Assembly: GCA_014885115.2 (NCBI GenBank)
Contig: WKLE02000557.1
Coordinates: forward strand, 55,917 to 119,916
Source of the DNA: Asterionellopsis glacialis
Lineage: Eukaryota > Bacillariophyta > Plagiogrammaphyceae > Rhaphoneidales > Asterionellopsidaceae
DNA length: 64,000 nucleotides
Direction: 5' to 3'
The notes beneath the pieces are model-generated. The model worked only from the letters and a program-made list of their open reading frames with translations. It did not search any database and was not told the origin of the DNA. A program made the translations under genes and the position numbers. Positions within the stretch are counted from its first letter, which is position 1. Every line of letters starts with the position of its first letter. This document shows, in pieces, positions 1 to 64,000 of the stretch.

Positions 1-698
1 CTTGAATATGAGACTACATTGTAAATTTATTTTTCGTTGAAGACGTCCCTTTACCGGAACCCCGCTGGGTCGACACATTACCAGGTACGTACTGCACGTT
101 GTCATCCCTTTATTTCCGGTCCTTTTGACGGGGAAGACAGAAAGGACCATAATATCGCACCAGATAAAGTATTGTTGTTCAATATATGATTACACGTAAT
201 CATTGTTAAATACCAATAATTTTAGTAGAGACTAATTATAAAATAGTTGAATAAATACTCATGCATACAAAAGTCGAGTTAATCAGAGAATAATAGTAGT
301 TTGAACTTGAAAGAATTCCACGTATGTTTATTACCAGCAGCTGCAGTATTTTTTGGTGATACTGTTCAGGTAAGTCTTTCATGCATACTGATAAATATTA
401 TTATCTGTTTGAAAAAAGTAGCGTTTTTAGGATTAAAAAATGCAAGACAAATATCATTTATTATAACGAAAAATTAATTAAAAAGGATGGTACGACGAGC
501 GACTGATTCAGCGCGATTTTAAGAAATTGCTATAGGTCCTACATCAGCCCGACACAAATACGAACCCACCCAAAAAAAAAGGAATCTAGCTAGACCTATC
601 GCAATTCATTCCTCTATTTGCAACATACGTTACAGCAAGGAGCAAAAAGTTTCAATCTTGAAATCGTCAAAGCATTCCTCAAAAGAAAATTAGCAACC
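1..698. other. Intergenic, no gene seen
   Basis: This AT-rich stretch lies upstream of the DHHC gene. No ORF with recognisable content is present on either strand. One copy of the dispersed TACCAGGTA motif lies near 79-87. An open frame from 618 has a TTG as its first codon, so the region up to 698 is treated as 5' UTR. Confidence 0.5.
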
Positions 699-1960
699 AT
701 GAGAATGCCTCAACGAAGATACCTCGATACAGCCAAAGCACAAGAAACAAACAAATTTCATGATACTGCAACAACAGCTGAAGATTCAATCCGGTACTCA
801 AAGAACTCGTTTGCTATGAATTCCGTGATTCGTGAAGAGCATGATAGTGGCACCTTCGATACGCGTATGAAGCAAATTGACCAATATCTCTCAGATCGTA
901 TTCAAATGTTTGTTTACGTGTTTATAGTATACGGCTCGTGGTGGATTATATTCAAGGAGTGTTATCCTCTGATAAGCCAAAGTGACAATGTGCCAGATTA
1001 TCACAAATCTGTTGGTTACATAGTTTTCTTTATGTGCGTCACCAGCTGGCGGTTGGCATGCACAATTCAACCAGGAAACATTACGAAGGACACAATCCGA
1101 AGGTTTGACAACTATCCATATGACAACCTAATATACAAGGAAAGAATATGCCCTACACTCCAGATACGTAAACTCCCTCGGAGCAAATTCAACCGCAAAA
1201 CAGGGCTCCACGTTCCACGCTTTGATCATCACTGCGGTAAGTTTGTCGAACATTGGCATTAACTAGCATTCGCTTTGCCGTTTCTGTTTATCAAGAAGTA
1301 TTTCTGCTAAACTGCTTCCGAATTCGTCTTTTTGCATACAACTTAAAAATCTTGACTGACTTGAATTTGTTTACACCAGGCTGGTTGCAGCAGTCGATAG
1401 GAGAAGAGAATTATAGATATTTTGTCTTGTTTTTGATAGTTCATACTGGAATGTGTTGGTACGGTTCTTTTGTCACCAGCAACCTCTTGTGGGGTGAAAT
1501 ATACGGAACCGGATTGATGACTATTTCGTTTACTCGACGTCTAATTGCTTTTGCATATGTGCTTTCCAGCCACATTTGCCTTACTGGAGCTCTTCTGGTA
1601 ATGTCCATCATGTCGATTGTCTTATGTGGCTTTCTAGGCTTCCACCTTTACATAATGTCTATTGGTATGACAACAAATGAATTCATGAAATGGAGAGCGC
1701 TTAAGGAATGTTATGCAAATGAATCAGCCAATTGTTGTAGTGATCAGATTGTATCATGTACGCTTTCTGGTAGGGAAGATGAAGTTTCAACTAAAAAAAA
1801 GGTTCCTTCTAAAATTGGTTTGTTCCCCAAAAATATTTACGACCAAGGTATTTTGTCAAATTTTAGCGAGGTTATCTTTCCTCATTCTCTGAGGAATTAC
1901 AGAAATTCAAATTCACCAGAGGTCTTGGATTTGGAACTAGAGAGTTTCAAGACAAAGTAA
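699..1960 (+). CDS. DHHC-type protein S-acyltransferase (palmitoyltransferase) with degenerate zinc region
   Basis: This is a predicted integral membrane S-acyltransferase, a family that attaches palmitate to cysteines of membrane-associated proteins. It has two exons, 699-1236 and 1380-1960. The 143-nt intron runs from GTAAGT to ACACCAG, and splicing turns the FDHHC coding end into FDHHCGW followed by ENYRYF, as in the family. Four hydrophobic segments are visible, two on each side of the DHHC core. A DPG-like QPG follows the second, and TTxE appears as TTNEF after the fourth. The start is the first in-frame ATG at 699; the open frame upstream begins with TTG. The oddity is the cysteine-rich domain: only the first Cys and the catalytic DHHC Cys remain. 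The other expected zinc-binding Cys/His positions read F, N, T, L and similar, and DHHCPW is DHHCGW. The fold assignment is firm; catalytic competence is not shown. The gene is convergent with the next, 68 bp apart. Confidence 0.85.
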
Positions 1961-2028
1961 TGTTTAGAAACCCATGGATGTATCCGTATCCGAATACTTT
2001 CTTTCATTCGCGAATGTTACTTGAATGC

Positions 2029-4125
2029 CTATCTTTTTCCTGGGAGTTGGATCTCGTCTGCATCCACCAAGCCCTTGTACTTGTATCGCATCAACTGGCT
2101 TACTACTCCTTCTAAGCCTCCGCTGTGTACATACATTAATTCTCGACCAGCGATAGGACTTGATTTATCACTATCAGATTGTCTCCAATGTCTCAAAAGA
2201 ATAGTCCAAGCAGGTGCGCCATATAACAAGTCGAGAGACACTCCCTCTGCTTTCATTTCACGAAAAGTCTCCAAAATTGAAGCGTGAGGTTCACCAAAAT
2301 TGAAGTAACCAAGTTTCTTCTTACTTGAGTCTCCAACATAGTACCTATCAGGAATCGGCGTAAGAACATCCGGGATATCATCTTGGCTGCCATTTCCTCC
2401 GGTTTCTACACTCAGAGCCATCATTTGCCGCCTTGCATATGTATCATCTCCCACACACGGTATTACAACAACCCGAATGTCAAGCTTTTTGTACTCCATA
2501 TTTTTCGCTTGAAGAGCCCGAATTTCACGATGAAGCAGCAAGGCTGTAGAGCATGTTCCTCCGGGTACAAGCACAGCTAGAGATCGGCGGTCACCCTGTT
2601 GCAACCAAAATGAAACAATTTCTTCGGCCAGTATCCGTCCTCCGAGAAGTGCAACTCCGCATGCGCCACCTTGAGGTATCTAGCAATTAAAATGATACAA
2701 ATGAAGTGTTAGAAGTTTGAAGTAGTAGATGAAAGAATAACTGTAGTGACCGTGGGAATGTCATATTTGACCTCCAAGGCATGCTCTTACCCACAAAGAA
2801 CCCCCTGGGACAGGAGGAGCTAGACCCTGAGGTGCTTCCGGGCGTCCACCTGTTTCACTCCCAAACAAATCTTTGTATTCTTCGTGTGTTAATTCAATAA
2901 TGTCCATCCCCAGTGTTAGTGCACGAAATAAGTTTCCATTGGGTTGGTTCCTTAAGAAGCGAGGTAATTTTTTGGTGTAGTACACAAAACGTTTCTTTTT
3001 GGTTGGCATGTGTTCGCTGCTTGATTTCACAGTTGATGCCTTTTCTTCTTTAGTCTTTTGTGTGTTGTCGTTGTTTGGGAAATCATCAAGAGATAATGTG
3101 TGTGTTTTGTAATCCTCTTCATACGTTGTTTCTCTATTATATGAAGGCTTATCAAAGCTGTAATCATGAGCATCGCCCTTTTCAAGTAGTTCCATATTTT
3201 TGGAATGAACAATAGCTGCTAGTGCGACCATGGCATTACTTTGAGGTCCACCATAACTTACAATACAATCGGGAAAGTCTGACGCTGGTATTTGGTTCAG
3301 GGAATACATTTTACGTGCTTTATTACCACTTACATGAGATCCCTCCAATCGCAATAAGTCATCTCTTTTAATATAAACAATTCGATCCCGAACAAAGACA
3401 GCTTCGACAGGTGAAGGTTTGTCACTACCTGTCAGATGACGTAAATCTTGTCGGCGAGTAAGACTATAATCGTTGGATAGTGGTGATGATGATGGTGTCG
3501 AAATTCCTTCAGATTCTGGTTTAGGTGAAGTAATGGAACTCCAATCCAAGGTTACCCATCCATTCTTGGTGTTTTTGTCGATGCCTGGAGAATTGTCCTT
3601 GCCGATTGCTTGGTTTTGTGAAATGTCGATTTCTTTGGAGGATGTTAGTTCTGCAAGAAGATTTTCCACGTCACCCATTAAGCTATCTAACTCGTCATTT
3701 GTATTCTTGTTGTTTTTACTTATGTTGTTACTGGAAGTACTACTCGAATTATTTTTTCTTCTGTTACTGTTGTCATTTTTACTTTCCATGTTGGCATTAC
3801 GACCTGCATTCATGGACAACGTGGTACTTGTTGAATATTGATATTGTCGTGGTGATGATAATGATAATAATGGCAACACCATTGAAGGGATATGGATGTG
3901 CCGTATGGTTCGTCCATCTCTGAAATTGTGAGAGATTGTAGACGTGGATCTAATTCCTTTCGATATTGAACAATGATGATGATGTGAAAGGAAAGAGGAC
4001 GTTGCAGTGGAAGATCGGATTACGAAACTTCGGGACAAGGTGACAAACCAAGATGCCATGATTACAAACACTAGCGTATCTCGTACCCTGACTTGAAACC
4101 TGCAATTAGTTGTCCCAGTAACCAT
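2029..4125 (-). CDS. PLP-dependent D-cysteine desulfhydrase / ACC deaminase-like protein
   Basis: This is a fold-type II PLP enzyme of the D-cysteine desulfhydrase/1-aminocyclopropane-1-carboxylate deaminase group, which releases ammonia and a 2-oxoacid from a small amino acid. It has two exons, 4125-2791 and 2679-2029. The 111-nt intron (2680-2790) has GTAAGA and TTGCTAG ends and joins a GSLW end to IPQGGA, a conserved family stretch. The Schiff-base lysine lies in SGNKARKM, and the substrate/PLP loop in GGPQSN. The C-terminal part has VPGGTCSTA. Before the domain are roughly 200 residues of Ser/Asn-rich sequence, and a charged insertion follows the GGPQSN helix. A second in-frame ATG at 4059 begins a hydrophobic Ser/Arg-rich stretch that looks like an organelle or secretory leader and may be the real start. 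Substrate cannot be chosen between D-cysteine and ACC from sequence alone. Confidence 0.85.
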
Positions 4126-4581
4126 TTCCGACGTAGTCTCATTGAAAATATTATAATGTACGTGGGTGTGGGTGCGATGGCGACAAACTTGAAAACTCAA
4201 AACAAGCACCTTTTTGATGTTACTCTAGTCTACTGTATCAATCGTGGTTATCAATGCATTGTCGCCAGCTAACCGCAAAGGAGAGAAAAAATAATGAGGG
4301 GATCAAACGCGTAAGACGCGACACGCTTGGAAGTGAACTACAGTAGATCGTGACGAACAGACCATTTTAATTTATAAAGGTTAGGGTCATGGTTCTGGAA
4401 GTTTCTGTCAGATTTCGATCTTTTGGGGGGGGGGGTTCGGCTCTCCCGTCGGTCTCCGTGTTTTGTCGGGCGCTAATGTCGATGGTGACTGTTCCTGTCA
4501 ACAGACAAGAACAAGAAGAGAAGAGAAGCAAAAACACATTCGTCGCATTCTTGGTGATCATCCCCGCATCCTTACAGTACC
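4126..4581. promoter_or_regulatory. Divergent promoter region between PLP enzyme and CSN1
   Basis: These 456 bp separate the starts of two divergent genes, so promoters for both must lie here or in the 5' UTRs. An 11-base G run is present at 4425-4435 on the CSN1 side. I see no clear TATA box, and no other ORF is supported. Confidence 0.45.
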
Positions 4582-6397
4582 ATGGCGGCACCAGAAGTAT
4601 CATTGTCAACGTCAGAAACTACAGAGACACAACAGGCTTCAGTGGCGGCAGCGTTCGATTTGGAAGCATACATTAGTCGATACCATCCCACTTCGGAAAC
4701 TCGACTGCAGCGTTTACTATTTATTGGCGAGCATGCACCGGATCCAGGTGTATCAAGTCTAGCATGGGACCTTGCCGAGCGGCAATTGAGAGAATGTGCC
4801 AATGTTCGCCAATACAGAAAAGTTTTTTCTTCTCGTCCATCATTCGATTCGGAATGGGCAGACGAAACAGACGCTGCTGCACAACAACAGCTAGAAGTGT
4901 TGGAGGGACGTCTTGCGGCTGCTCAGTCTCACCTCAACAAGGAAGCTATTCGGGCGGCCTACCTTGCTCTCGGAGACTTTCACAGGAGACGTGGAGAACT
5001 GCGAGATGCCATGAGGGTAGTCTTGAGGAGCAGAGAGTACTGTACCAATCGGGGACAGACAGGCCATGTATGTTTGTTGGTCATGGAAATGGCTATTGAT
5101 CTTCGTAAGTTTGAGTTGATGAGTTGTAGCTTTCATTATGGAATTGGCAGTCTAACGACTTGTTGTTTGATTTGTTTTACTCTGTTCTGCCTGTTTCTTG
5201 CATTGATTTTTCGGCCACGCGTCTGCTCTTTAATTTACATCCGGTCAGGGAACTATTCACGCGTGCGGGAATACGTGTCCAAGGCAGAGCATACATCGAT
5301 TCCCAATGATGTGAACTTCCCTAGTAAATTAAGAGTGGCATCAGGATTGGCGTGTCTAGCGGAGGGTCGGTATCACGAGGCTGCACAAAAATTCATTTCG
5401 GTGGCAGGCCCACCCCTTGATGATTTTAATTCCGTTGTTAGCACAGAAGATGTTGTTCTGTATGGATCCTTGTTGGCACTTGCTACTTTTGATAGGTCAG
5501 ATTTATGCCGCATGCTGGAACCACGATCTACAGGAAGTGCGACATCCAACGACGGTGGGTCCATCAATGCTGCTGCCACCCCCATAAATGGAGGCTTGGA
5601 ACGCATGGCAGCAGGTTTAGAATTGTTACCTCCGATCCGTGATGCTCTTCGACACTTCACTCGTGCTGAATATCGATCGTGTCTGAATCTGTTGGAATCC
5701 TTGAAACCGCAACTTGATCTTGATTTGCATTTGGCTCCTCATGTGACTATTCTCTATGAACAAATTCGTGACAAGTGCTTGGAACATTATTTACGACCCT
5801 ACTGTCATCTCCAGTTGGACGGAATGGCGCAAGATTTTGGTTTGGATTCTCGGACTTTGCAATCCATATTGGCCAAGTTAATTGGACAGGGGCGTATTGG
5901 AGGTAATGCTCGAATTGATTGCCGTACTCAGACGCTGGCAACACAACAAGATGAAAAAAAGATGGAACTTGACCAAGAAAGACAAACCAAACTCCGTATT
6001 TCTCGGCTTAGTCAACACGTCTTGAATGAAGCATATTCCATGATTATTCGTAAGTCTAGGTAATCTGATGTTGCTTTGCTTTTAGTGTGTTTTGATCATG
6101 AACTAATTTTTTTTTGTTTGCACTCTCATTGCATGTATATCATATGAATCAGGTTTAGCCTGTGTGGAACATGATATGGTAGTGATGAATGACAATAAGC
6201 GTGGATCCGGGGGAGCATCTTCTGGTGGCGGTACTGGTGGTGGAAGTGGATATTGGAGTGGAAACAGGGCTGGTATGGATGCCGAAGGGCTTGAAGAAAT
6301 ATATGATGGCGATGAAAGCAGTGATGATGGTGATACACCCATGGTAGATCTGGTGTCTGGTGATTTTGACATGGGGAACCCTGAGGATTTGCATTAA
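4582..6397 (+). CDS. CSN1: COP9 signalosome subunit 1 (CSN1/GPS1)
   Basis: CSN1 is a scaffold subunit of the COP9 signalosome, which removes NEDD8 from cullin-RING ubiquitin ligases in nucleus and cytosol. There are three exons: 4582-5104, 5249-6049 and 6153-6397, giving 522 aa. Family landmarks are LEAYISRY near the N-terminus, helical repeats with ALGDFHRRRGEL and SREYCTN, then NYSRVREYVSKAE, LYGSLLALATFDR, and the PCI region with LAPHVTILYEQIRDKCLEHYL and a winged-helix stretch. The first intron (5105-5248, 144 nt) is a multiple of three and has no in-frame stop. If left unspliced it adds 48 residues, including a false membrane segment; removing it gives LRNYSRV, which matches the family. 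The second intron (6050-6152) leads to a short Gly-rich then acidic tail. The start is a clear ATG. Length fits the family (about 470-530 aa). Confidence 0.93.
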
Positions 6398-6799
6398 ACT
6401 TTGTAACAAAACCCATGGACATTTTTTATTTTACTTCCTCTTGTTGCCTTTGGCACTATTTTTGTTTGGTTTGCCCCTTTAGTGACTTCTTATTATTATT
6501 TGAACTATTATACATCTTGGATGGTGCACCTTTTCATTGGAGGCATTTTTCACCGTAGACATGCACGTACCAGGTACTAGTAGTACAAATCAGCAGTAGA
6601 CTTTGTACCAGTTGCATAAACCTTGCTTATCCCTCCATGTTGCAACTATCGCGGGATGTCCAACACATGAGATTGATATTTCACAACCATCAGTGCCGAG
6701 CATTCAACAAAGGCACATTTGTACCGACCTTGGATCCATAAGTCTCTTTCACCTGAAAGAAATTATAGGAAAGTTAGACAATAACAGGCTTTCGACAAA
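6398..6799. other. Intergenic between CSN1 and small secreted-protein gene
   Basis: About 400 bp contain the CSN1 3' UTR and the probable promoter of the next gene. One TACCAGGTA copy lies at 6568. The open frame that runs to 6803 has no recognisable content and ends inside the next gene's start, so it is not called. Confidence 0.4.
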
Positions 6800-7393
6800 A
6801 TGACATTTTCAACGGGAAATTTAATTGTAACTATTGCAGTTTTCGTCTGCTTAGTTGTTTCTTCCATTGATGCAGGATACGCTTCTAACAAAGCACCAGA
6901 TCTACCCAAAGATGTGAGAATGGTTATACAATGAATGTCAAGCGGGTGTTTTCGTTTCCCGTGTCTCACCATGTCTTTCCTGTTTCGGCACTGTTATATA
7001 TTTTTGATAGTTCTGTCCACAAGAAACTGGCGACATCACTGCAACAACAGGAGGTAAGATGAACAAAAAGTGGATTTGCACCAACATAAATTTACCTTCT
7101 ATTCTTTTGGGATCAAGGCATGGAAATATTTGTTTGAACTTTCTATTTTTTTTAGAAAAAATTTGATAATGGTCAGACCTGTTCAGGTATAGCCATAATC
7201 CTTGTTGAAATATCCCATCTCATATTTGAATTTTTATGAAATATTTGATTTGTTATTCTTGGCAGAATGCATGTGCCATTGGCAGCATAAAGATGGCTGC
7301 GTTGGGTCCGGATGTCAATTTCAATACGGTTTGAGCTGGTATCATTATAGTTGTGAAGACTGTCGTTGTGTGGCAAAACCAAAGAAAAACTAG
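6800..7393 (+). CDS. Small secreted cysteine-rich protein (three exons)
   Basis: I recognise no family. Three small exons join in frame: 6800-6913, 7011-7053 and 7266-7393, giving 94 aa. Exon 1 starts with ATG and encodes a textbook signal peptide: MTFSTGN, then a hydrophobic core IVTIAVFVCLVV, then SSIDA before a likely cleavage site. Donors are GTGAGA and GTAAGA; acceptors are TTTTTGATAG and TTCTTGGCAG. Phases match: 0 at the first junction, and 1 at the second, where G joins AA to give GAA. The mature part of about 70 residues has eight cysteines within about 55 residues, including ECMC, GCVGSGC and CEDCRC, and ends in a basic KPKKN. This suggests a disulfide-stabilised extracellular or cell-wall peptide. 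The gene is convergent with the next one. Intron ends are inferred from consensus and phase only; transcript data would settle it. Confidence 0.6.
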
Positions 7394-7712
7394 AGGCTTT
7401 ATAATAACCAATCCTTTCTGCAACTCTTCCCTCAAATCTCGTTCCTAGATAGCATTCAGCGGTGGCAATCATTATGCGTATTGCTTTCTTATTGCAATTA
7501 AAGCACTCGTAGGTACTACCTACTGCTTCAATGTTTTACAAATTAGTAAGAAATTGTATCTAGAAATGAACAAAATTGTTTCCAAAAATAAATATTGATA
7601 TTTACAGTATTTTTACTTGTAGATGCACAATTAGCATGATATGCACATATTCTAAGGGTCTAGTATAGCGGCTTATAGCGTTCAAAAATTCAATGGATGT
7701 CTGTCGAAGTCC
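7394..7712. other. Convergent intergenic spacer
   Basis: This 319-bp AT-rich spacer holds the 3' ends of two converging genes. No gene or repeat is seen. Confidence 0.4.
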
Positions 7713-8447
7713 TTACCATTCAAGGGCATCTTCTTGGGATTCATCTTCCGTCTCTTCAAGAGTATCAAGTTTTTCCATTTGAAAAGCAGGCCCAAGAAAT
7801 CCAACATTCTCCTCCTTGTGCTCCTCTACGAACTCTGCGAAATGTCCCCATTGGTCGCAAGACTGGTCTTCAGCTTCAACTGGCTTGACAGTTGCAGGTG
7901 ATAGAAGTTCTCTTGAGCCAAATTCTCCACTGGATCTTCGCCATTTATTTTTGTCCTCGTCAGTTAAATATGTGGACGGCACGTCATTGTCTTCCTTATC
8001 AATGGGTTCAACTATGATATCCTGGATAATCTGGATTTTTTCAAGATAAGGAAAGTGATAAATGCATTGTTCCACCAATGACGTAACCTTTTCCACTAAA
8101 TTATCGATGCGTAGAGTTAGCAAAATGACTAGTAGAAATTGAATCCACGGTTGGGATCTACCAGAGTCAAGAATCATTCTTTCTACTTCGGGCCAAAGCT
8201 TAGAATTGAATCCACTCCATTCATTGGTTTCTTCAGCTTCTCGTGCTAGATTACACTGAAGTTTAGCATAGGTGGATATCGATCCATGTTGAACTTTCAC
8301 AGGGTAGGAAAGGCGTTCTGGACTGGGAGCTTGTATCGGGGTTGAGGAAGAATTCTGAGAAGAAGCCGATGAACAAGGCGTCAATGATCCCAGTGATTTT
8401 TGGCTCCGCAGTGCAAAACGACCGATGCTCTGCTTCGTTGCTAACAT
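7713..8447 (-). CDS. Hypothetical protein with one membrane segment
   Basis: No family is recognised. This single-exon, 244-aa protein starts at a clear ATG at 8447. The first 35 residues are rich in Ser, Arg, Lys and Ala and lack acidic residues, which fits an organelle presequence. A stretch around residues 100-115 (WIQFLLVILLTL) is hydrophobic enough for a membrane anchor, and another helical segment follows (VEQCIYHFPYLEKIQIIQ). The C-terminal third is strongly acidic, with many Glu and Asp. A small mitochondrial inner-membrane protein is one possibility, but nothing in the sequence proves it. Confidence 0.6.
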   Translation of the reverse strand: MLATKQSIGRFALRSQKSLGSLTPCSSASSQNSSSTPIQAPSPERLSYPVKVQHGSISTYAKLQCNLAREAEETNEWSGFNSKLWPEVERMILDSGRSQPWIQFLLVILLTLRIDNLVEKVTSLVEQCIYHFPYLEKIQIIQDIIVEPIDKEDNDVPSTYLTDEDKNKWRRSSGEFGSRELLSPATVKPVEAEDQSCDQWGHFAEFVEEHKEENVGFLGPAFQMEKLDTLEETEDESQEDALEW

Positions 8448-9734
8448 TGTTCAGAGTGCAAAAACCTCTCGAACACGCCGGGGAAGTTTGCGCACAAAAT
8501 TAGCAGTGAGGCAAAAACGAGGGGCCAAAAATGAGCTTAACCGGTTAACCGGTTTTGAAATTTCATAACTCAAATACGGTAGGACTGCCAAAAAAATACC
8601 TGTGGAGGTACCTTTGGCAACAACCCAGGTACTGTCTTATACACGCAGTACACGTAGGCTTGGATGGTAACTGGGGTTGAATTACTATCTTGAAACAAGG
8701 ACCGCGAAAGGCGAAAAACGTGGCGGTTCGCTACTCCGCTCCTGAAGTAAAAGTTCCTCGGAATTGTTGGACATCCGACTATAAGTTATTGTGTACTTGT
8801 TGACAGCAAAGCAAGAATCGCACTTCGTAAGAGTTGACACCTCTCTTACGTAAGCGAGTTCGTTCCTGCGTTAAAAATGTCAATAGCTGCCTGACGTCAG
8901 TTTATCGCTTCATTGCATTGGTAATAAGAATGCGTTCGAGAAGCTTCCACTGGGAAATTCCCAGTTTGAGATAGGCTCGGGTAAATATGTCAGAAAACGT
9001 ATTGCATATCACATAAAAAAATTACACAATTGCAGTACTTGGAGAATACTTCTATTGAAGTTATACAAAAGACCTTATGAGGTAGAACTATTTATGGTTC
9101 ATCTACCCATCTTCAATTTTTACTGTTCATTCATATAGTACAATATCTTCATCTCAGCAGTACCCCACGAATTACATACAAGTCATTGTTTTTCGTCCTT
9201 AATTTTTGGTTGTACTGGTACTGCAGGTTTTCGACAGCTTACGACAAGAAGCAAAGTAAGACCTATCTTGGCTTCCCTACCCAAGACTGTTCCTTGGAAC
9301 ATGAAAGATATTGCTAAATGCTCTAGGAACTAATATGCATTTAATATTTTAAAAGACTGGCGACAGATAGAGGTATTGAAAAGTATCCTGGATTAGATTT
9401 AGGATTAGATGAATGAAATCAAGAATCTTTGTGCAACAGAATATTTTGATAACAATTTTTCCTTATTTTACATTGCTAACTCGGCGTTGTCAATGTCGAC
9501 ATCAAAACAACTGACGTCAATAAAAATAGAATTGATTATTTTAAAAATGCAGTAGCTCGATCTCGTCTCTACGTGTGGTGGTGATGCTGCTTGAACTCGA
9601 AATTCTTCTTCACGTTTCAAATGTTGAGTGAATAAGCATAAAATTCTATGTAAACAATATGGGCAAGGTGGTATTTTTCCAGCAACCTAATCATGCGTGT
9701 GAAAACTTGTGTGCTTTTCTGGTGCGCAAGTAAG
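8448..9734. other. Intergenic region with two TGACGTCA sites
   Basis: About 1.3 kb lie between two minus-strand genes. There is no supported gene. Near the downstream gene's promoter the sequence has the doubled palindrome AACCGGTTAACCGGTT around 8538-8553. Perfect TGACGTCA palindromes lie at 8892-8899 and 9512-9519. Confidence 0.45.
8892..8899. promoter_or_regulatory. TGACGTCA palindrome (bZIP/CRE-type site)
   Basis: This perfect 8-bp CRE palindrome lies about 445 bp upstream of the start of the hypothetical membrane protein gene at 8447. TGACGT cores act as CO2/cAMP-responsive elements bound by bZIP factors in diatoms. Function here is inferred from the motif alone. Confidence 0.35.
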
Positions 9735-11006
9735 TTATCGCTTTCCTTGTAATTTTGAGGTATTCGAATTCACAGATGCCCCTGTCAAAGGAGCAGCAGC
9801 AACTCGATGCGTCGAAAGCTGGCCCGCGGCAGGCGCAAGCGGGTTCGAAGCAACTAATGCTTGGCCCAGGACGTTGCGGATGTGGGTTGAGCTGAGAGCA
9901 CTACCAGCTAAGAAACCAGCTGCAAACTGAGCGTTGGCCGCGGCTTGGGCTTGCAACGCTTGTTGTGCAGCAACAGCAGCTTGTGGGATGACGGGTGCTG
10001 CAATTGGAAAGGCGAGCTTATCGCCTGTATTGCCCTCAACTTGTGTAACCTGTGATGCAGGTTTCTCCAGAGGCAATGAAGAAGGTTTTCCTGATAGGGA
10101 CTGTGCTTGCTGTTGCGTCGTTGTCGTCGTTAGTTGCATACGCATATGGCTAACGCCAGAGCTTGCATTAGTATTCGTGTTGAATTCCAATGCAGGGGGG
10201 GCAGCTGACTGCGCTACTTGGGGGATAAATGACCCAGCGTAGACTGGCATTCGAGCCTTGGGACCTCCAACAAGAGTGCATCTGAGCATGATGGAGTCGT
10301 CATCAGAGGTCTGCTTTTCCGGTACAGGGTGCTCTTCACTTATCTTATAAAAGTCTGGTTCATGCTCGGTATCAGCTGCAGCTTTCTCTGCAACTCCGGG
10401 ACGTCGCATTTCCTTGCAAAGATGGGGAAGACCTCTAAGGAACAGTTCATGGTAGTAAGAGTTACGGTCACGCCCTTGAGTAACACGTCGGAAGCCCCAG
10501 CCATTCGCTTGCCTAATGAACGACGAAAATTTGGAATGCTCAAAATATGTTGGGATCACACGAATTTCGAATTCTCGGGGCTTGAGCACACGCCAAGATC
10601 GACCGTGAGGCATCCATGCAACAACATCAGCAAGGTCGGGACGACAAAGAATTGCATGCATTTTCGCAGGAAAGTTGGGTACCCTACCGGGAGGGGTCAG
10701 CGGTGTCAGGGGATCATGATCTGGGACCTCGGAATGATCCTTGTAATAAAAATAAGGGGCGGGTTGAAGCGCCTTCTCAAGTGCAGCTGGTGGAGCGTGC
10801 ATCGGAACATTACCCACCACAGGCCCAAACACAGGAGTTTGAGCAGGTACCAACGGTGTAGGAGGAGCCAGTCTTTGCATCTTCGCCGGCTTGCTACTTT
10901 CAGTCTCAATAGAACTTTCAGGTGTGCGCTTGAATCCATTGGTGCTGAGAGCTGCAACTGCAGAAGCTGCCGCTTTTTCTTCAAGACTATGACCAGCGTT
11001 CATCAT
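9735..11006 (-). CDS. Heat-shock-factor-type DNA-binding transcription factor
   Basis: This is an HSF-family protein of 423 aa in a single exon, starting at an ATG at 11006. The HSF DNA-binding domain covers about residues 111-203. It begins FPAKMHAIL, has WMPHGRSWRVLKPREFEIRVIP, and contains the recognition-helix region FSSFIRQANGWGFRRV followed by YYHELFLRG. These are close to the stramenopile HSF type. The N-terminal 110 residues are Ala/Pro-rich. The C-terminal half is Gln/Ala-rich (AVAAQQALQAQAAANAQ), a typical activation-type low-complexity region. I do not see the hydrophobic heptad coiled coil used for trimerisation in animal and yeast HSF1. The HSF family is strongly expanded in diatoms, so a specific heat-shock role should not be assumed. 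Confidence 0.93.
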   Translation of the reverse strand: MMNAGHSLEEKAAASAVAALSTNGFKRTPESSIETESSKPAKMQRLAPPTPLVPAQTPVFGPVVGNVPMHAPPAALEKALQPAPYFYYKDHSEVPDHDPLTPLTPPGRVPNFPAKMHAILCRPDLADVVAWMPHGRSWRVLKPREFEIRVIPTYFEHSKFSSFIRQANGWGFRRVTQGRDRNSYYHELFLRGLPHLCKEMRRPGVAEKAAADTEHEPDFYKISEEHPVPEKQTSDDDSIMLRCTLVGGPKARMPVYAGSFIPQVAQSAAPPALEFNTNTNASSGVSHMRMQLTTTTTQQQAQSLSGKPSSLPLEKPASQVTQVEGNTGDKLAFPIAAPVIPQAAVAAQQALQAQAAANAQFAAGFLAGSALSSTHIRNVLGQALVASNPLAPAAGQLSTHRVAAAPLTGASVNSNTSKLQGKR

Positions 11007-12557
11007 GGGAGCTCGGTTCGGGTTAGTCTCGGGATATATATCTTGTACACTCTCTGAACGGGTGAAAACATTTGCGGAAAAATTAAAAAAGAGAAAGCAG
11101 AGAACAAATACGTCAGTTGCGAATAGATTATATAAGTGCTTGAAGAAAATACTATAAGTACAATTGCCGTCATCATTTCGTCACAAGAAAACAGTAGCAC
11201 CGTTGTTTCGTGGCTTTCGTTCGATCCGCGCGATCCAAAAAGAATAATAATTGTCGTCATCGTTTCGTCACATGAAAACAGTGGCCTCGTTGTTTCGTGG
11301 CTTTCGTTCGGTACCACGAGCCATGCCTCATGGCGTCCACCGTTCGGAAGAAAATGCGGCGTCTTAAAACCACCAATATCTGCACCTTGCGTATAAATCC
11401 CTCTTATTCACTAAAACACTTCGTGCATGATCCATTTCAGAACTCACTTACAGAGAAGAATAGAGTTGCAACCAAGGTCGCAACTGCCAACGGCAAGAGC
11501 GTTCGTTCCTTTGATGATAGCAGCCGACAAAGTGCTATTTCGCTGTTGTTCGTTGTCGATTCCCGTTCAAGAGAGCTTCACGTACTTTTTCAATATGGAA
11601 CGCACGTACCAGGTACCTGGTAAATCCCTGCTGCATAGCCATTCCTTGACCAGTTCCTTCACCGTATGTAACCTTGTCTAGAAATCGACGTACCTGGTAC
11701 ATGTAAATGGTAATTTCGCCATATTGTGTACCTTACATACTTACTGGTACTCGCAACAACTTACCAGGACTTTGAGTAAAATCTACACAGATTCTCTGCT
11801 GACTGTACATCGTTATATATTACATTTTACAAGGGGCAAAGTATTTTAGAATTTCAATATATCATAAACTTATCCATTAAATAATAAAAGCTCCGTACCA
11901 TATTTCTGAGAATATGTTTTTGATTAGGTAAATCAAGGTCAAGTAGATATGCTGCTGACGCTGCTTTGCGAATAAGAGACGTCACAATCACATTCCTTCA
12001 CCTTATTCGCATTCTTGGTTGGACGGAAAAGAATTCTGATTTTATTTCAGGCCCGATGTGTCAGTTTCCTGGTAGGTCCTAGTTGGTATTTATTAGGTCC
12101 AGCATTAGTCTAGAGTACAGTACCAGGTACGTTGTACTTGTACCAAATACAAGTTCTGCACAAAATTAGGTCGAAGGCTTATCGAGAGCCCGTTGACGTG
12201 TCAAAACACTCCACATGCCCCCAAACGTGAACAGGACTACCAGGTAAACCAGGACCGCTACTTCGGAATATATCATGCATAGATAATGCATGGATTTAAA
12301 ATGAGTAGGGTTATCAGACGATAAATAACCAATACCCGGCCTATAAATTTGTTTAGTTCTTAGAAGGGTTTGTACACGACTTTCATCTTGATCTAGAAGT
12401 TTGTTTCTGCCTTCCGTGTGTGTCCCATTATAGAAATTTAGAGGCAGTCGAAAACCAACACTCTATAAGAGACACGAAGAAAAGTATAGTCGTTGGAAGA
12501 TAAGGAAGGCTGAGAGTTTACAATCAATAAGAAGCGAAATGCTTCGTTTCAGAATGC
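11007..12557. other. Intergenic region upstream of HSF gene
   Basis: About 1.55 kb contain the HSF promoter and the 3' flank of the oxygenase gene. It holds a direct repeat (11162-11310) and several copies of the palindromic GTACC(A/T)GGTAC motif: 11607-11622 as the complete inverted pair TACCAGGTACCTGGTA, about 11692, and 12121. Overlapping short ORFs on the plus strand show no recognisable content. Confidence 0.5.
11162..11310. repeat. Imperfect 62-bp direct repeat upstream of HSF gene
   Basis: Copies at about 11162-11223 and 11249-11310 share a start like ATTG(C/T)CGTCATC, a middle TTTCGTCACA, and an end GTTGTTTCGTGGCTTTCGTTCG. Their spacing is 87 bp. They lie about 160-300 bp upstream of the HSF start codon, so they may be a duplicated promoter block. 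A binding factor is not known. Confidence 0.7.
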
Positions 12558-13619
12558 TTAACTTTCACTATTAAAAGAATCGGGAATACCTAACGGTGTA
12601 GGGACACGCGGTCCTATTCTTCCAAACATTTGTACAATCCATTTTTCTTCCAAGGGTGGGAGAGATTCATGGGTGGTCCGGTCATCAGCCTCCAGAGTGT
12701 TGACATCAGCTGGGAAAAATACCAGAGCACTACCTTGTTTTGGTTTTACTGAAATACCCAATCGATCGAATGATGTTTCACCTCCTCCCTCTTGTACATT
12801 ATTTAGATAACAAATAGCAGTCACCACTCGTTGTCCACCGGTTTGAGACCATTCAGACCCCTTTGTGGGCGATGCGTCACCATGTCTTGCAAAAATTGCA
12901 CCAGGTTCGTATCGCGTTACTACTGGTGCTTCCCATGCATGCCACGGATGATATGTGGCTTCTGAAATTCGGTCGACTAAATCCTTGACAAATAAAATAT
13001 CTTCATCCAGATTGAGCGCCATGGCGTCACTTGTTCTCGAGGAAGAATCTGAAAATTGTCGAATCAAGGGAACTACACTAAATGCTAGAATTCCACTAAT
13101 TACCAAAGCAATAAGAATAGGGGGGAGGATAGTTGCTACTGGATCGTTAGGTTCTCCCTGCAATATGCGAATCAGTGGTGGAATACCAGCACCCAATGAT
13201 AAGAAAGGTAATGGCCATAGCTTTTCGATATTTAAAGATACATCCGGCGGGTTCGACCTCGACATTTCACGAGCTCCAGAAGATGACAATGTTTGTACTC
13301 TATCTATATAGGATTGACATTCTTCTGGACTCAATACGTCTGGAATAAGATATACCATAGGATCTTCTGACAAAATGATTGCACCATCGGGTGGCGTTTG
13401 CTTTAGAGATGTCTTATCATATACAGTACTACTTGTTGCCGCGTTGAGGGATGGCATCAAGCTATTAACGTAGTCGTTGTCGCGACCACTCTGAAATGAA
13501 GGAACACGAAGGTTGTTGCTCTTTCCTGGAAAAACATTGTGTCTGTAATTCTGAAGTGGAATAAACGCTGAAGATCCGTTGCCCACAGCTAAAATTAACA
13601 ATGTAAGAGGCAATTTCAT
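12558..13619 (-). CDS. Prolyl-4-hydroxylase-like 2OG-Fe(II) oxygenase, probably plastid-targeted
   Basis: This enzyme belongs to the P4H-alpha-like 2-oxoglutarate/Fe(II) dioxygenases, which hydroxylate prolyl or related side chains. The start is the ATG at 13619; the frame is open two codons further back through a GTG. In this 353-aa protein the iron ligands are His246 and Asp248 (ARHGD) and His317 (TTHES), and the 2-oxoglutarate-binding basic residue is Lys326. The first 20 residues are a signal peptide that ends GNGSSAFIP, resembling the diatom plastid motif with Phe after the cleavage site. Residues of about 135-190 contain one or two hydrophobic segments (PPILIALVISGILAFSVV) inserted between the first strand region (YLIPDVLSPEECQSYI) and the catalytic core. 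This is unusual for soluble P4Hs and suggests a thylakoid- or envelope-anchored enzyme. The substrate is unknown. Confidence 0.85.
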   Translation of the reverse strand: MKLPLTLLILAVGNGSSAFIPLQNYRHNVFPGKSNNLRVPSFQSGRDNDYVNSLMPSLNAATSSTVYDKTSLKQTPPDGAIILSEDPMVYLIPDVLSPEECQSYIDRVQTLSSSGAREMSRSNPPDVSLNIEKLWPLPFLSLGAGIPPLIRILQGEPNDPVATILPPILIALVISGILAFSVVPLIRQFSDSSSRTSDAMALNLDEDILFVKDLVDRISEATYHPWHAWEAPVVTRYEPGAIFARHGDASPTKGSEWSQTGGQRVVTAICYLNNVQEGGGETSFDRLGISVKPKQGSALVFFPADVNTLEADDRTTHESLPPLEEKWIVQMFGRIGPRVPTPLGIPDSFNSES

Positions 13620-14007
13620 GGTCACTTTTGGTCAACTTTGTTGCTGCTCGTTGTGTCGGTTGTGTCCGACTTCATCGTCGAACGTGTCAAAGGTTCAATC
13701 TTGCATCTTGTGGGCATGTTCAAGATATGTGCGTGTCATGCGTAGGACCTAGTCTACGATCTACGGTACACGCACATGGACGGACGCGCACAATTGTTTG
13801 TACGTCGTAGGCATAAAAAATCGCAGAAAACTGAAAACCAAGAAAAAAAGAAAACACATCGCAGAAAGACACAACAACCATTATAATTTTGTCAAAACAG
13901 AACAATCGAACTCTGCACTCGTGAATATCAAAATTGTTTCAGAGAAACCATCAATTGAAGAGTAGATGTTTTAATCGAGTGTAATTGGGTTTTTAAAAGT
14001 ACGACTC
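13620..14007. promoter_or_regulatory. Divergent promoter region
   Basis: These 388 bp separate the oxygenase start (minus) from the start of the large AT-hook protein (plus). Promoters of both must lie here. No named element can be supported. Confidence 0.4.
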
Positions 14008-17000
14008 ATGGAGGTCGAGGCCCGTAGTCAAAAGTTGTTTGAACAATTGGGTGCACCAACACTAGTTTATCGACATGCACCATCCTATACATCTTGGGAT
14101 GTTCCTCCGCCAGCACCATGGATGCCCAGTCACAAGACGATAGATGAAGCAAAGTACATTCAGCGTAATTTCATTGCACTTAGTCGTGCTCGAGCTCGTT
14201 GGTACTACAGTGTTGACCATCCTTTTCGGAATTTCAATCCCAATAAGACTAACGAAGATGGAAAGGAAGACGACGACAAAAGCGAAACTGGCCGTGAATC
14301 CAAAAAAAGAAGAGGTAGACCTAAATCAAAACCAGAATGGCAGTCAGAAGATGGAAACGATAACGAAAACGAACCGGATGACGATGGTGACGATATCAAT
14401 GGTGAATCAAACTTAGCCCTTCAAAATAGAAGAAGAGAACTTCGAAGAATTTTAAACAGGAATCCATTACATGAATCAAGACTTTCAGTATCGAGAAATC
14501 ACCTCGCACAACATATTGAAACTGTGAGAGAGCAACATTTGAGAGCAACTGCATCAGATGCAAATTGGATTTTACAATCTCGAAAGATTTTTGATCAAAA
14601 TTATATTCCTGGACGAATTGGAGCCCAAAAATTGACAGCTTGGATCGATCCTTACCGACAAAAGAAAAGTCGTGCGCTTGCACAGGAGCGAAAGAATGCT
14701 GATCCAGCTTATTTATCTGTCCCTTCTATTGAAAGCATCCGATATGCAATGAAAGAAGATTTCCAGGAAAAAGCAAATAGACGAATCCCTAAAGTAATGA
14801 CCATAAACCCAACAAAAGACGATCCGCACGAGTATGGAAATTGTCTTTCCTGCTTCACTTGTCGTTGTCGCGGATGCACATCATTGTCAACTTCTGAGGG
14901 AGGTGAAGTTAGTGATAGTGACCATAGTTATGATGCAGATAACAAAAGAACCAACCCGTGTTCCCGGTCAGTATGCATTGTGCACCCCACTGGGGATCTT
15001 TTATCCAAAGTGACCGTTTCTAATTTAATACTCCCTCGTGGTTCAAAAAACAGTGCTGAATTATCGCCTGATTCGTTGACTGAAAAGAAAAAAAGATTCT
15101 CTCGTCGGAGACCGCGAAACGACTTGGATGTAGATGAACCAATTCGCCAAATAGAACAGTGTGGGTCGTGGGATGAGTCTGCTACTCACAATACGCGTAG
15201 CAAATTTTTTAAACGATGGCACGTGGGACCCGTGGGCCATTTTGTAGCAAGGACACAGAACTATTGTACTGTATTTGGTGTACAAAATCTTTCAGAGCTG
15301 ATCTCGTCAGATATTCCTGGCAATGGAAAAGCAATTACTGAATCTTCATCTTCCGGCACAGCTGGGCATGTTACAACTCAATGCTCCGGCTTGTACAACG
15401 TGAAAGAGACAGTCCGTGTTGACCTCCGCTCGATGTATCGCTCCCAACCTTCTTATACACCAACACATGTTACATGTCATCCAAACTATGGAGGAAATTT
15501 TTCAGATCTAACATTTGTGGTACTTAGCCCCTCGAGTAGAGGTGAGCTTAACGTCTTGCACCATGTCACTGTGAGGGATACAGTTCTGGCGCAGAAACAC
15601 ACAATAAACTGTCTCAAAACAATTTCGGATATTGATTTCACAAGTTCAAATCCTATGGTTCTTTGGTCGGCTGCAAAGTCGTATGTTCGACCAGGCCTTA
15701 AGCGAAAGTATTCGAAAGATCGACCAATGTTAGGTCATGGCCACTCGCTGTATACAATTGATCTTCGTTCTAACGGCACAGCTGTCTTTCAATGGAGTCC
15801 AAGTGCAGAAGAAAAAGTACCAGAGGGAGTTCATTCAATTACCAATATTAAAACAGATTGGCACAAGGATCACACTGTGTGGGTGACTTCAGCATCTGCG
15901 GGGAAGACTTGGGAAATTGATGGTAGGATGCAATGTTCATCTGTAAACACATGGTCATTAGCAGAAGCTTGTAGTGACATAGGTGCTGTTGTTCCTAGGA
16001 CAGGTTTGAATGGATCGGGCATACTCATATCACAACCAACTTTGCTTCAGCATGGTGGTTATTCAACGCCTGCGCTACCAAGGCGTTCTCCCTTAGTGAC
16101 CGTTTCAAAAGATCCAGGCAAATTCGGATTTAATATACATCAACGCCCGGAGTTTTCACCCAGGTTCCAAACCAAACCTTTAGAATGTGCATCTGCTCCA
16201 GGTGTGGGATCTCAAAGTGCAGGTCAAGTAACCAGTATATGCACCAACTCTGTGTTTGCACTTCCAGATGTTTCCGATAATACTTTTACGTGTGGTATTA
16301 CTTCATTCCGTACTTGTGTGTCGGAATTTTTGTCCCCCGAAAATATAGTTGAATTGGGATACGAACGAAAGCCCAAAGATGCTCTTTGTGTCGTAACCAT
16401 GACAAACAAAGGTGACTTATACTCGCACAGTCTACTAGAATCAAGTTTAACTGTTCCAAGTAAAGCAAAGAAGTTCCCTGATTTACCAGTCGGAAGTTCT
16501 GCTGTGCCTGTACCACAAAGTTCGTCATCAAATCGTCCCGGGAGAAATCCCCTGCAGAAGAAATATGGAGGTTTGAACCTCTATGTAGAATTGAGTAATA
16601 CTGCTCCGATACCAAGCGAAGCCATACTACCCCAGACTGTGGCTACGAAAAAGGAGTGCCGTCCATTCGGAACAATTCGTTTGGAACAACTTCCGACCAA
16701 TAAAAAGTTAGAGCGTGCTTCTACAGTAGAAAATGATCAAAAAATAGAAGTCCAAGATGTAGAAACGATTGAAAAACCTCACAGTCAACACAAGGTCCGT
16801 GCGCAATCATCAGAATCAAGCAGTTCTTCAGATTCTAGTGAATCTTCAGACTCAAGTCAGTCTTCAGATACGAGTCAATCTTCAGACTCCAACCAGCACA
16901 CTGAACAACATGCCCAAGAAGATATCAAGGCTCCAGGCTTAAAATCCGGCAATGGAAGGGATGCCGAGGGTGAATCATCAGATTCGAGTCAGCACTCTAA

Positions 17001-17364
17001 TGTTGAAAAAATGGTTTCCATAGAGCTTGGTGCTTGCGAAAGAATGTCCGTTTTGATGAATTCCGGCAAAAGTGATAGAGCGGGCAACAGTTCTGTTGCG
17101 CGTCAGGACGTAACACTTCCGTCCCGGCATCTAAAGGCGGCGTATGAAGGGCTGGACCTGTTGACGGATTGTTTCTATCATCAGGAATACAAACCATCTA
17201 GCCAAAATACCCAATCCGAAGCAAATGGAGAGAGAAAAATCATTTCAGATGTAGACAGAGATGTGTTTGAAGCTACAGAGAAACTCTGGAATAAACAAGC
17301 GAGGGTGGAGGATTACGCGGTTGTCAAGAAAGAAGAAGATGCTACAGATGAAGACACATATTAG
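14008..17364 (+). CDS. Large hypothetical nuclear protein with AT-hook and Cys cluster
   Basis: No family is recognised with confidence. This single-exon protein has 1118 aa and a clear ATG. Residues 98-106 (SKKRRGRPK) form an AT-hook-like minor-groove binding motif beside an acidic run. Near residue 277 is a tight cysteine cluster with spacing C-x2-C-x2-C-x-C-x2-C, possibly zinc-binding. The central part (about 420-830) has many short beta-type segments with LWS, VFQWS and TWEID-like strands, which could be a propeller. About residues 930-965 are an almost pure Ser/Asp/Glu/Gln repeat (SSD, SSE, SSQ units), likely a phosphorylation-rich linker. The overall pattern (AT-hook, propeller-like middle, acidic Ser tail) fits a chromatin or RNA polymerase I factor, but this is inference only. 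The gene is convergent with the next, 107 bp apart. Confidence 0.65.
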   Translation: MEVEARSQKLFEQLGAPTLVYRHAPSYTSWDVPPPAPWMPSHKTIDEAKYIQRNFIALSRARARWYYSVDHPFRNFNPNKTNEDGKEDDDKSETGRESKKRRGRPKSKPEWQSEDGNDNENEPDDDGDDINGESNLALQNRRRELRRILNRNPLHESRLSVSRNHLAQHIETVREQHLRATASDANWILQSRKIFDQNYIPGRIGAQKLTAWIDPYRQKKSRALAQERKNADPAYLSVPSIESIRYAMKEDFQEKANRRIPKVMTINPTKDDPHEYGNCLSCFTCRCRGCTSLSTSEGGEVSDSDHSYDADNKRTNPCSRSVCIVHPTGDLLSKVTVSNLILPRGSKNSAELSPDSLTEKKKRFSRRRPRNDLDVDEPIRQIEQCGSWDESATHNTRSKFFKRWHVGPVGHFVARTQNYCTVFGVQNLSELISSDIPGNGKAITESSSSGTAGHVTTQCSGLYNVKETVRVDLRSMYRSQPSYTPTHVTCHPNYGGNFSDLTFVVLSPSSRGELNVLHHVTVRDTVLAQKHTINCLKTISDIDFTSSNPMVLWSAAKSYVRPGLKRKYSKDRPMLGHGHSLYTIDLRSNGTAVFQWSPSAEEKVPEGVHSITNIKTDWHKDHTVWVTSASAGKTWEIDGRMQCSSVNTWSLAEACSDIGAVVPRTGLNGSGILISQPTLLQHGGYSTPALPRRSPLVTVSKDPGKFGFNIHQRPEFSPRFQTKPLECASAPGVGSQSAGQVTSICTNSVFALPDVSDNTFTCGITSFRTCVSEFLSPENIVELGYERKPKDALCVVTMTNKGDLYSHSLLESSLTVPSKAKKFPDLPVGSSAVPVPQSSSSNRPGRNPLQKKYGGLNLYVELSNTAPIPSEAILPQTVATKKECRPFGTIRLEQLPTNKKLERASTVENDQKIEVQDVETIEKPHSQHKVRAQSSESSSSSDSSESSDSSQSSDTSQSSDSNQHTEQHAQEDIKAPGLKSGNGRDAEGESSDSSQHSNVEKMVSIELGACERMSVLMNSGKSDRAGNSSVARQDVTLPSRHLKAAYEGLDLLTDCFYHQEYKPSSQNTQSEANGERKIISDVDRDVFEATEKLWNKQARVEDYAVVKKEEDATDEDTY

Positions 17365-17471
17365 TATACCAATGGCAAAAAGTACCAACTGTGATAAAAA
17401 TTTAGCATGTAGAGAAAGAACACTATAAACATAGAATTGTTTCCTTCAAATTTATAAATTCGCGTGCTCCT

Positions 17472-20400
17472 CTAGTCATTGGTAAGCAGAGATACGGGAG
17501 CTTGATCTGTCTCTGCTGTCTCTGCTGAAATACTCATGCATGTCGCCGCAAGTTCGACACTACGAGCAACGTGAGCTACAGAATAACGATTATCAAGGCC
17601 AAGAACATATTGCAATAGTTCGAGACGAAGGCAAGGCGAGTGCATTTTTGATACAATCTGGTGGATGTTTGTAAGGAAAGATAAGTCACCAAAGCTCGTT
17701 ACCTCCACTAGCTCACGGAGTTGCAGAGCAAACTTCTTTCGATTGGAAGTTGCCTTGTTGCTAACAAATGCTAAGAAATCGGAGTTATCTTCCATATTGA
17801 TCTTCAGATCGTTCTGAGCAGCACGCTGATCTCTCCATGAAGCTAAGCGAAAAGCAACGTTTTGTTCGCCAGCTTCGACCCATCTGCGTGATCAAGAACA
17901 ATTGCAATACATGGTCAGAAGTGGACGTGCAAATGGCTTGTACCACAATCAGTCTGGAATACAATGTCAAAAATACTTACTCTTCGATCGCTAGCACGGC
18001 CTCCAATGTGCGACGCTTTGCACTACCATCCTGCATCGATTTCAAGACTTCTGCCGCTCCAAGCACCGCTAGTAGACCATCTGAGTTCGTGGCGGATCGA
18101 AGCCTATCAGTATCCAATGGAGGCGGGGGTGGAGGAGGTGCAAAGATTGGATTACTCAAAGTTCCCCCTTCAGCTTCAGTTTTTCCTTCCAATGCAATTA
18201 AATTCTCAAGCGATTTGTGTCTCGTGATCGCGCCTTTGGTCTCTTCATGGATGTCATCTTCGGCAAAGATTTTACCCTCGTTGTCTTCTTCAAAGTCTGG
18301 TTCAGTGGCGGCTTTAAATGCATGTTCTTCGGCTTCAATCATATTGCTTTGATTTGATCTATGCCCCTTCGATGCAACAAGGGTGTACAAAATCAAGAGT
18401 TGCCTCGACGTGTGGTAGTCGCCGGATCTGACAGCTGCAGCGAGTCCCTCATTAACAACATCTTGTAGCCTGCTTCCTTCCGCTACAGCCTCTTTTTTCC
18501 CTCCATTCATGGCTTTGTCCTGTTCCATAGCTTCCATCAGTAAGTTTGCCACGCTGTCATCTGTGGCACCAAACCCACCAGCCAAGCGTGATCGTTCCTT
18601 TGCGGTCAAGATCTTTTTGACGTTTTCATCGTCCAAATCTATCAATTCTTCTAGCTTTTGTTCCAAATGTCTTTGAGACGTATTTTCAATTGTTGTCTTA
18701 TAGGCAAGATTAGGATTTTGGAATGGATTTAGATTCCGAGAAACAATCTTGAGTAAATCCTGTTCTAAGTCATCCGTGAGAACGCGTACTCCTAATTCTG
18801 GAGTTATAAGTAGAAGGGGAATATTATCGATATGGCTCGCTCCAATAATAGAGGCAACGCGTGCTCGGGTCCGAAGCAATGAAATCAAATGACCAAATTG
18901 AGCAGATCGAACGAAAAGAGCTACCGGTAATCCAAGGCCCTTATCAAATGATCGGATATTACCTGATTCGGTGTCCCGGTCAGCACCAGTGGCGCAATCC
19001 TTGTCTTCCACAATACGACCTAGTCCTCCAACACGAACATACACCTCATTGTAAGGGATAGTATTCAGACCACCTTTGATAACCTTTCCACCAATTTCGT
19101 AATCTTTATCGTGAAGGTAAGCATAGTTATGTTTCCTCATATCTTCAAATGATTCCAATGCTTCCTGTCGTCCGTTGATTAAATTACCATGACCTGACGT
19201 GAAGAGGGAAGGCAAAGGAAAGAGAATAAGTAATATGATTTGATTCCATTCAATTCTGAAAGATCGGTATTAATTGTAGACTTACGGTCAATATTGAATT
19301 CTGTTTTTGCTGAGTATCCTGAAGGCCAGCACCAGGTATGACTCTTATCGGCGGCTGTTTGTTCTGATGAATTTTCATCCCATGATGTGGGGAGTGCAAA
19401 GACAACGCCCGTGCCATATTCCTTGATAGATCCATAACAACGCATCTTTTTTCCCATCTCAGGTAAAAGAGATGTTGATGTTACGAATGCGTTGAAACGA
19501 TAGGTCTCATCATGGGCAGGTATGTCACCGTGATTGTCATGATATCCTCGACGACGTTTTTCAGGTTCTTGAAAGCGACGTAAAAAACTTGTCCATTCTG
19601 CATTCTTAATAGTTTTAACCACAGCTCGTTGGTCACGTAACATTTGGACAACTTCTTGTTCAGCCTTGGTCCAACGACTTTCATCTGTAGTAGAGGCCTC
19701 CTCGAGAGCTTTAAACTTATCTAATTGTGTGAGTTCCAATGCTGGGAGTGGCTTGATAATTGGTTTGAAATTTGCTATAATAACCTTGTTTTCTGCCTCA
19801 GCTCCTGCTGATGCTTGATCTCCGATATCACTTTTGCTACTTTGGGTTGACATATTACTTGAAGTTCTTCCAAAGGCAGCTCGTCGTACATGATCCCGAA
19901 AGACAATGTCTCTTGCAGATTCGTGATACACCAGTAGAGCTGGTTCAAGCTCACCATCTGTATTTTCACCATCCGATGGTCGACTATCATCTGAACTCAT
20001 AGAGCTCGAACGCTTACGACTGTGACGGGTACGAAATTTCGATCGAGGCATGATGAGTATGTTGTTGTCGTTGTTTTTGTCTACGTCGTCCTCCTCAAAT
20101 TGTTGTCGTCGTCGTTTACCGTTGCTTGCTGTTGTCACTGTTGATCGTTGACAATCTGGACAGCCACACGAAATAAAATCAAATATCCGAAATTGTTTGG
20201 CTTTTGCAGAAGGGAAAAGCTTTTCTCGAAGTCCTCCAGGGGCTGTGTACGGCGGGTAACAAAGACACGATGGATGAAGTCGACAGGTATGTGCTTTGCC
20301 ACCAACTCTTATGAATCGCGGTGCCGATGAAAATCCTTGCTGCTGTTGTTGGAGTAGGTAAAAATAGTAAGTGCTGACTAAAACAAGCACGACCGAAACA

Positions 20401-20477
20401 AGGGCCGTAACGAACAAGTAGTAGTTTGAACTCTCAATGCACACCTGCTGCCCGAGAAGATGGAAATTTTCAATCAA
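17472..20477 (-). CDS. Three-exon hypothetical membrane protein (5' end unresolved)
   Basis: No family is recognised. Exons are 20477-19286, 19193-17981 and 17883-17472, with introns of 92 and 97 nt that have GTAAGT donors and CAG acceptors. Phases 1 and 2 match, giving about 938 aa. One strong transmembrane segment (LFVTALVSVVLVLVSTYYFYLL) lies at about residues 21-43, followed by a Gln run and a Cys-rich stretch. Next come a basic, Ser-rich region, a folded-looking middle (GSIKEYGTGVVFALP, then YNEVYVRVGGLGRI), a charged helical part and a helical C-terminus. No ATG precedes the membrane segment: an in-frame TAA lies just upstream and the open frame begins with TTG. The true start must therefore be in an upstream exon or be a non-AUG start. 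An upstream candidate ATG lies on the minus strand near 20744. The N gap at 20810 may hide part of the 5' end. Confidence 0.6.
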
Positions 20478-21409
20478 CGATGGAATCGTGTGTTAACAAT
20501 CGTGTCGTATAAATTTACAATATCCTTCCTCTTCGCCAAGTGCGTTAGCTGATGGGATTCTTGGTGTTGAAGGGCCGGGTCCCTATTTTTTGTGTTCTGC
20601 GGAATGAGTGATGGAGACACAAAGCGGACGGTGATGGATCAATTCTGCGAGAAGAATCTTTTCAACAGTCGAGCAATATCTTCTTTGGTTTTTAGCGTTA
20701 TTCCTCTACAGTAGAACAGAAAGTAATATGAATCAAACTTTTTCATTGGCTCGTCTTGACTCTTGACACACAAAGCTGTTCCTACCGGTATGAATTTGCA
20801 TCAACTGCTNNNNNNNNTTCATAGAGATGTATCCCATGGAAATATTTAGTGTCTCGTGTATAGGAAGCATGTACCAATATATATGTTAAGTACATGGTCA
20901 TGTATACCTCTTATGATCATCTGACACCTACCTGGGGTACCTGTCTTCTTGCCCTCCTGCTTCCTGTGTACCGGTACCAGTGTATTAATAAGTACAATAC
21001 CTGGTAGGCGATCAGAACCATGTTGTTTTCGTTATTACGCACCGCCCCGAATTCGTTATGTACTGCAATCTTAGAAATCATTGATGACGTATTATGGCCA
21101 ATCAATAATGATGATATTATGATGACGTACAGGTTCCGGTTTCCAAGCACAAATACCAGGTACTTTGAACTTCAAGGACACATCGCTTTCATGGATTTCG
21201 AAAACCCGAACTGGACTACTGTACCAGGTATTACAGTGCCAAGTAGACCTATTCCAAATTCTTCCTCTGACTTCCGAGAAAGGGGATACTCTCAACTCGT
21301 TCCTGGTAGGCTGCACTACGAGACGCGACAGATTTCTCACATCTGTGAGAATATTCTTTTTCGTTGTAGGAGTATAGTCTTCGAGACTATTTTGTGTTGC
21401 TGGTGCATT
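20478..21409. other. Divergent intergenic region with assembly gap and TGACGT sites
   Basis: The region lies between the membrane-protein gene and alanine aminotransferase. N bases fill 20810-20817. TGACGT occurs near 21084 and 21122. GTACC-type motifs occur near 20940 and 20999, and at about 21154 and 21222. An in-frame ATG at 21020 would extend the aminotransferase, but it runs through these intergenic motifs and is not preferred. Confidence 0.5.
20810..20817. other. Assembly gap (8 N)
   Basis: Eight undetermined bases. Sequence across the gap, including possible 5' exons of the minus-strand neighbour, cannot be judged. Confidence 0.99.
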
Positions 21410-23383
21410 ATGTTTGGTCGCCATGGTAGGGCGTTTTTGCCAGTGTTGGAGGGTGTGAAAAAAAGTTCTGTGATTGGGAAGAATTGTTGGAAAGGAAAGA
21501 ATGTATTTCCGAGTAGTGCTACACAACATATTGTTACTCTTTGTCGCAACGAAAAATTCTTTTCAACTCAACCTCGTAGGGTGAGTGAAGAAGACATTCC
21601 GAGCTTGAAGAGTACTAAAAAAACTCCAATCCTTGCAAAGTTACAAGAAGAATGTTGGGATGCATACAAATCAACTGGTCGGGGATGTCTCACTTTGTTC
21701 CAATTGATTGACACAGATCAGAGTAATTTTATTTCTTGTGCTGAAATTCAATACTTTATGGACAATGTCAAACGTAGTGGTATGAATGCTGCCGCACAAG
21801 AAGAAATTTTATCAAAAGCAAAAGATCATCTAGTTGATTTTCCGGAATTTCAAAGTTGGCTTATCCGTGCAACGAAGTTTGATCAACAATCACGTAATAC
21901 TCATATTCAGAAAATGTATGATATCCAACCAGACCTGGGTGATCGATACAAACCTAAAACGGATTTGTATTCTTGGAATCAATCAACTATGAGTCAAGGT
22001 CTACGTCGAATGCAATATGCTGTTCGTGGTGAGGTAGTTATGCGTGCAGATGCTCTTGCAGCTGAGGGTAGAGAAATTACTTTCACCAACATTGGAAATC
22101 CACATTCTGTTGGACAAAAACCAATTACGTTTTATCGTGAGGTACTTGCACTCTGTGACTTACCTGCTGAATATGGCGTTGATAATCCAAATGTTAGTAA
22201 GAATTTTCCAGCGGATGTCGTAGAACGTGCAAAGGAAATGAGAGAAGCTATTGGGCCTGCTGGGACAGGTGCCTACACGAATTCACAGGGTATTTTGGAG
22301 TTTCGCAAGGATGTAGCGGATTATATTACAGATCGGGATGGACATGAAGCATTTCCAGCAAATATTTTCTTAACTAATGGTGCTTCCAATGCCATCGAAA
22401 TGGTTCTTTCGGGTCTTATTTCCGATGATAATGATGCCATTATGATCCCGATCCCACAATACCCTATTTATTCGGCTCTCATTGGTCGTATGGGAGCTCG
22501 GCAAATTGGGTACTACCTTGACGAAAGCCTAGGTTGGGCAGTTACAGAAGAAGAACTTCAAAAACAATGGGACAAGGCAAAATCAGAGGGCCTCAATGTC
22601 AAGGCATTGGCCATGATTAATCCTGGAAATCCTACTGGACAGGTCCTTGAAAGGAAAGATTTGGAGACTATTTGTAAATTCTGTGCCAAGAACGGAATCG
22701 TTCTCATGGCAGACGAAGTATACCAGCGCAATGTATACGTTGAAGATAAAAAATTCATCAGTGCAAAGAAGGTTGCACTTGAAACACCAGGGTGCGAATC
22801 ACTTCAACTTGTGAGTTTTCATTCTACAAGCAAGGGTTTTATTGGAGAGTGTGGACGCCGTGGTGGTTATATGGAACTTCATCATATTGACCCTTACGTC
22901 CAAACTCAACTTTACAAACTTGCATCTGCTGGTTTGTGCTCTGGTGTATCGGGCCAAATAATGACAAGTCTCATGCTGCGACCTCCGTTGTCAGGCGGAG
23001 AGTCCTATGAGAAGTTCCAACAAGAGGAGGGTGACATCTTTGAAAGTCTAAAGCGACGGGCAAAGTCGCTTGTCGATGGTTTGAATGCCATTGATGGTAT
23101 TGAATGCTTGCCTGCCGAGGGTGCCATGTATGCCTTTCCAAGAATTGAGCTACCTCAAAAGGCATTGGATGAAGCAGAAGAGAATAAAAAATCTCCTGAT
23201 ACAATTTACGCCTTGTCTTTACTGGAAGAAACTGGAATTTGTGTTGTTCCTGCAAGTGGGTTTGGCCAAGCACCTGGAAGAATTGGATTTAGAACTACCT
23301 TTCTCCCACCTGAAGACAAGATTGAACGAGCAATTGGAGAATTTAAGAGACACCATGAACTCTTTTGTGAAAAGTACGCATAA
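21410..23383 (+). CDS. Alanine aminotransferase with N-terminal EF-hand, probably mitochondrial
   Basis: The enzyme interconverts alanine plus 2-oxoglutarate with pyruvate plus glutamate, using PLP. Counting from the ATG at 21410 the protein has 657 aa, longer than the usual 480-540. The first 60 residues are Arg/Lys/Ser-rich with FFSTQPRR, typical of a mitochondrial presequence. A canonical EF-hand loop follows at residues 101-112 (D101, D103, S105, F107, S109, E112), with helices on both sides. The class I/II aminotransferase domain starts near residue 180. It shows TNIGNPHSVGQKP, TNGASNAIE, NPGNPTGQ, ADEVYQ and the PLP lysine Lys475 in HSTSKGF, and ends with GFRTTFLPP. These are alanine-aminotransferase signatures. 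One single-exon ORF carries both domains, so the fusion is encoded, not an assembly guess. The in-frame ATG at 21020 is less likely. Confidence 0.9.
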   Translation: MFGRHGRAFLPVLEGVKKSSVIGKNCWKGKNVFPSSATQHIVTLCRNEKFFSTQPRRVSEEDIPSLKSTKKTPILAKLQEECWDAYKSTGRGCLTLFQLIDTDQSNFISCAEIQYFMDNVKRSGMNAAAQEEILSKAKDHLVDFPEFQSWLIRATKFDQQSRNTHIQKMYDIQPDLGDRYKPKTDLYSWNQSTMSQGLRRMQYAVRGEVVMRADALAAEGREITFTNIGNPHSVGQKPITFYREVLALCDLPAEYGVDNPNVSKNFPADVVERAKEMREAIGPAGTGAYTNSQGILEFRKDVADYITDRDGHEAFPANIFLTNGASNAIEMVLSGLISDDNDAIMIPIPQYPIYSALIGRMGARQIGYYLDESLGWAVTEEELQKQWDKAKSEGLNVKALAMINPGNPTGQVLERKDLETICKFCAKNGIVLMADEVYQRNVYVEDKKFISAKKVALETPGCESLQLVSFHSTSKGFIGECGRRGGYMELHHIDPYVQTQLYKLASAGLCSGVSGQIMTSLMLRPPLSGGESYEKFQQEEGDIFESLKRRAKSLVDGLNAIDGIECLPAEGAMYAFPRIELPQKALDEAEENKKSPDTIYALSLLEETGICVVPASGFGQAPGRIGFRTTFLPPEDKIERAIGEFKRHHELFCEKYA

Positions 23384-24687
23384 AGAGGTTGCATGAAAAT
23401 GTAGTACACATTTCTTTTGGTAGAGAGATAAAATTTTGACAAGTAAGTTTTGAACCAAGTTGAATTTTGATGGGTTATTGAAAGCATTGTAAAATCTATA
23501 CGCTTATAAATTAGTTTTTTAAAAAATCAAATATGTTTAGACATGCAAAATGACCGTGTTTTCCTTCGTCTGAAATACTATTTGGGTTATAAATACAGTT
23601 GCGTGTTAAAAAGTGAGGGAAAAATCTTCTCTGTCTGTATCTTGGTAATAAATCTAGATCTTCTGTACTTCCTTGATGGAGTAACTTCCAAGTTCTGTTT
23701 TCATCTTGCTACGACATGTAGCTGGCCAATGAAAGTAAAGGCTGTAGACAGTGGTCAATCTAGGACTTCGTCCTGGAATGCATGCTGTGTTGCTGTAGCT
23801 ATTTTCAAAATTTTGACTGCCAAGCACTCTAGTAGCAAGCATTTAATTTTTCAAGAATTCTGATGATGATTAGATATTCGTCTAGCTTGTTTTACTCCTG
23901 TCTCCTCTAGAGAATTATATGGCTCTAGAGAGTAGGACCTCTCTCTAGAGTCATAGACTAAAAAGTCCTCTTGATGTAGGACCTAGAGCTCTACTAGGAC
24001 CTTTGATCCTTGTCTAGTTTTCAGTAGCTAGCCTGCCTGCCTACTCTCACATTTCTCTCCTCTGAGGATATCTATCTGGACCTTAGATCTTAGAACCCTG
24101 GGAGGATCCTCCAGATGAGTTGGTTACATACAGTCAGTACATACCAGATACATACCAAGTACCTGGTACAGACAGAACTGACGGTGTACCTGGTATACAT
24201 CATTCAGTACATAAAGACAAAAATAGAGAAATGCCAGTTGCCATGTAATTTCGACGTCTTTCGTGACGTAACACTCACGTGGTTCATTATGATTGGTTCG
24301 AAATGTCTATGTTTCCTTGCAAGAATGGAAATGATGACGTTGAAATATCTCTCATTGGTCTGCCCGTCCTTCCGTAACAAGTACGGAAGTGAGTAAGTAA
24401 TGAATATAATATGAAAAGATGTACCAGGGTACCAAGATGTACAGTAGGACCTACACGAAGGCACATTTGATTTCCGGGTTTGTTTTGACATCGCTACTGC
24501 GTCACACCGTTTCACTGCCATTAATTCAAGAAGTTGGACGAGCGGGACTCCGTCATTCGCTTTCTCATTCGCAGTTCTTTCCTCATTGAAGACTCTTCCA
24601 AAACGCAAAAAAGCATCACCTTTTCTCAGCATACCACCTCGTTACCATTCTTTTTATATTTTGATCTAAGTAAACGAATAATCAAAG
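23384..24687. other. Intergenic, promoter of KDPG aldolase
   Basis: About 1.3 kb. At 23910-24010 there is a cluster of short palindromes built from CTCTAGAGAG and TAGGACCTAG. Palindromic GTACCTGGTAC-type motifs lie near 24158 and 24186. TGACGT occurs near 24263 and 24335, 350-430 bp upstream of the aldolase start. Short ORFs here have no recognisable content. Confidence 0.45.
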
Positions 24688-25449
24688 ATGGCTCTTCGTA
24701 TCGCTGCTTCTCGTTCCGCCATGCGGGCCACCACCGCTACCAGGGCTATGAGCACTGCCACTGCTGATTCCCTTGATCGCATGCACACAACTGAGAACTT
24801 CAACGCTGTCTTGAACAAGTTTGCTGAAATTCGTGCTTGCGCCGTGCTTCGTACGGCCACTTCGGAGGCATGCCCCAAGGCCATGCAAGCTGCTATTGAT
24901 GGTGGTTTCAAGATTGCTGAATTCACACTTACTACCCCTGATTGCCTTGACCATCTTGCTGACTTCCGTCAAAAATACGAGGGCGATGTTATGGTTGGAT
25001 GTGGTACTATCCTCTCCCCCCAAGATGCTGCCGATGCCATCGATGCTGGTGCTGAATTCATCATCACACCAGTGATGCTCCCTGATGTTATCCAATGGTG
25101 TGCTGAACGGAACATTGTCTGTGTTCCAGGATGTCAAACTCCCACCGAGATGGTGAATGCTTACCGTGCTGGTGCACCTCTCCAAAAACTTTTCCCTGGC
25201 GTCGCCGGTGGTCCCATGTGGGTCAAGGCTGTCAGTTCTGCATTGCCTTTCCTTTCCATCAATCCCACTTCCGGTGTTGACCTTGATAATGCTGATGACT
25301 ACCTCAAAATGGGTGCCGCTTCTGTTGGACTTGTTGCCCCACTCTTTGACCCAGAAGCCATCGCCAGAGGGGACTACGACCAAATTGCCAAGAACGCTGA
25401 AAAGGTCATGGCAAATGTCCGCCCTGTTGGACCATACGTTCGCAATTAA
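24688..25449 (+). CDS. eda: KDPG/KHG aldolase (2-dehydro-3-deoxyphosphogluconate aldolase), mitochondrial type
   Basis: This class I aldolase splits 2-keto-3-deoxy-6-phosphogluconate into pyruvate and glyceraldehyde 3-phosphate, the last step of the Entner-Doudoroff pathway. It has 253 aa in a single exon. Residues 1-28 form an Ala/Arg/Ser/Thr-rich presequence without acidic residues before Ala26-Asp27. The Schiff-base lysine is Lys167 (LQKLFPG), the catalytic acid is Glu78 (AEFTLTTP), and phosphate-binding GCGTI and PTSGV are present. The start is a strong ATG. Codon use is markedly regular and C-rich compared with neighbours (GCT/GCC, AAC, CTT), as expected for a highly expressed gene. The pathway has been described in the diatom Phaeodactylum with mitochondrial location, and this copy fits it. 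A long open frame on the opposite strand (25488-24682) is a shadow of the codon bias. Confidence 0.95.
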   Translation: MALRIAASRSAMRATTATRAMSTATADSLDRMHTTENFNAVLNKFAEIRACAVLRTATSEACPKAMQAAIDGGFKIAEFTLTTPDCLDHLADFRQKYEGDVMVGCGTILSPQDAADAIDAGAEFIITPVMLPDVIQWCAERNIVCVPGCQTPTEMVNAYRAGAPLQKLFPGVAGGPMWVKAVSSALPFLSINPTSGVDLDNADDYLKMGAASVGLVAPLFDPEAIARGDYDQIAKNAEKVMANVRPVGPYVRN

Positions 25450-26214
25450 ATACATTGTACATTCTGACAAATATGCATAGAGAAGCAAACTACTTAAGCT
25501 TTATATAGAAACACTTTTTTTTTATCTTTTCCACATTTTTTAGCAAACGTTTATTTCATGAAATCTAGTTGGTTGATTAGTGTCGAAATGGTGGTTTCCT
25601 AAAAGAACACAGCTACAACCAGGTCTTTAGGTTTATCTCGCAAGGATATAAACAGTGCATCAGCAATACTTTCGAGTTCTTGTTTTTGTGGCATTGGATG
25701 CAACTTTTCAAAATCCAAAATTGGTGCAAATGGCATATCTTCAGAAATATCTCTCTAGAGACACACTCTTCGGTTCTTGTCAAGCCGGAAACGAAAGACT
25801 TGAACTTGTTTGTTTCCAACTCACTGGACACCCCCAAAGGGTAGACCTACCGGTATTACGTACGTATGATATTTGATTCGCCCCCAGGAAGAGTTGAACC
25901 TTTGGGTTGAATTCCCTCCAGGACAGGAGTGACAGCCAGACGGCGTGGTACAACAATTTTTGTCACCACATTTTTTTTCCACTATTTTTTAACATCGGAA
26001 ACCTGATCCTTGAACAGATGTCCTCTTGAAAATTTTCTTGTTTCTTATGTTCTTTATGTTGTTCCGTGATCCGTCAGCCCAACGACACGAATGATAGAAC
26101 AAGGCCGCAATAACAAGTTTAAGAACGAAGCAAAGAAGGCTGCGAACAAGAGTGAAAGCTTTCAATTTAAATTGAAAATCTTCTCTTTCGAAAAGCTTTA
26201 AGCATTTCTCAAAC
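25450..26214. other. Intergenic
   Basis: About 765 bp between the aldolase stop and the RING-ankyrin-oxygenase start. No gene is supported; a plus-strand open frame at 25655-25876 has no recognisable content. No tRNA was found. Confidence 0.4.
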
Positions 26215-28230
26215 ATGAAGCAGCATAATTCGAGGGATAGTCGTAACTGTTGGAAAACAGCACGAGAGCGAGATAGAATGCGAGCTCGATTTTCAATCAG
26301 AGAACGCGTTGCATCTTTAGGAGGGTTGCACAGTGGAGGTAGTAGTGATGAAGAAAGTTCGATCGATCGTGTGAAAAGCAATCCAGCTCACCAAGATATC
26401 GAATTGACAACTGAAGACCTTGAACACGTTAGAGTATTCCTCCGACATATTGCATCCGGTTCAGCGTCGGCATTTTCTACTTCTACCCTTGAAAAACATC
26501 ACAATTTACTTGATCGTCCAGTGCCAACTAAAATGCTATCTCCTTACAAAATTCAAACCCTATGCACCTCTCGATATGGTCAAAAACAAACAGAAAAAAT
26601 ACAAACGTGTGTAGAAATATTGGAGAACTGTACAATGATTGAATATGCATCATGGCTCGGTGAACATCGAATTGTGGGGTCGTTGTTGACGGGAGGTATT
26701 GATCCAACCCTGCGAGGGACGCAAAAGCATGTAACATTTTCACCGAAAAACAATGAATGGGTAGATCGGTCGCAACGAATAAGTGCACTAGTTGTCCAAA
26801 GATTTTTTGATACATTTCCTCTTGCTTTAAAAGTATATATAATCAAGCGAGTAGTAGATATGCGTGTGGAGGGAATCCTCACAGAAACGGTTGACAACAA
26901 CTCTGATTGTTGTTCTATCTGTAATATTGAACATTTTGCTCCGCCTCTTATCTTTGGATCACCATGTAACCATAGGTTTTGTGAGCATTGCTTATGGGAA
27001 GACATAATTACAAACGTGAACTCTCGTGAAAACGGTGATATTGTTGTTTGTCCTACTTGTGGACAATCGCCTGAAAAAATGAAGAACAATGTTAAAGATG
27101 GCACAAATAATGAATCACCCGACAAGAGCGTTTCTCCTATGGATCACTATAAGATATCTCTTACAAAGTTCCAGTGTCTACCTCTCAATACTCGTGAAGT
27201 GAAGTTACAATCAAAAACTAAGAAGAAATCAACAAAAAGAGGAGTCTTGTCTTCAACGTGGAACGAGGCCGTAATTCCTTCCTTGGGCACATCACAAGAA
27301 GTTCGGCGAGACAAATGGTTTTCCTTTGTTGAACGAAATGCATTTCATTATGTGAAGGGCTGCATAGTCTCAGGAGTAGACATCAATGCAACAAATGAGT
27401 ATGGCCAGAGCACATTGTATATTGCTGCATGGAAAGGATATTTTGGTATTGTCAAACTTCTTCTTGAATACGGTGCTGATGTAAATATCGTTGCCAATGG
27501 AGGCCTGACTAGTCTTGACGCCGCCTTTGCAGGTGGGCACTTGCAAACTGCTAAATTACTTGAAGACTACAATGGGGACGTCAGCAAGTCTAAATTACAG
27601 AAGGTTCTGTCAGAGTCAGATTTTCAAACAAACAATTTGCCAACAACTAAAATATTAATTGCTACTGATTGTAATCATCCTGGAGCTGGAGCCTACATAG
27701 TCGATAACGCTATCCCCTCGGTCATAATTGAAGCTTTGGTAGAACTAAGAAATTCATTACCAGTTGCCTTGACGGACAAGAAAAAAGATCGTCAGGTCTT
27801 GTGTTCTCAGAGGTATTATTATTGCGATGTTGAAGGATCTATCCGTAAAATTCTTTCGGAGGTAATTCAGCGGTTTGGTAATACGCAGTCATCCTCACGC
27901 CAGGAACCTATTGTCTTTCCACACATGCGCTTTTTACATTACACCCAACCCGGAAGCATTCTGGCCCCCCATGTTGATCTTTGCCGTGTTGATCCAAACA
28001 CCCAACGGAGAAGCACGCATACCTTTATTCTTTACTTGACTGACTGCGATGAAGGTGGCGAAACATCTCTGTTGGGCAGTGTATCGGGTGAAAAGAGGAA
28101 TGAAATTCTATCAAAAATCCAGCCCAAAATGGGTAGATTATTGCTCTTTCCACATGCATGCCCTCACGAAGGAAATGAAGTGATCCATGTACCAAAAAGT
28201 TTGCTCCGAGGTGAAGTTATTCTATCTTAG
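26215..28230 (+). CDS. RING finger - ankyrin - 2OG-Fe(II) oxygenase fusion protein
   Basis: A single exon encodes 671 aa from a clear ATG. Three domains are visible. Residues 233-282 form a C3HC4 RING finger (C233, C236, C251, H253, C256, C259, C279, C282), which in this family recruits E2 ubiquitin enzymes. Residues 385-455 hold two ankyrin-type repeats (YGQSTLYIAAWKGYFGIVKL and GLTSLDAAFAGGHLQTAKL). Residues 478-671 form a prolyl-hydroxylase-like oxygenase domain with iron ligands His586, Asp588 and His651, and the 2-oxoglutarate-binding Arg665. The first 80 residues are basic and Ser-rich. A protein that couples a hydroxylase to a ubiquitin ligase module could mark and modify the same target, reminiscent of the split PHD/VHL system in animals, but that parallel is inference. 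The stop lies 44 bp from the stop of the convergent Mg transporter gene. Confidence 0.85.
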   Translation: MKQHNSRDSRNCWKTARERDRMRARFSIRERVASLGGLHSGGSSDEESSIDRVKSNPAHQDIELTTEDLEHVRVFLRHIASGSASAFSTSTLEKHHNLLDRPVPTKMLSPYKIQTLCTSRYGQKQTEKIQTCVEILENCTMIEYASWLGEHRIVGSLLTGGIDPTLRGTQKHVTFSPKNNEWVDRSQRISALVVQRFFDTFPLALKVYIIKRVVDMRVEGILTETVDNNSDCCSICNIEHFAPPLIFGSPCNHRFCEHCLWEDIITNVNSRENGDIVVCPTCGQSPEKMKNNVKDGTNNESPDKSVSPMDHYKISLTKFQCLPLNTREVKLQSKTKKKSTKRGVLSSTWNEAVIPSLGTSQEVRRDKWFSFVERNAFHYVKGCIVSGVDINATNEYGQSTLYIAAWKGYFGIVKLLLEYGADVNIVANGGLTSLDAAFAGGHLQTAKLLEDYNGDVSKSKLQKVLSESDFQTNNLPTTKILIATDCNHPGAGAYIVDNAIPSVIIEALVELRNSLPVALTDKKKDRQVLCSQRYYYCDVEGSIRKILSEVIQRFGNTQSSSRQEPIVFPHMRFLHYTQPGSILAPHVDLCRVDPNTQRRSTHTFILYLTDCDEGGETSLLGSVSGEKRNEILSKIQPKMGRLLLFPHACPHEGNEVIHVPKSLLRGEVILS

Positions 28231-28274
28231 TGTACTAAACTAGCTATTGAACAAATTCGGATATATAGACGTAA

Positions 28275-31200
28275 TCAATGTCCACAAATATCACCTGCTT
28301 TTATTTCATGTGGGCCCAGAACGGAGAGCAACCAATACGACATAACAACCATTGCAAAACTGCCTACAACATCTTGCACTGCTGTCACCAAAAGTCCTCC
28401 CCACTTGCTGGAATCACGCTTTACCATAAATGATAAGATCAATGGTGCTAATGTACCGGTAATCCCTGCTGCACTTATGCTGACAACCTGAGCCAGGAAT
28501 ATGGTCAAACCAAAGGTGAAGTCGTACTCACTTGAAACATAGGCAAGTCCACCAATTATAATACCCATTCCTAAACCAAGGTACAGTGCAGACACAATTT
28601 CTTTTTGGAGCCATTTACTGTATGATGCTCTTGTTACGTGACTGTGCGACATTGCTCGTGTTGTGAGAGTGTTCGCTTGAAGTCCAACGTTTCCAGACAT
28701 GGCGCAACAAAGGGGGAGGAACGACACCAAAAGCTGATAGCGCTTACGTCCAATGAGCATACATAACTGATCACTGCCACCAGAGATCATGAGAACCGCT
28801 GGTATTTCGATCAACATTGTAATACATAGAATTATGAATCTCTGAGGAGCGGCTCGGTCGAATGCAGATTTTGCTAGGTACGTATCGGACTCATTGTTGG
28901 TTGTTTCAGTTGCTGATACTCTTCCATTAGATCTAACAGAATTGAAAGCGGAATCCACTTGATCAACCAGAGTTCTACCTGGCGTTGTCGCGTCCTCTAC
29001 ATGATTAGAAGAGTCGTCTCTAGGAATGGAAGCAGGAATATCGTCGAGTAAAGGCTTCCGCTCGCCCCCATGGTCTCCAGCTTCGTCTACGAAAAGTGGC
29101 ATTGGTATATCATGACGAGGATCAGATGATGGTCTCCTGGAAGACGTCCCGTAATTCTTGTAGCCTGTCGTATTGTCACTTTGTACGCAATTTTCATGGG
29201 TGAAATCACGCATTGCCGCGGGCTTGGTATCTCTAGATTTGTGTAGTGGTGAAACTGACATTTTGCCAGGAGGCGACCAAAATGGAGTCTCCCTGCGGTG
29301 CACTAAGCTAGACTGGACACCATCCTCTATTGGAGGGAGTGGTGAGGGTGGCTCTTTGCTATGCGGTGACCATAATTCTCCATCATGTGGCAGATTTTGC
29401 AACGAATCTGTCATGCCGGACCTTGGTGAAAGGAGATCAGGGTTTTGATCGTCGTACTTGTCAAAGTCAAAGCTATCGACATTAAGAACAGGAGTCGAAG
29501 CAGATTTCTTCATTCCAGATTCATTTGGTTCAGGCGAGGCACCCCTAGCAGATCCACTTCTTTGCTGCAGGGGGGCAAGTGCTGGCATTTGTGGGACCAT
29601 GCCTGGTCGAATAGTTCTATTGACAACACCCGCATTGGCAGCTGCGGAAGCTTCTGCGTCAAGCATATCAACATCATCGTGAATGGAAACATTCGGAGGA
29701 ATACTAACACCATTTGGTATAGCTGACATTGGTGCTGGTTCGTCTAGACTAGCTGAAGAAGCCCGCGAGGAGAATGAACCATCATGGTCAGATTCTCCCG
29801 AAACCAATAGGTCATCTTCGTCTGAGTGATGATGTGGATCATCACCTTCTCCACTTTCACTTGGAGGCATAGCCGTAATGCTTTCTCCGTCACTACTTGC
29901 TCCTGGAGAAAGCACCAGATGAGAGGATACAGATGCGGACGTGATGTCATCGAGACTATGTTCCGTGGCTCCTCCTGAAAGTACTGCGCCATTCTCGATG
30001 GATCTACTATGGTTGTCCTCCGTCATGGAGGATGATTCCAATACTGTAGTTTGTGTTCGTTCAGAAAAAGCCCCATGCGGTTCCATAACTCCTCCGATAG
30101 AACCACCCATGCCTCCTCCCAATTCCCCAACCATATCTCCAACCTCTGAGAAAGATTCACTACTACGCTCTGAGGGTGGGGCGTTACCGATGCTAGCCTC
30201 TTCTATGGCAGCCATTTCTTGGATTTCCCGCTCTGTAAGACGAAGCACTCGAGGTGGAGTATCCGTAACAGAAGAAGCAACACTGGTGTGCCCTCGACTA
30301 TTGGAATTGTTGTCGTCTTCCGAGTTGTGAACCATCAAGCCATCTTCAGTCCCAAGAGATGGCAGTGATGAGATTCCTCCACCACCCACAGCACTGGGGA
30401 TCACTTGAACCTCTTCTAATTCAAGTGACATGGGAAGTGACACACCTCCAGTAGACCCACCGACGCCTTCATTCTGTCCTGAAGCGTTGTTGTTGTTGCC
30501 ACCATTATTATTAAGAACATCGACGTGTGCAGGTGTTGCCAAAACATCCATTTGGACCGGTGAAGTGACACCCCGTGCTATTGGTTGTGATTCATTGCTA
30601 TCTGCCGCTACGACAACAACACTGTCGTCTAGTAAAGCATCTCCACCATCCTGAGTTGAAACCTGTGGACCGAAACTAGTGTCCCCCGCTTCTGATACAG
30701 TTGAGTAAGAACGAGGCATCGAACCTACAGCGACTTCAAGTTCAGAATCAGCGTCATTTACTCCTTGTTGGTCCTGTGGAGGAATGATGATGTTGTTGCT
30801 ACTACTGTTGGTGATGATGTCTTCTTCCACAGAATGACCAGAAAGTTGCACATCCTGTTCTCCTGTCACAATACCATCAGTAGCAATGATGGATGAGGTA
30901 GAATTGTCATGATCCTTTTGTACCATCTCTTTTGTTTCTTGGTGTACAATAGCAGCATTTGCGTTCCCGTCTTGTTGTTGTTGTTGCTCTTTCTCCTGTT
31001 CTTGGCCTTCTGCAATAGAAACAACAGAAACACCCATGGGAGGAGTTACATCCACAACTACTGGATCTGCTAAAAATCGTTCCATGACTACTGATTCAGG
31101 TTTTTTGTTTTTAATGTCTTCCTTTCGTTTTGCACCGTCAGTCGATCCCTGGATACGATCTGCTAAGAATCGTTCCATGGCATATCCCAAAGGTTGTTGT

Positions 31201-31979
31201 TCAGTTCCTCCTGCTTCTTGATGATGGTGGTGGTGATGGTGCATGGATGCATGTGGAATCTTAGCTTCTTCACCTGCATTGCCATCATCATCATGTTCTC
31301 CCATCATTCCACCACTGTAACCTCGTACATCAATACTAGATTCATCACCTACCGTACCTGCTACACTACCCTTCCCACCTTCTTCATTTAATAAGGTATC
31401 ACCTGGTCCTAATGCTACCTCTTCAACAACACCACCATTACTTAATGCAAACTGTCGTTTTAATCTTGCACGTTCTGTTTCTACACGTGCCTGTCGTTCG
31501 CGTTCTACCAACTTTTCCTTGAGAGTTGGTTCAGCTCGTTGTGGTTGTGGTGGCATGTAGGATGGTGCTTCATCTGTTTCATCGTCAACATTGTCATTTC
31601 CATTACCGCCAGTTGCTAAATCATCATGATTGTTATTTTCTTCTGCAATAATTGTAGCTGATATTTCACCTGATGGAAATCGGACATATCCTTCACCACT
31701 ATGATTGTTTCCTTCTACAGAAGCTGCAGCTGCTGCTATTGTTGTTGTGCCAAGTGTGACCACTGCATCATGATTATGTACATTCATACTCGATTGATGT
31801 TGATGTCTATGATCCATTATAATGTCACCCTGTTCATTGTCACGACTTCCATCAATAGATCGAATAGATGAGGGAGGTCCATTATTATGATTTGCTATTA
31901 TTGTGCTAGTACTTGATGCTGTTGTTGTATTATTTCTATCGTCAATATTGTTTACTGTACCCTGTTTACCATCTTCCAT
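28275..31979 (-). CDS. MgtE-type Mg2+ transporter with very long disordered N-terminal region
   Basis: The last about 200 of 1234 residues form a MgtE/SLC41 integral membrane domain: five hydrophobic segments, the signature FLPLCCAMSGNVGLQANTLTTRA, and TAVQDVVG in the fifth segment, whose Asp corresponds to the pore Asp of bacterial MgtE. It probably moves Mg2+ or a similar divalent ion across a membrane. The first about 1030 residues are low-complexity: His, Asn, Ser, Gly and acid runs, two short ERFLAD repeats (about 270 and 300), and one conserved-looking basic helix (LKEKLVERERQARVETERARLKRQ, positions near 155-180). No CBS or MgtE_N domain is seen. The start is ATG at 31979; the frame extends three codons through a TTG. 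The gene is uninterrupted by introns over 3.7 kb. Confidence 0.85.
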   Translation of the reverse strand: MEDGKQGTVNNIDDRNNTTTASSTSTIIANHNNGPPSSIRSIDGSRDNEQGDIIMDHRHQHQSSMNVHNHDAVVTLGTTTIAAAAASVEGNNHSGEGYVRFPSGEISATIIAEENNNHDDLATGGNGNDNVDDETDEAPSYMPPQPQRAEPTLKEKLVERERQARVETERARLKRQFALSNGGVVEEVALGPGDTLLNEEGGKGSVAGTVGDESSIDVRGYSGGMMGEHDDDGNAGEEAKIPHASMHHHHHHHQEAGGTEQQPLGYAMERFLADRIQGSTDGAKRKEDIKNKKPESVVMERFLADPVVVDVTPPMGVSVVSIAEGQEQEKEQQQQQDGNANAAIVHQETKEMVQKDHDNSTSSIIATDGIVTGEQDVQLSGHSVEEDIITNSSSNNIIIPPQDQQGVNDADSELEVAVGSMPRSYSTVSEAGDTSFGPQVSTQDGGDALLDDSVVVVAADSNESQPIARGVTSPVQMDVLATPAHVDVLNNNGGNNNNASGQNEGVGGSTGGVSLPMSLELEEVQVIPSAVGGGGISSLPSLGTEDGLMVHNSEDDNNSNSRGHTSVASSVTDTPPRVLRLTEREIQEMAAIEEASIGNAPPSERSSESFSEVGDMVGELGGGMGGSIGGVMEPHGAFSERTQTTVLESSSMTEDNHSRSIENGAVLSGGATEHSLDDITSASVSSHLVLSPGASSDGESITAMPPSESGEGDDPHHHSDEDDLLVSGESDHDGSFSSRASSASLDEPAPMSAIPNGVSIPPNVSIHDDVDMLDAEASAAANAGVVNRTIRPGMVPQMPALAPLQQRSGSARGASPEPNESGMKKSASTPVLNVDSFDFDKYDDQNPDLLSPRSGMTDSLQNLPHDGELWSPHSKEPPSPLPPIEDGVQSSLVHRRETPFWSPPGKMSVSPLHKSRDTKPAAMRDFTHENCVQSDNTTGYKNYGTSSRRPSSDPRHDIPMPLFVDEAGDHGGERKPLLDDIPASIPRDDSSNHVEDATTPGRTLVDQVDSAFNSVRSNGRVSATETTNNESDTYLAKSAFDRAAPQRFIILCITMLIEIPAVLMISGGSDQLCMLIGRKRYQLLVSFLPLCCAMSGNVGLQANTLTTRAMSHSHVTRASYSKWLQKEIVSALYLGLGMGIIIGGLAYVSSEYDFTFGLTIFLAQVVSISAAGITGTLAPLILSFMVKRDSSKWGGLLVTAVQDVVGSFAMVVMSYWLLSVLGPHEIKAGDICGH

Positions 31980-32895
31980 CTTTAACAACGGTGAGATTCA
32001 ATGAATAAATGAGTATGTCCTTATCTTTCTTTTTGTCTACGATAGTATATTCAGTGTATGTGCTGTTCTATTAAAGATGTTTTTCTTGGTGGGAATAAAT
32101 AAATTAGTTTGATTTTTTAGAAATTTTGCCCCAAAAAAATAGGCAAACAGCGCAAAGAACAGCGAAAAAAACCTTTCGTCAAGTTGTATGTGAACAATAA
32201 AAGAGAGAGGAATGAAAAGTCGTAGTTGTTTTCTCTCTTTTGTATCTCAAGAAAAGAGGAGTCTCTAGAGTCTATGGTGCAGTCTAGTTCCATAAACTTG
32301 GTGCTGTATGTGCTTAGCCTGCAGTTCTCCTTCCGACGCTCCTTTGTGTCCATCCTTGACTCTCTGTAGCGGACAAGGTGCGTCAAAGTTTGACGAAGAT
32401 TTCGGGACAGCCCGCCTGGAGGTCGTGTGAAAAGCAGGCGCCGCGGGCCCTTCCTATATTCTCCAACGTAGGAACTACCTACTGACTGTCTGTCAGTACA
32501 AGAAGCTTGCTCCCCTGCGTTCCACCCCATATTCTCCCTTAAACGGTGGTAAGTGAAGAATTGAGATCCTTCATGCATAATGGGGGGTGTCTGCGTAAAA
32601 AGGTGGGTGAAATGAGAGACTCCTCTTAGCGTTCACTCGTATTTATATCTTTTAAGGAGAGAGAGGGCTTCATCACATTTTTGGCGCGCCTTCTCCCCAT
32701 CTTTTTGAGATTTCGTTGTCACCTCTAAAATTATTGTTTTCTGTGCGCAAAATCAATGACAGATTTTCTGAATAGGGAATGGCATTGGACGAATCATCCT
32801 CACAACTAACCTGTTGACATCGACATCTTCCCCCAACATTGTCCCTGATTTTGCCTCTAAAACAAGAAATCCATTCCTAAACATTAGTAACTATC
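31980..32895. promoter_or_regulatory. Divergent promoter region between MgtE and TOP6A genes
   Basis: About 915 bp. An open frame on the minus strand (32578-32117) has no recognisable domain and an unremarkable composition, so it is treated as chance. The half nearest TOP6A is AT-rich and presumably holds its 5' UTR. Confidence 0.4.
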
Positions 32896-34358
32896 ATGTC
32901 TGGTAGGAAACGATCATCCTCTGCTGCCTCCAAAAAAAGGGCGTCGTCTGTTTCGACAACACCTACTTCTAGTAGTGCTTCTCCTGTTGCATCCGCATCA
33001 AAAAAGAAAAAAAGGACATATGCCATTGCTAAAGATGCAGATAAAGTTCTTCAAAAATGTCGTAAACTTCGTCAACAACTTGTCAAAAAGGCTGAACTAA
33101 AAAAAGAGCTAGAAGGTAGTGACAGTGATAGTGATGTTTTGGAGGTACCCCAAGGGATTCCAAAAAATATTTTAGAGGTTGTGGAAATGAAAGAATTAGC
33201 TGTGATTGAAAATATGGAAACAGTAGCATTGCGTGTGGCAACACAAATTTTATCGAAACAAGGATTTTCCTTGGAAATACCATCCCGTGCAGCATCCAAC
33301 CAAATTTATGTCAAGGAATGGGATCGCATTGTACTAGGTGATAAACGTGGTACACGATCCTTCATGAATGTCAAGGAATCTAGAAAGGCTGCTATTACCC
33401 TACGTGTCTTGCAATTATTACATGCGGTGCTCATGAAACGTATCCACATTACAAAACGAGATTTGTTTTATACAGACGTGAAATTATTTGTAGATCAAAG
33501 TGATAGTGATGGTGTGTTAGATGATGTTGCCACACTCATTGGGTGTACACGATCTAATTTACATGTCGTTGCCAGTGATAAAGGACTAGTCGTGGGACGG
33601 ATCAACTTTGAAGAAGATGGTGATTATATTGATTGTACTAAAATGGGTGTCGGAGGGAAAGCTATACCCCCCTATATTGATAAAATTGAAAATATTCGTA
33701 GTGATGCAGAATTTATTTTATTGGTAGAAAAAGAGGCTGCCTATATGCGTATGGCGGTAAGTATTCTTTTTGATTGATAGTGGCCTGTTTTTTGTTGAAT
33801 GACTATGGAAGTTGTGTTTTTAACTGTGTTGCGTGTTTGCCTTTTTGAAATCTCAACAACATTTCTCAGGAAGATCGATTTTATCATCGGTATCCATGTA
33901 TTGTGATTACTGCCAAGGGACAACCAGATGTTGCCACACGAATGTTTTTATCACGTATTACATCTGAATTACAAATTCCTGTATTAGGACTGGTGGATAG
34001 TGATCCCTATGGACTCAAAATTCTGTCCGTGTACATGTCAGGATCCAAAAATATGAGTTATGATAGTGCTAGTTTAACAACACCTGATATTAAATGGTTG
34101 GGGTTACGACCCTCTGATTTAGATAGATATGATTTACCAGATCAATGTCGATTAGATATGACAGAAAATGATATTAAAACTGGTAAAGAATTGCTCAAGG
34201 AAGAATTTATACAAAAGAATCCAGAATGGATGAAAGAATTACAAATTATGGTCAAAACGAAGAAAAAGGCTGAGATCCAGGCATTGTCATCGTTTGGTTT
34301 TCAATACATTACAGAAGAATACTTACCAAGGAAGTTGAAGGAAGGTGATTGGATCTAA
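32896..34358 (+). CDS. TOP6A: DNA topoisomerase VI subunit A / SPO11-3-like
   Basis: This is the catalytic subunit of topoisomerase VI, which cuts double-stranded DNA through a tyrosyl link and in plants supports endoreduplication; paralogues SPO11-1 and SPO11-2 make meiotic breaks. Exons are 32896-33756 and 33870-34358 with a 113-nt phase-0 intron; the joined protein has 449 aa. The first 45 residues are Ser/Lys/Arg-rich with nuclear-localisation-like KKKKR. The catalytic tyrosine is Tyr192 ([12 protein letters not shown]). The Toprim acids lie in [11 protein letters not shown] and in [11 protein letters not shown]. The C-terminal segments [13 protein letters not shown] and [10 protein letters not shown] and the final tail resemble plant SPO11-3/TOP6A more than meiotic SPO11. 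It is convergent with the methyltransferase gene, 114 bp apart. Confidence 0.93.
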
Positions 34359-34472
34359 GCACGTATATTTATGCAAAGGGGTAAACCTACATATTTTTAT
34401 TACACAATACGGTAAAAAATATTAGAACCGTTTTCTTTTTCTATTTTATATGTGGGCATATACAAATGCATT

Positions 34473-36317
34473 TCATCTATTAATTGTTTTGGTCACCATT
34501 GCTGTGACAGATAGACCTCCGTGTTTCGATGTAAATGCTGCCTCCAATGATGATACTCCACTTTGCCGTGCAAGCTTCACATGTTGAGACATAATTGCTG
34601 CTCCTGTTGATTCAGAATTTGTATCGTCCAAGTTCTTGATCTTTTCACCTAACGTTTGGTACAAAGGTAATAGATCCTTGTTGGGTGATACACGTCGGCC
34701 ATACGGTGGGTTTGTGGCGACCAATAGTGACCCTCCTGACGTTGTTGAAGGTAGGTCACCATTGAACCATGGATGCGACGATACAGCACCAACAGTAAAG
34801 TCAATCCATTTGTCGACACCAGCACGTTCAGCGTTAGCCTTGGCAGCATCTACTGCACCTTTATCACGATCACTCCCAGCAATAAATATCTGTCCGTCCT
34901 CATTTACTGTTGGTATTATTTCATCATCATCATCATCATCATTGGTAGTATTATCATCATTTGTTTGTGGTGATGTTATTTTCTTGGACCAGTTTCTTCG
35001 TACGTCTCTCCACATTCTTGAATTTGAAAGACGAGTCCCTCTTAGCGGTGATGGTCGTAACCTACCGGGTTGTAAACCTGCTGCCATACCAGCTGCCTCT
35101 ATTGCAATGGTACCTGAACCACAAAATGGATCTAATAATTTGGTATATTTTGGCGGAGTGATGCTTTCAGATTGCTTACTTGTTTGATTATGATAATGAA
35201 TGGGTGTCCATCCAGAAGACAATAACAAACCATAGGCCAGGTCCTCGCGAAGAGGGGCTTTTGTAGATTGTAAGCGATATCCTCTTTGGTGAAGTGGGGT
35301 TGATGATGTGTCTACGGAAATCTGAACAACATCACGGTCAAGACGAACTGTCACGTGTACTGTGGGACAATTTTGACTTTTTGAAGAGGAGGAGGAAGAT
35401 TCGTTCTTATCTTGGTTGTTATCCAAGTTTTCTTCTTTTGACATTCCAAGAGATTTATAAATTTCTTTTTCAACGCGCTCCGCAACGGCACCAGAGTGAT
35501 AAAGTTTGCTTTTGATACAAGTTGCACGAACATCCAGTGTAACGGGAGATTTGAGTAATTTACGCCAGGGTATACGTGACACCTTACGCTCTAATTCTGG
35601 AAAGCCTCGAGCCTTGAAGGGCGGTCCACATCGAAGTAGAACATGTGATGCAGTACCCAAACACAGATGACATTCTAATACTTTCATGAGTGAAGAAGTT
35701 GATGTTAGGATTCCGCCGGCCCGAAGATCTGTATTCAATCCCAATGCTTTCATTTCCATCTCGAGTAAAGGTTCTAATCCCGGAAGACAAGACACGAAGA
35801 GGTCAAAGTTGGACCATAAGTTTGGCTCGTTGTTGACCTTCTTCGAGGTCTTGTTGGATGACGATGGATTTGTTGTCTCATGAGCTAGATTTTTAGCCTG
35901 AACACTCGGTGTTGATTGGCTTTGATCTTTTTCACTCCGTTGATTGTTTGATTCTTTGTTTCTGTTGTCCATTTTCAATTCTGGATCATGTGCTTTAGCC
36001 TTTTGCCACTTTAGAAATGCAATCCTGGATTTCGATAGTTTCTTTACCGTTTTTTGAACCGCTTTCGACGGTGGTTTTCCTTGTTGCACAAATGTTTCGT
36101 CACCTCTTTGCTCCTCCTGAATTACTTGCCCCTTGTAAAAATTAATGTCTACTTCCAATTTGTCGTTGGAGGAAAAAAATGATACGCTGTGTGCATGTGA
36201 TAATACAGGCGAACGCCGCCGGATAATAGACGGTGACGTCAATCCTGGTGTGTAAAGTAACGCGTCCAAGTTTTTGGATAACACCAGTCGGCGTGTCAAA
36301 GCAAATCTAGCAATCAT
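34473..36317 (-). CDS. THUMP-domain RNA methyltransferase, RlmL-like
   Basis: This is a probable organellar or cytosolic rRNA guanine-N2 methyltransferase of the RlmL/UPF0020 family. The single-exon protein has 614 aa from the ATG at 36317; a TTG lies ten codons upstream. The N-terminus (MIARFALTRRLVLSK) is Arg-rich and hydrophobic, like a mitochondrial or plastid presequence. A THUMP region (DLFVSCLPGLEPLLEMEMKAL to about residue 325) binds RNA. The catalytic part has SAM motif I DPFCGSGTIAIEA and motif IV NPPYGRR. An Asp/Asn-rich loop (NTTNDDDDDDDEII, encoded by ATC/ATT-type repeats) is inserted between them. Length is close to RlmL N-terminal methyltransferases with added linkers. The site modified cannot be read from sequence. 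Confidence 0.88.
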   Translation of the reverse strand: MIARFALTRRLVLSKNLDALLYTPGLTSPSIIRRRSPVLSHAHSVSFFSSNDKLEVDINFYKGQVIQEEQRGDETFVQQGKPPSKAVQKTVKKLSKSRIAFLKWQKAKAHDPELKMDNRNKESNNQRSEKDQSQSTPSVQAKNLAHETTNPSSSNKTSKKVNNEPNLWSNFDLFVSCLPGLEPLLEMEMKALGLNTDLRAGGILTSTSSLMKVLECHLCLGTASHVLLRCGPPFKARGFPELERKVSRIPWRKLLKSPVTLDVRATCIKSKLYHSGAVAERVEKEIYKSLGMSKEENLDNNQDKNESSSSSSKSQNCPTVHVTVRLDRDVVQISVDTSSTPLHQRGYRLQSTKAPLREDLAYGLLLSSGWTPIHYHNQTSKQSESITPPKYTKLLDPFCGSGTIAIEAAGMAAGLQPGRLRPSPLRGTRLSNSRMWRDVRRNWSKKITSPQTNDDNTTNDDDDDDEIIPTVNEDGQIFIAGSDRDKGAVDAAKANAERAGVDKWIDFTVGAVSSHPWFNGDLPSTTSGGSLLVATNPPYGRRVSPNKDLLPLYQTLGEKIKNLDDTNSESTGAAIMSQHVKLARQSGVSSLEAAFTSKHGGLSVTAMVTKTINR

Positions 36318-36682
36318 AGTGCTCTTGCAATTTTTTCGTTGGGTCAATAAAGTAATTTAGTTTTAGCAAGACCTTCTTTTCTTCCAATCAAAACTTTTGA
36401 ACCTTAAATATCTGAATATTACGATAGTCAAGTGATTCCTTGACTTTCAGTTGTCGATTGTAGTAAATTTCTGTTTATGGATAAAGCACTCGGTATCGCT
36501 GGTTGTAAATCCGCGAGCGGGAAACAACACGTACGACACGGCTAAGCTCTCTTGCCAATATGTGTTTTATCAGCCTCACGGTCTCTTCGTTTTCGTCCGG
36601 GCCTCTCTAGAACAAACCAAAAATGGTTAAGAGGTAAAACGAAAAAAGAAATGTTGTGATGTTCATTGGTTGTAGTTCTCTC
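36318..36682. other. Intergenic upstream of methyltransferase gene
   Basis: This 365-bp region probably holds the methyltransferase promoter. The end (36674-36682) is one copy of the 9-bp target duplication of the adjacent inverted-repeat element. Confidence 0.4.
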
Positions 36683-36975
36683 CACCCCTGAGCAGGGCCT
36701 CCTGAGTGGATCCTTGATCTCTCACCCTAATGCATGGACAATTTGGACATTTATATATTACACGACCACAAGTAATATATAAAAAATAATGTCAGATCGC
36801 TAAGTACTGTAAAAATAATAGTGATAGGGAATCATCCCTCCGAATTTTCTGTATCTCTGTTTTTTTAGTATGTTCTTCTACAAAATCAATACCTATATTG
36901 GGTCAGACTGCTATCCTTCGTCGGCAAGGGATGATTCCCAGAAGGACGTCAGTCCGTGACCCCTGCTCAGGGGTG
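36683..36975. mobile_element. Non-autonomous inverted-repeat element (MITE) with 9-bp target duplication
   Basis: The ends are a perfect 15-bp inverted repeat, CACCCCTGAGCAGGG at the left and its reverse complement at the right. A 9-bp direct repeat AGTTCTCTC flanks it directly (36674-36682 and 36976-36984). A second internal inverted pair (GGGAATCATCC near 36829 and its complement near 36932) makes it partly fold back. At 293 bp it has no ORF. A 9-bp duplication fits Mutator-like transposases better than hAT (8 bp), but the terminal bases are not diagnostic. Confidence 0.85.
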
Positions 36976-37500
36976 AGTTCTCTCTTGATTGGGGTTGCAC
37001 AACAGCTGTTGAACATCACACAAATCCACTAGGAATAGGATTAGGACTACCAATAAGTGCTAATGTCTGTACCTGTAATGGAACATACTCGTAGACAAGA
37101 CATTATCAGGTACGCATCTGTCCCAAGAAAGAACGAATAGGAGTGTCATCTTTTACCGGGCAGGCAGGCACAGGGCAGGACCAACTGTTCTACTCACGTC
37201 CCCGTGTTCATTTGCCTCTGGCTTGCTGGCAGCTGGTCTGTTCTCGGCCGTGACTTGTTGGCCTTCCAGGAGATTACTACCCAGTGGTGACTACAGCATG
37301 GTCAGTTATTGTAGTGTGAGTGAGATGCTTGTTGACTGCTGGATTGCTCTTCAATGTTTCTGATGAACTGTCTTTCAGCTGTATTGAATGTGGAAATGGA
37401 GAGAATTAATACTCCTTCTTGGTGGGCTTTGTTGATAGCTAATTACACTGTTAGCTATGGTTTATACTAGAGGTCTTCTGTCTATTTAGAAGTGGGGGAG
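36976..37500. other. Intergenic between MITE and LTR retrotransposon
   Basis: About 525 bp with no supported gene. It begins with the second copy of the MITE target duplication and ends at the LTR. Confidence 0.4.
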
Positions 37501-37944
37501 TGCAGTAGGCGAGTCATGAGACTCACACGATAACGTCAATCAACCATAATATGGATGTACCATGACATGATGATGTCACAGATGAGAACGTGTGTTGATG
37601 CGCTGCATACAAGAGAACACTGATGCCATGAACAAAGCACATGGAAATCCAGTCCGCAGCAGCAGGACTTGAAAGCATGATGCGTCACATCAAAATGCAG
37701 TGATGTACCAGTCTGGCGAACTCTTATTGGCTGCCTCGGGGAGTTTGGGTCACATGTTAAAACCAAACTCCATCAGAACTGAACTCTAAGTAGATTGGCC
37801 GTAGGATCCCATACAGAAAATAGGTCTGAAAGAAAAATTGGTGGATTGTTGGGTATTTTTAGAAGCTAGTTAAAATAGCTCATAATTTAATCACTCCAAC
37901 AAGTTTACTTCCTTTCTTTTCAATATTGTTGTCAGCATAGTGCA
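37501..37944 (+). repeat. 5' LTR of gypsy-type element
   Basis: 444 bp, begins TGCAGTAGGCGAGTC and ends CAGCATAGTGCA, so it has TG...CA ends. The same ends occur in the solo LTR at 51407-51934, where a target duplication fixes them. Homology to the 3' LTR covers the entire length. Confidence 0.92.
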
Positions 37945-38180
37945 TAGTGTTAACACTCCACACAAAAAGTGGTAAGTAATTAAAAAATATCATTTTTATT
38001 TTGACTGACTCAACCATGAAAGTTGTTACTCCCAACCAAGACAATAGTTGAAGCTACCCTCCGCCTCCTATCCCGCTCAAGATTCCAAGTACAGAAGAAC
38101 AGAAGCTAGCTAAAGCGCAGTACACCAAAGTTAGCCTGTTATCTAATTCCGGAGATCAAAACTCCAAAGAAAAGTATACT

Positions 38181-39146
38181 ATGGAGTTCCAGTACTTCAG
38201 TCATGGGTCCCCTAGAGAACTACTGGACTGGTTCAATAACCTTGACCAAGTGATTTGTGGTCAGCGTATCATGACCAGGCCCACGCACTACTCAATGGCC
38301 CATGCCCTACTACGCGGTGAAGGCCTGTGTGTATTCAATGCCGCAGCCACCCAACATGAAAATGAGATGGTGGAGCACTTCAAGTTGGTTGGTGATGACC
38401 TTAAGAAGCACTTCTTTCCACTTAAGGTGCTCATGAAGCAGAAATGCTACATGTGCCAGTTCCTCAGCAAGCCACACGAGCTAATGTCCAAAGAGTACCA
38501 AGCTGCTCTCCATACGCTCAATGGCTACTTAGAGAAATTCCCCGGAGCAGACAAAAAGTCTAAGCTTTCTAACAAAGAACTACTTGAGATCCTTGAGTTT
38601 GTAATTCCTGTCACCTGGAGTAAGGAAATGACATGCCAAGCATTCGACCCTCAGGACAAAGGCCTACCAGCATTTCTGGAATTTCTGGAACGTATGGAAG
38701 TCACAGATGACATAGGAGATCTGTCAGGCCCTAGGACTAAAGAAAAGCCAGCTCGCAAGGATAAAGCTAACAATCCAACTAACAGCCAGGATGGTAAAGA
38801 CCAGGAGGCACCTAAGGGCAAATGTAAGTACTGCAAAATTCATAAGAGCAGTTCTTATGATACCAGCAAATGCCATGCCCTAGACAAATACATTGATCAG
38901 CATCAGAAAAATGGCGAGAAACAAGAACAACCTAAGTACAAGTGTCCGCACTACATCAAGTACAATAAACAGGAATTGAACACCCTCACGGTTCAAGTCA
39001 AAGACTTATTGACTAAGGACTTGTCTAGTAAAAACAAGTGCAAATGCAATGATACTGGCAAGAAATCGGATGATACCAATAGTGATGTTGAACAATGCTA
39101 CAAATTCAACTTTGATACCTTAAGTATTGATAGCGATGAAGAATGA
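38181..39146 (+). CDS. Retrotransposon Gag-like protein
   Basis: An intact 321-codon frame starting at ATG, about 240 bp after the 5' LTR. The first 170 residues are a helical, capsid-like region. A zinc-knuckle-like segment follows (CKYCKIHKSSSYDTSKCH, near residues 214-232), then a basic, Lys/Asn-rich tail. The frame ends with an acidic SIDSDEE. Its position between LTR and pol, and these features, make it Gag; no named family was checked. Confidence 0.75.
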   Translation: MEFQYFSHGSPRELLDWFNNLDQVICGQRIMTRPTHYSMAHALLRGEGLCVFNAAATQHENEMVEHFKLVGDDLKKHFFPLKVLMKQKCYMCQFLSKPHELMSKEYQAALHTLNGYLEKFPGADKKSKLSNKELLEILEFVIPVTWSKEMTCQAFDPQDKGLPAFLEFLERMEVTDDIGDLSGPRTKEKPARKDKANNPTNSQDGKDQEAPKGKCKYCKIHKSSSYDTSKCHALDKYIDQHQKNGEKQEQPKYKCPHYIKYNKQELNTLTVQVKDLLTKDLSSKNKCKCNDTGKKSDDTNSDVEQCYKFNFDTLSIDSDEE

Positions 39147-39239
39147 GATAACACCCCCATAGCAACTAACGTAGAAAATCATTTATATAACTATTCTACA
39201 CCTAACTACCTGTCTTGCAATACCTTCAGAGACTTGCAT

Positions 39240-42200
39240 AGCCCAAGGAAAAAGCCCAAAACCAGGCATACTTGCCCAGTTATGGTCACACTAATGCTAG
39301 TACATAAAGGATGAAGGCAGAAAGCAAAGCCACTTAAAGTACTACTGGATTCAGGCACTTCACCCACTATAGTAAATAAGAAATTTACCAAAAAGCTTAA
39401 GTGTAAACCTGCACCCAAGATGCTTTGGAAAACTAAGGGCAGAAATTTTTCAACCAATCAAAAGGTCTGTGCAATATTCAAATTGCCCAAATTCAATGAC
39501 CGCAAGGCTATTGAATGGGAATGTCATGTTGATGAGACAAAAGGTCAACAATTGTACAATATGATAATCAGATGCAAGCTCCTAGAAGAACTAGGTATGA
39601 TACTTGACTATAAACAGTGCATAATGACTTGGGAGGACGCTGAAGTCCCAATGAAATTGACTGACTATGAGATCAAGGAATTGTACAGTATGCTACAGGA
39701 ACTCACTGAGCCTAAATAAGTATGTGAAGCCACTGATTGCATGAACAGGATACTGGCCGCCACGTACAACAAGGCTGACCTAGACAAAGTAACGAGATTG
39801 TGTTGGCATCTGCCTCCTAAGGACAGAAAGGCCTTAAACGCACTACTTAAGAAATACAAACCTTTGTGTGATGGTAGCCTGGGCATGTGGGATATGGACC
39901 CAGTGAGTATCAAAATTAAAGAAGGCTCTAAACAATACCACGGAAAAGCCTATCCGGTACCTCAAGTCTACAACCGACTACTCAGGGAAGAGGTAGACCG
40001 GCTAGTATGTATAGGAGTACTACAAAAAGTCAACAGGTCAGAATGGGCAGTGCCTAGCTTCCCACGACCTAAGAAAAAAGATACTATCAGGTTTATTTCT
40101 TACTTTAGGAAATTGAACAAGTGTATCATATGACATCTGTTCCCTATTCCACGTATTCAGGAATTACTTATGAAACTTGAAGGTTTCTCACATGCATCAT
40201 CTATAGACTTAAATATGGGATACTATCACATACGACTAGATGCAGATGCTAGAAAATATGTACATCGTCCTACCATGGGGCAAGTATGAATACTTACATC
40301 TACCCATGGGAGTTGCAAGTTCAGTGTACATTTTCCAAGAGAAGATGAGCAAACTTATGTGTGGACTAGAATTCGTACGCATGTACATCAATGATCTATT
40401 GCTCCTTACAACGGACAATTTCAAAGACCATCTATATAAAATGGACCTGGTACTACAAAGACTACAGGAAGCGGGACTTAAAGTCAACACAGAGAAATCC
40501 TTCTTTGGACGAACTGAAATGGACTATCTTGGATTCCACGTGTGTGTCACAAGGGCATAAGACCACTTAACCAGAAGGTCTCTGCCATACTAAATATAGT
40601 GCCCCCTACTACTCCTAAGAAAATACGATCTTTTGTAGGGATGGTTAGCTATTGCAAACAGATGTGGATACACAGATCCCACATACTGGCTCCTCTAACC
40701 TAGCTACAGGGCAAAGGGGTTAAGTTCAAATGGGGGAAAGAGCAACAAACAGCCTTTGACAATATTAAGAAAATTATAGCCAAAGAAGTACTACTGTCCT
40801 ACCCAGACTTCAACAAGCCTTTCCACATATATACCGATGCCAGTAAATATCAACTTGGGGCTGTTATCATACAAGATGACAAGCCTATAGTATTCTACAG
40901 TAGGAAACTTACTGACTCCCAAATTAAATATAACACTTGCGATCGAGAACTACTATCAATCGTAGAAGTACTTAGAGAGTATCAATATCTCCTAGTAGCT
41001 CAACATATCATTATACATACAGACCATAAGAATCTAACCTATGACAAATCCCAAACCAAATGCCACACATGATGGTGCGTGTTTGTAGAGGAATACGCAC
41101 CTGAACTATGCTATATAAAAGGCAAGAATAATATAGTTGTGGATGCACTCTCCTGCCTAGATTTAATCGATACTGACATTGAAGCTGTTCCCGAGTGCTG
41201 TATCACTGACAAAGATATGGCCAAAATGTACTGCCTAAATAAGCCCCAGCATAGCAATAGTGACAAGGGTTTCCCCCTCAGTTACCCAGACATCCTTAAA
41301 CATCAATTAAAAGACAATCAACTCAAACAAGATGCACTTAAGAAAAAGGGTTTCTCCAAATGCCTATTTCATGGGGGCGGAAAATCCTATAGCCTTAAAT
41401 GCTACAAAAATAAAATATGCGTTCTGTCAACTTTACAGAAATGAATGGTACAATGGTACCAGACGTACTTATGTCATCGCGGTAAGACCTGTACCAAAGA
41501 GACAATCCGGCAGCACTTATGGTGGCCTAAACTACGTGAACACATAACAACCTACTGCAAAACTTGTCACATCTGCCAACTGAACAAGAGTCAATGTAAA
41601 AAGTATGGACACCTGCCACCTGCCTGAAAAAGACACAGAAGCCACACCATGGGACCGCCTATGTGTAGATTTCATAGGACCCTATACTATCAAAAGAAAA
41701 GGTCATAAAGTTCTCACCCTACCCTGCGTTACTGTGATTGACCCAGCAACAGGATGGTTTGAGATTGCCCCTTGGTCTGAAAGGAGCAGTATCAAAATCA
41801 TGAACATATTGGAACAACAGTGGTTTGCATGATACCCAAAGCCTACGCAAGTTACTTTCGACCGAGGCACAGAATTCATGAAGGACTTCCGTAGTATGCT
41901 AGATGATGAATACCACTTCAAGCGTAAACCAATCACTACCCATAACCCACAAGCAATTGCTATTGTGGAGAGGATACATCAAGTAGTGGGTAATATGGTA
42001 CAAACCCACGAGGTACAACATAGTGCCAAAGAAAACCCTTGGGCTGGTGTGCTAGCTGCCGTTGCATACGCTGTAGCTATGCCTGGCCAGCTAGTTTTTG
42101 GTAGAGATATGATATTTAACATTCAACACAAAGCAAACTGGGAACACATACATAGTAGGAAACAAGCTAGGATTGCTAGCAACAACCAGTGTGAAAATGC

Positions 42201-42414
42201 TAAGAGAATCAAACACTATTACAAGATAGGCGGTGACAAAGCCCTATTAAAGAACGACTGGTCCAACTTCCGTAAATACAAACAACCTCACAATGGCCCT
42301 TTCACAGTATGTCAAGTGCACTGTAATGGTACTGTAATGCTACAAGGCAGACCAGTCCTTGACAAAATTAATATCCGTTGCGTAGAGCCCTACTACACTG
42401 CCACTGCTGCATAA
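39240..42414 (+). pseudogene. Broken pol of gypsy-type retrotransposon
   Basis: Fragments in successive frames encode, in order: an aspartic protease (active site LLDSGTS near 39345); reverse transcriptase (from about 39950; catalytic box reads YINDLL at about 40384, Asn in place of the first Asp); RNase H (IYTDASKYQLGAVI near 40829); and integrase with a zinc-binding region (CKTCHICQ near 41558) and the catalytic acids in VDFIGPY, FDRGTEF and VERIHQ. Reading frame breaks include in-frame stops near 39311, 39717, 40132, 40558, 40701, 41071, 41442, 41626 and 41830, and a frame change near 40255-40290. It is not functional as it stands. Confidence 0.9.
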
Positions 42415-42452
42415 AACAGTCCCAGTACTAGGTTGCTAGACATGGGGACAAG

Positions 42453-42900
42453 TGCTTTAGGTGAGTCGTGAGACTCACACGATGACATCAATCAACCATA
42501 ATATGGATGTACCATGACATGATGATGTCACGGATGAGAACGTGTGTTGATGCGCTGCATACAAGAGAACACTGACATCACAAACAAAGCACATGGAAAT
42601 CCACTCTGCAGCAGCAGGACTTGAAAGCATGATGCGTCACGTCAAAATGCAGTGATGTGCCAGTCTGGCGAACTCTTATTGGCTGCCTCGGGGAGTTTGG
42701 GTCACATGTTAAAACCAAACTCCATCAGAACTGAACTCTAAGTAGATTGGCCGTAGGATCCCATACAGAAAATAGGTCTGAAAGAAAAATTGGTGGATTG
42801 TTGGGTATTTTTAGAAGCTAGTTAAAATAGCTCATAAATTTAATCACTCCAACAAGTTTACTTCCTTTCTTTTCAATATTGCTGTTGTCAGCATAGTGCA
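42453..42900 (+). repeat. 3' LTR of gypsy-type element
   Basis: 448 bp, begins TGCTTTAGGTGAGTC and ends CAGCATAGTGCA. A purine tract lies just upstream. It matches the 5' LTR throughout, with scattered substitutions and small indels (for example an extra CTG near 42882). Confidence 0.92.
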
Positions 42901-43904
42901 GGTCCACTGGTCTCCTACAAGGAGGAGGTAAGGTAATTTGTCTAAAATCTCCAACAGACAGACTATAAAGATACCAATAATTAGTTAAAGGGGATGCCTT
43001 TTGACATTACTAATCAGTAAATATATTGGTTTTCACAAAATCAACAAGACTGCTTTCAAATTGTAATGTCAAGCTATTTGATACTTATAATATGGGAGTA
43101 GTATATTTTATTTGTACATAGCAACACACAGTAAAAAAATGCTAACAAAGTTAGAAGAATTATTCCTTGTACACAAGTACACAACAAAACATCAATATAC
43201 TAAGCATTTTGGAAGATAAGAAACCCATTTAATTCCACTCTAAATACTATCTGAGAGGAATATCTTGACAACAAATAAGGACAATCTATGACAGAGCATT
43301 TGCCCCAGCAGTCAGTCTTACCAGACTATGGCACCTAACTATCCTAGTATCCTACTAAAGCTTAGGAGACTATGCCTAGTGTCTACAGTTTGCAAGATTT
43401 ACCTAGCACAACACTACATAATCTAATACTAGGTTTTTATAGGTTCCTATTCTTATCCTATCTATTTTTCCTGTCACCTATCTCTGTTTATTTATAAATA
43501 TATAAATAACTCACTCCAACAAATGCAACATAGATATTAAACAATATCAACTGTGGGGACAGCTACACCTTTCTCACAAAGCAGGTAATTCAGATCCTTG
43601 GCTATGCTAGTCTCCAACAATATCTTGGTTAGCTTTTTAACCAATCAGCCAAGTGAGCACTCTACAGGCCAGATATAATCATTATGAGACTAGCCCTAGC
43701 CTAAACAATATTTTTTAAATGTTTTTTAGAGAGCATGCTATGTGTACACCCACCAAATTGGCAACTGATGCTGACAATGCTAAAAGGGCCCAGCTGATAA
43801 AGAGAGATCAAAAGACTTTTTACCACCAGCATTCCAGTAAACTAAACTAAAAGTACACTCTTTTAGGCAATGAACAACTCTACTAGCTTCATTAGCATTT
43901 ATTA

Positions 43905-43982
43905 TATTAATAACAAGAAAGTATTGAGTTTTCAATTGGTATGTATTAATAACAACAAAATATTGAGTTTTTAATTGGTATA
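43905..43982. repeat. Two-copy 39-bp tandem repeat
   Basis: Copies begin TATTAATAACAA and end ...AATTGGTAT(G/A), with a period of 39 bp and few mismatches. No coding potential. Confidence 0.7.
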
Positions 43983-44158
43983 TAACATCTGAAAATTTTC
44001 ATTATCTAGCTTCTATTTATGAAGAAGATTTTATAAAATCATTATCAATAATGAATGAATGTTGATACTCTTGTAGTGCCATTATGTACACAATGGGTAA
44101 AGGATTTGTTTGAATTTATTCTTTACAGCCTGCTCCCATCATTATATATTTACTAGTA

Positions 44159-44481
44159 CAGTCCACATGCACCAATAAGGAATTTTGTGTTACAATGTCA
44201 AGCTTGAAATTTGGCCTTTTTTAAGAAACATCAAGCTTGAAATTTCTTTAACATTGCTTATTTGGCATATCTGATTTCAGAGGCATGCTACAGTATTCAT
44301 AAAGGAAAATTCAAAGAAAATAGATGATGTTTATATATATTTATGTTTTTTTGGAGAAATGACATCATACTATTGTCATTGATAAGGAATTTTTCTAAGT
44401 TCAAGCTTGGAATTCTGGGAATATTTAAGAAATTTCAAGCATGAAAAAATCCATTAGTTTCTTATTGATGCATTTGGACTG
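44159..44481. mobile_element. Mariner/Stowaway-like MITE
   Basis: A 323-bp element whose ends match over 21 bp with two mismatches: CAGTCCACATGCACCAATAAG at the left against CAGTCCAAATGCATCAATAAG read from the right. It starts CAGT and is bounded by TA on both sides (44157-44158 and 44482-44483), as for Tc1/mariner elements. Repeats of CAAGCTTGAAATT fill the subterminal parts in both orientations. It has no ORF, so it would depend on a transposase elsewhere. Confidence 0.85.
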
Positions 44482-45343
44482 TACTTTGAGACTGGGTTGA
44501 ATCATAGTATTGAAGCTCCTATGGTGTCACTGTGTATAAAAGTTGATGATGAAGAGAGTTTCTGAATTTGTTCTTTATGATCTCCCCTTCTTTAAGTTGC
44601 ATTTGTACTTTATGTTCATTAAATTACTTTGTTCTCTTGGTGCCATTGTGTATGCAGAGGGTATGGGGGGAGGGTCTAAATTTTTGCTAAATCCTTTGTA
44701 GTACTGTGAGAGTCTCTACATGTTCCTTGAATAATGACCATGATGATAGGTTGTCGTCTGCTGCTTACAGCATCTGTCACAAACTGCCTCTTTATTACTA
44801 CCCAAAAACTTTGGAGATGGTTTCTTTTCTGTAAGTCTAAATATACTGGATATGAGTAGTGGTTTGATCTTTCATTTCTGTGTATTATCTGTATCAATAG
44901 TATTTTGTGGTCAGGAAAGTTAGGTGTGCACAAAAATCTTGTATGGGTTTTCAAGTTTTGGCATCAATATAAATGAACAAAAAGAGTATCAAGAAGCAAC
45001 CAACCTTGTTACCAAAAAGAAAGAGATCTGTCGAACTATTTCATAATTTCTCTATATCAAAATAGTACTATATATATCTGTTATTATACTCCATCATTAA
45101 GGTAGTGGATTTGCTTACAGCTGACTAAGTAATTTCTACACTATTTCTATAGGATTTTATTCTATACTGCCCAGATTTGCAAGAAAAGAATCCTACAATT
45201 TGAACTACCAAAGGCTGCACAAAAGATTCATAAAAAATTACTCTTTACAAGACTCACAACGATGCCAATTTTGACCCCTCAGACTTTCATTTTAACTAAT
45301 TTGTCCATACACAACTGTTAGATAGGAACATAAACTAATATAT

Positions 45344-46570
45344 TCTGTCCCAAAATTGCAGATGCCACCCTTTGTAATGTAACTTATAGAAAATTAGCAT
45401 AAATTTCATGATTTTAGAATTTTTAGTGTTTTTTGGGGGAAAAGTTATCAAAACTAAGGACCGCATCTGCAATTTTGAGCCAGATTATATGTTGATAAGA
45501 AATTTTTATACATTGTTGAATACCTACCAGAAGCTAACTATTTAATCAGTGTTGTGCAGTCCTAATCATGCCTACAGGGTAACCAGGTGCACAGAAAGTT
45601 TTGTATCTTACTTGATACTTCAGTGATCCACCTGAAATCTTATCCAATTCCAGTTGGAGGTATTGTACGGGCTTTTGTAGCTGTAATTGCCACTTGTAGG
45701 TTATCATACCATGCTTTTAGTTGTTCTTCTGTCTTGTTGACTCTGTCATTAACTATCCTTATAAAGTATCTCCACTGAAGACTGACTGGATCTGTTAATC
45801 TTGTCAAGTATGCTCTTCCCACTTTATTTCTCAGGCTCACAAGTTCCATTTCTTTTTCTTCTTCCTTTGAGTGTCCCTGTATGTCTTTGTTTCTGAACAT
45901 CCAAGTGTTGTATGCTATATTCTGTAAAGCTATGATAAGGTGTTTACTCCATGTAGTACCATTATGATACTTCTCATTGATCTTTGGATTTTTTGTGTTT
46001 TTCCTTGCAATAGAAAGTGTCCTGGGCAAATTTCCATTTAATAGATATCCATCCTTCCAGCATGTATTCCCATCCAATTTCTATTTGTTCAGACAATGCC
46101 TTTTGTAGTAAGATATTGTGTGTTTCCTGATTAGTAGGAATTGGGGGAGTATATGGTAGGTCCTGATTTATCCATCTGAGCATGTTGTTTTGAATAGCAA
46201 TTGTTATAGGCTTGTATGTGTGATGCTTTCTCAGAATGTTTTCCATGGTTAGAATTCTCTGTTGCAGATTTTGGAATCTATGAGGGTTTTTACATTGGAA
46301 TATGTGGTCACAGGTATGTCTCATCTTTGGGTTCTTTGCAGCTTACACATCTAAAATTGGTGTGTTTGCTGTAAAATTTTGTCCAGCTTCCCATGGGGAT
46401 CCATTCACATGTGTATCTGTGGAGAAGCCTATGAAGTCCTGGTGTGGCTTGGCAGATGGCAGTGTTGAAGGCTTCCCAATCAATTGTGTTCCAGACTTCA
46501 GGTGACCATTCATATTTCTCTGTACAGTATTCTTTGATATGAGGAAGAAATAATTTTGAGCCAGATTATA
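45344..46570. mobile_element. MITE split by a LINE insertion
   Basis: The two parts are 45344-45489 and the duplicated end 46552-46570. The left terminus reads TCTGTCCCAAAATTGCAGATGC, and the right terminus read inward is TATAATCTGGCTCAAAATTGCAGATGC, an imperfect inverted repeat. Direct repeats of ACTAATATAT flank the composite (45334-45343 and 46571-46580), consistent with a 9-10 bp target duplication. Without the insertion the element would be about 146 bp. Confidence 0.75.
45490..46551 (-). mobile_element. 5'-truncated non-LTR retrotransposon (LINE) with 19-bp target duplication
   Basis: A 1.06-kb insertion flanked by exact 19-bp direct repeats AATTTTGAGCCAGATTATA (45471-45489 and 46552-46570). 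On the minus strand it encodes the C-terminal end of a LINE-type reverse transcriptase ORF: FRCVSCKEPKDE followed, after a frame break near 46320, by RHTCDHIFQC, a C-x2-C...H...C zinc motif typical of such C-termini, then an Ile/Lys-rich tail ending near 45640. The reverse transcriptase and endonuclease parts are missing, as in an insertion from an incomplete reverse transcript. No poly(A) tract is seen at the 3' end. Confidence 0.8.
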
Positions 46571-49500
46571 ACTAATATATGTTATTACTAAAAGGTTTGG
46601 TGCTCACTTCTGACCAAAGAATTGGATAAAATGGATCATTCTCAGGGTGTTAGGGACTAAAATGAGAAAATTAAAAAAATTATAAATTCTAGATGAAAGC
46701 ACAAAAAATCTGTCCCAAGGGGGTTGCAATTTCAGGTTTTTGCCAGGGAGTGAATGTAAGCCAATCTACCACCTGAAGTAAATTTTTTTAACTTTTTGAA
46801 TAACTTATATGGCTACTTCTCTGGAAAAGGCATCATGCATCTCTGAATAAGTCATGAGATAGAGAGGTTTTGAGTGTTTCTCAATATTGGCTGGGGTTGG
46901 TTACTTCCTAGGCTTAGTGGATACTTTAGGTTTTTACCAATTTGATTTGTCTGATTGGAGATGATCCCTTTATTACTAATGAAAGATGTTCTTTAAACCC
47001 TTCATATACAATCATAAAACATAGATGGTTTTATTGGTGTACTAATTGTGTAGGGAGTCTTTTACAAAGATATATGGAATTCACAACACTATATCAGGTG
47101 CTATAATTGATAGTAAAACAATTAAAAGAGACTAGCATAATCATACTAGTGTCTGAACATCATTTCTTATCTCTTTAAAAATCATATAACAAACAGAACA
47201 AGAAGATAATGAGATTGAATCATACCATGTCATGTACTAGAGGATAAAGAAGGCAAAAGCAACCTCCAGTATAGTCATGAACTGCTGAAAAAAATATTCA
47301 ATCTGTGGTTGCCTATAGTGATCTAGAAGCTGAAAGTATTAGTATTAAATATTAGTTCTTGAATTACCCCAAAAGGAGTCAAACATACCAACATTCACCT
47401 GCCCTAGCCCCCCATCTGGTATCACCAGCAATCATGTATGGATACGAGCTAAGACAGCAGCAGTGCTGACAGTGGCTACATTCTCCTAGAGCATGAAAAA
47501 AGAACCTGCTGTAGAAGTGTGAAAAGACTTCTTTTATTGTTCCTGTTCTGAGCTCCTCCATGCAATATTCCTATATATTGGCAACCTAGTTGGTCTATGT
47601 CATATCACTCAACACAAAGAAAAGCAACAAGAAATGAATATAATGATATATACTTCAAGAAGCAGTTGCTGAAATGCTAGTAGTTTCTATTATTCTTATG
47701 CAGCAGTACTTTATCAACATTTTAACTTACTCATTTATCATATTATACTACTGCTATGATGGCAGACAAACATTGCATATTAGGGTAGTTCCAGTCCTAG
47801 GTGGGACTCACAGGCAAAAAAGTAACAAAATTCAGGTGCCTACCTCTATGTAGAAGCCTCTGTAGAAAATCAGTACAAATTTTATTTCTTCAATCATGCT
47901 CTCTTTCAACTCTGATTGATTCCGTTTGCAGACTTGTGGCATGCATAATGGGCACTAAAGGTTCCCAAAGAGGGAATCTGATGTGCCTAGTGGATATATC
48001 TTCCATTCATATATGCATTGGTGGCTGTCCAGTCCTGTGACGTTGCATATTTTTTGAATTATGCGTGCTACAAGTCTGAACCTATTTTTTGTTATGATGA
48101 CAATGGTGATAAATCACCAAAAAACACAATAATGAACCTTTTTAATACTAAAAATGATGATAACTTTTTAACCATCATCATTGATTTAGTCACATGGAAC
48201 AATAACAGCCTTTGAAATGGAAGATTGTTGATTAAATTTGGACATTTTGTGTGATTACAAAAGAAGCACCTTTGCCAACAAAACAACAATTAACCATAGT
48301 ATTTTGGCTCCCAGGTCACCATTTTTTGTTATTCTTTGACAAGGTGGTTCCAAGATGGGTACGTTTGATGCATCAGGTGGGGTGCTGTGTATGTGTTGGT
48401 TGATTGTAGCATGTAAATGGCATTTTTTTTGTCATTGTTGATTCACTGCAATAATACCCATGCATGCAAGACAAGAAAAAAATCAAATCTTGCAACAATC
48501 AGACATACCGGTGGTACAATCACATAGAAGCTACATAGGGGAGATGGACAGAAATGTTACTTCCATCCCACCTAGAGCTGGAACTACTCATTACTGTTTT
48601 GTTTAATATGATTTAAAATTTGTATACTAAGATTATGATGCACAATAATATGTGTCAAATAGTAAAAGAAATAGTAGCAAAGCAGCAAAATCATTATGCT
48701 GTTGTTCTATTTTACATCATTGTGGTACTTACTACTAGTAAATAAACAAGCATTGTGAAGATTTACAAATACACAATGAAAAATCTTTGCTTATCAATTG
48801 TTTAGAGCAATATTTTTGCTGTGCAACAATGTTGTCAAATTCTTATTAAGATTTAGCTCTAACAAAGACAGTTTGAGAGCTTTGAGACATTGTGTTCATC
48901 AGTCAATAAATATTCTTGATGAATCAATATTGTTGACTCCAAATTCTTCAATATTTATGCTAGTCCAAGGTACAGCTGATGTCTGAATAAAGACACTGCT
49001 TACTAAGTCATGAAAAATGTTTAGCCAACAAAACCATAATGCAATCTAGTAAGAAAATGTCTGCACACTAGTAGGTGGACCAGCTCTAATCATTTTCTAA
49101 ATGTAGTGGAACAATTCAGAGATAATTTGAGTAATATAACACACATTCTATTTTTTGTCATGAATTGCAATGCCCAGAGAAGAAATTTTTGAGAACATAG
49201 CATAAGTTTTTGTGCACTGATATTTGAAAAATATTTAGGAGCATCTTGTGGTTCTTGAACTGATAAATATTGCACAATTGGGTGACACAACTAACTGGCT
49301 TCATGCACTTTCTGCTATCAATTAACTATGTATAAGGTGTCATGTTCAATAGTGTCAACAATAACAAGGACTATAATGTTGCTGGTGAGTGCAAGCATCT
49401 TATCCAGACATGAGTAGCACACATGCTCTGCTATGTACACAAGAGCAGTAATAGAGCATTCCCTTGGAGGCACACATTTTTTTGGTTTGTTTACTTTATC

Positions 49501-51406
49501 TCATAAGTAATTACTTTAAATATTTTTCTATAAGTGATCACTCTGCAAATAAATATAATTTCTTGCAACTTTTTTGAATTTTTGGTGTCACTTAACAGGA
49601 GGAAAATATGACAGTGAAGAAATGTAATTCTTTTTCTGTACAAATTTTGGTGCTGTAAAAAAGAAAATATGACACTAAAAAGTCAATACCTACTTTATTG
49701 ACACTCACCACCAAAGTCTCATGTAATCCAATATTCTAAGAAATAAAAGGAAAATATGACAATTTAGTGTCACATCTTCTGAAATATATTCAGTTGTGTA
49801 CCTAAGTAAAATTTTCTGTTTAATTGTTTTCTAACAGTTTTAAACTCTCATTTATTAGAGTGCAATGCTGTGGTGTATTATTGTTGCACTCTTGGTGTTA
49901 TCATGCAATAATGTTTGGTAGAGTCCTACTAAAATAATAAAATAAACAATAGTATTGGTACTACAAAGGGATAATAAAAATCACTTTATAGTACCTTGCT
50001 CTGCCAATACTAGGAGGACAAGAATTAGATAACAAATTGGTGCAAACATGACACATATCATGTGTCATAGTTGCACCCTATTAATACCCCAATATTTTAC
50101 ATTAGAACAAATCAAGGGTGCAATAAGGATGCCCATGCATCATTCTTTTTGCACCATTGTCAAGTAATTTGTTTTTGTGTGAAAAAAAAGTACAGCAGAC
50201 CTGGACTTTTTGAAAAATGAGAGCAACAGCACACTTGTGACAGTGTTGTCTTGGTGTTAGAACAAAAGAATACATCAAAAGGATGACACCTGTGTATCAT
50301 TATTGCACCGTGTTACCAAAGCAGCAAATATTGTGGTCCTAGAAAAGAACACACAATTAATGTATTAAATATGTGATAAATAGCAGCTACAGAAGCAATA
50401 TTCAGATCAATTAACAAATACTGTATATGATACAATAAAAGAATAGAAACAAGAAATTTGTAAAGCAGCCAAAGAAATTAAAAACATGATTGACTGATGG
50501 AGGGCAAGTTCTACAGTAATACTAGTGCAGCATAGTAGAATATGAACCTGCTTGTTGCATCAAGGCTGCACTGTGGCCTACATACACTCTACACCACTCT
50601 ATACCACACCACACCATTATATTCTTGTCTGCAAGCTAGTTTACTTGGGGTGCACTTTATCACAGACTGGATTTGCTTGAAACCCTTGAGCATTTAGGTG
50701 ATGACTCATCTTTGCATATCATGATCTATTGAGGAAATTCACCTCTGATTGTTTTTTAAATACTAGGCAAGATTTGCTTTTGAAGATACTACTTGAGGGT
50801 CACTTGGTAGATTTCTTCCTATAACTGCAAGCAAACTGCTGCTGGGTTTTGGCATCATCTTGAGGATACTCAAAAGACATGAGTCACAAGTCTGAGTGGA
50901 GACAGGGAACAGGGTGTAAAGTGTAAACTCAAAGAATAATTGGATGCTACCTAGTATTACCAGGAACATTTACCTTAAGTAGTCTAATATTAGTAGTACT
51001 ACAAGGAATATCTCCAAATGCAGATTTGTAGGGAAAATACTAGGACCTACCCAGAGATCTAACCTTGAGTGGGACTCTATGACTAGTTAGACTGACATGA
51101 GCACATGCTAGTGCAGGGCTGGCTATTTCAATATTCCACTCTCTAATTTTTTTCTTTTCTTCTGAAATTGTTTTTTTTAAAATGTGTTTTACAGCATTGT
51201 GACTTGGTGTGTGATCAAGTTATGAGTAAATGGTGTACCATGACAGCAGAAGCACTGTTGCATATATTTATTGAGAATTCTTATAATATCCAAGAAGGTA
51301 ACAAATATTCATGTGAGGTAAGAAAAAATAGTCTGTGGAGAAAAGGAGTCATGTTACTGAGATGGCGCTATACACAAATGGCAGTAACAATACTGGAAGG
51401 AAGTAT

Positions 51407-51934
51407 TGCACTATGCTGCAACAAATTTGAAAAGTGATAGAAAATTATTGGAAAAGGAAGTAGATTTTATTGGAGTGAATAAATTATGAGCTGTTTTAGA
51501 CTTTAAGTAAAATACCCGACAATTCACCGATTTCGTCTTCATGACTCAAAAACAGTATGGGATCCTACGGCAGAACTACTTAGAGTTCGTATCCAACGGA
51601 GTTCGGTTTTAACATGTGAACCGAACTCCCCGAGCCAGCCAATCGGAACGCTCCATGTAAGGTGCGTCACCATGTTCTGCTGCGGAGTGGATTTTGGCAC
51701 GCTTCGTTTGTGACGTCAGCGTTCTTGTCGTGACATCAGCGTTTGCGATAGCGTCGTGCGTCACTGCGCGTTTGCGTCTGTCCACTCGATGACGTCATCA
51801 CGTCATCTCGTCTGTCCGTATGATGACGTCATCACGTCATCACGTCTGTCCGGTCCATGACGTCATTGCATCACGGTCCGTCCGTACTACGGTTGATTGA
51901 CATATCGCGCGAGTCTCGCGACTCGCCTACTGCA
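51407..51934 (-). mobile_element. Solo LTR related to the gypsy-type element
   Basis: A 528-bp LTR in reverse orientation, with ends TGCAGTAGGCGAGTC... (at 51934) and ...GCAGCATAGTGCA (at 51407). Perfect 5-bp target duplications AGTAT flank it (51402-51406 and 51935-51939). Much of its sequence aligns with the LTRs at 37501 and 42453, but it has more CpG and an added tandem block. Four perfect TGACGTCA palindromes lie at 51711, 51790, 51824 and 51858. It arose by recombination between two LTRs of one element. Confidence 0.92.
51787..51865. promoter_or_regulatory. Tandem TGACGTCA (CRE) cluster inside solo LTR
   Basis: Two 34-bp tandem units GATGACGTCATCACGTCATC..CGTCTGTCCG followed by a third TGACGTCA. 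Three perfect CRE palindromes within 76 bp, and extra ACGTCAT half-sites. TGACGT is bound by bZIP factors in diatoms; LTR promoters often carry such arrays. That this array drives transcription is inference. Confidence 0.6.
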
Positions 51935-54779
51935 AGTATTCTAGCTCTTGGAATAAATATGGTGTTGAAAAGTTTAATGATCTTGTGACTATCCTCAAAA
52001 GAGATAGACTATGTGAAGACCAGCATTGGAGAGATCCCACAGAAAAATTGATGAAGGAATTCAATAAGATTAGAGCTAGAAGAAAGAGGAAAAAGGATTG
52101 TGGTTTAACAAAAGTAAAAACTACTCCAAAATTGGTTTTGAGGATAGTGATGATGACGAGGATCATCATAAGGGTGATAAGATTGAAGATAGTACTGTGA
52201 TGACAAAGATGATGATGACAATAATGTAAGTGATATGAACCTGAGATGTGTTGAAGGAAAGATTTGGAATAGTAGAGAAACCACAGCATCCCTAGCAAGT
52301 AACATCTGATCAAGAAAAAGGACATTACAAACAAATACTGTATTTGTTCATTCCGATATTTGTTAAATATAAGTAAACAAATTATAATTAGGAAAACAAT
52401 TGTGTAAAAGGAATATATTTTAGCTACAGAACATGACTATTATGTAAGAATGTTTTAGTTGGCTGTAAGTAAAAAAATTGTATTTAGTAACTGAATTAAA
52501 AATACTTAGTACTTTCAATATAATATTTTTACTTAGTATGTGTAGGCATGAGGACACTTCCTCCCATGGTACCTATGTTTTAAATAATGAATGATAATAA
52601 AGCCCGCATTAATGGACTAACACCACATTCTTCAGAGGAAGAGTATGCAATGACTATTATGACTTAGAATTAGAGATACATGACACCAATACTCACAAAA
52701 CTTACAAAACATGACATAACATTACACACCACAAAACATCAAAGCAAACTTTAGCAGGTTGTGCTAGATATTTTTGCACCTTTCCCCAACAGTTTTTACT
52801 TATGTACTCTTTCCTAATGGCATGTCCCCCAGGAGCTCCTACTGGTTCATCCCAGCAGACTGTAGCAACAGAACCCAAAGCAGATCCTTGACATACTTAT
52901 CAAGAGTCTTAGCAGTAGATACTATACACATAAAATATTAGATTGCTTTGATTTAATAATAATGTGCCCATTCTTTTCCTTTCTGGCACTTCATCCTCAA
53001 AGTAGATGTTCTGGCCATGGCTGCAAGTCAAGCGTATTGGTTTACCTGGTTTATTGGCAGCAGGTTAAAAATAAATGTTTAGTTTTATTAAAAATTCCAT
53101 ACCACACTGATAAGCACCCAAGTAATATCACTTAAACAATTGAATTCTGAACAACTGATACTGCAGTACTCACTCATTACCAACATCTTAATAAATTCAT
53201 CATGACACCTAGTTCAACCATCTATCAAATAAGGTAATTTCCTGCACTATCCTGTGTTACATCAAGTTTTTTTAATAGCACAATTCAGGTAAAGGACTCG
53301 AGTAATTTATTTGAATACTAGTTGATGCTGCTTGGTTGTGCAAGAACTACTAGCAGTTTTCCCAGCTTCTTGTGTGTTATACTACTAAGTGCATGATGGG
53401 AGCAGACATGACTTGATGTCCTACTAGTCTAGTCCAAATATTAATTCTTAATATTATCATTGGCTATAATAGGATTGAACCAGTCATATATAGTATTATC
53501 TATTTGTGAGCAAGACCCAGCAGATGATGTGCTACAATTTCTTGGGGCTTAAAATTTCTCACGGAACTCTCCAATAACAAACTTAGCATTTTCAGACTCT
53601 CACAGCAACTTTCAAAGAAAGTTGATCTGCAATAAGGTTGGATTGGTTCTAGATGATGGGGAAACAAATTCACAATAGGGAAACTACATTGCCTCAAATT
53701 TTTCTTGCTGTTGGTTGTCTTTATGTGCTGTTGTGTGATCAAAACAATCACTGTGAAGACCAGGCAAGAAATTTGATTTGATTGGTTGTTATGGAATTTT
53801 GGGGTTTCATGAAAACAATAAGCTGTTGACATGGGGGTAATGAAAATGGCCCACCTCCCACCAAATACCAAATACCAAAAATACAAAAGAGGCACCGACC
53901 TCTGATTTCGTCTTGTCTTATCGGAATGTGGGAAAAACAAAATGACTTTGTTGACAGTGTAAAAAAAAGTATTTGACACAGACAGACAGACAATGGGTTG
54001 GATCCTGAATTCAATGAATCATGGATCCGAAATAAGAATGTTCCCGGATGGACGAGTCTCTACGTCATATACGAGGGTACCTGTTGGGCCTATCGTACGG
54101 AGCTACCGGTTTAATCTACAGGTACAGGTACTGTAGATGACCCAATAAGTTCCGGACACCTCTAGTAGAGGTATAATAGCGGTTAATAATTAAAAAAACT
54201 ACGAGTAGCTAGGATTTTTCAACGATTAAAAAATTAATACAGTGTATAAAAAATATACCCTTGTGATTTTTAAGCAGGCGGAAAAAGCTTCTGTGTATAC
54301 TGAGCCTTCTCCTACCTGGTACACAATTAGACATGTAGGACTATCTGTAGGACCCACAGGGGCGCTTACGACTACAAAGGGTGGTGCTGTCATCCCCGCC
54401 AACGCACACCTCCGAAATATATCTCTTGGTCCTAGCGCAGATTTTTCGAAAGAAGAAGATAGGCACTACGTCATGTATTACTACGTCATACAGGTCGATA
54501 AGTCTGAATAATTTGGAGTTCTTGAAAACAATACCTGGTAAGCCTTTTTGATGAATGCTGGTGATGGCTTTTCTGTCCGATCAATAAGAGTCTTAATTTA
54601 TTTTTTTATTTTTTATCTACAAATAAGAAGATGATTTTGTCAGAATACACCCACCAGTACCTCATATTTCACATACCAGTTAGAACTATCTGTACATATA
54701 TAATAGTTTTACCTATGTATCACTACATGTCGGTTGTCTTTCTTGTAATTGTACCAGCTAGAGCTAGGTCCTAGGGGTA

Positions 54780-55510
54780 CTGAAAGTAGCGTACCAGGTA
54801 AGGGTACCTGGTACCCGTACCAGGGAGTTACCGTACCGTAATGAATACCTGTTTTACAGCAACAGGTACTGTACCGGGTACCCATCGTATGAATATGAAA
54901 CAGGTACCTGGTACTGTACAAGCAGCAAGTACAGGTACAGTGCCTGTTACAGGTCCTGTCCCTGGTATGAACAAGGTACCTGGAGCAGTTACGTGCTGGT
55001 AACAGCAAAAAAACCTCTAACTGTTACCCGAGGTACCTTACGTGTACAATACCTTGTACAGGTACGTACCTCAACAGTCCGTAGGTACCTGATACAACTT
55101 ACCGAGGTATAAGTGATTCCTTCAGCATGTGCCAGGTGGTATGGTAGGACCAAGAGAATAGAAAAATTAAAAGAACATAATTCTTCTTTTTTAAGTCTCT
55201 TGACTGTATGTAGCACTGCTTAGGACTATCAATGGTACTGTACCAGGTACGGTACCTCGTTGCCCCAACAGGACCTGTTACGTCTTCAAAGGCATAAGTA
55301 ATTCGTGAGGAGTCGTACTTTATCCACTATTATTTTTAATGTACCATACAGATTTATCATCTGGTTCAAGCAAGAACTCATCTCTACTTTCTCTATGGTA
55401 ATACAAGGTTATAATAAGTACATACCTGAATAGTACCAGGTATACCAGGTACCTGGTAAGGTAGGAGGACACTAGTCCAAAAGGTCCCACTGTACCAGGT
55501 ACTGGTGGGA
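54780..55510. repeat. Array of GTACCAGGTAC/GTACCTGGTAC palindromic motifs
   Basis: Dozens of variants of TACCAGGTA and TACCTGGTA, many fused as GGTACC palindromes (for example near 54805, 54900, 54976, 55240 and 55449), with irregular spacing and mixed orientation. It lies upstream of the first paralogue gene. It is not a simple tandem repeat, since the units differ and spacing varies. Its nature is unknown. Confidence 0.75.
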
Positions 55511-55574
55511 CCTCTAGAGAATACATAATGTACCTGTACCACCGGTAAACATTGTTTGGGAAGAAATTAGAAAG

Positions 55575-55640
55575 CACCTCGAAAGAATCGACAAAATTAT
55601 TTTCAAATCACCTCGAAAGAATCGACAAAATTATTTTCAT
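55575..55640. repeat. 34-bp tandem duplication just upstream of a start codon
   Basis: CACCTCGAAAGAATCGACAA... followed by AATTATTTTCA occurs twice at a period of 34 bp (starts 55575 and 55609). The second copy ends about 35 bp before the ATG at 55673, so it lies in the 5' UTR or core promoter. Confidence 0.85.
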
Positions 55641-55672
55641 AAACTTCAGAACGAAGTCGCGACACATTTAAT

Positions 55673-58084
55673 ATGGAAGATTCCGGACATTCGAGACCAT
55701 CAGTCCCCTGTTTTGATGCTTCAGAAAAGACGCTCGAAGACACTCAAATATATCTATTTGATATTGGCACGTCTTTGAAAGTAGATGCAGATAATGCACC
55801 TTCGTTGAAACCTTCAGAAAAATCTTTTGCAATGCGAAAGTTACCTTCAAGTGCAAAGGGGAAGAATCTAAAAAGTGGGTGGAACGTCGATCTTGGTGGC
55901 TTTTCGACAGCACATGCATTATCTTCGTTGAGCAACTCGTTAAAGAAGGATACCACCAGGACCAAGAAGCAAACAGAAGGTCACCAGCCGCGTAACTCAC
56001 TTGGGGCCCTTCGAAGAGAATCTCTCAAGTCGTCTAAGAACAAGAAACGATCTGATTCGATACTTGAACCCGACACTCTGAAGAAAATGAAAGATGCTGT
56101 TGAATTATTTGACGATTTCGAATCATTGCTCGGAACGACCACCAGCGACGTTGACAACCTTGATGATGACTCTGAGAAGTCAACGTCGTCACAGAGGATA
56201 GGAAAAATTTCTGCAGCCCTTGAAATGGCATTGACGATATCAAAACGAAATTCAGTTATTAAGAGCATTAAAGACTTTTCTGAAAAATGCAATGATAGTG
56301 AAATTATGATTGCGTCTACAAACGGCGAAGCAAACAAGGATTTGCCAACTCAAATTAATTCATATCTTGATGAATACTCTACTGATGCTTTATTTCCACC
56401 ACAGGAACCAGACAACATAAGTATTGCATCTAAAACTTCAAAGCACTCAATTCAAGGAAAGAAATCCAACGAGGAGAAAAATTGTAATCTTTCACTGCAG
56501 CGAAGGTTTTCACAACTATCTGCATGTGATAATATTTCTGCTAAGAAAAAACCCCTTTTTTTCTTTGAAACAAAAAGAGCTGCAGCAGTCGACCAAAAAA
56601 TTACTTTGAGTATCATTTTCTTACGGACCTACGCGGTCGTTCTTAATGAAGGTGTTGAAGAGCTAGCGCGGGTAGAGGTCTTGGTGGATGGCGCAGCTCG
56701 AGCTAACCAAGCATTTTCACAATCCCTGAAAAGTACACTTGAAAAGAGCCTTGGCAAAGATAGTCATTCGCATGATGTTGGACAGGCGTCTTCACACTCA
56801 TACGCCTCGACTGTGTCAACATATTCATGCAAGTCCTTTCAAGACCCACTAGATTCTCTCTTCACATCACAAAGTTTGATAGCAGCACAATTTTCCGGCA
56901 ATGCTAACCACGCCCTTTCTAGCACTATCCAGGAGATCACTCATTTGCAAGAGGAAACGGAGGCCCGATCTAAGTATATAGAACAAATGGGCGACGCTCT
57001 TTTGAATGAATTTGAAGCTGTTGAAAAATATGTCCAGAAGTGTTGGCGTAAGTTACAGCTGAAACTTGTACTGCCTTTATCAACTTAAGAATCTGCGACT
57101 TCTTTGAATCTAGTCTAACTTTTTATATGTTTTCTCCTGTATTACTACAAATTAGAACTCTACAATGAAGCCGCTGTTTCAGCTTCATCAGACAACTCCC
57201 AACGATCGAAGTCTTTGTTGAACAGTAAGAAAAGTGATCTATGGCTGTTAGAAATGCGTTATCGTGTTGCTGTTAAATATCAAGCATCGCTATGGAATTC
57301 GATATCAGTTCGACTTTCAGAAATGTTGTTATCAGGCAGAGAAAAAGAATTAGAACGCCGTGTGAGACTGCAAGCCTTACTTCTTGACTTTGTATCGAAG
57401 CAGAAGCGTCTGATAGGAAGTTGCTCTTCAATGCACCCCGAGATTTTACAAGAGTTATTGGACCGCAGCGAGGAGGAAGAAATCGAGATTGATCTTAAAA
57501 ATACCCTTCAAAGTCATTTAGAACCCTTCGAGCGTTGGGAAAAGAAATCTTTGTTGGACATGTCACAAAGTCTTGCCGAGAGTGAAGAACAAGTACTTTG
57601 TGACCTAGATATCTTGGAGTGCCCTCTTGCTAGCGAACTTGTAACAGCATGCAAAATTGTGGAACGAAAAACCCAGAACTCTCTCGTGAACTACAGTTGG
57701 CAAAAGATGATGGCTGTAACTACAGCACATTGTAGCTTTCATGTTTTTGAGGTGCCCGACGTTGTTGGGAGAAATGTAGATGTTGTAGATGCCTTTCTTT
57801 CGCTATTGCCAGATCCATGGATTCCACATTCAATTGACCAGAAGCTGGAAAATATCAACACCATAGACGAAAGGCTTGATATATCTCCATCGGAGACATT
57901 CTTTCTCCCCAAATGTGATATTTCGAAAGAACGTTCAGGACAGATCAAAATTACCGAGCAGCGTGTTGTGCATAGTAGCACTAGGAACTTCTTTCCGAAA
58001 AAAGATGCCCGGGAAATTGTGTTGCGTTCACTGACGAGTGATCGTGACAAAGGCAACGAGTGGTGTGAAGACTTTGGGTTCTGA
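55673..58084 (+). CDS. Hypothetical helical protein, paralogue A of an inverted pair
   Basis: No family is recognised. Two exons, 55673-57047 and 57156-58084, with a 108-nt phase-1 intron (GTAAGT...AAATTAG), give 767 aa. The first 290 residues are Ser/Lys/Asp-rich and look disordered. A conserved block follows (PLFFFETKRAAAVDQKITLS, then FLRTYAVVLNEGVEEL), a linker with SCKSFQDPL, and a long helical region that spans the splice site and includes DLWLLEMRY and LQALLLDFVSKQKRL. The C-terminus has SPSETFFLP. The helical layout around a lipid-friendly basic face resembles F-BAR-type membrane-shaping proteins, but I can show no signature, so function stays open. The intron position is identical in paralogue B. 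Confidence 0.75.
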
Positions 58085-58762
58085 TGCGTCTCACAAGATA
58101 TCCCTTATGATGCAGTGAGCATCTCATACTAAAGCTAACGTAATAGGCAATTGTATAAAACGAGTACATATTTCGGGACACCTCGAGCCACATTACCGCA
58201 CTTCCATTCTCTGGATTGGTGAATTAAGTATATCTTCCTTGTCCTTGTCCTTGTCCTTGTCCTTGTCCTTGTCCTTGTCCTTGTCCTTGTCCTTGTCCTT
58301 GTCCTTGTCCTTGTCCTTGTGTTTCAAGTCTAGGATTAGTTGTCTCTCACAAGTCGTAGGTAAAGTGCATTTCCATTTCATTCATCTCGGGAGCTTAGTC
58401 TGAACTTTGTGCCCTTTTTCACGAATAATGTATCTATTAGATGTTACAGTACCGTACAAGGACATTTCATGATGTGTGATCTACCTCACGGGTAAGACGT
58501 AGGTTCTAAAGACGTCGAGCAAGGGCCTTTCTAATCCATCACCGATTACAGATTGAGAGGGATGATTGAAAACTACAGTAAATTGAAGGTCACAACCGCG
58601 TTTTTAAGCTTCTACAACTTCCTGGTAATCTTTAGTCAAGCAGACAAAGAAAAACATACTTTTCTAGTCAAGCACAGTATAAACATATCATATTCCTTTC
58701 ATCTTAAATTCATTTCTACAATCTTACTTTAGCTCTTATATATCATTGGTATGAGTTGCGCT
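58085..58762. other. Tail-to-tail spacer of the paralogue pair
   Basis: About 680 bp between the two stop codons, holding a hexanucleotide microsatellite (58237-58320). An open frame reading Lys-Asp repeats on the minus strand comes from that microsatellite and is not called. Confidence 0.6.
58237..58320. repeat. (CCTTGT)14 microsatellite
   Basis: Fourteen uninterrupted copies of the hexamer CCTTGT, 84 bp. The perfection suggests it is young and length-variable. Confidence 0.97.
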
Positions 58763-61306
58763 TCATTGTACAAGAACTTTACTTTGGACCTCATTTTCAC
58801 GACCGGCGCAATCGCCACAGAAAACAGTATCACGAAAGCTTCGCCACTCATCTCTATTATGGAAATAATCCGCTCGTATTTCAACCTCTTGTTTGTTACT
58901 CTTTTGAAAAAAATTCCTAGCACTGCGTGGAAGTGCTTGGTTGGCTTCTTGGTGCTCTTCATTTATCTTCAGTATTCCAGACATACGACATTCGTGCTCA
59001 ATGCTTACATTGCAGTCGGAAAGGAAGAAGCTTTCTGTTGGTGTGATTCGAAGCGAGACGTCTGCATTTTTGGCATTCGGCTTCACTTCTCCTGCTAATG
59101 ATGGAAGTTGTGCCTCTGGTAGGAGTTCAAGGAACGTAGATTGGAGATCTGTATCCTTATCGACAGATTGGGGAACTGCAAAAAGGTGGAAGAATTTATC
59201 CTCAGTATGTACAGCCATCATTGTCTGCCACTTGGTACCACCCAAGGCACCTCGAACTTTTCGATCTACAAATGCACACGCCGTGACCAGCTTGCTTGAA
59301 AGAGGACATTCTAGCGTTTCTAAACTGGCAAAAGCTTCCTTTTCCTGTTGAAGGAGACCCAATGAGAAATCCACTAAACACTCACTCTCCCAACGTTGAA
59401 AACGATCAACGTGTGATTTGAGCGTATTGGTGATATCAATCTCAACTTCTTGATCGTTACGGTCCAACAATTCTTGAAGAATCTGAGGATGCGTTGAAGA
59501 ACAGGCTGGCATTAGTCGTTTCTGTTTGGACACGAAGTCAAGCAGTAGCGCTTGTAGCCTCCCACGGCGTTCCTGTTCTCCCTGTCTACCCGCCAGGAGA
59601 ATCTTTGAAAGCTCAGCTGCAATTTTCCGCCAGAGGGATTCTTGGTAAGCAACAGCAACATGATAACGCATCTCCAGCAACCATAGATCATTATTGGATA
59701 GATCCTTCGACTGATTTAATGAAAAATCGGACTCATCTCTAGTACTTCGTTGTGTAGACGATGCTGCAACAGCTGCTCCATTGTAAAGTTCTGCAATAGG
59801 TGGACAAAAGGAAAAATCCAAAAATTAGATATCATTCCACGGTGTGGTGCCAATTATGTCAAAGCCAAAATGAATTGTATTAACGAACTTACGCCATGCT
59901 TTTTTTACATCTTCTTCGATTGATTCGAGTTTGCTCATGAGAGCATCCCCGATATCTTCAATATATTGAAACCGATCTTTTGCTTCCTTTCTTAACTTGG
60001 AGAGCTCTTGCAGACTACTGGATAATGCATGGTTTGCATTATCAGAGAAATGGTCCGCAATCATACTCTGAGAGTCAAAGAGAGATGCTAACGGATCTTG
60101 AAAAGACTTGCACGAAAGTGTTGATACAGTTGAACCGTACGAACGAGATGACACATCACCACCTTCAATTCCAGGGCTTTGATAGCCCAACGTATTCTCA
60201 AGTACAGATTTCATAGCACTTGAATAAGCAAGATTTGCACGGGCCGTCCCCTCGACCAAGGATTCTACACGCTCAACCTCTTCAGCTCCTTCGTGGAGGA
60301 CAACTGCGTAGGCTCGCAAGAAAATTACCGAGAGAGTAATTTTTCGATCAACCGATGCACTGCGATTCGCCTCGAAGAAGAACAATGGAGTTTTCTCAGG
60401 ATCAGAACCAAAGGATGACGAGTGGGTTCTTTTAAAACGTATTTTGCCGTTATCCTCTTGGTTGCGCCCTGATGTCATCAGGACATCATTACCGGATTCT
60501 GCATCGTCAAGCTGCAGAGAAAGTTCACTCATTTCCATGGTGTTGTTTGATCTTCTGGTTTCAAGGTCCACCCAAGGTTCCTCTTCCTGCGGAACAATCG
60601 GTTTTGATTCGCCGCTGTCATGAAAGCTTGTACTTTCGTCACACTCGTCTACATCTTCATCACATGCTTCAGCCATCAGGTTGCGTCTTGATATTTTCAT
60701 AGCAATTTCCAAGGTTGGTGGGATATCTTGTTGTTGATTTTTCGGAATTTCGGATTTTTCGGAGATATCTGATACCGAGCATTCACCATGATCGTTAACA
60801 TGTAAAAGTTGTTCAAATTGATCGAACATGTCTACTGTGTCCTTCATTTTCTTGATCGTATCTTTTTTCTTCCTTCTTGTTTTTGAGGATTCGTCATTTA
60901 TTGACTTCTCTGAATCTTTTCCTTGCGACGACATTTTTTTAAGATTCTGCATCGACTTGGTTCTCCGAGGTAGAGCCGATCTCTTCTTTTTTGAAGAACG
61001 TTTCTTAGTGTTGTGCTCTTCAAAGTTTGTGTTTGTGGGGAGAGCGGACGTATGAGCAGCTGAAAAACTACCACTGACATCGAGTTCCCACGCTGAATGG
61101 CATTTTTTCATGACGCCCCTTCTTCGAGACTCCGACGAGGGCAATGCTATTGCGGATGAGAGCAATGCCGATTTGTTGTCTTCATCCATTTGCCAAGTAC
61201 TGTGGACACTTCTACGACGAGTGCCGGTACTAAGATTAGATTTGCCTGGGATGTTCGCCTTATCGATCAAGGATATGGTAGATGATCCGTTTTTAGAATT
61301 CATCAT
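58763..61306 (-). CDS. Hypothetical helical protein, paralogue B of an inverted pair
   Basis: No family is recognised. Exons are 61306-59893 and 59790-58763, joined in phase 1 over a 102-nt intron (GTAAGT...ATTGCAG) to give 813 aa. It matches paralogue A along most of its length: PLFFFEANRSASVDRKITLS, SCKSFQDPL, DLWLLEMRY, LQALLLDFVSKQKRL and SFFLSDCNVS. After the splice site both read QLYN(E/G)AAV. The N-terminal 190 residues are Ser/Lys-rich and diverge from A, apart from short islands (for example AWELDVSGSFSAAH against NVDLGGFSTAH). The shared intron position shows descent from one two-exon gene. Start is an ATG at 61306, directly followed by a second Met. Confidence 0.75.
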
Positions 61307-64000
61307 ACTGCTTTAAGAGAGTGCAATGCTGGGAACCAGTGAATACTACTAGCGTATAAAATAACAGAAGTAGTGCAAGGGTGGTTCTTCTTTGATTCCG
61401 ATTCTATTATTTTCTGTCCAAAATGATTTCGAATTCGAAAAAATAAAGAATAGAAAAAATTGTGCCACATACATTTTACCTGGTACGTTATTAGTGCATT
61501 TGTACTCTACCTGGTATGATGCGGTGTAAAAGTCATCTTTTAGTCGCCACAAATAAATAATGGTCACGTCCGTGGGTGGAGATGTAAAAAAATAGATATT
61601 TCACAGTTTGGATCGATTAAAAAAAGTTTCCATCCCTATTTCCGTACCAGGTATGACATATACTGTGCCTGGTCCCTTACAGGTACATCGAAAAATTCAA
61701 ATATATGTTGATTACATCATACCCAATAAAAAATCTATTTCTAATAAACAAAACCAAAGAATCATGATTATGAATACGTGACCACGACCAACTCAGATTT
61801 GTCCAAGAGGTTTTTTACTAATTCAATATTATAATATATCATGGATATTATTATACCCAGATACACTTTTCTAATTTGGAGAGTATAATACGTGTATGGA
61901 AAACATTCTTCAAGGAAGAGGTTCTATCCCTCATAGTGTAAGGTGGTGACGTGTGGCCTAATCTTCGGATGTTCGCAGGGCAAAAAGACACAGAGAGAAT
62001 AAAGATAAGAAATAAGTTTCTAGATTCATTTACTCTGATGAAGGAATGGATTTTTCAAACTTTCGGACAGATGAAGTTGTCTATCCGAATACTTACAGAC
62101 GTAAAGCTGTTTTTTCCTCGTCTTTATTACAGTATAAGCAATAGTGGATTCACATTTTCAAAACAGTCGTGCTTTTCTCGAAGAATTATGCCCTAATACC
62201 GTGTACTGTACTGTACGTGGTACCAGGTATATGGTGCAACGGGTTTTTGAGAGAAATTTGTGTGAAAAAAAATGTGAAATACTTCTTCACATCTGGTACT
62301 GACCGTACCAAGGTACCTGGTACCATACCAGGTAACTGTGTACCTGTACCTGTACCCGGTACCGGTACCAGGTACTAGGTCAGATTACCCCTGGTACTGG
62401 TACCACAGGTACCAGGGTACAGGTACATGTACCAGTTACGCCAAGATGGATACCAGGTAGGACCCTACCAGGTAAGGTACCAGGTACCCGGGACATACCA
62501 GGTACCAGGTACATCTTACCAGGTACCACGTACAGTACATGGTAGGTCACATCTACAGCATCTCAAGTAGGAACATAAACGGTAGTAACTCTAAGTTGCA
62601 CACAAGAGAGTTGTATTAATTAGGTACAGAGGTAACAGGTACCAGGGTACAAGGTACCATATTTTCGTTATACCAGCATGTAGATCATCCATCTTGTACA
62701 TATTAGAAGTTTGTTCGTAGAGTCCTCCTTTTTATTAGGTCCTAGATATGTACGGTAGCTCCATACGAATCTCACGTTCCCGCGGGATCGAAGTCAGAAA
62801 GCAATTTCGTGGAATTTTTTTGACAAGCTTTTAATAATTGTGCCCCTCCAGAAAACAAATCCTAAATCATCTATGCCCCTTCCACCTCGATGATTCAACA
62901 AGACATTTCACAGAAAGACACCGCTTTCGAATAGTGTCAGGTACATCTCTTCCCTCGTTTCTCGGACTAACACAACCAAATATGCCTCTCCAAAATGGTT
63001 CAACCAGGGGGAATTGAGACATTTCATAGAAAATAGGAGTAATAATTATAATAATATCTTCTATCAATGATCACCATAACAGACCAAGGCACCGGTTTCT
63101 GGAAGTCTACCTTTCCCTCACTGCCTATAGGTAGACTAGACCAATAACTTTTATATTATATACATGAGCCCCGCAGCAGATGCGTGTTTGCCATCCCCGT
63201 TCCCCGAGCACAACTGAAAGATGGAAACTTTGGAGGTCCTCTCTCTAGAGAGTCCCACCTCTCACATTGGGAAAAAAAAATTTATGAAAAGATACCAACT
63301 AGGACCTAGAGGTTCCAGATCTAAATAAGGTGCGTTGGTGGGTCAGAAGCAGATCAAGTTTGCGTTCTTGCTGGTACATGAATTATGAAAATACTAGAGT
63401 TTCGGACTCTGCACCAAAAACTTGTCCTACTTTCAAAGTCATGATTCATGAGACTTTCGATAGCACAGTCGAAGTGAAGATAGAGTGATACACGACGGAA
63501 GTAGACCACAAATTTCAAATTCCTTACGTAGCAATCAGAGAAGAGAATCGGAAAACAAGTTTCTATATAGGTAACTTCAACATGAAGACATCGATGCATC
63601 ACTCATTATCCACCATGGTTTGGGAACCAGAGAAAGAAAATATGCAGTGTATGGTGGGACACGGTGGTTCAAGAATTTGTGATCTTTTCATACCAGATAC
63701 ACAGCACATTGAACGGAGTCTGAAGCACACTTAAAAATGACAAACAACCAGAGTGCTTGATATTCATCTTCACCCGGGAAACGACAAGATTTGCTAGTAC
63801 TATGGTAAGTGGAGAACTTCCTGTAACCCCTGAACAGCCAGTGGCTCGCTCTGATAGGAGCCATCCATGCAGTCAACAACACACGTAGCAACAAGAGTTG
63901 TGGCGACAACTTCCTTGGGCAAATTCTTGTAAATACCCGATGTGGGTAATGTCGATAAATTTTTTAAAAATCGATCTGCCGAACGATGTTCGACCCATTC
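61307..64000. other. Intergenic region to the window end
   Basis: About 2.7 kb with no supported gene. Single GTACC-type motifs lie at about 61478, 61509 and 61645, then a dense array (62200-62660). CTCTCTAGAGAG and TAGGACCTAG palindromes lie near 63235-63310, as also seen at 23.9 kb. Any gene that starts past 64000 cannot be seen. Confidence 0.45.
62200..62660. repeat. Second array of GTACCAGGTAC-type palindromes
   Basis: About 460 bp in which TACCAGGTA, TACCTGGTA and GGTACC recur almost continuously; at least ten GGTACC hexamers are visible, against about 0.1 expected by chance in this length. Some units are fused (for example GGTACCTGGTACC near 62314, GGTACCGGTACC near 62359). Located upstream of paralogue B, about 0.9-1.35 kb from its start. 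Confidence 0.8.

Follow-up and report, generated by a model that had tools for sequence, protein, structure and literature searches.

The locus and its palindromic words

The DNA analysed here, referred to as the window, comprises the final 64 kb of a 119,916-bp contig of the diatom Asterionellopsis glacialis, whose assembly amounts to 40.3 Mb in 1,503 contigs. The window carries the short palindrome TACCWGGTA (W being A or T) and its 11-mer form GTACCWGGTAC, both singly and in dense stretches. The sites and the genes next to them are as follows:

79..87, plus strand: single site near the window edge
6568..6576, plus strand: single site in an interval scored convergent
11607..12246: 5 sites upstream of a gene for an HSF-type transcription factor (9738-11078, minus strand)
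20998..21230: 3 sites in the divergent interval between a gene at 17697-20255 (minus strand) and an aminotransferase gene scored from 21449 (plus strand)
24160..24195: 2 sites upstream of a KDPG-aldolase gene (24685-25449, plus strand)
54313..55501: cluster of 10 exact sites and many near-words, upstream of gene A
55676..58084, plus strand: gene A, two exons, without Pfam match, paralogue of gene B; start codon at about 55676
58763..61303, minus strand: gene B, tail-to-tail paralogue of gene A, without Pfam match
61477..61653: 3 exact sites ahead of gene B, at a distance of 0.2-0.35 kb
62200..62660: densest array, with many near-words and 10 exact sites (62221-62525); distance upstream to gene B about 0.9-1.35 kb

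All singly placed sites named in a preliminary description of this DNA were recovered within 2 bases, and the two dense stretches that it reported hold 8 exact sites (54792-55501) and 10 exact sites (62221-62525), together with many near-words. Its observation that neighbouring units fuse at GGTACC also held, as fusion corresponds to a 7-bp offset and 8 such pairs, with mixed centre bases, were found in the 243-kb sample defined below. The spacing of the units is irregular, as had been claimed, which together with the mixed centre bases argues against an ordinary tandem satellite. Nested inverted words (23 nt, 96%) lie within the array at 62200..62660. The block at 25-54 kb had been described as free of the motif, and there are indeed no sites between 24,195 and 54,313, an interval that contains ordinary genes as well as repeats. 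Open frames at 38058-42414 resemble, by eye, the gag and integrase pieces of a retroelement.

At the amino-acid level, genes A and B are 39% and 49% identical across the two exons, and they are the only two close members found in the genome, with a third, weak match on another contig (C807; 25%, E 5.7e-5). Their coding DNA can be aligned over 958 nt at 64%, while upstream of the two genes no stretch of more than 30 nt could be matched. Within 1.5 kb upstream, gene A has 10 sites and gene B 13, more than any other of the 60 scored genes; because these arrays were the reason for choosing the window, the comparison is post hoc. One search for a second copy of the region 54200-57200 returned only the region itself. 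Between the two genes, at 58236-58320, lies a TCCTTG hexanucleotide repeat of about 14 copies. Regarding the other genes, the KDPG aldolase has at least 120 protein matches of 76-93% identity; those that carry a species name come from diatoms, and the best of the matches listed, at 93%, are transcriptome proteins. A search for rbcL gave no match. Elsewhere in the assembly, on contig C1375, we noted a divergent silicon-transporter gene with about 50% identity to its best hits.

Abundance, exactness and position relative to genes

The window contains 35 exact TACCWGGTA words, compared to a mean of 0.39 and a maximum of 2 in 100 dinucleotide-preserving shuffles. The preliminary description had proposed a count over the whole assembly, and with the same pattern read backwards as control the motif lies far above expectation: 8,772 copies of the 9-mer versus 598 (about 15-fold) and 2,982 copies of GTACCWGGTAC versus 33 (about 90-fold). 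The word GTACNNNGTAC occurs 4,553 times versus 1,005 in the reversed control, and in 2,982 of these 4,553 cases the gap is filled by CWG. For closer analysis a 243-kb sample was assembled from the window, contigs L002-L022 and a piece of L001 trimmed at its overlap with L002; much of it is drawn from contigs known to carry sites. Against an order-3 Markov model, 102 copies of the 9-mer were found in this sample where 3.3 are expected, and 49 of the 11-mer where 0.26 are expected; training the model on noncoding DNA alone gave expectations of 3.1 and 0.29, respectively. The centre is W in 102 sites and S in 4. The joint of fused units, GGTACC, shows no enrichment of its own over the genome (10,674 versus 11,515 in the reversed control), which led us to reject it as the unit, and in the sample it exceeds the Markov expectation just 1.5-fold (103 versus 69). 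The motif is thus a real and strong feature of this genome, and the original observation is confirmed.

The element is sharply bounded. Among the 102 aligned sites the outer G and C carry 0.66 and 0.81 bits, positions further out at most 0.22 bits, and the flanks outside the 11 bp have no common sequence. We found 63 single-mismatch words of the 11-mer, 39 of them altered at the two outer positions; some inner variants do exist, since the expectation for the remaining 24 is about 4. For the 9-mer, point variants stay close to background (86 versus 63 expected), whereas words that keep both ends and lose one inner base are clearly enriched, namely TACAGGTA (57 versus 11.6) and TACCGGTA (20 versus 2.7). 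One-base insertions of the 9-mer number 36 versus 13.9 expected. The enrichment of inner-base-loss variants next to near-background point variants indicates that half-sites and their spacing matter, and that no large cloud of decayed copies surrounds the motif. Binding sites of transcription factors tend to be degenerate; an exact 11-mer in 90-fold excess is more than such a site usually shows, which counts against a factor site.

Sites are strongly clustered. Forty neighbour pairs lie less than 100 bp apart, versus a mean of 7.0 and a maximum of 13 in 200 draws of random noncoding placement, and the surroundings of exact sites, out to 100 bp, hold 131 copies of the half-site GGTAC (22.8 expected).

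Gene models were derived from our own hexamer-based coding scorer, whose start codons are approximate and which marked 43-44% of the sample as coding. None of the 102 sites in the 243-kb sample, and none of 126 in an enlarged 290-kb sample (44% coding), fell inside predicted coding segments. The preliminary description had noticed none in coding exons; this stands for the scored segments, which contain none of the 35 window sites, but less firmly for those at 21154 and 21222. These two lie inside an open frame (21008-23383), ahead of the part that was scored (from 21449), and an early start of that gene could make them coding. Coding DNA is therefore at background for this motif, and active purging is not proven, because an even spread would place only about 1.4 of the 3.3 chance words there. 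When four 10-kb stretches were chosen solely by contig number, they held 12, 5, 5 and 0 sites, and again none of these 22 was coding.

Regarding the orientation of neighbouring genes, an upstream-versus-downstream comparison had been suggested, and it clearly favours 5' ends. Of the 126 sites, 106 have a 5' end as the closest gene boundary within 2 kb, 14 have a 3' end and 6 have none, at a background of 57% 5'; counted by clusters the figures are 38, 6 and 4 (P about 3e-5 against that background). Stricter gene scores gave 105:13 and 99:15 for sites and 37:5 and 33:7 for clusters (P 6.8e-5 and 0.0016). Control words in the same nearest-boundary test had no 5' bias (TATAAA 0.53-0.56, CCAAT 0.51-0.55), while the spacer variants shared it (TACCGGTA 16:3, TACAGGTA 44:14). 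Tandem intervals hold 23 sites in the half adjoining the downstream start and 6 in the other (17:6 with better-scored genes). Counted back from the predicted coding start, density is greatest at 250-1,250 bp, where it is higher than in the first 250 bp; downstream it is low to 500 bp, yet rises to 1.55 per kb between 750 and 1,000 bp. Depletion of clusters in convergent intervals was not significant in any of three tests (2 versus 5.4, P 0.064; 2 versus 4.0, P 0.20; 3 versus 5.0, P 0.22), with a lean in the same direction as the 5' bias. The single site at 6568..6576 marks one of the 2 convergent intervals with a site and counts against a promoter role.

At least one site lies within 1.5 kb upstream of 26 of the 60 well-scored genes, in a sample enriched for sites. 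Genes with and without sites were compared by Pfam on 7, 10, 10 and 8 chosen gene pieces. Site-free pieces included an E1 ubiquitin enzyme, RPN7, a DEAD_2 helicase, TFIIE alpha, OGG and a kinesin, as well as MgtE, DAGAT and an ankyrin/2OG protein, and several pieces had no Pfam match; as the pieces are too few, we claim no functional split between the gene sets.

Two further palindromes look like separate elements. TAGGWCCTA occurs 1,986 times in the genome versus 299 in the reversed control and is noncoding in 22 of 22 sample sites, without clear 5' bias (14:8, falling to 9:9 with stricter genes); TAGGACTA, one base shorter, was found 31 times versus 4.2 expected. The palindrome CTCTAGAG(AG) was found 25 times in the sample versus 2.5 expected and is noncoding in 24 of 25 cases, likewise without clear 5' bias (14:13, then 11:12 with stricter genes). 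The pattern of the fused-unit word was also seen outside the diatom, in 1 stretch of viral contigs and at least 117 stretches of prokaryote contigs. One such word, GTACCWGGTACCWGGTAC, is repeated across contigs of single bacterial assemblies (e.g. Acidimicrobiia, a Chitinophaga bin), a recurrence that is probably unrelated to the diatom element.

Folding, mobility and other explanations

Cruciform or foldback DNA had been suggested as a role, in which case structure would be the function and sequence identity secondary. The two window arrays do fold, as single strands, much more strongly than dinucleotide shuffles (z -10.8 and -6.8; a neighbouring control stretch gave 0.13), and 15 clusters mostly folded better than block shuffles, which 16 control stretches did not. 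Block shuffles cut the motif words, however, and against 60 shuffles that keep them whole the mean z of the 15 clusters was -0.7, with 11 unremarkable. Two clusters stood out clearly, the 62.2-kb array (z -3.5) and one on contig L008 (z -4.4), neither equalled by any of the 60 shuffles, and clusters on L148 (z -1.9) and L004 (z -1.8) were borderline (2 of 60 each). Foldback is thus mostly a by-product of the palindromic words, and these shuffles lend it no support as a general role. By reasoning, moreover, a lone 11-mer could form a stem of at most 4 bp, and a need for structure alone would accept other arms, whereas a W centre is flanked by TACC arms in 102 cases, the next arm reaching 22. 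As an account of the element, foldback is therefore very improbable.

The other suggested role, a self-spreading mini-repeat, would have the 11-mer copy itself, alone or within a small element, into open promoter chromatin. Copies in the thousands (2,982 11-mers), local arrays with fused units and a 25-nt perfect inverted repeat that brackets the 4-site cluster at L008:9630-9949 speak for this. A decaying family, however, should leave many point-mutated copies, and those of the 9-mer hardly exceed expectation; the flanks outside the 11 bp are unshared, and the repeat block of the window is empty of copies. Non-motif inverted repeats of at least 12 nt accompany 3 of 29 clusters, compared to 15 of 300 random points, and the bracketing 25-nt repeat accompanies 1 of 29. 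On the unshared flanks, this single bracketing repeat and the scarcity of 9-mer variants (86 versus 63) we rejected a MITE or similar mobile mini-element; the inner variants of the 11-mer (24 versus about 4) count against that rejection. The suggestion thus found poor support, and we regard self-spreading as very unlikely, if a little less so than a foldback role. Near-exactness, very high copy number and a CCWGG core, CCWGG being a symmetric CHG site, would suit a genome-wide palindromic signal tied to methylation, repair or replication and not to transcription. The model for such a signal is HIP1 of cyanobacteria, a very abundant exact short palindrome that also lies within coding sequence. 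The diatom element differs in its complete absence from predicted coding segments (0 of 126 sites), and its 5'-end bias and strong clustering also argue against a signal of this type, which ranks below foldback in probability. Lowest of all we place a transcribed element that acts in RNA, through 5' leader processing or splicing. Its location on the 5' side of genes would fit, and half the motif reads CAGGTA, which resembles an exon/intron junction; density 250-1,250 bp upstream nevertheless exceeds that of the first 250 bp.

A putative dimeric factor site and its relatives

That the palindrome is exact, with sharp edges at 11 bp, and that its sites are noncoding, biased towards 5' ends and clustered, lends good support, at the level of sequence, to the remaining suggestion of the preliminary description, binding sites of a sequence-specific factor. 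We consider GTACCWGGTAC to be a promoter-proximal cis-regulatory element, most likely the site of a homodimeric transcription factor with homotypic clusters (probability about 0.78). A homodimeric, possibly oligomerising, factor would read TACC/GGTA half-sites in inverted orientation, separated by one A/T base, and the same putative factor may tolerate, more weakly, half-sites without a spacer (TACCGGTA) or with one of them shortened (TACAGGTA). Lone sites would serve many genes, and the dense stretches would be homotypic clusters of strong and weak sites with additive or cooperative binding. We infer protein binding, the dimeric state and control of transcription, as well as selection acting on the sites. 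A search of the genome for SBP and CP2 DNA-binding domains gave no match, and control genomes were equally silent. HSF domains matched 64 times, but because their half-site differs, HSFs are a loose lead only as candidate factor family.

A bolder variant, which we think unlikely although ahead of the mini-repeat, holds that a single lineage-wide global regulator reads a near-invariant 11-bp palindrome across thousands of promoters, with fast turnover of arrays and with selection or palindrome-templated conversion rewriting the copies. Paralogous promoters would then share site count without alignable sequence because arrays grow and turn over fast, and near-perfect copies would dominate because a site-directed process keeps rewriting them.

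The proposed homodimeric factor site belongs to a known kind, the promoter palindrome with homotypic clusters. In such clusters a single site recurs upstream of a gene at irregular spacing, in strong and weak copies; the exactness and genome-wide excess of the diatom element are above what is usual for them. GTACCWGGTAC itself is new to the literature searched, among the matches listed: searches by word and for diatom and stramenopile promoter motifs returned no title or beginning of an abstract that names it. The occurrences behind the hits of the searches by word may be primers.

Among the matches listed, the closest published elements are two Phytophthora motifs, TACATGTA and TACCGGTA. In three species of Phytophthora, 12,070 genes carry motif-1/M93, TACATGTA, upstream (PMC3520976). 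Like the diatom element it is an inverted repeat in stramenopile promoters, associated with thousands of genes, and its factor is described as not established, a homodimer being proposed (PMC3520976, PMC3597505). The diatom core differs from it, has a 1-bp spacer and forms dense arrays, and TACATGTA itself is found 9 times in the diatom sample (5.5 expected). Phytophthora M94, given as TACCGGTA (PMC3597505), has the TACC/GGTA half-sites in common with our element, and this very word is enriched and 5'-biased in the diatom; M94 lacks the spacer base, whereas the W-spaced form dominates in the diatom. A shared core with either Phytophthora motif was rejected, as the main diatom form is W-spaced and TACCGGTA minor (20 versus 102 sites). 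Gap variation appears possible within one factor family, since Phytophthora HSF proteins are reported to bind TTC/GAA half-sites with 0-, 1- or 2-nt gaps (PMC11267843). A palindromic promoter motif for which a dimeric factor has been proposed is also described for a diatom, the low-iron motif ACACGTGC of Thalassiosira oceanica (PMC3491386); its ACGTG core, its location near -200 and its 45 gene models set it apart from the present element.

In our judgement the cis-regulatory grammar of diatoms is poorly charted. The 90-fold excess and the thousands of copies make this element a ready handle, and a DNA pull-down could name a global regulator; the element could also serve in promoter building. 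Its likeness to Phytophthora TACCGGTA raises the question of a common stramenopile promoter syntax, and genes A and B may show site clusters that persisted upstream of paralogues after the remaining promoter had diverged.
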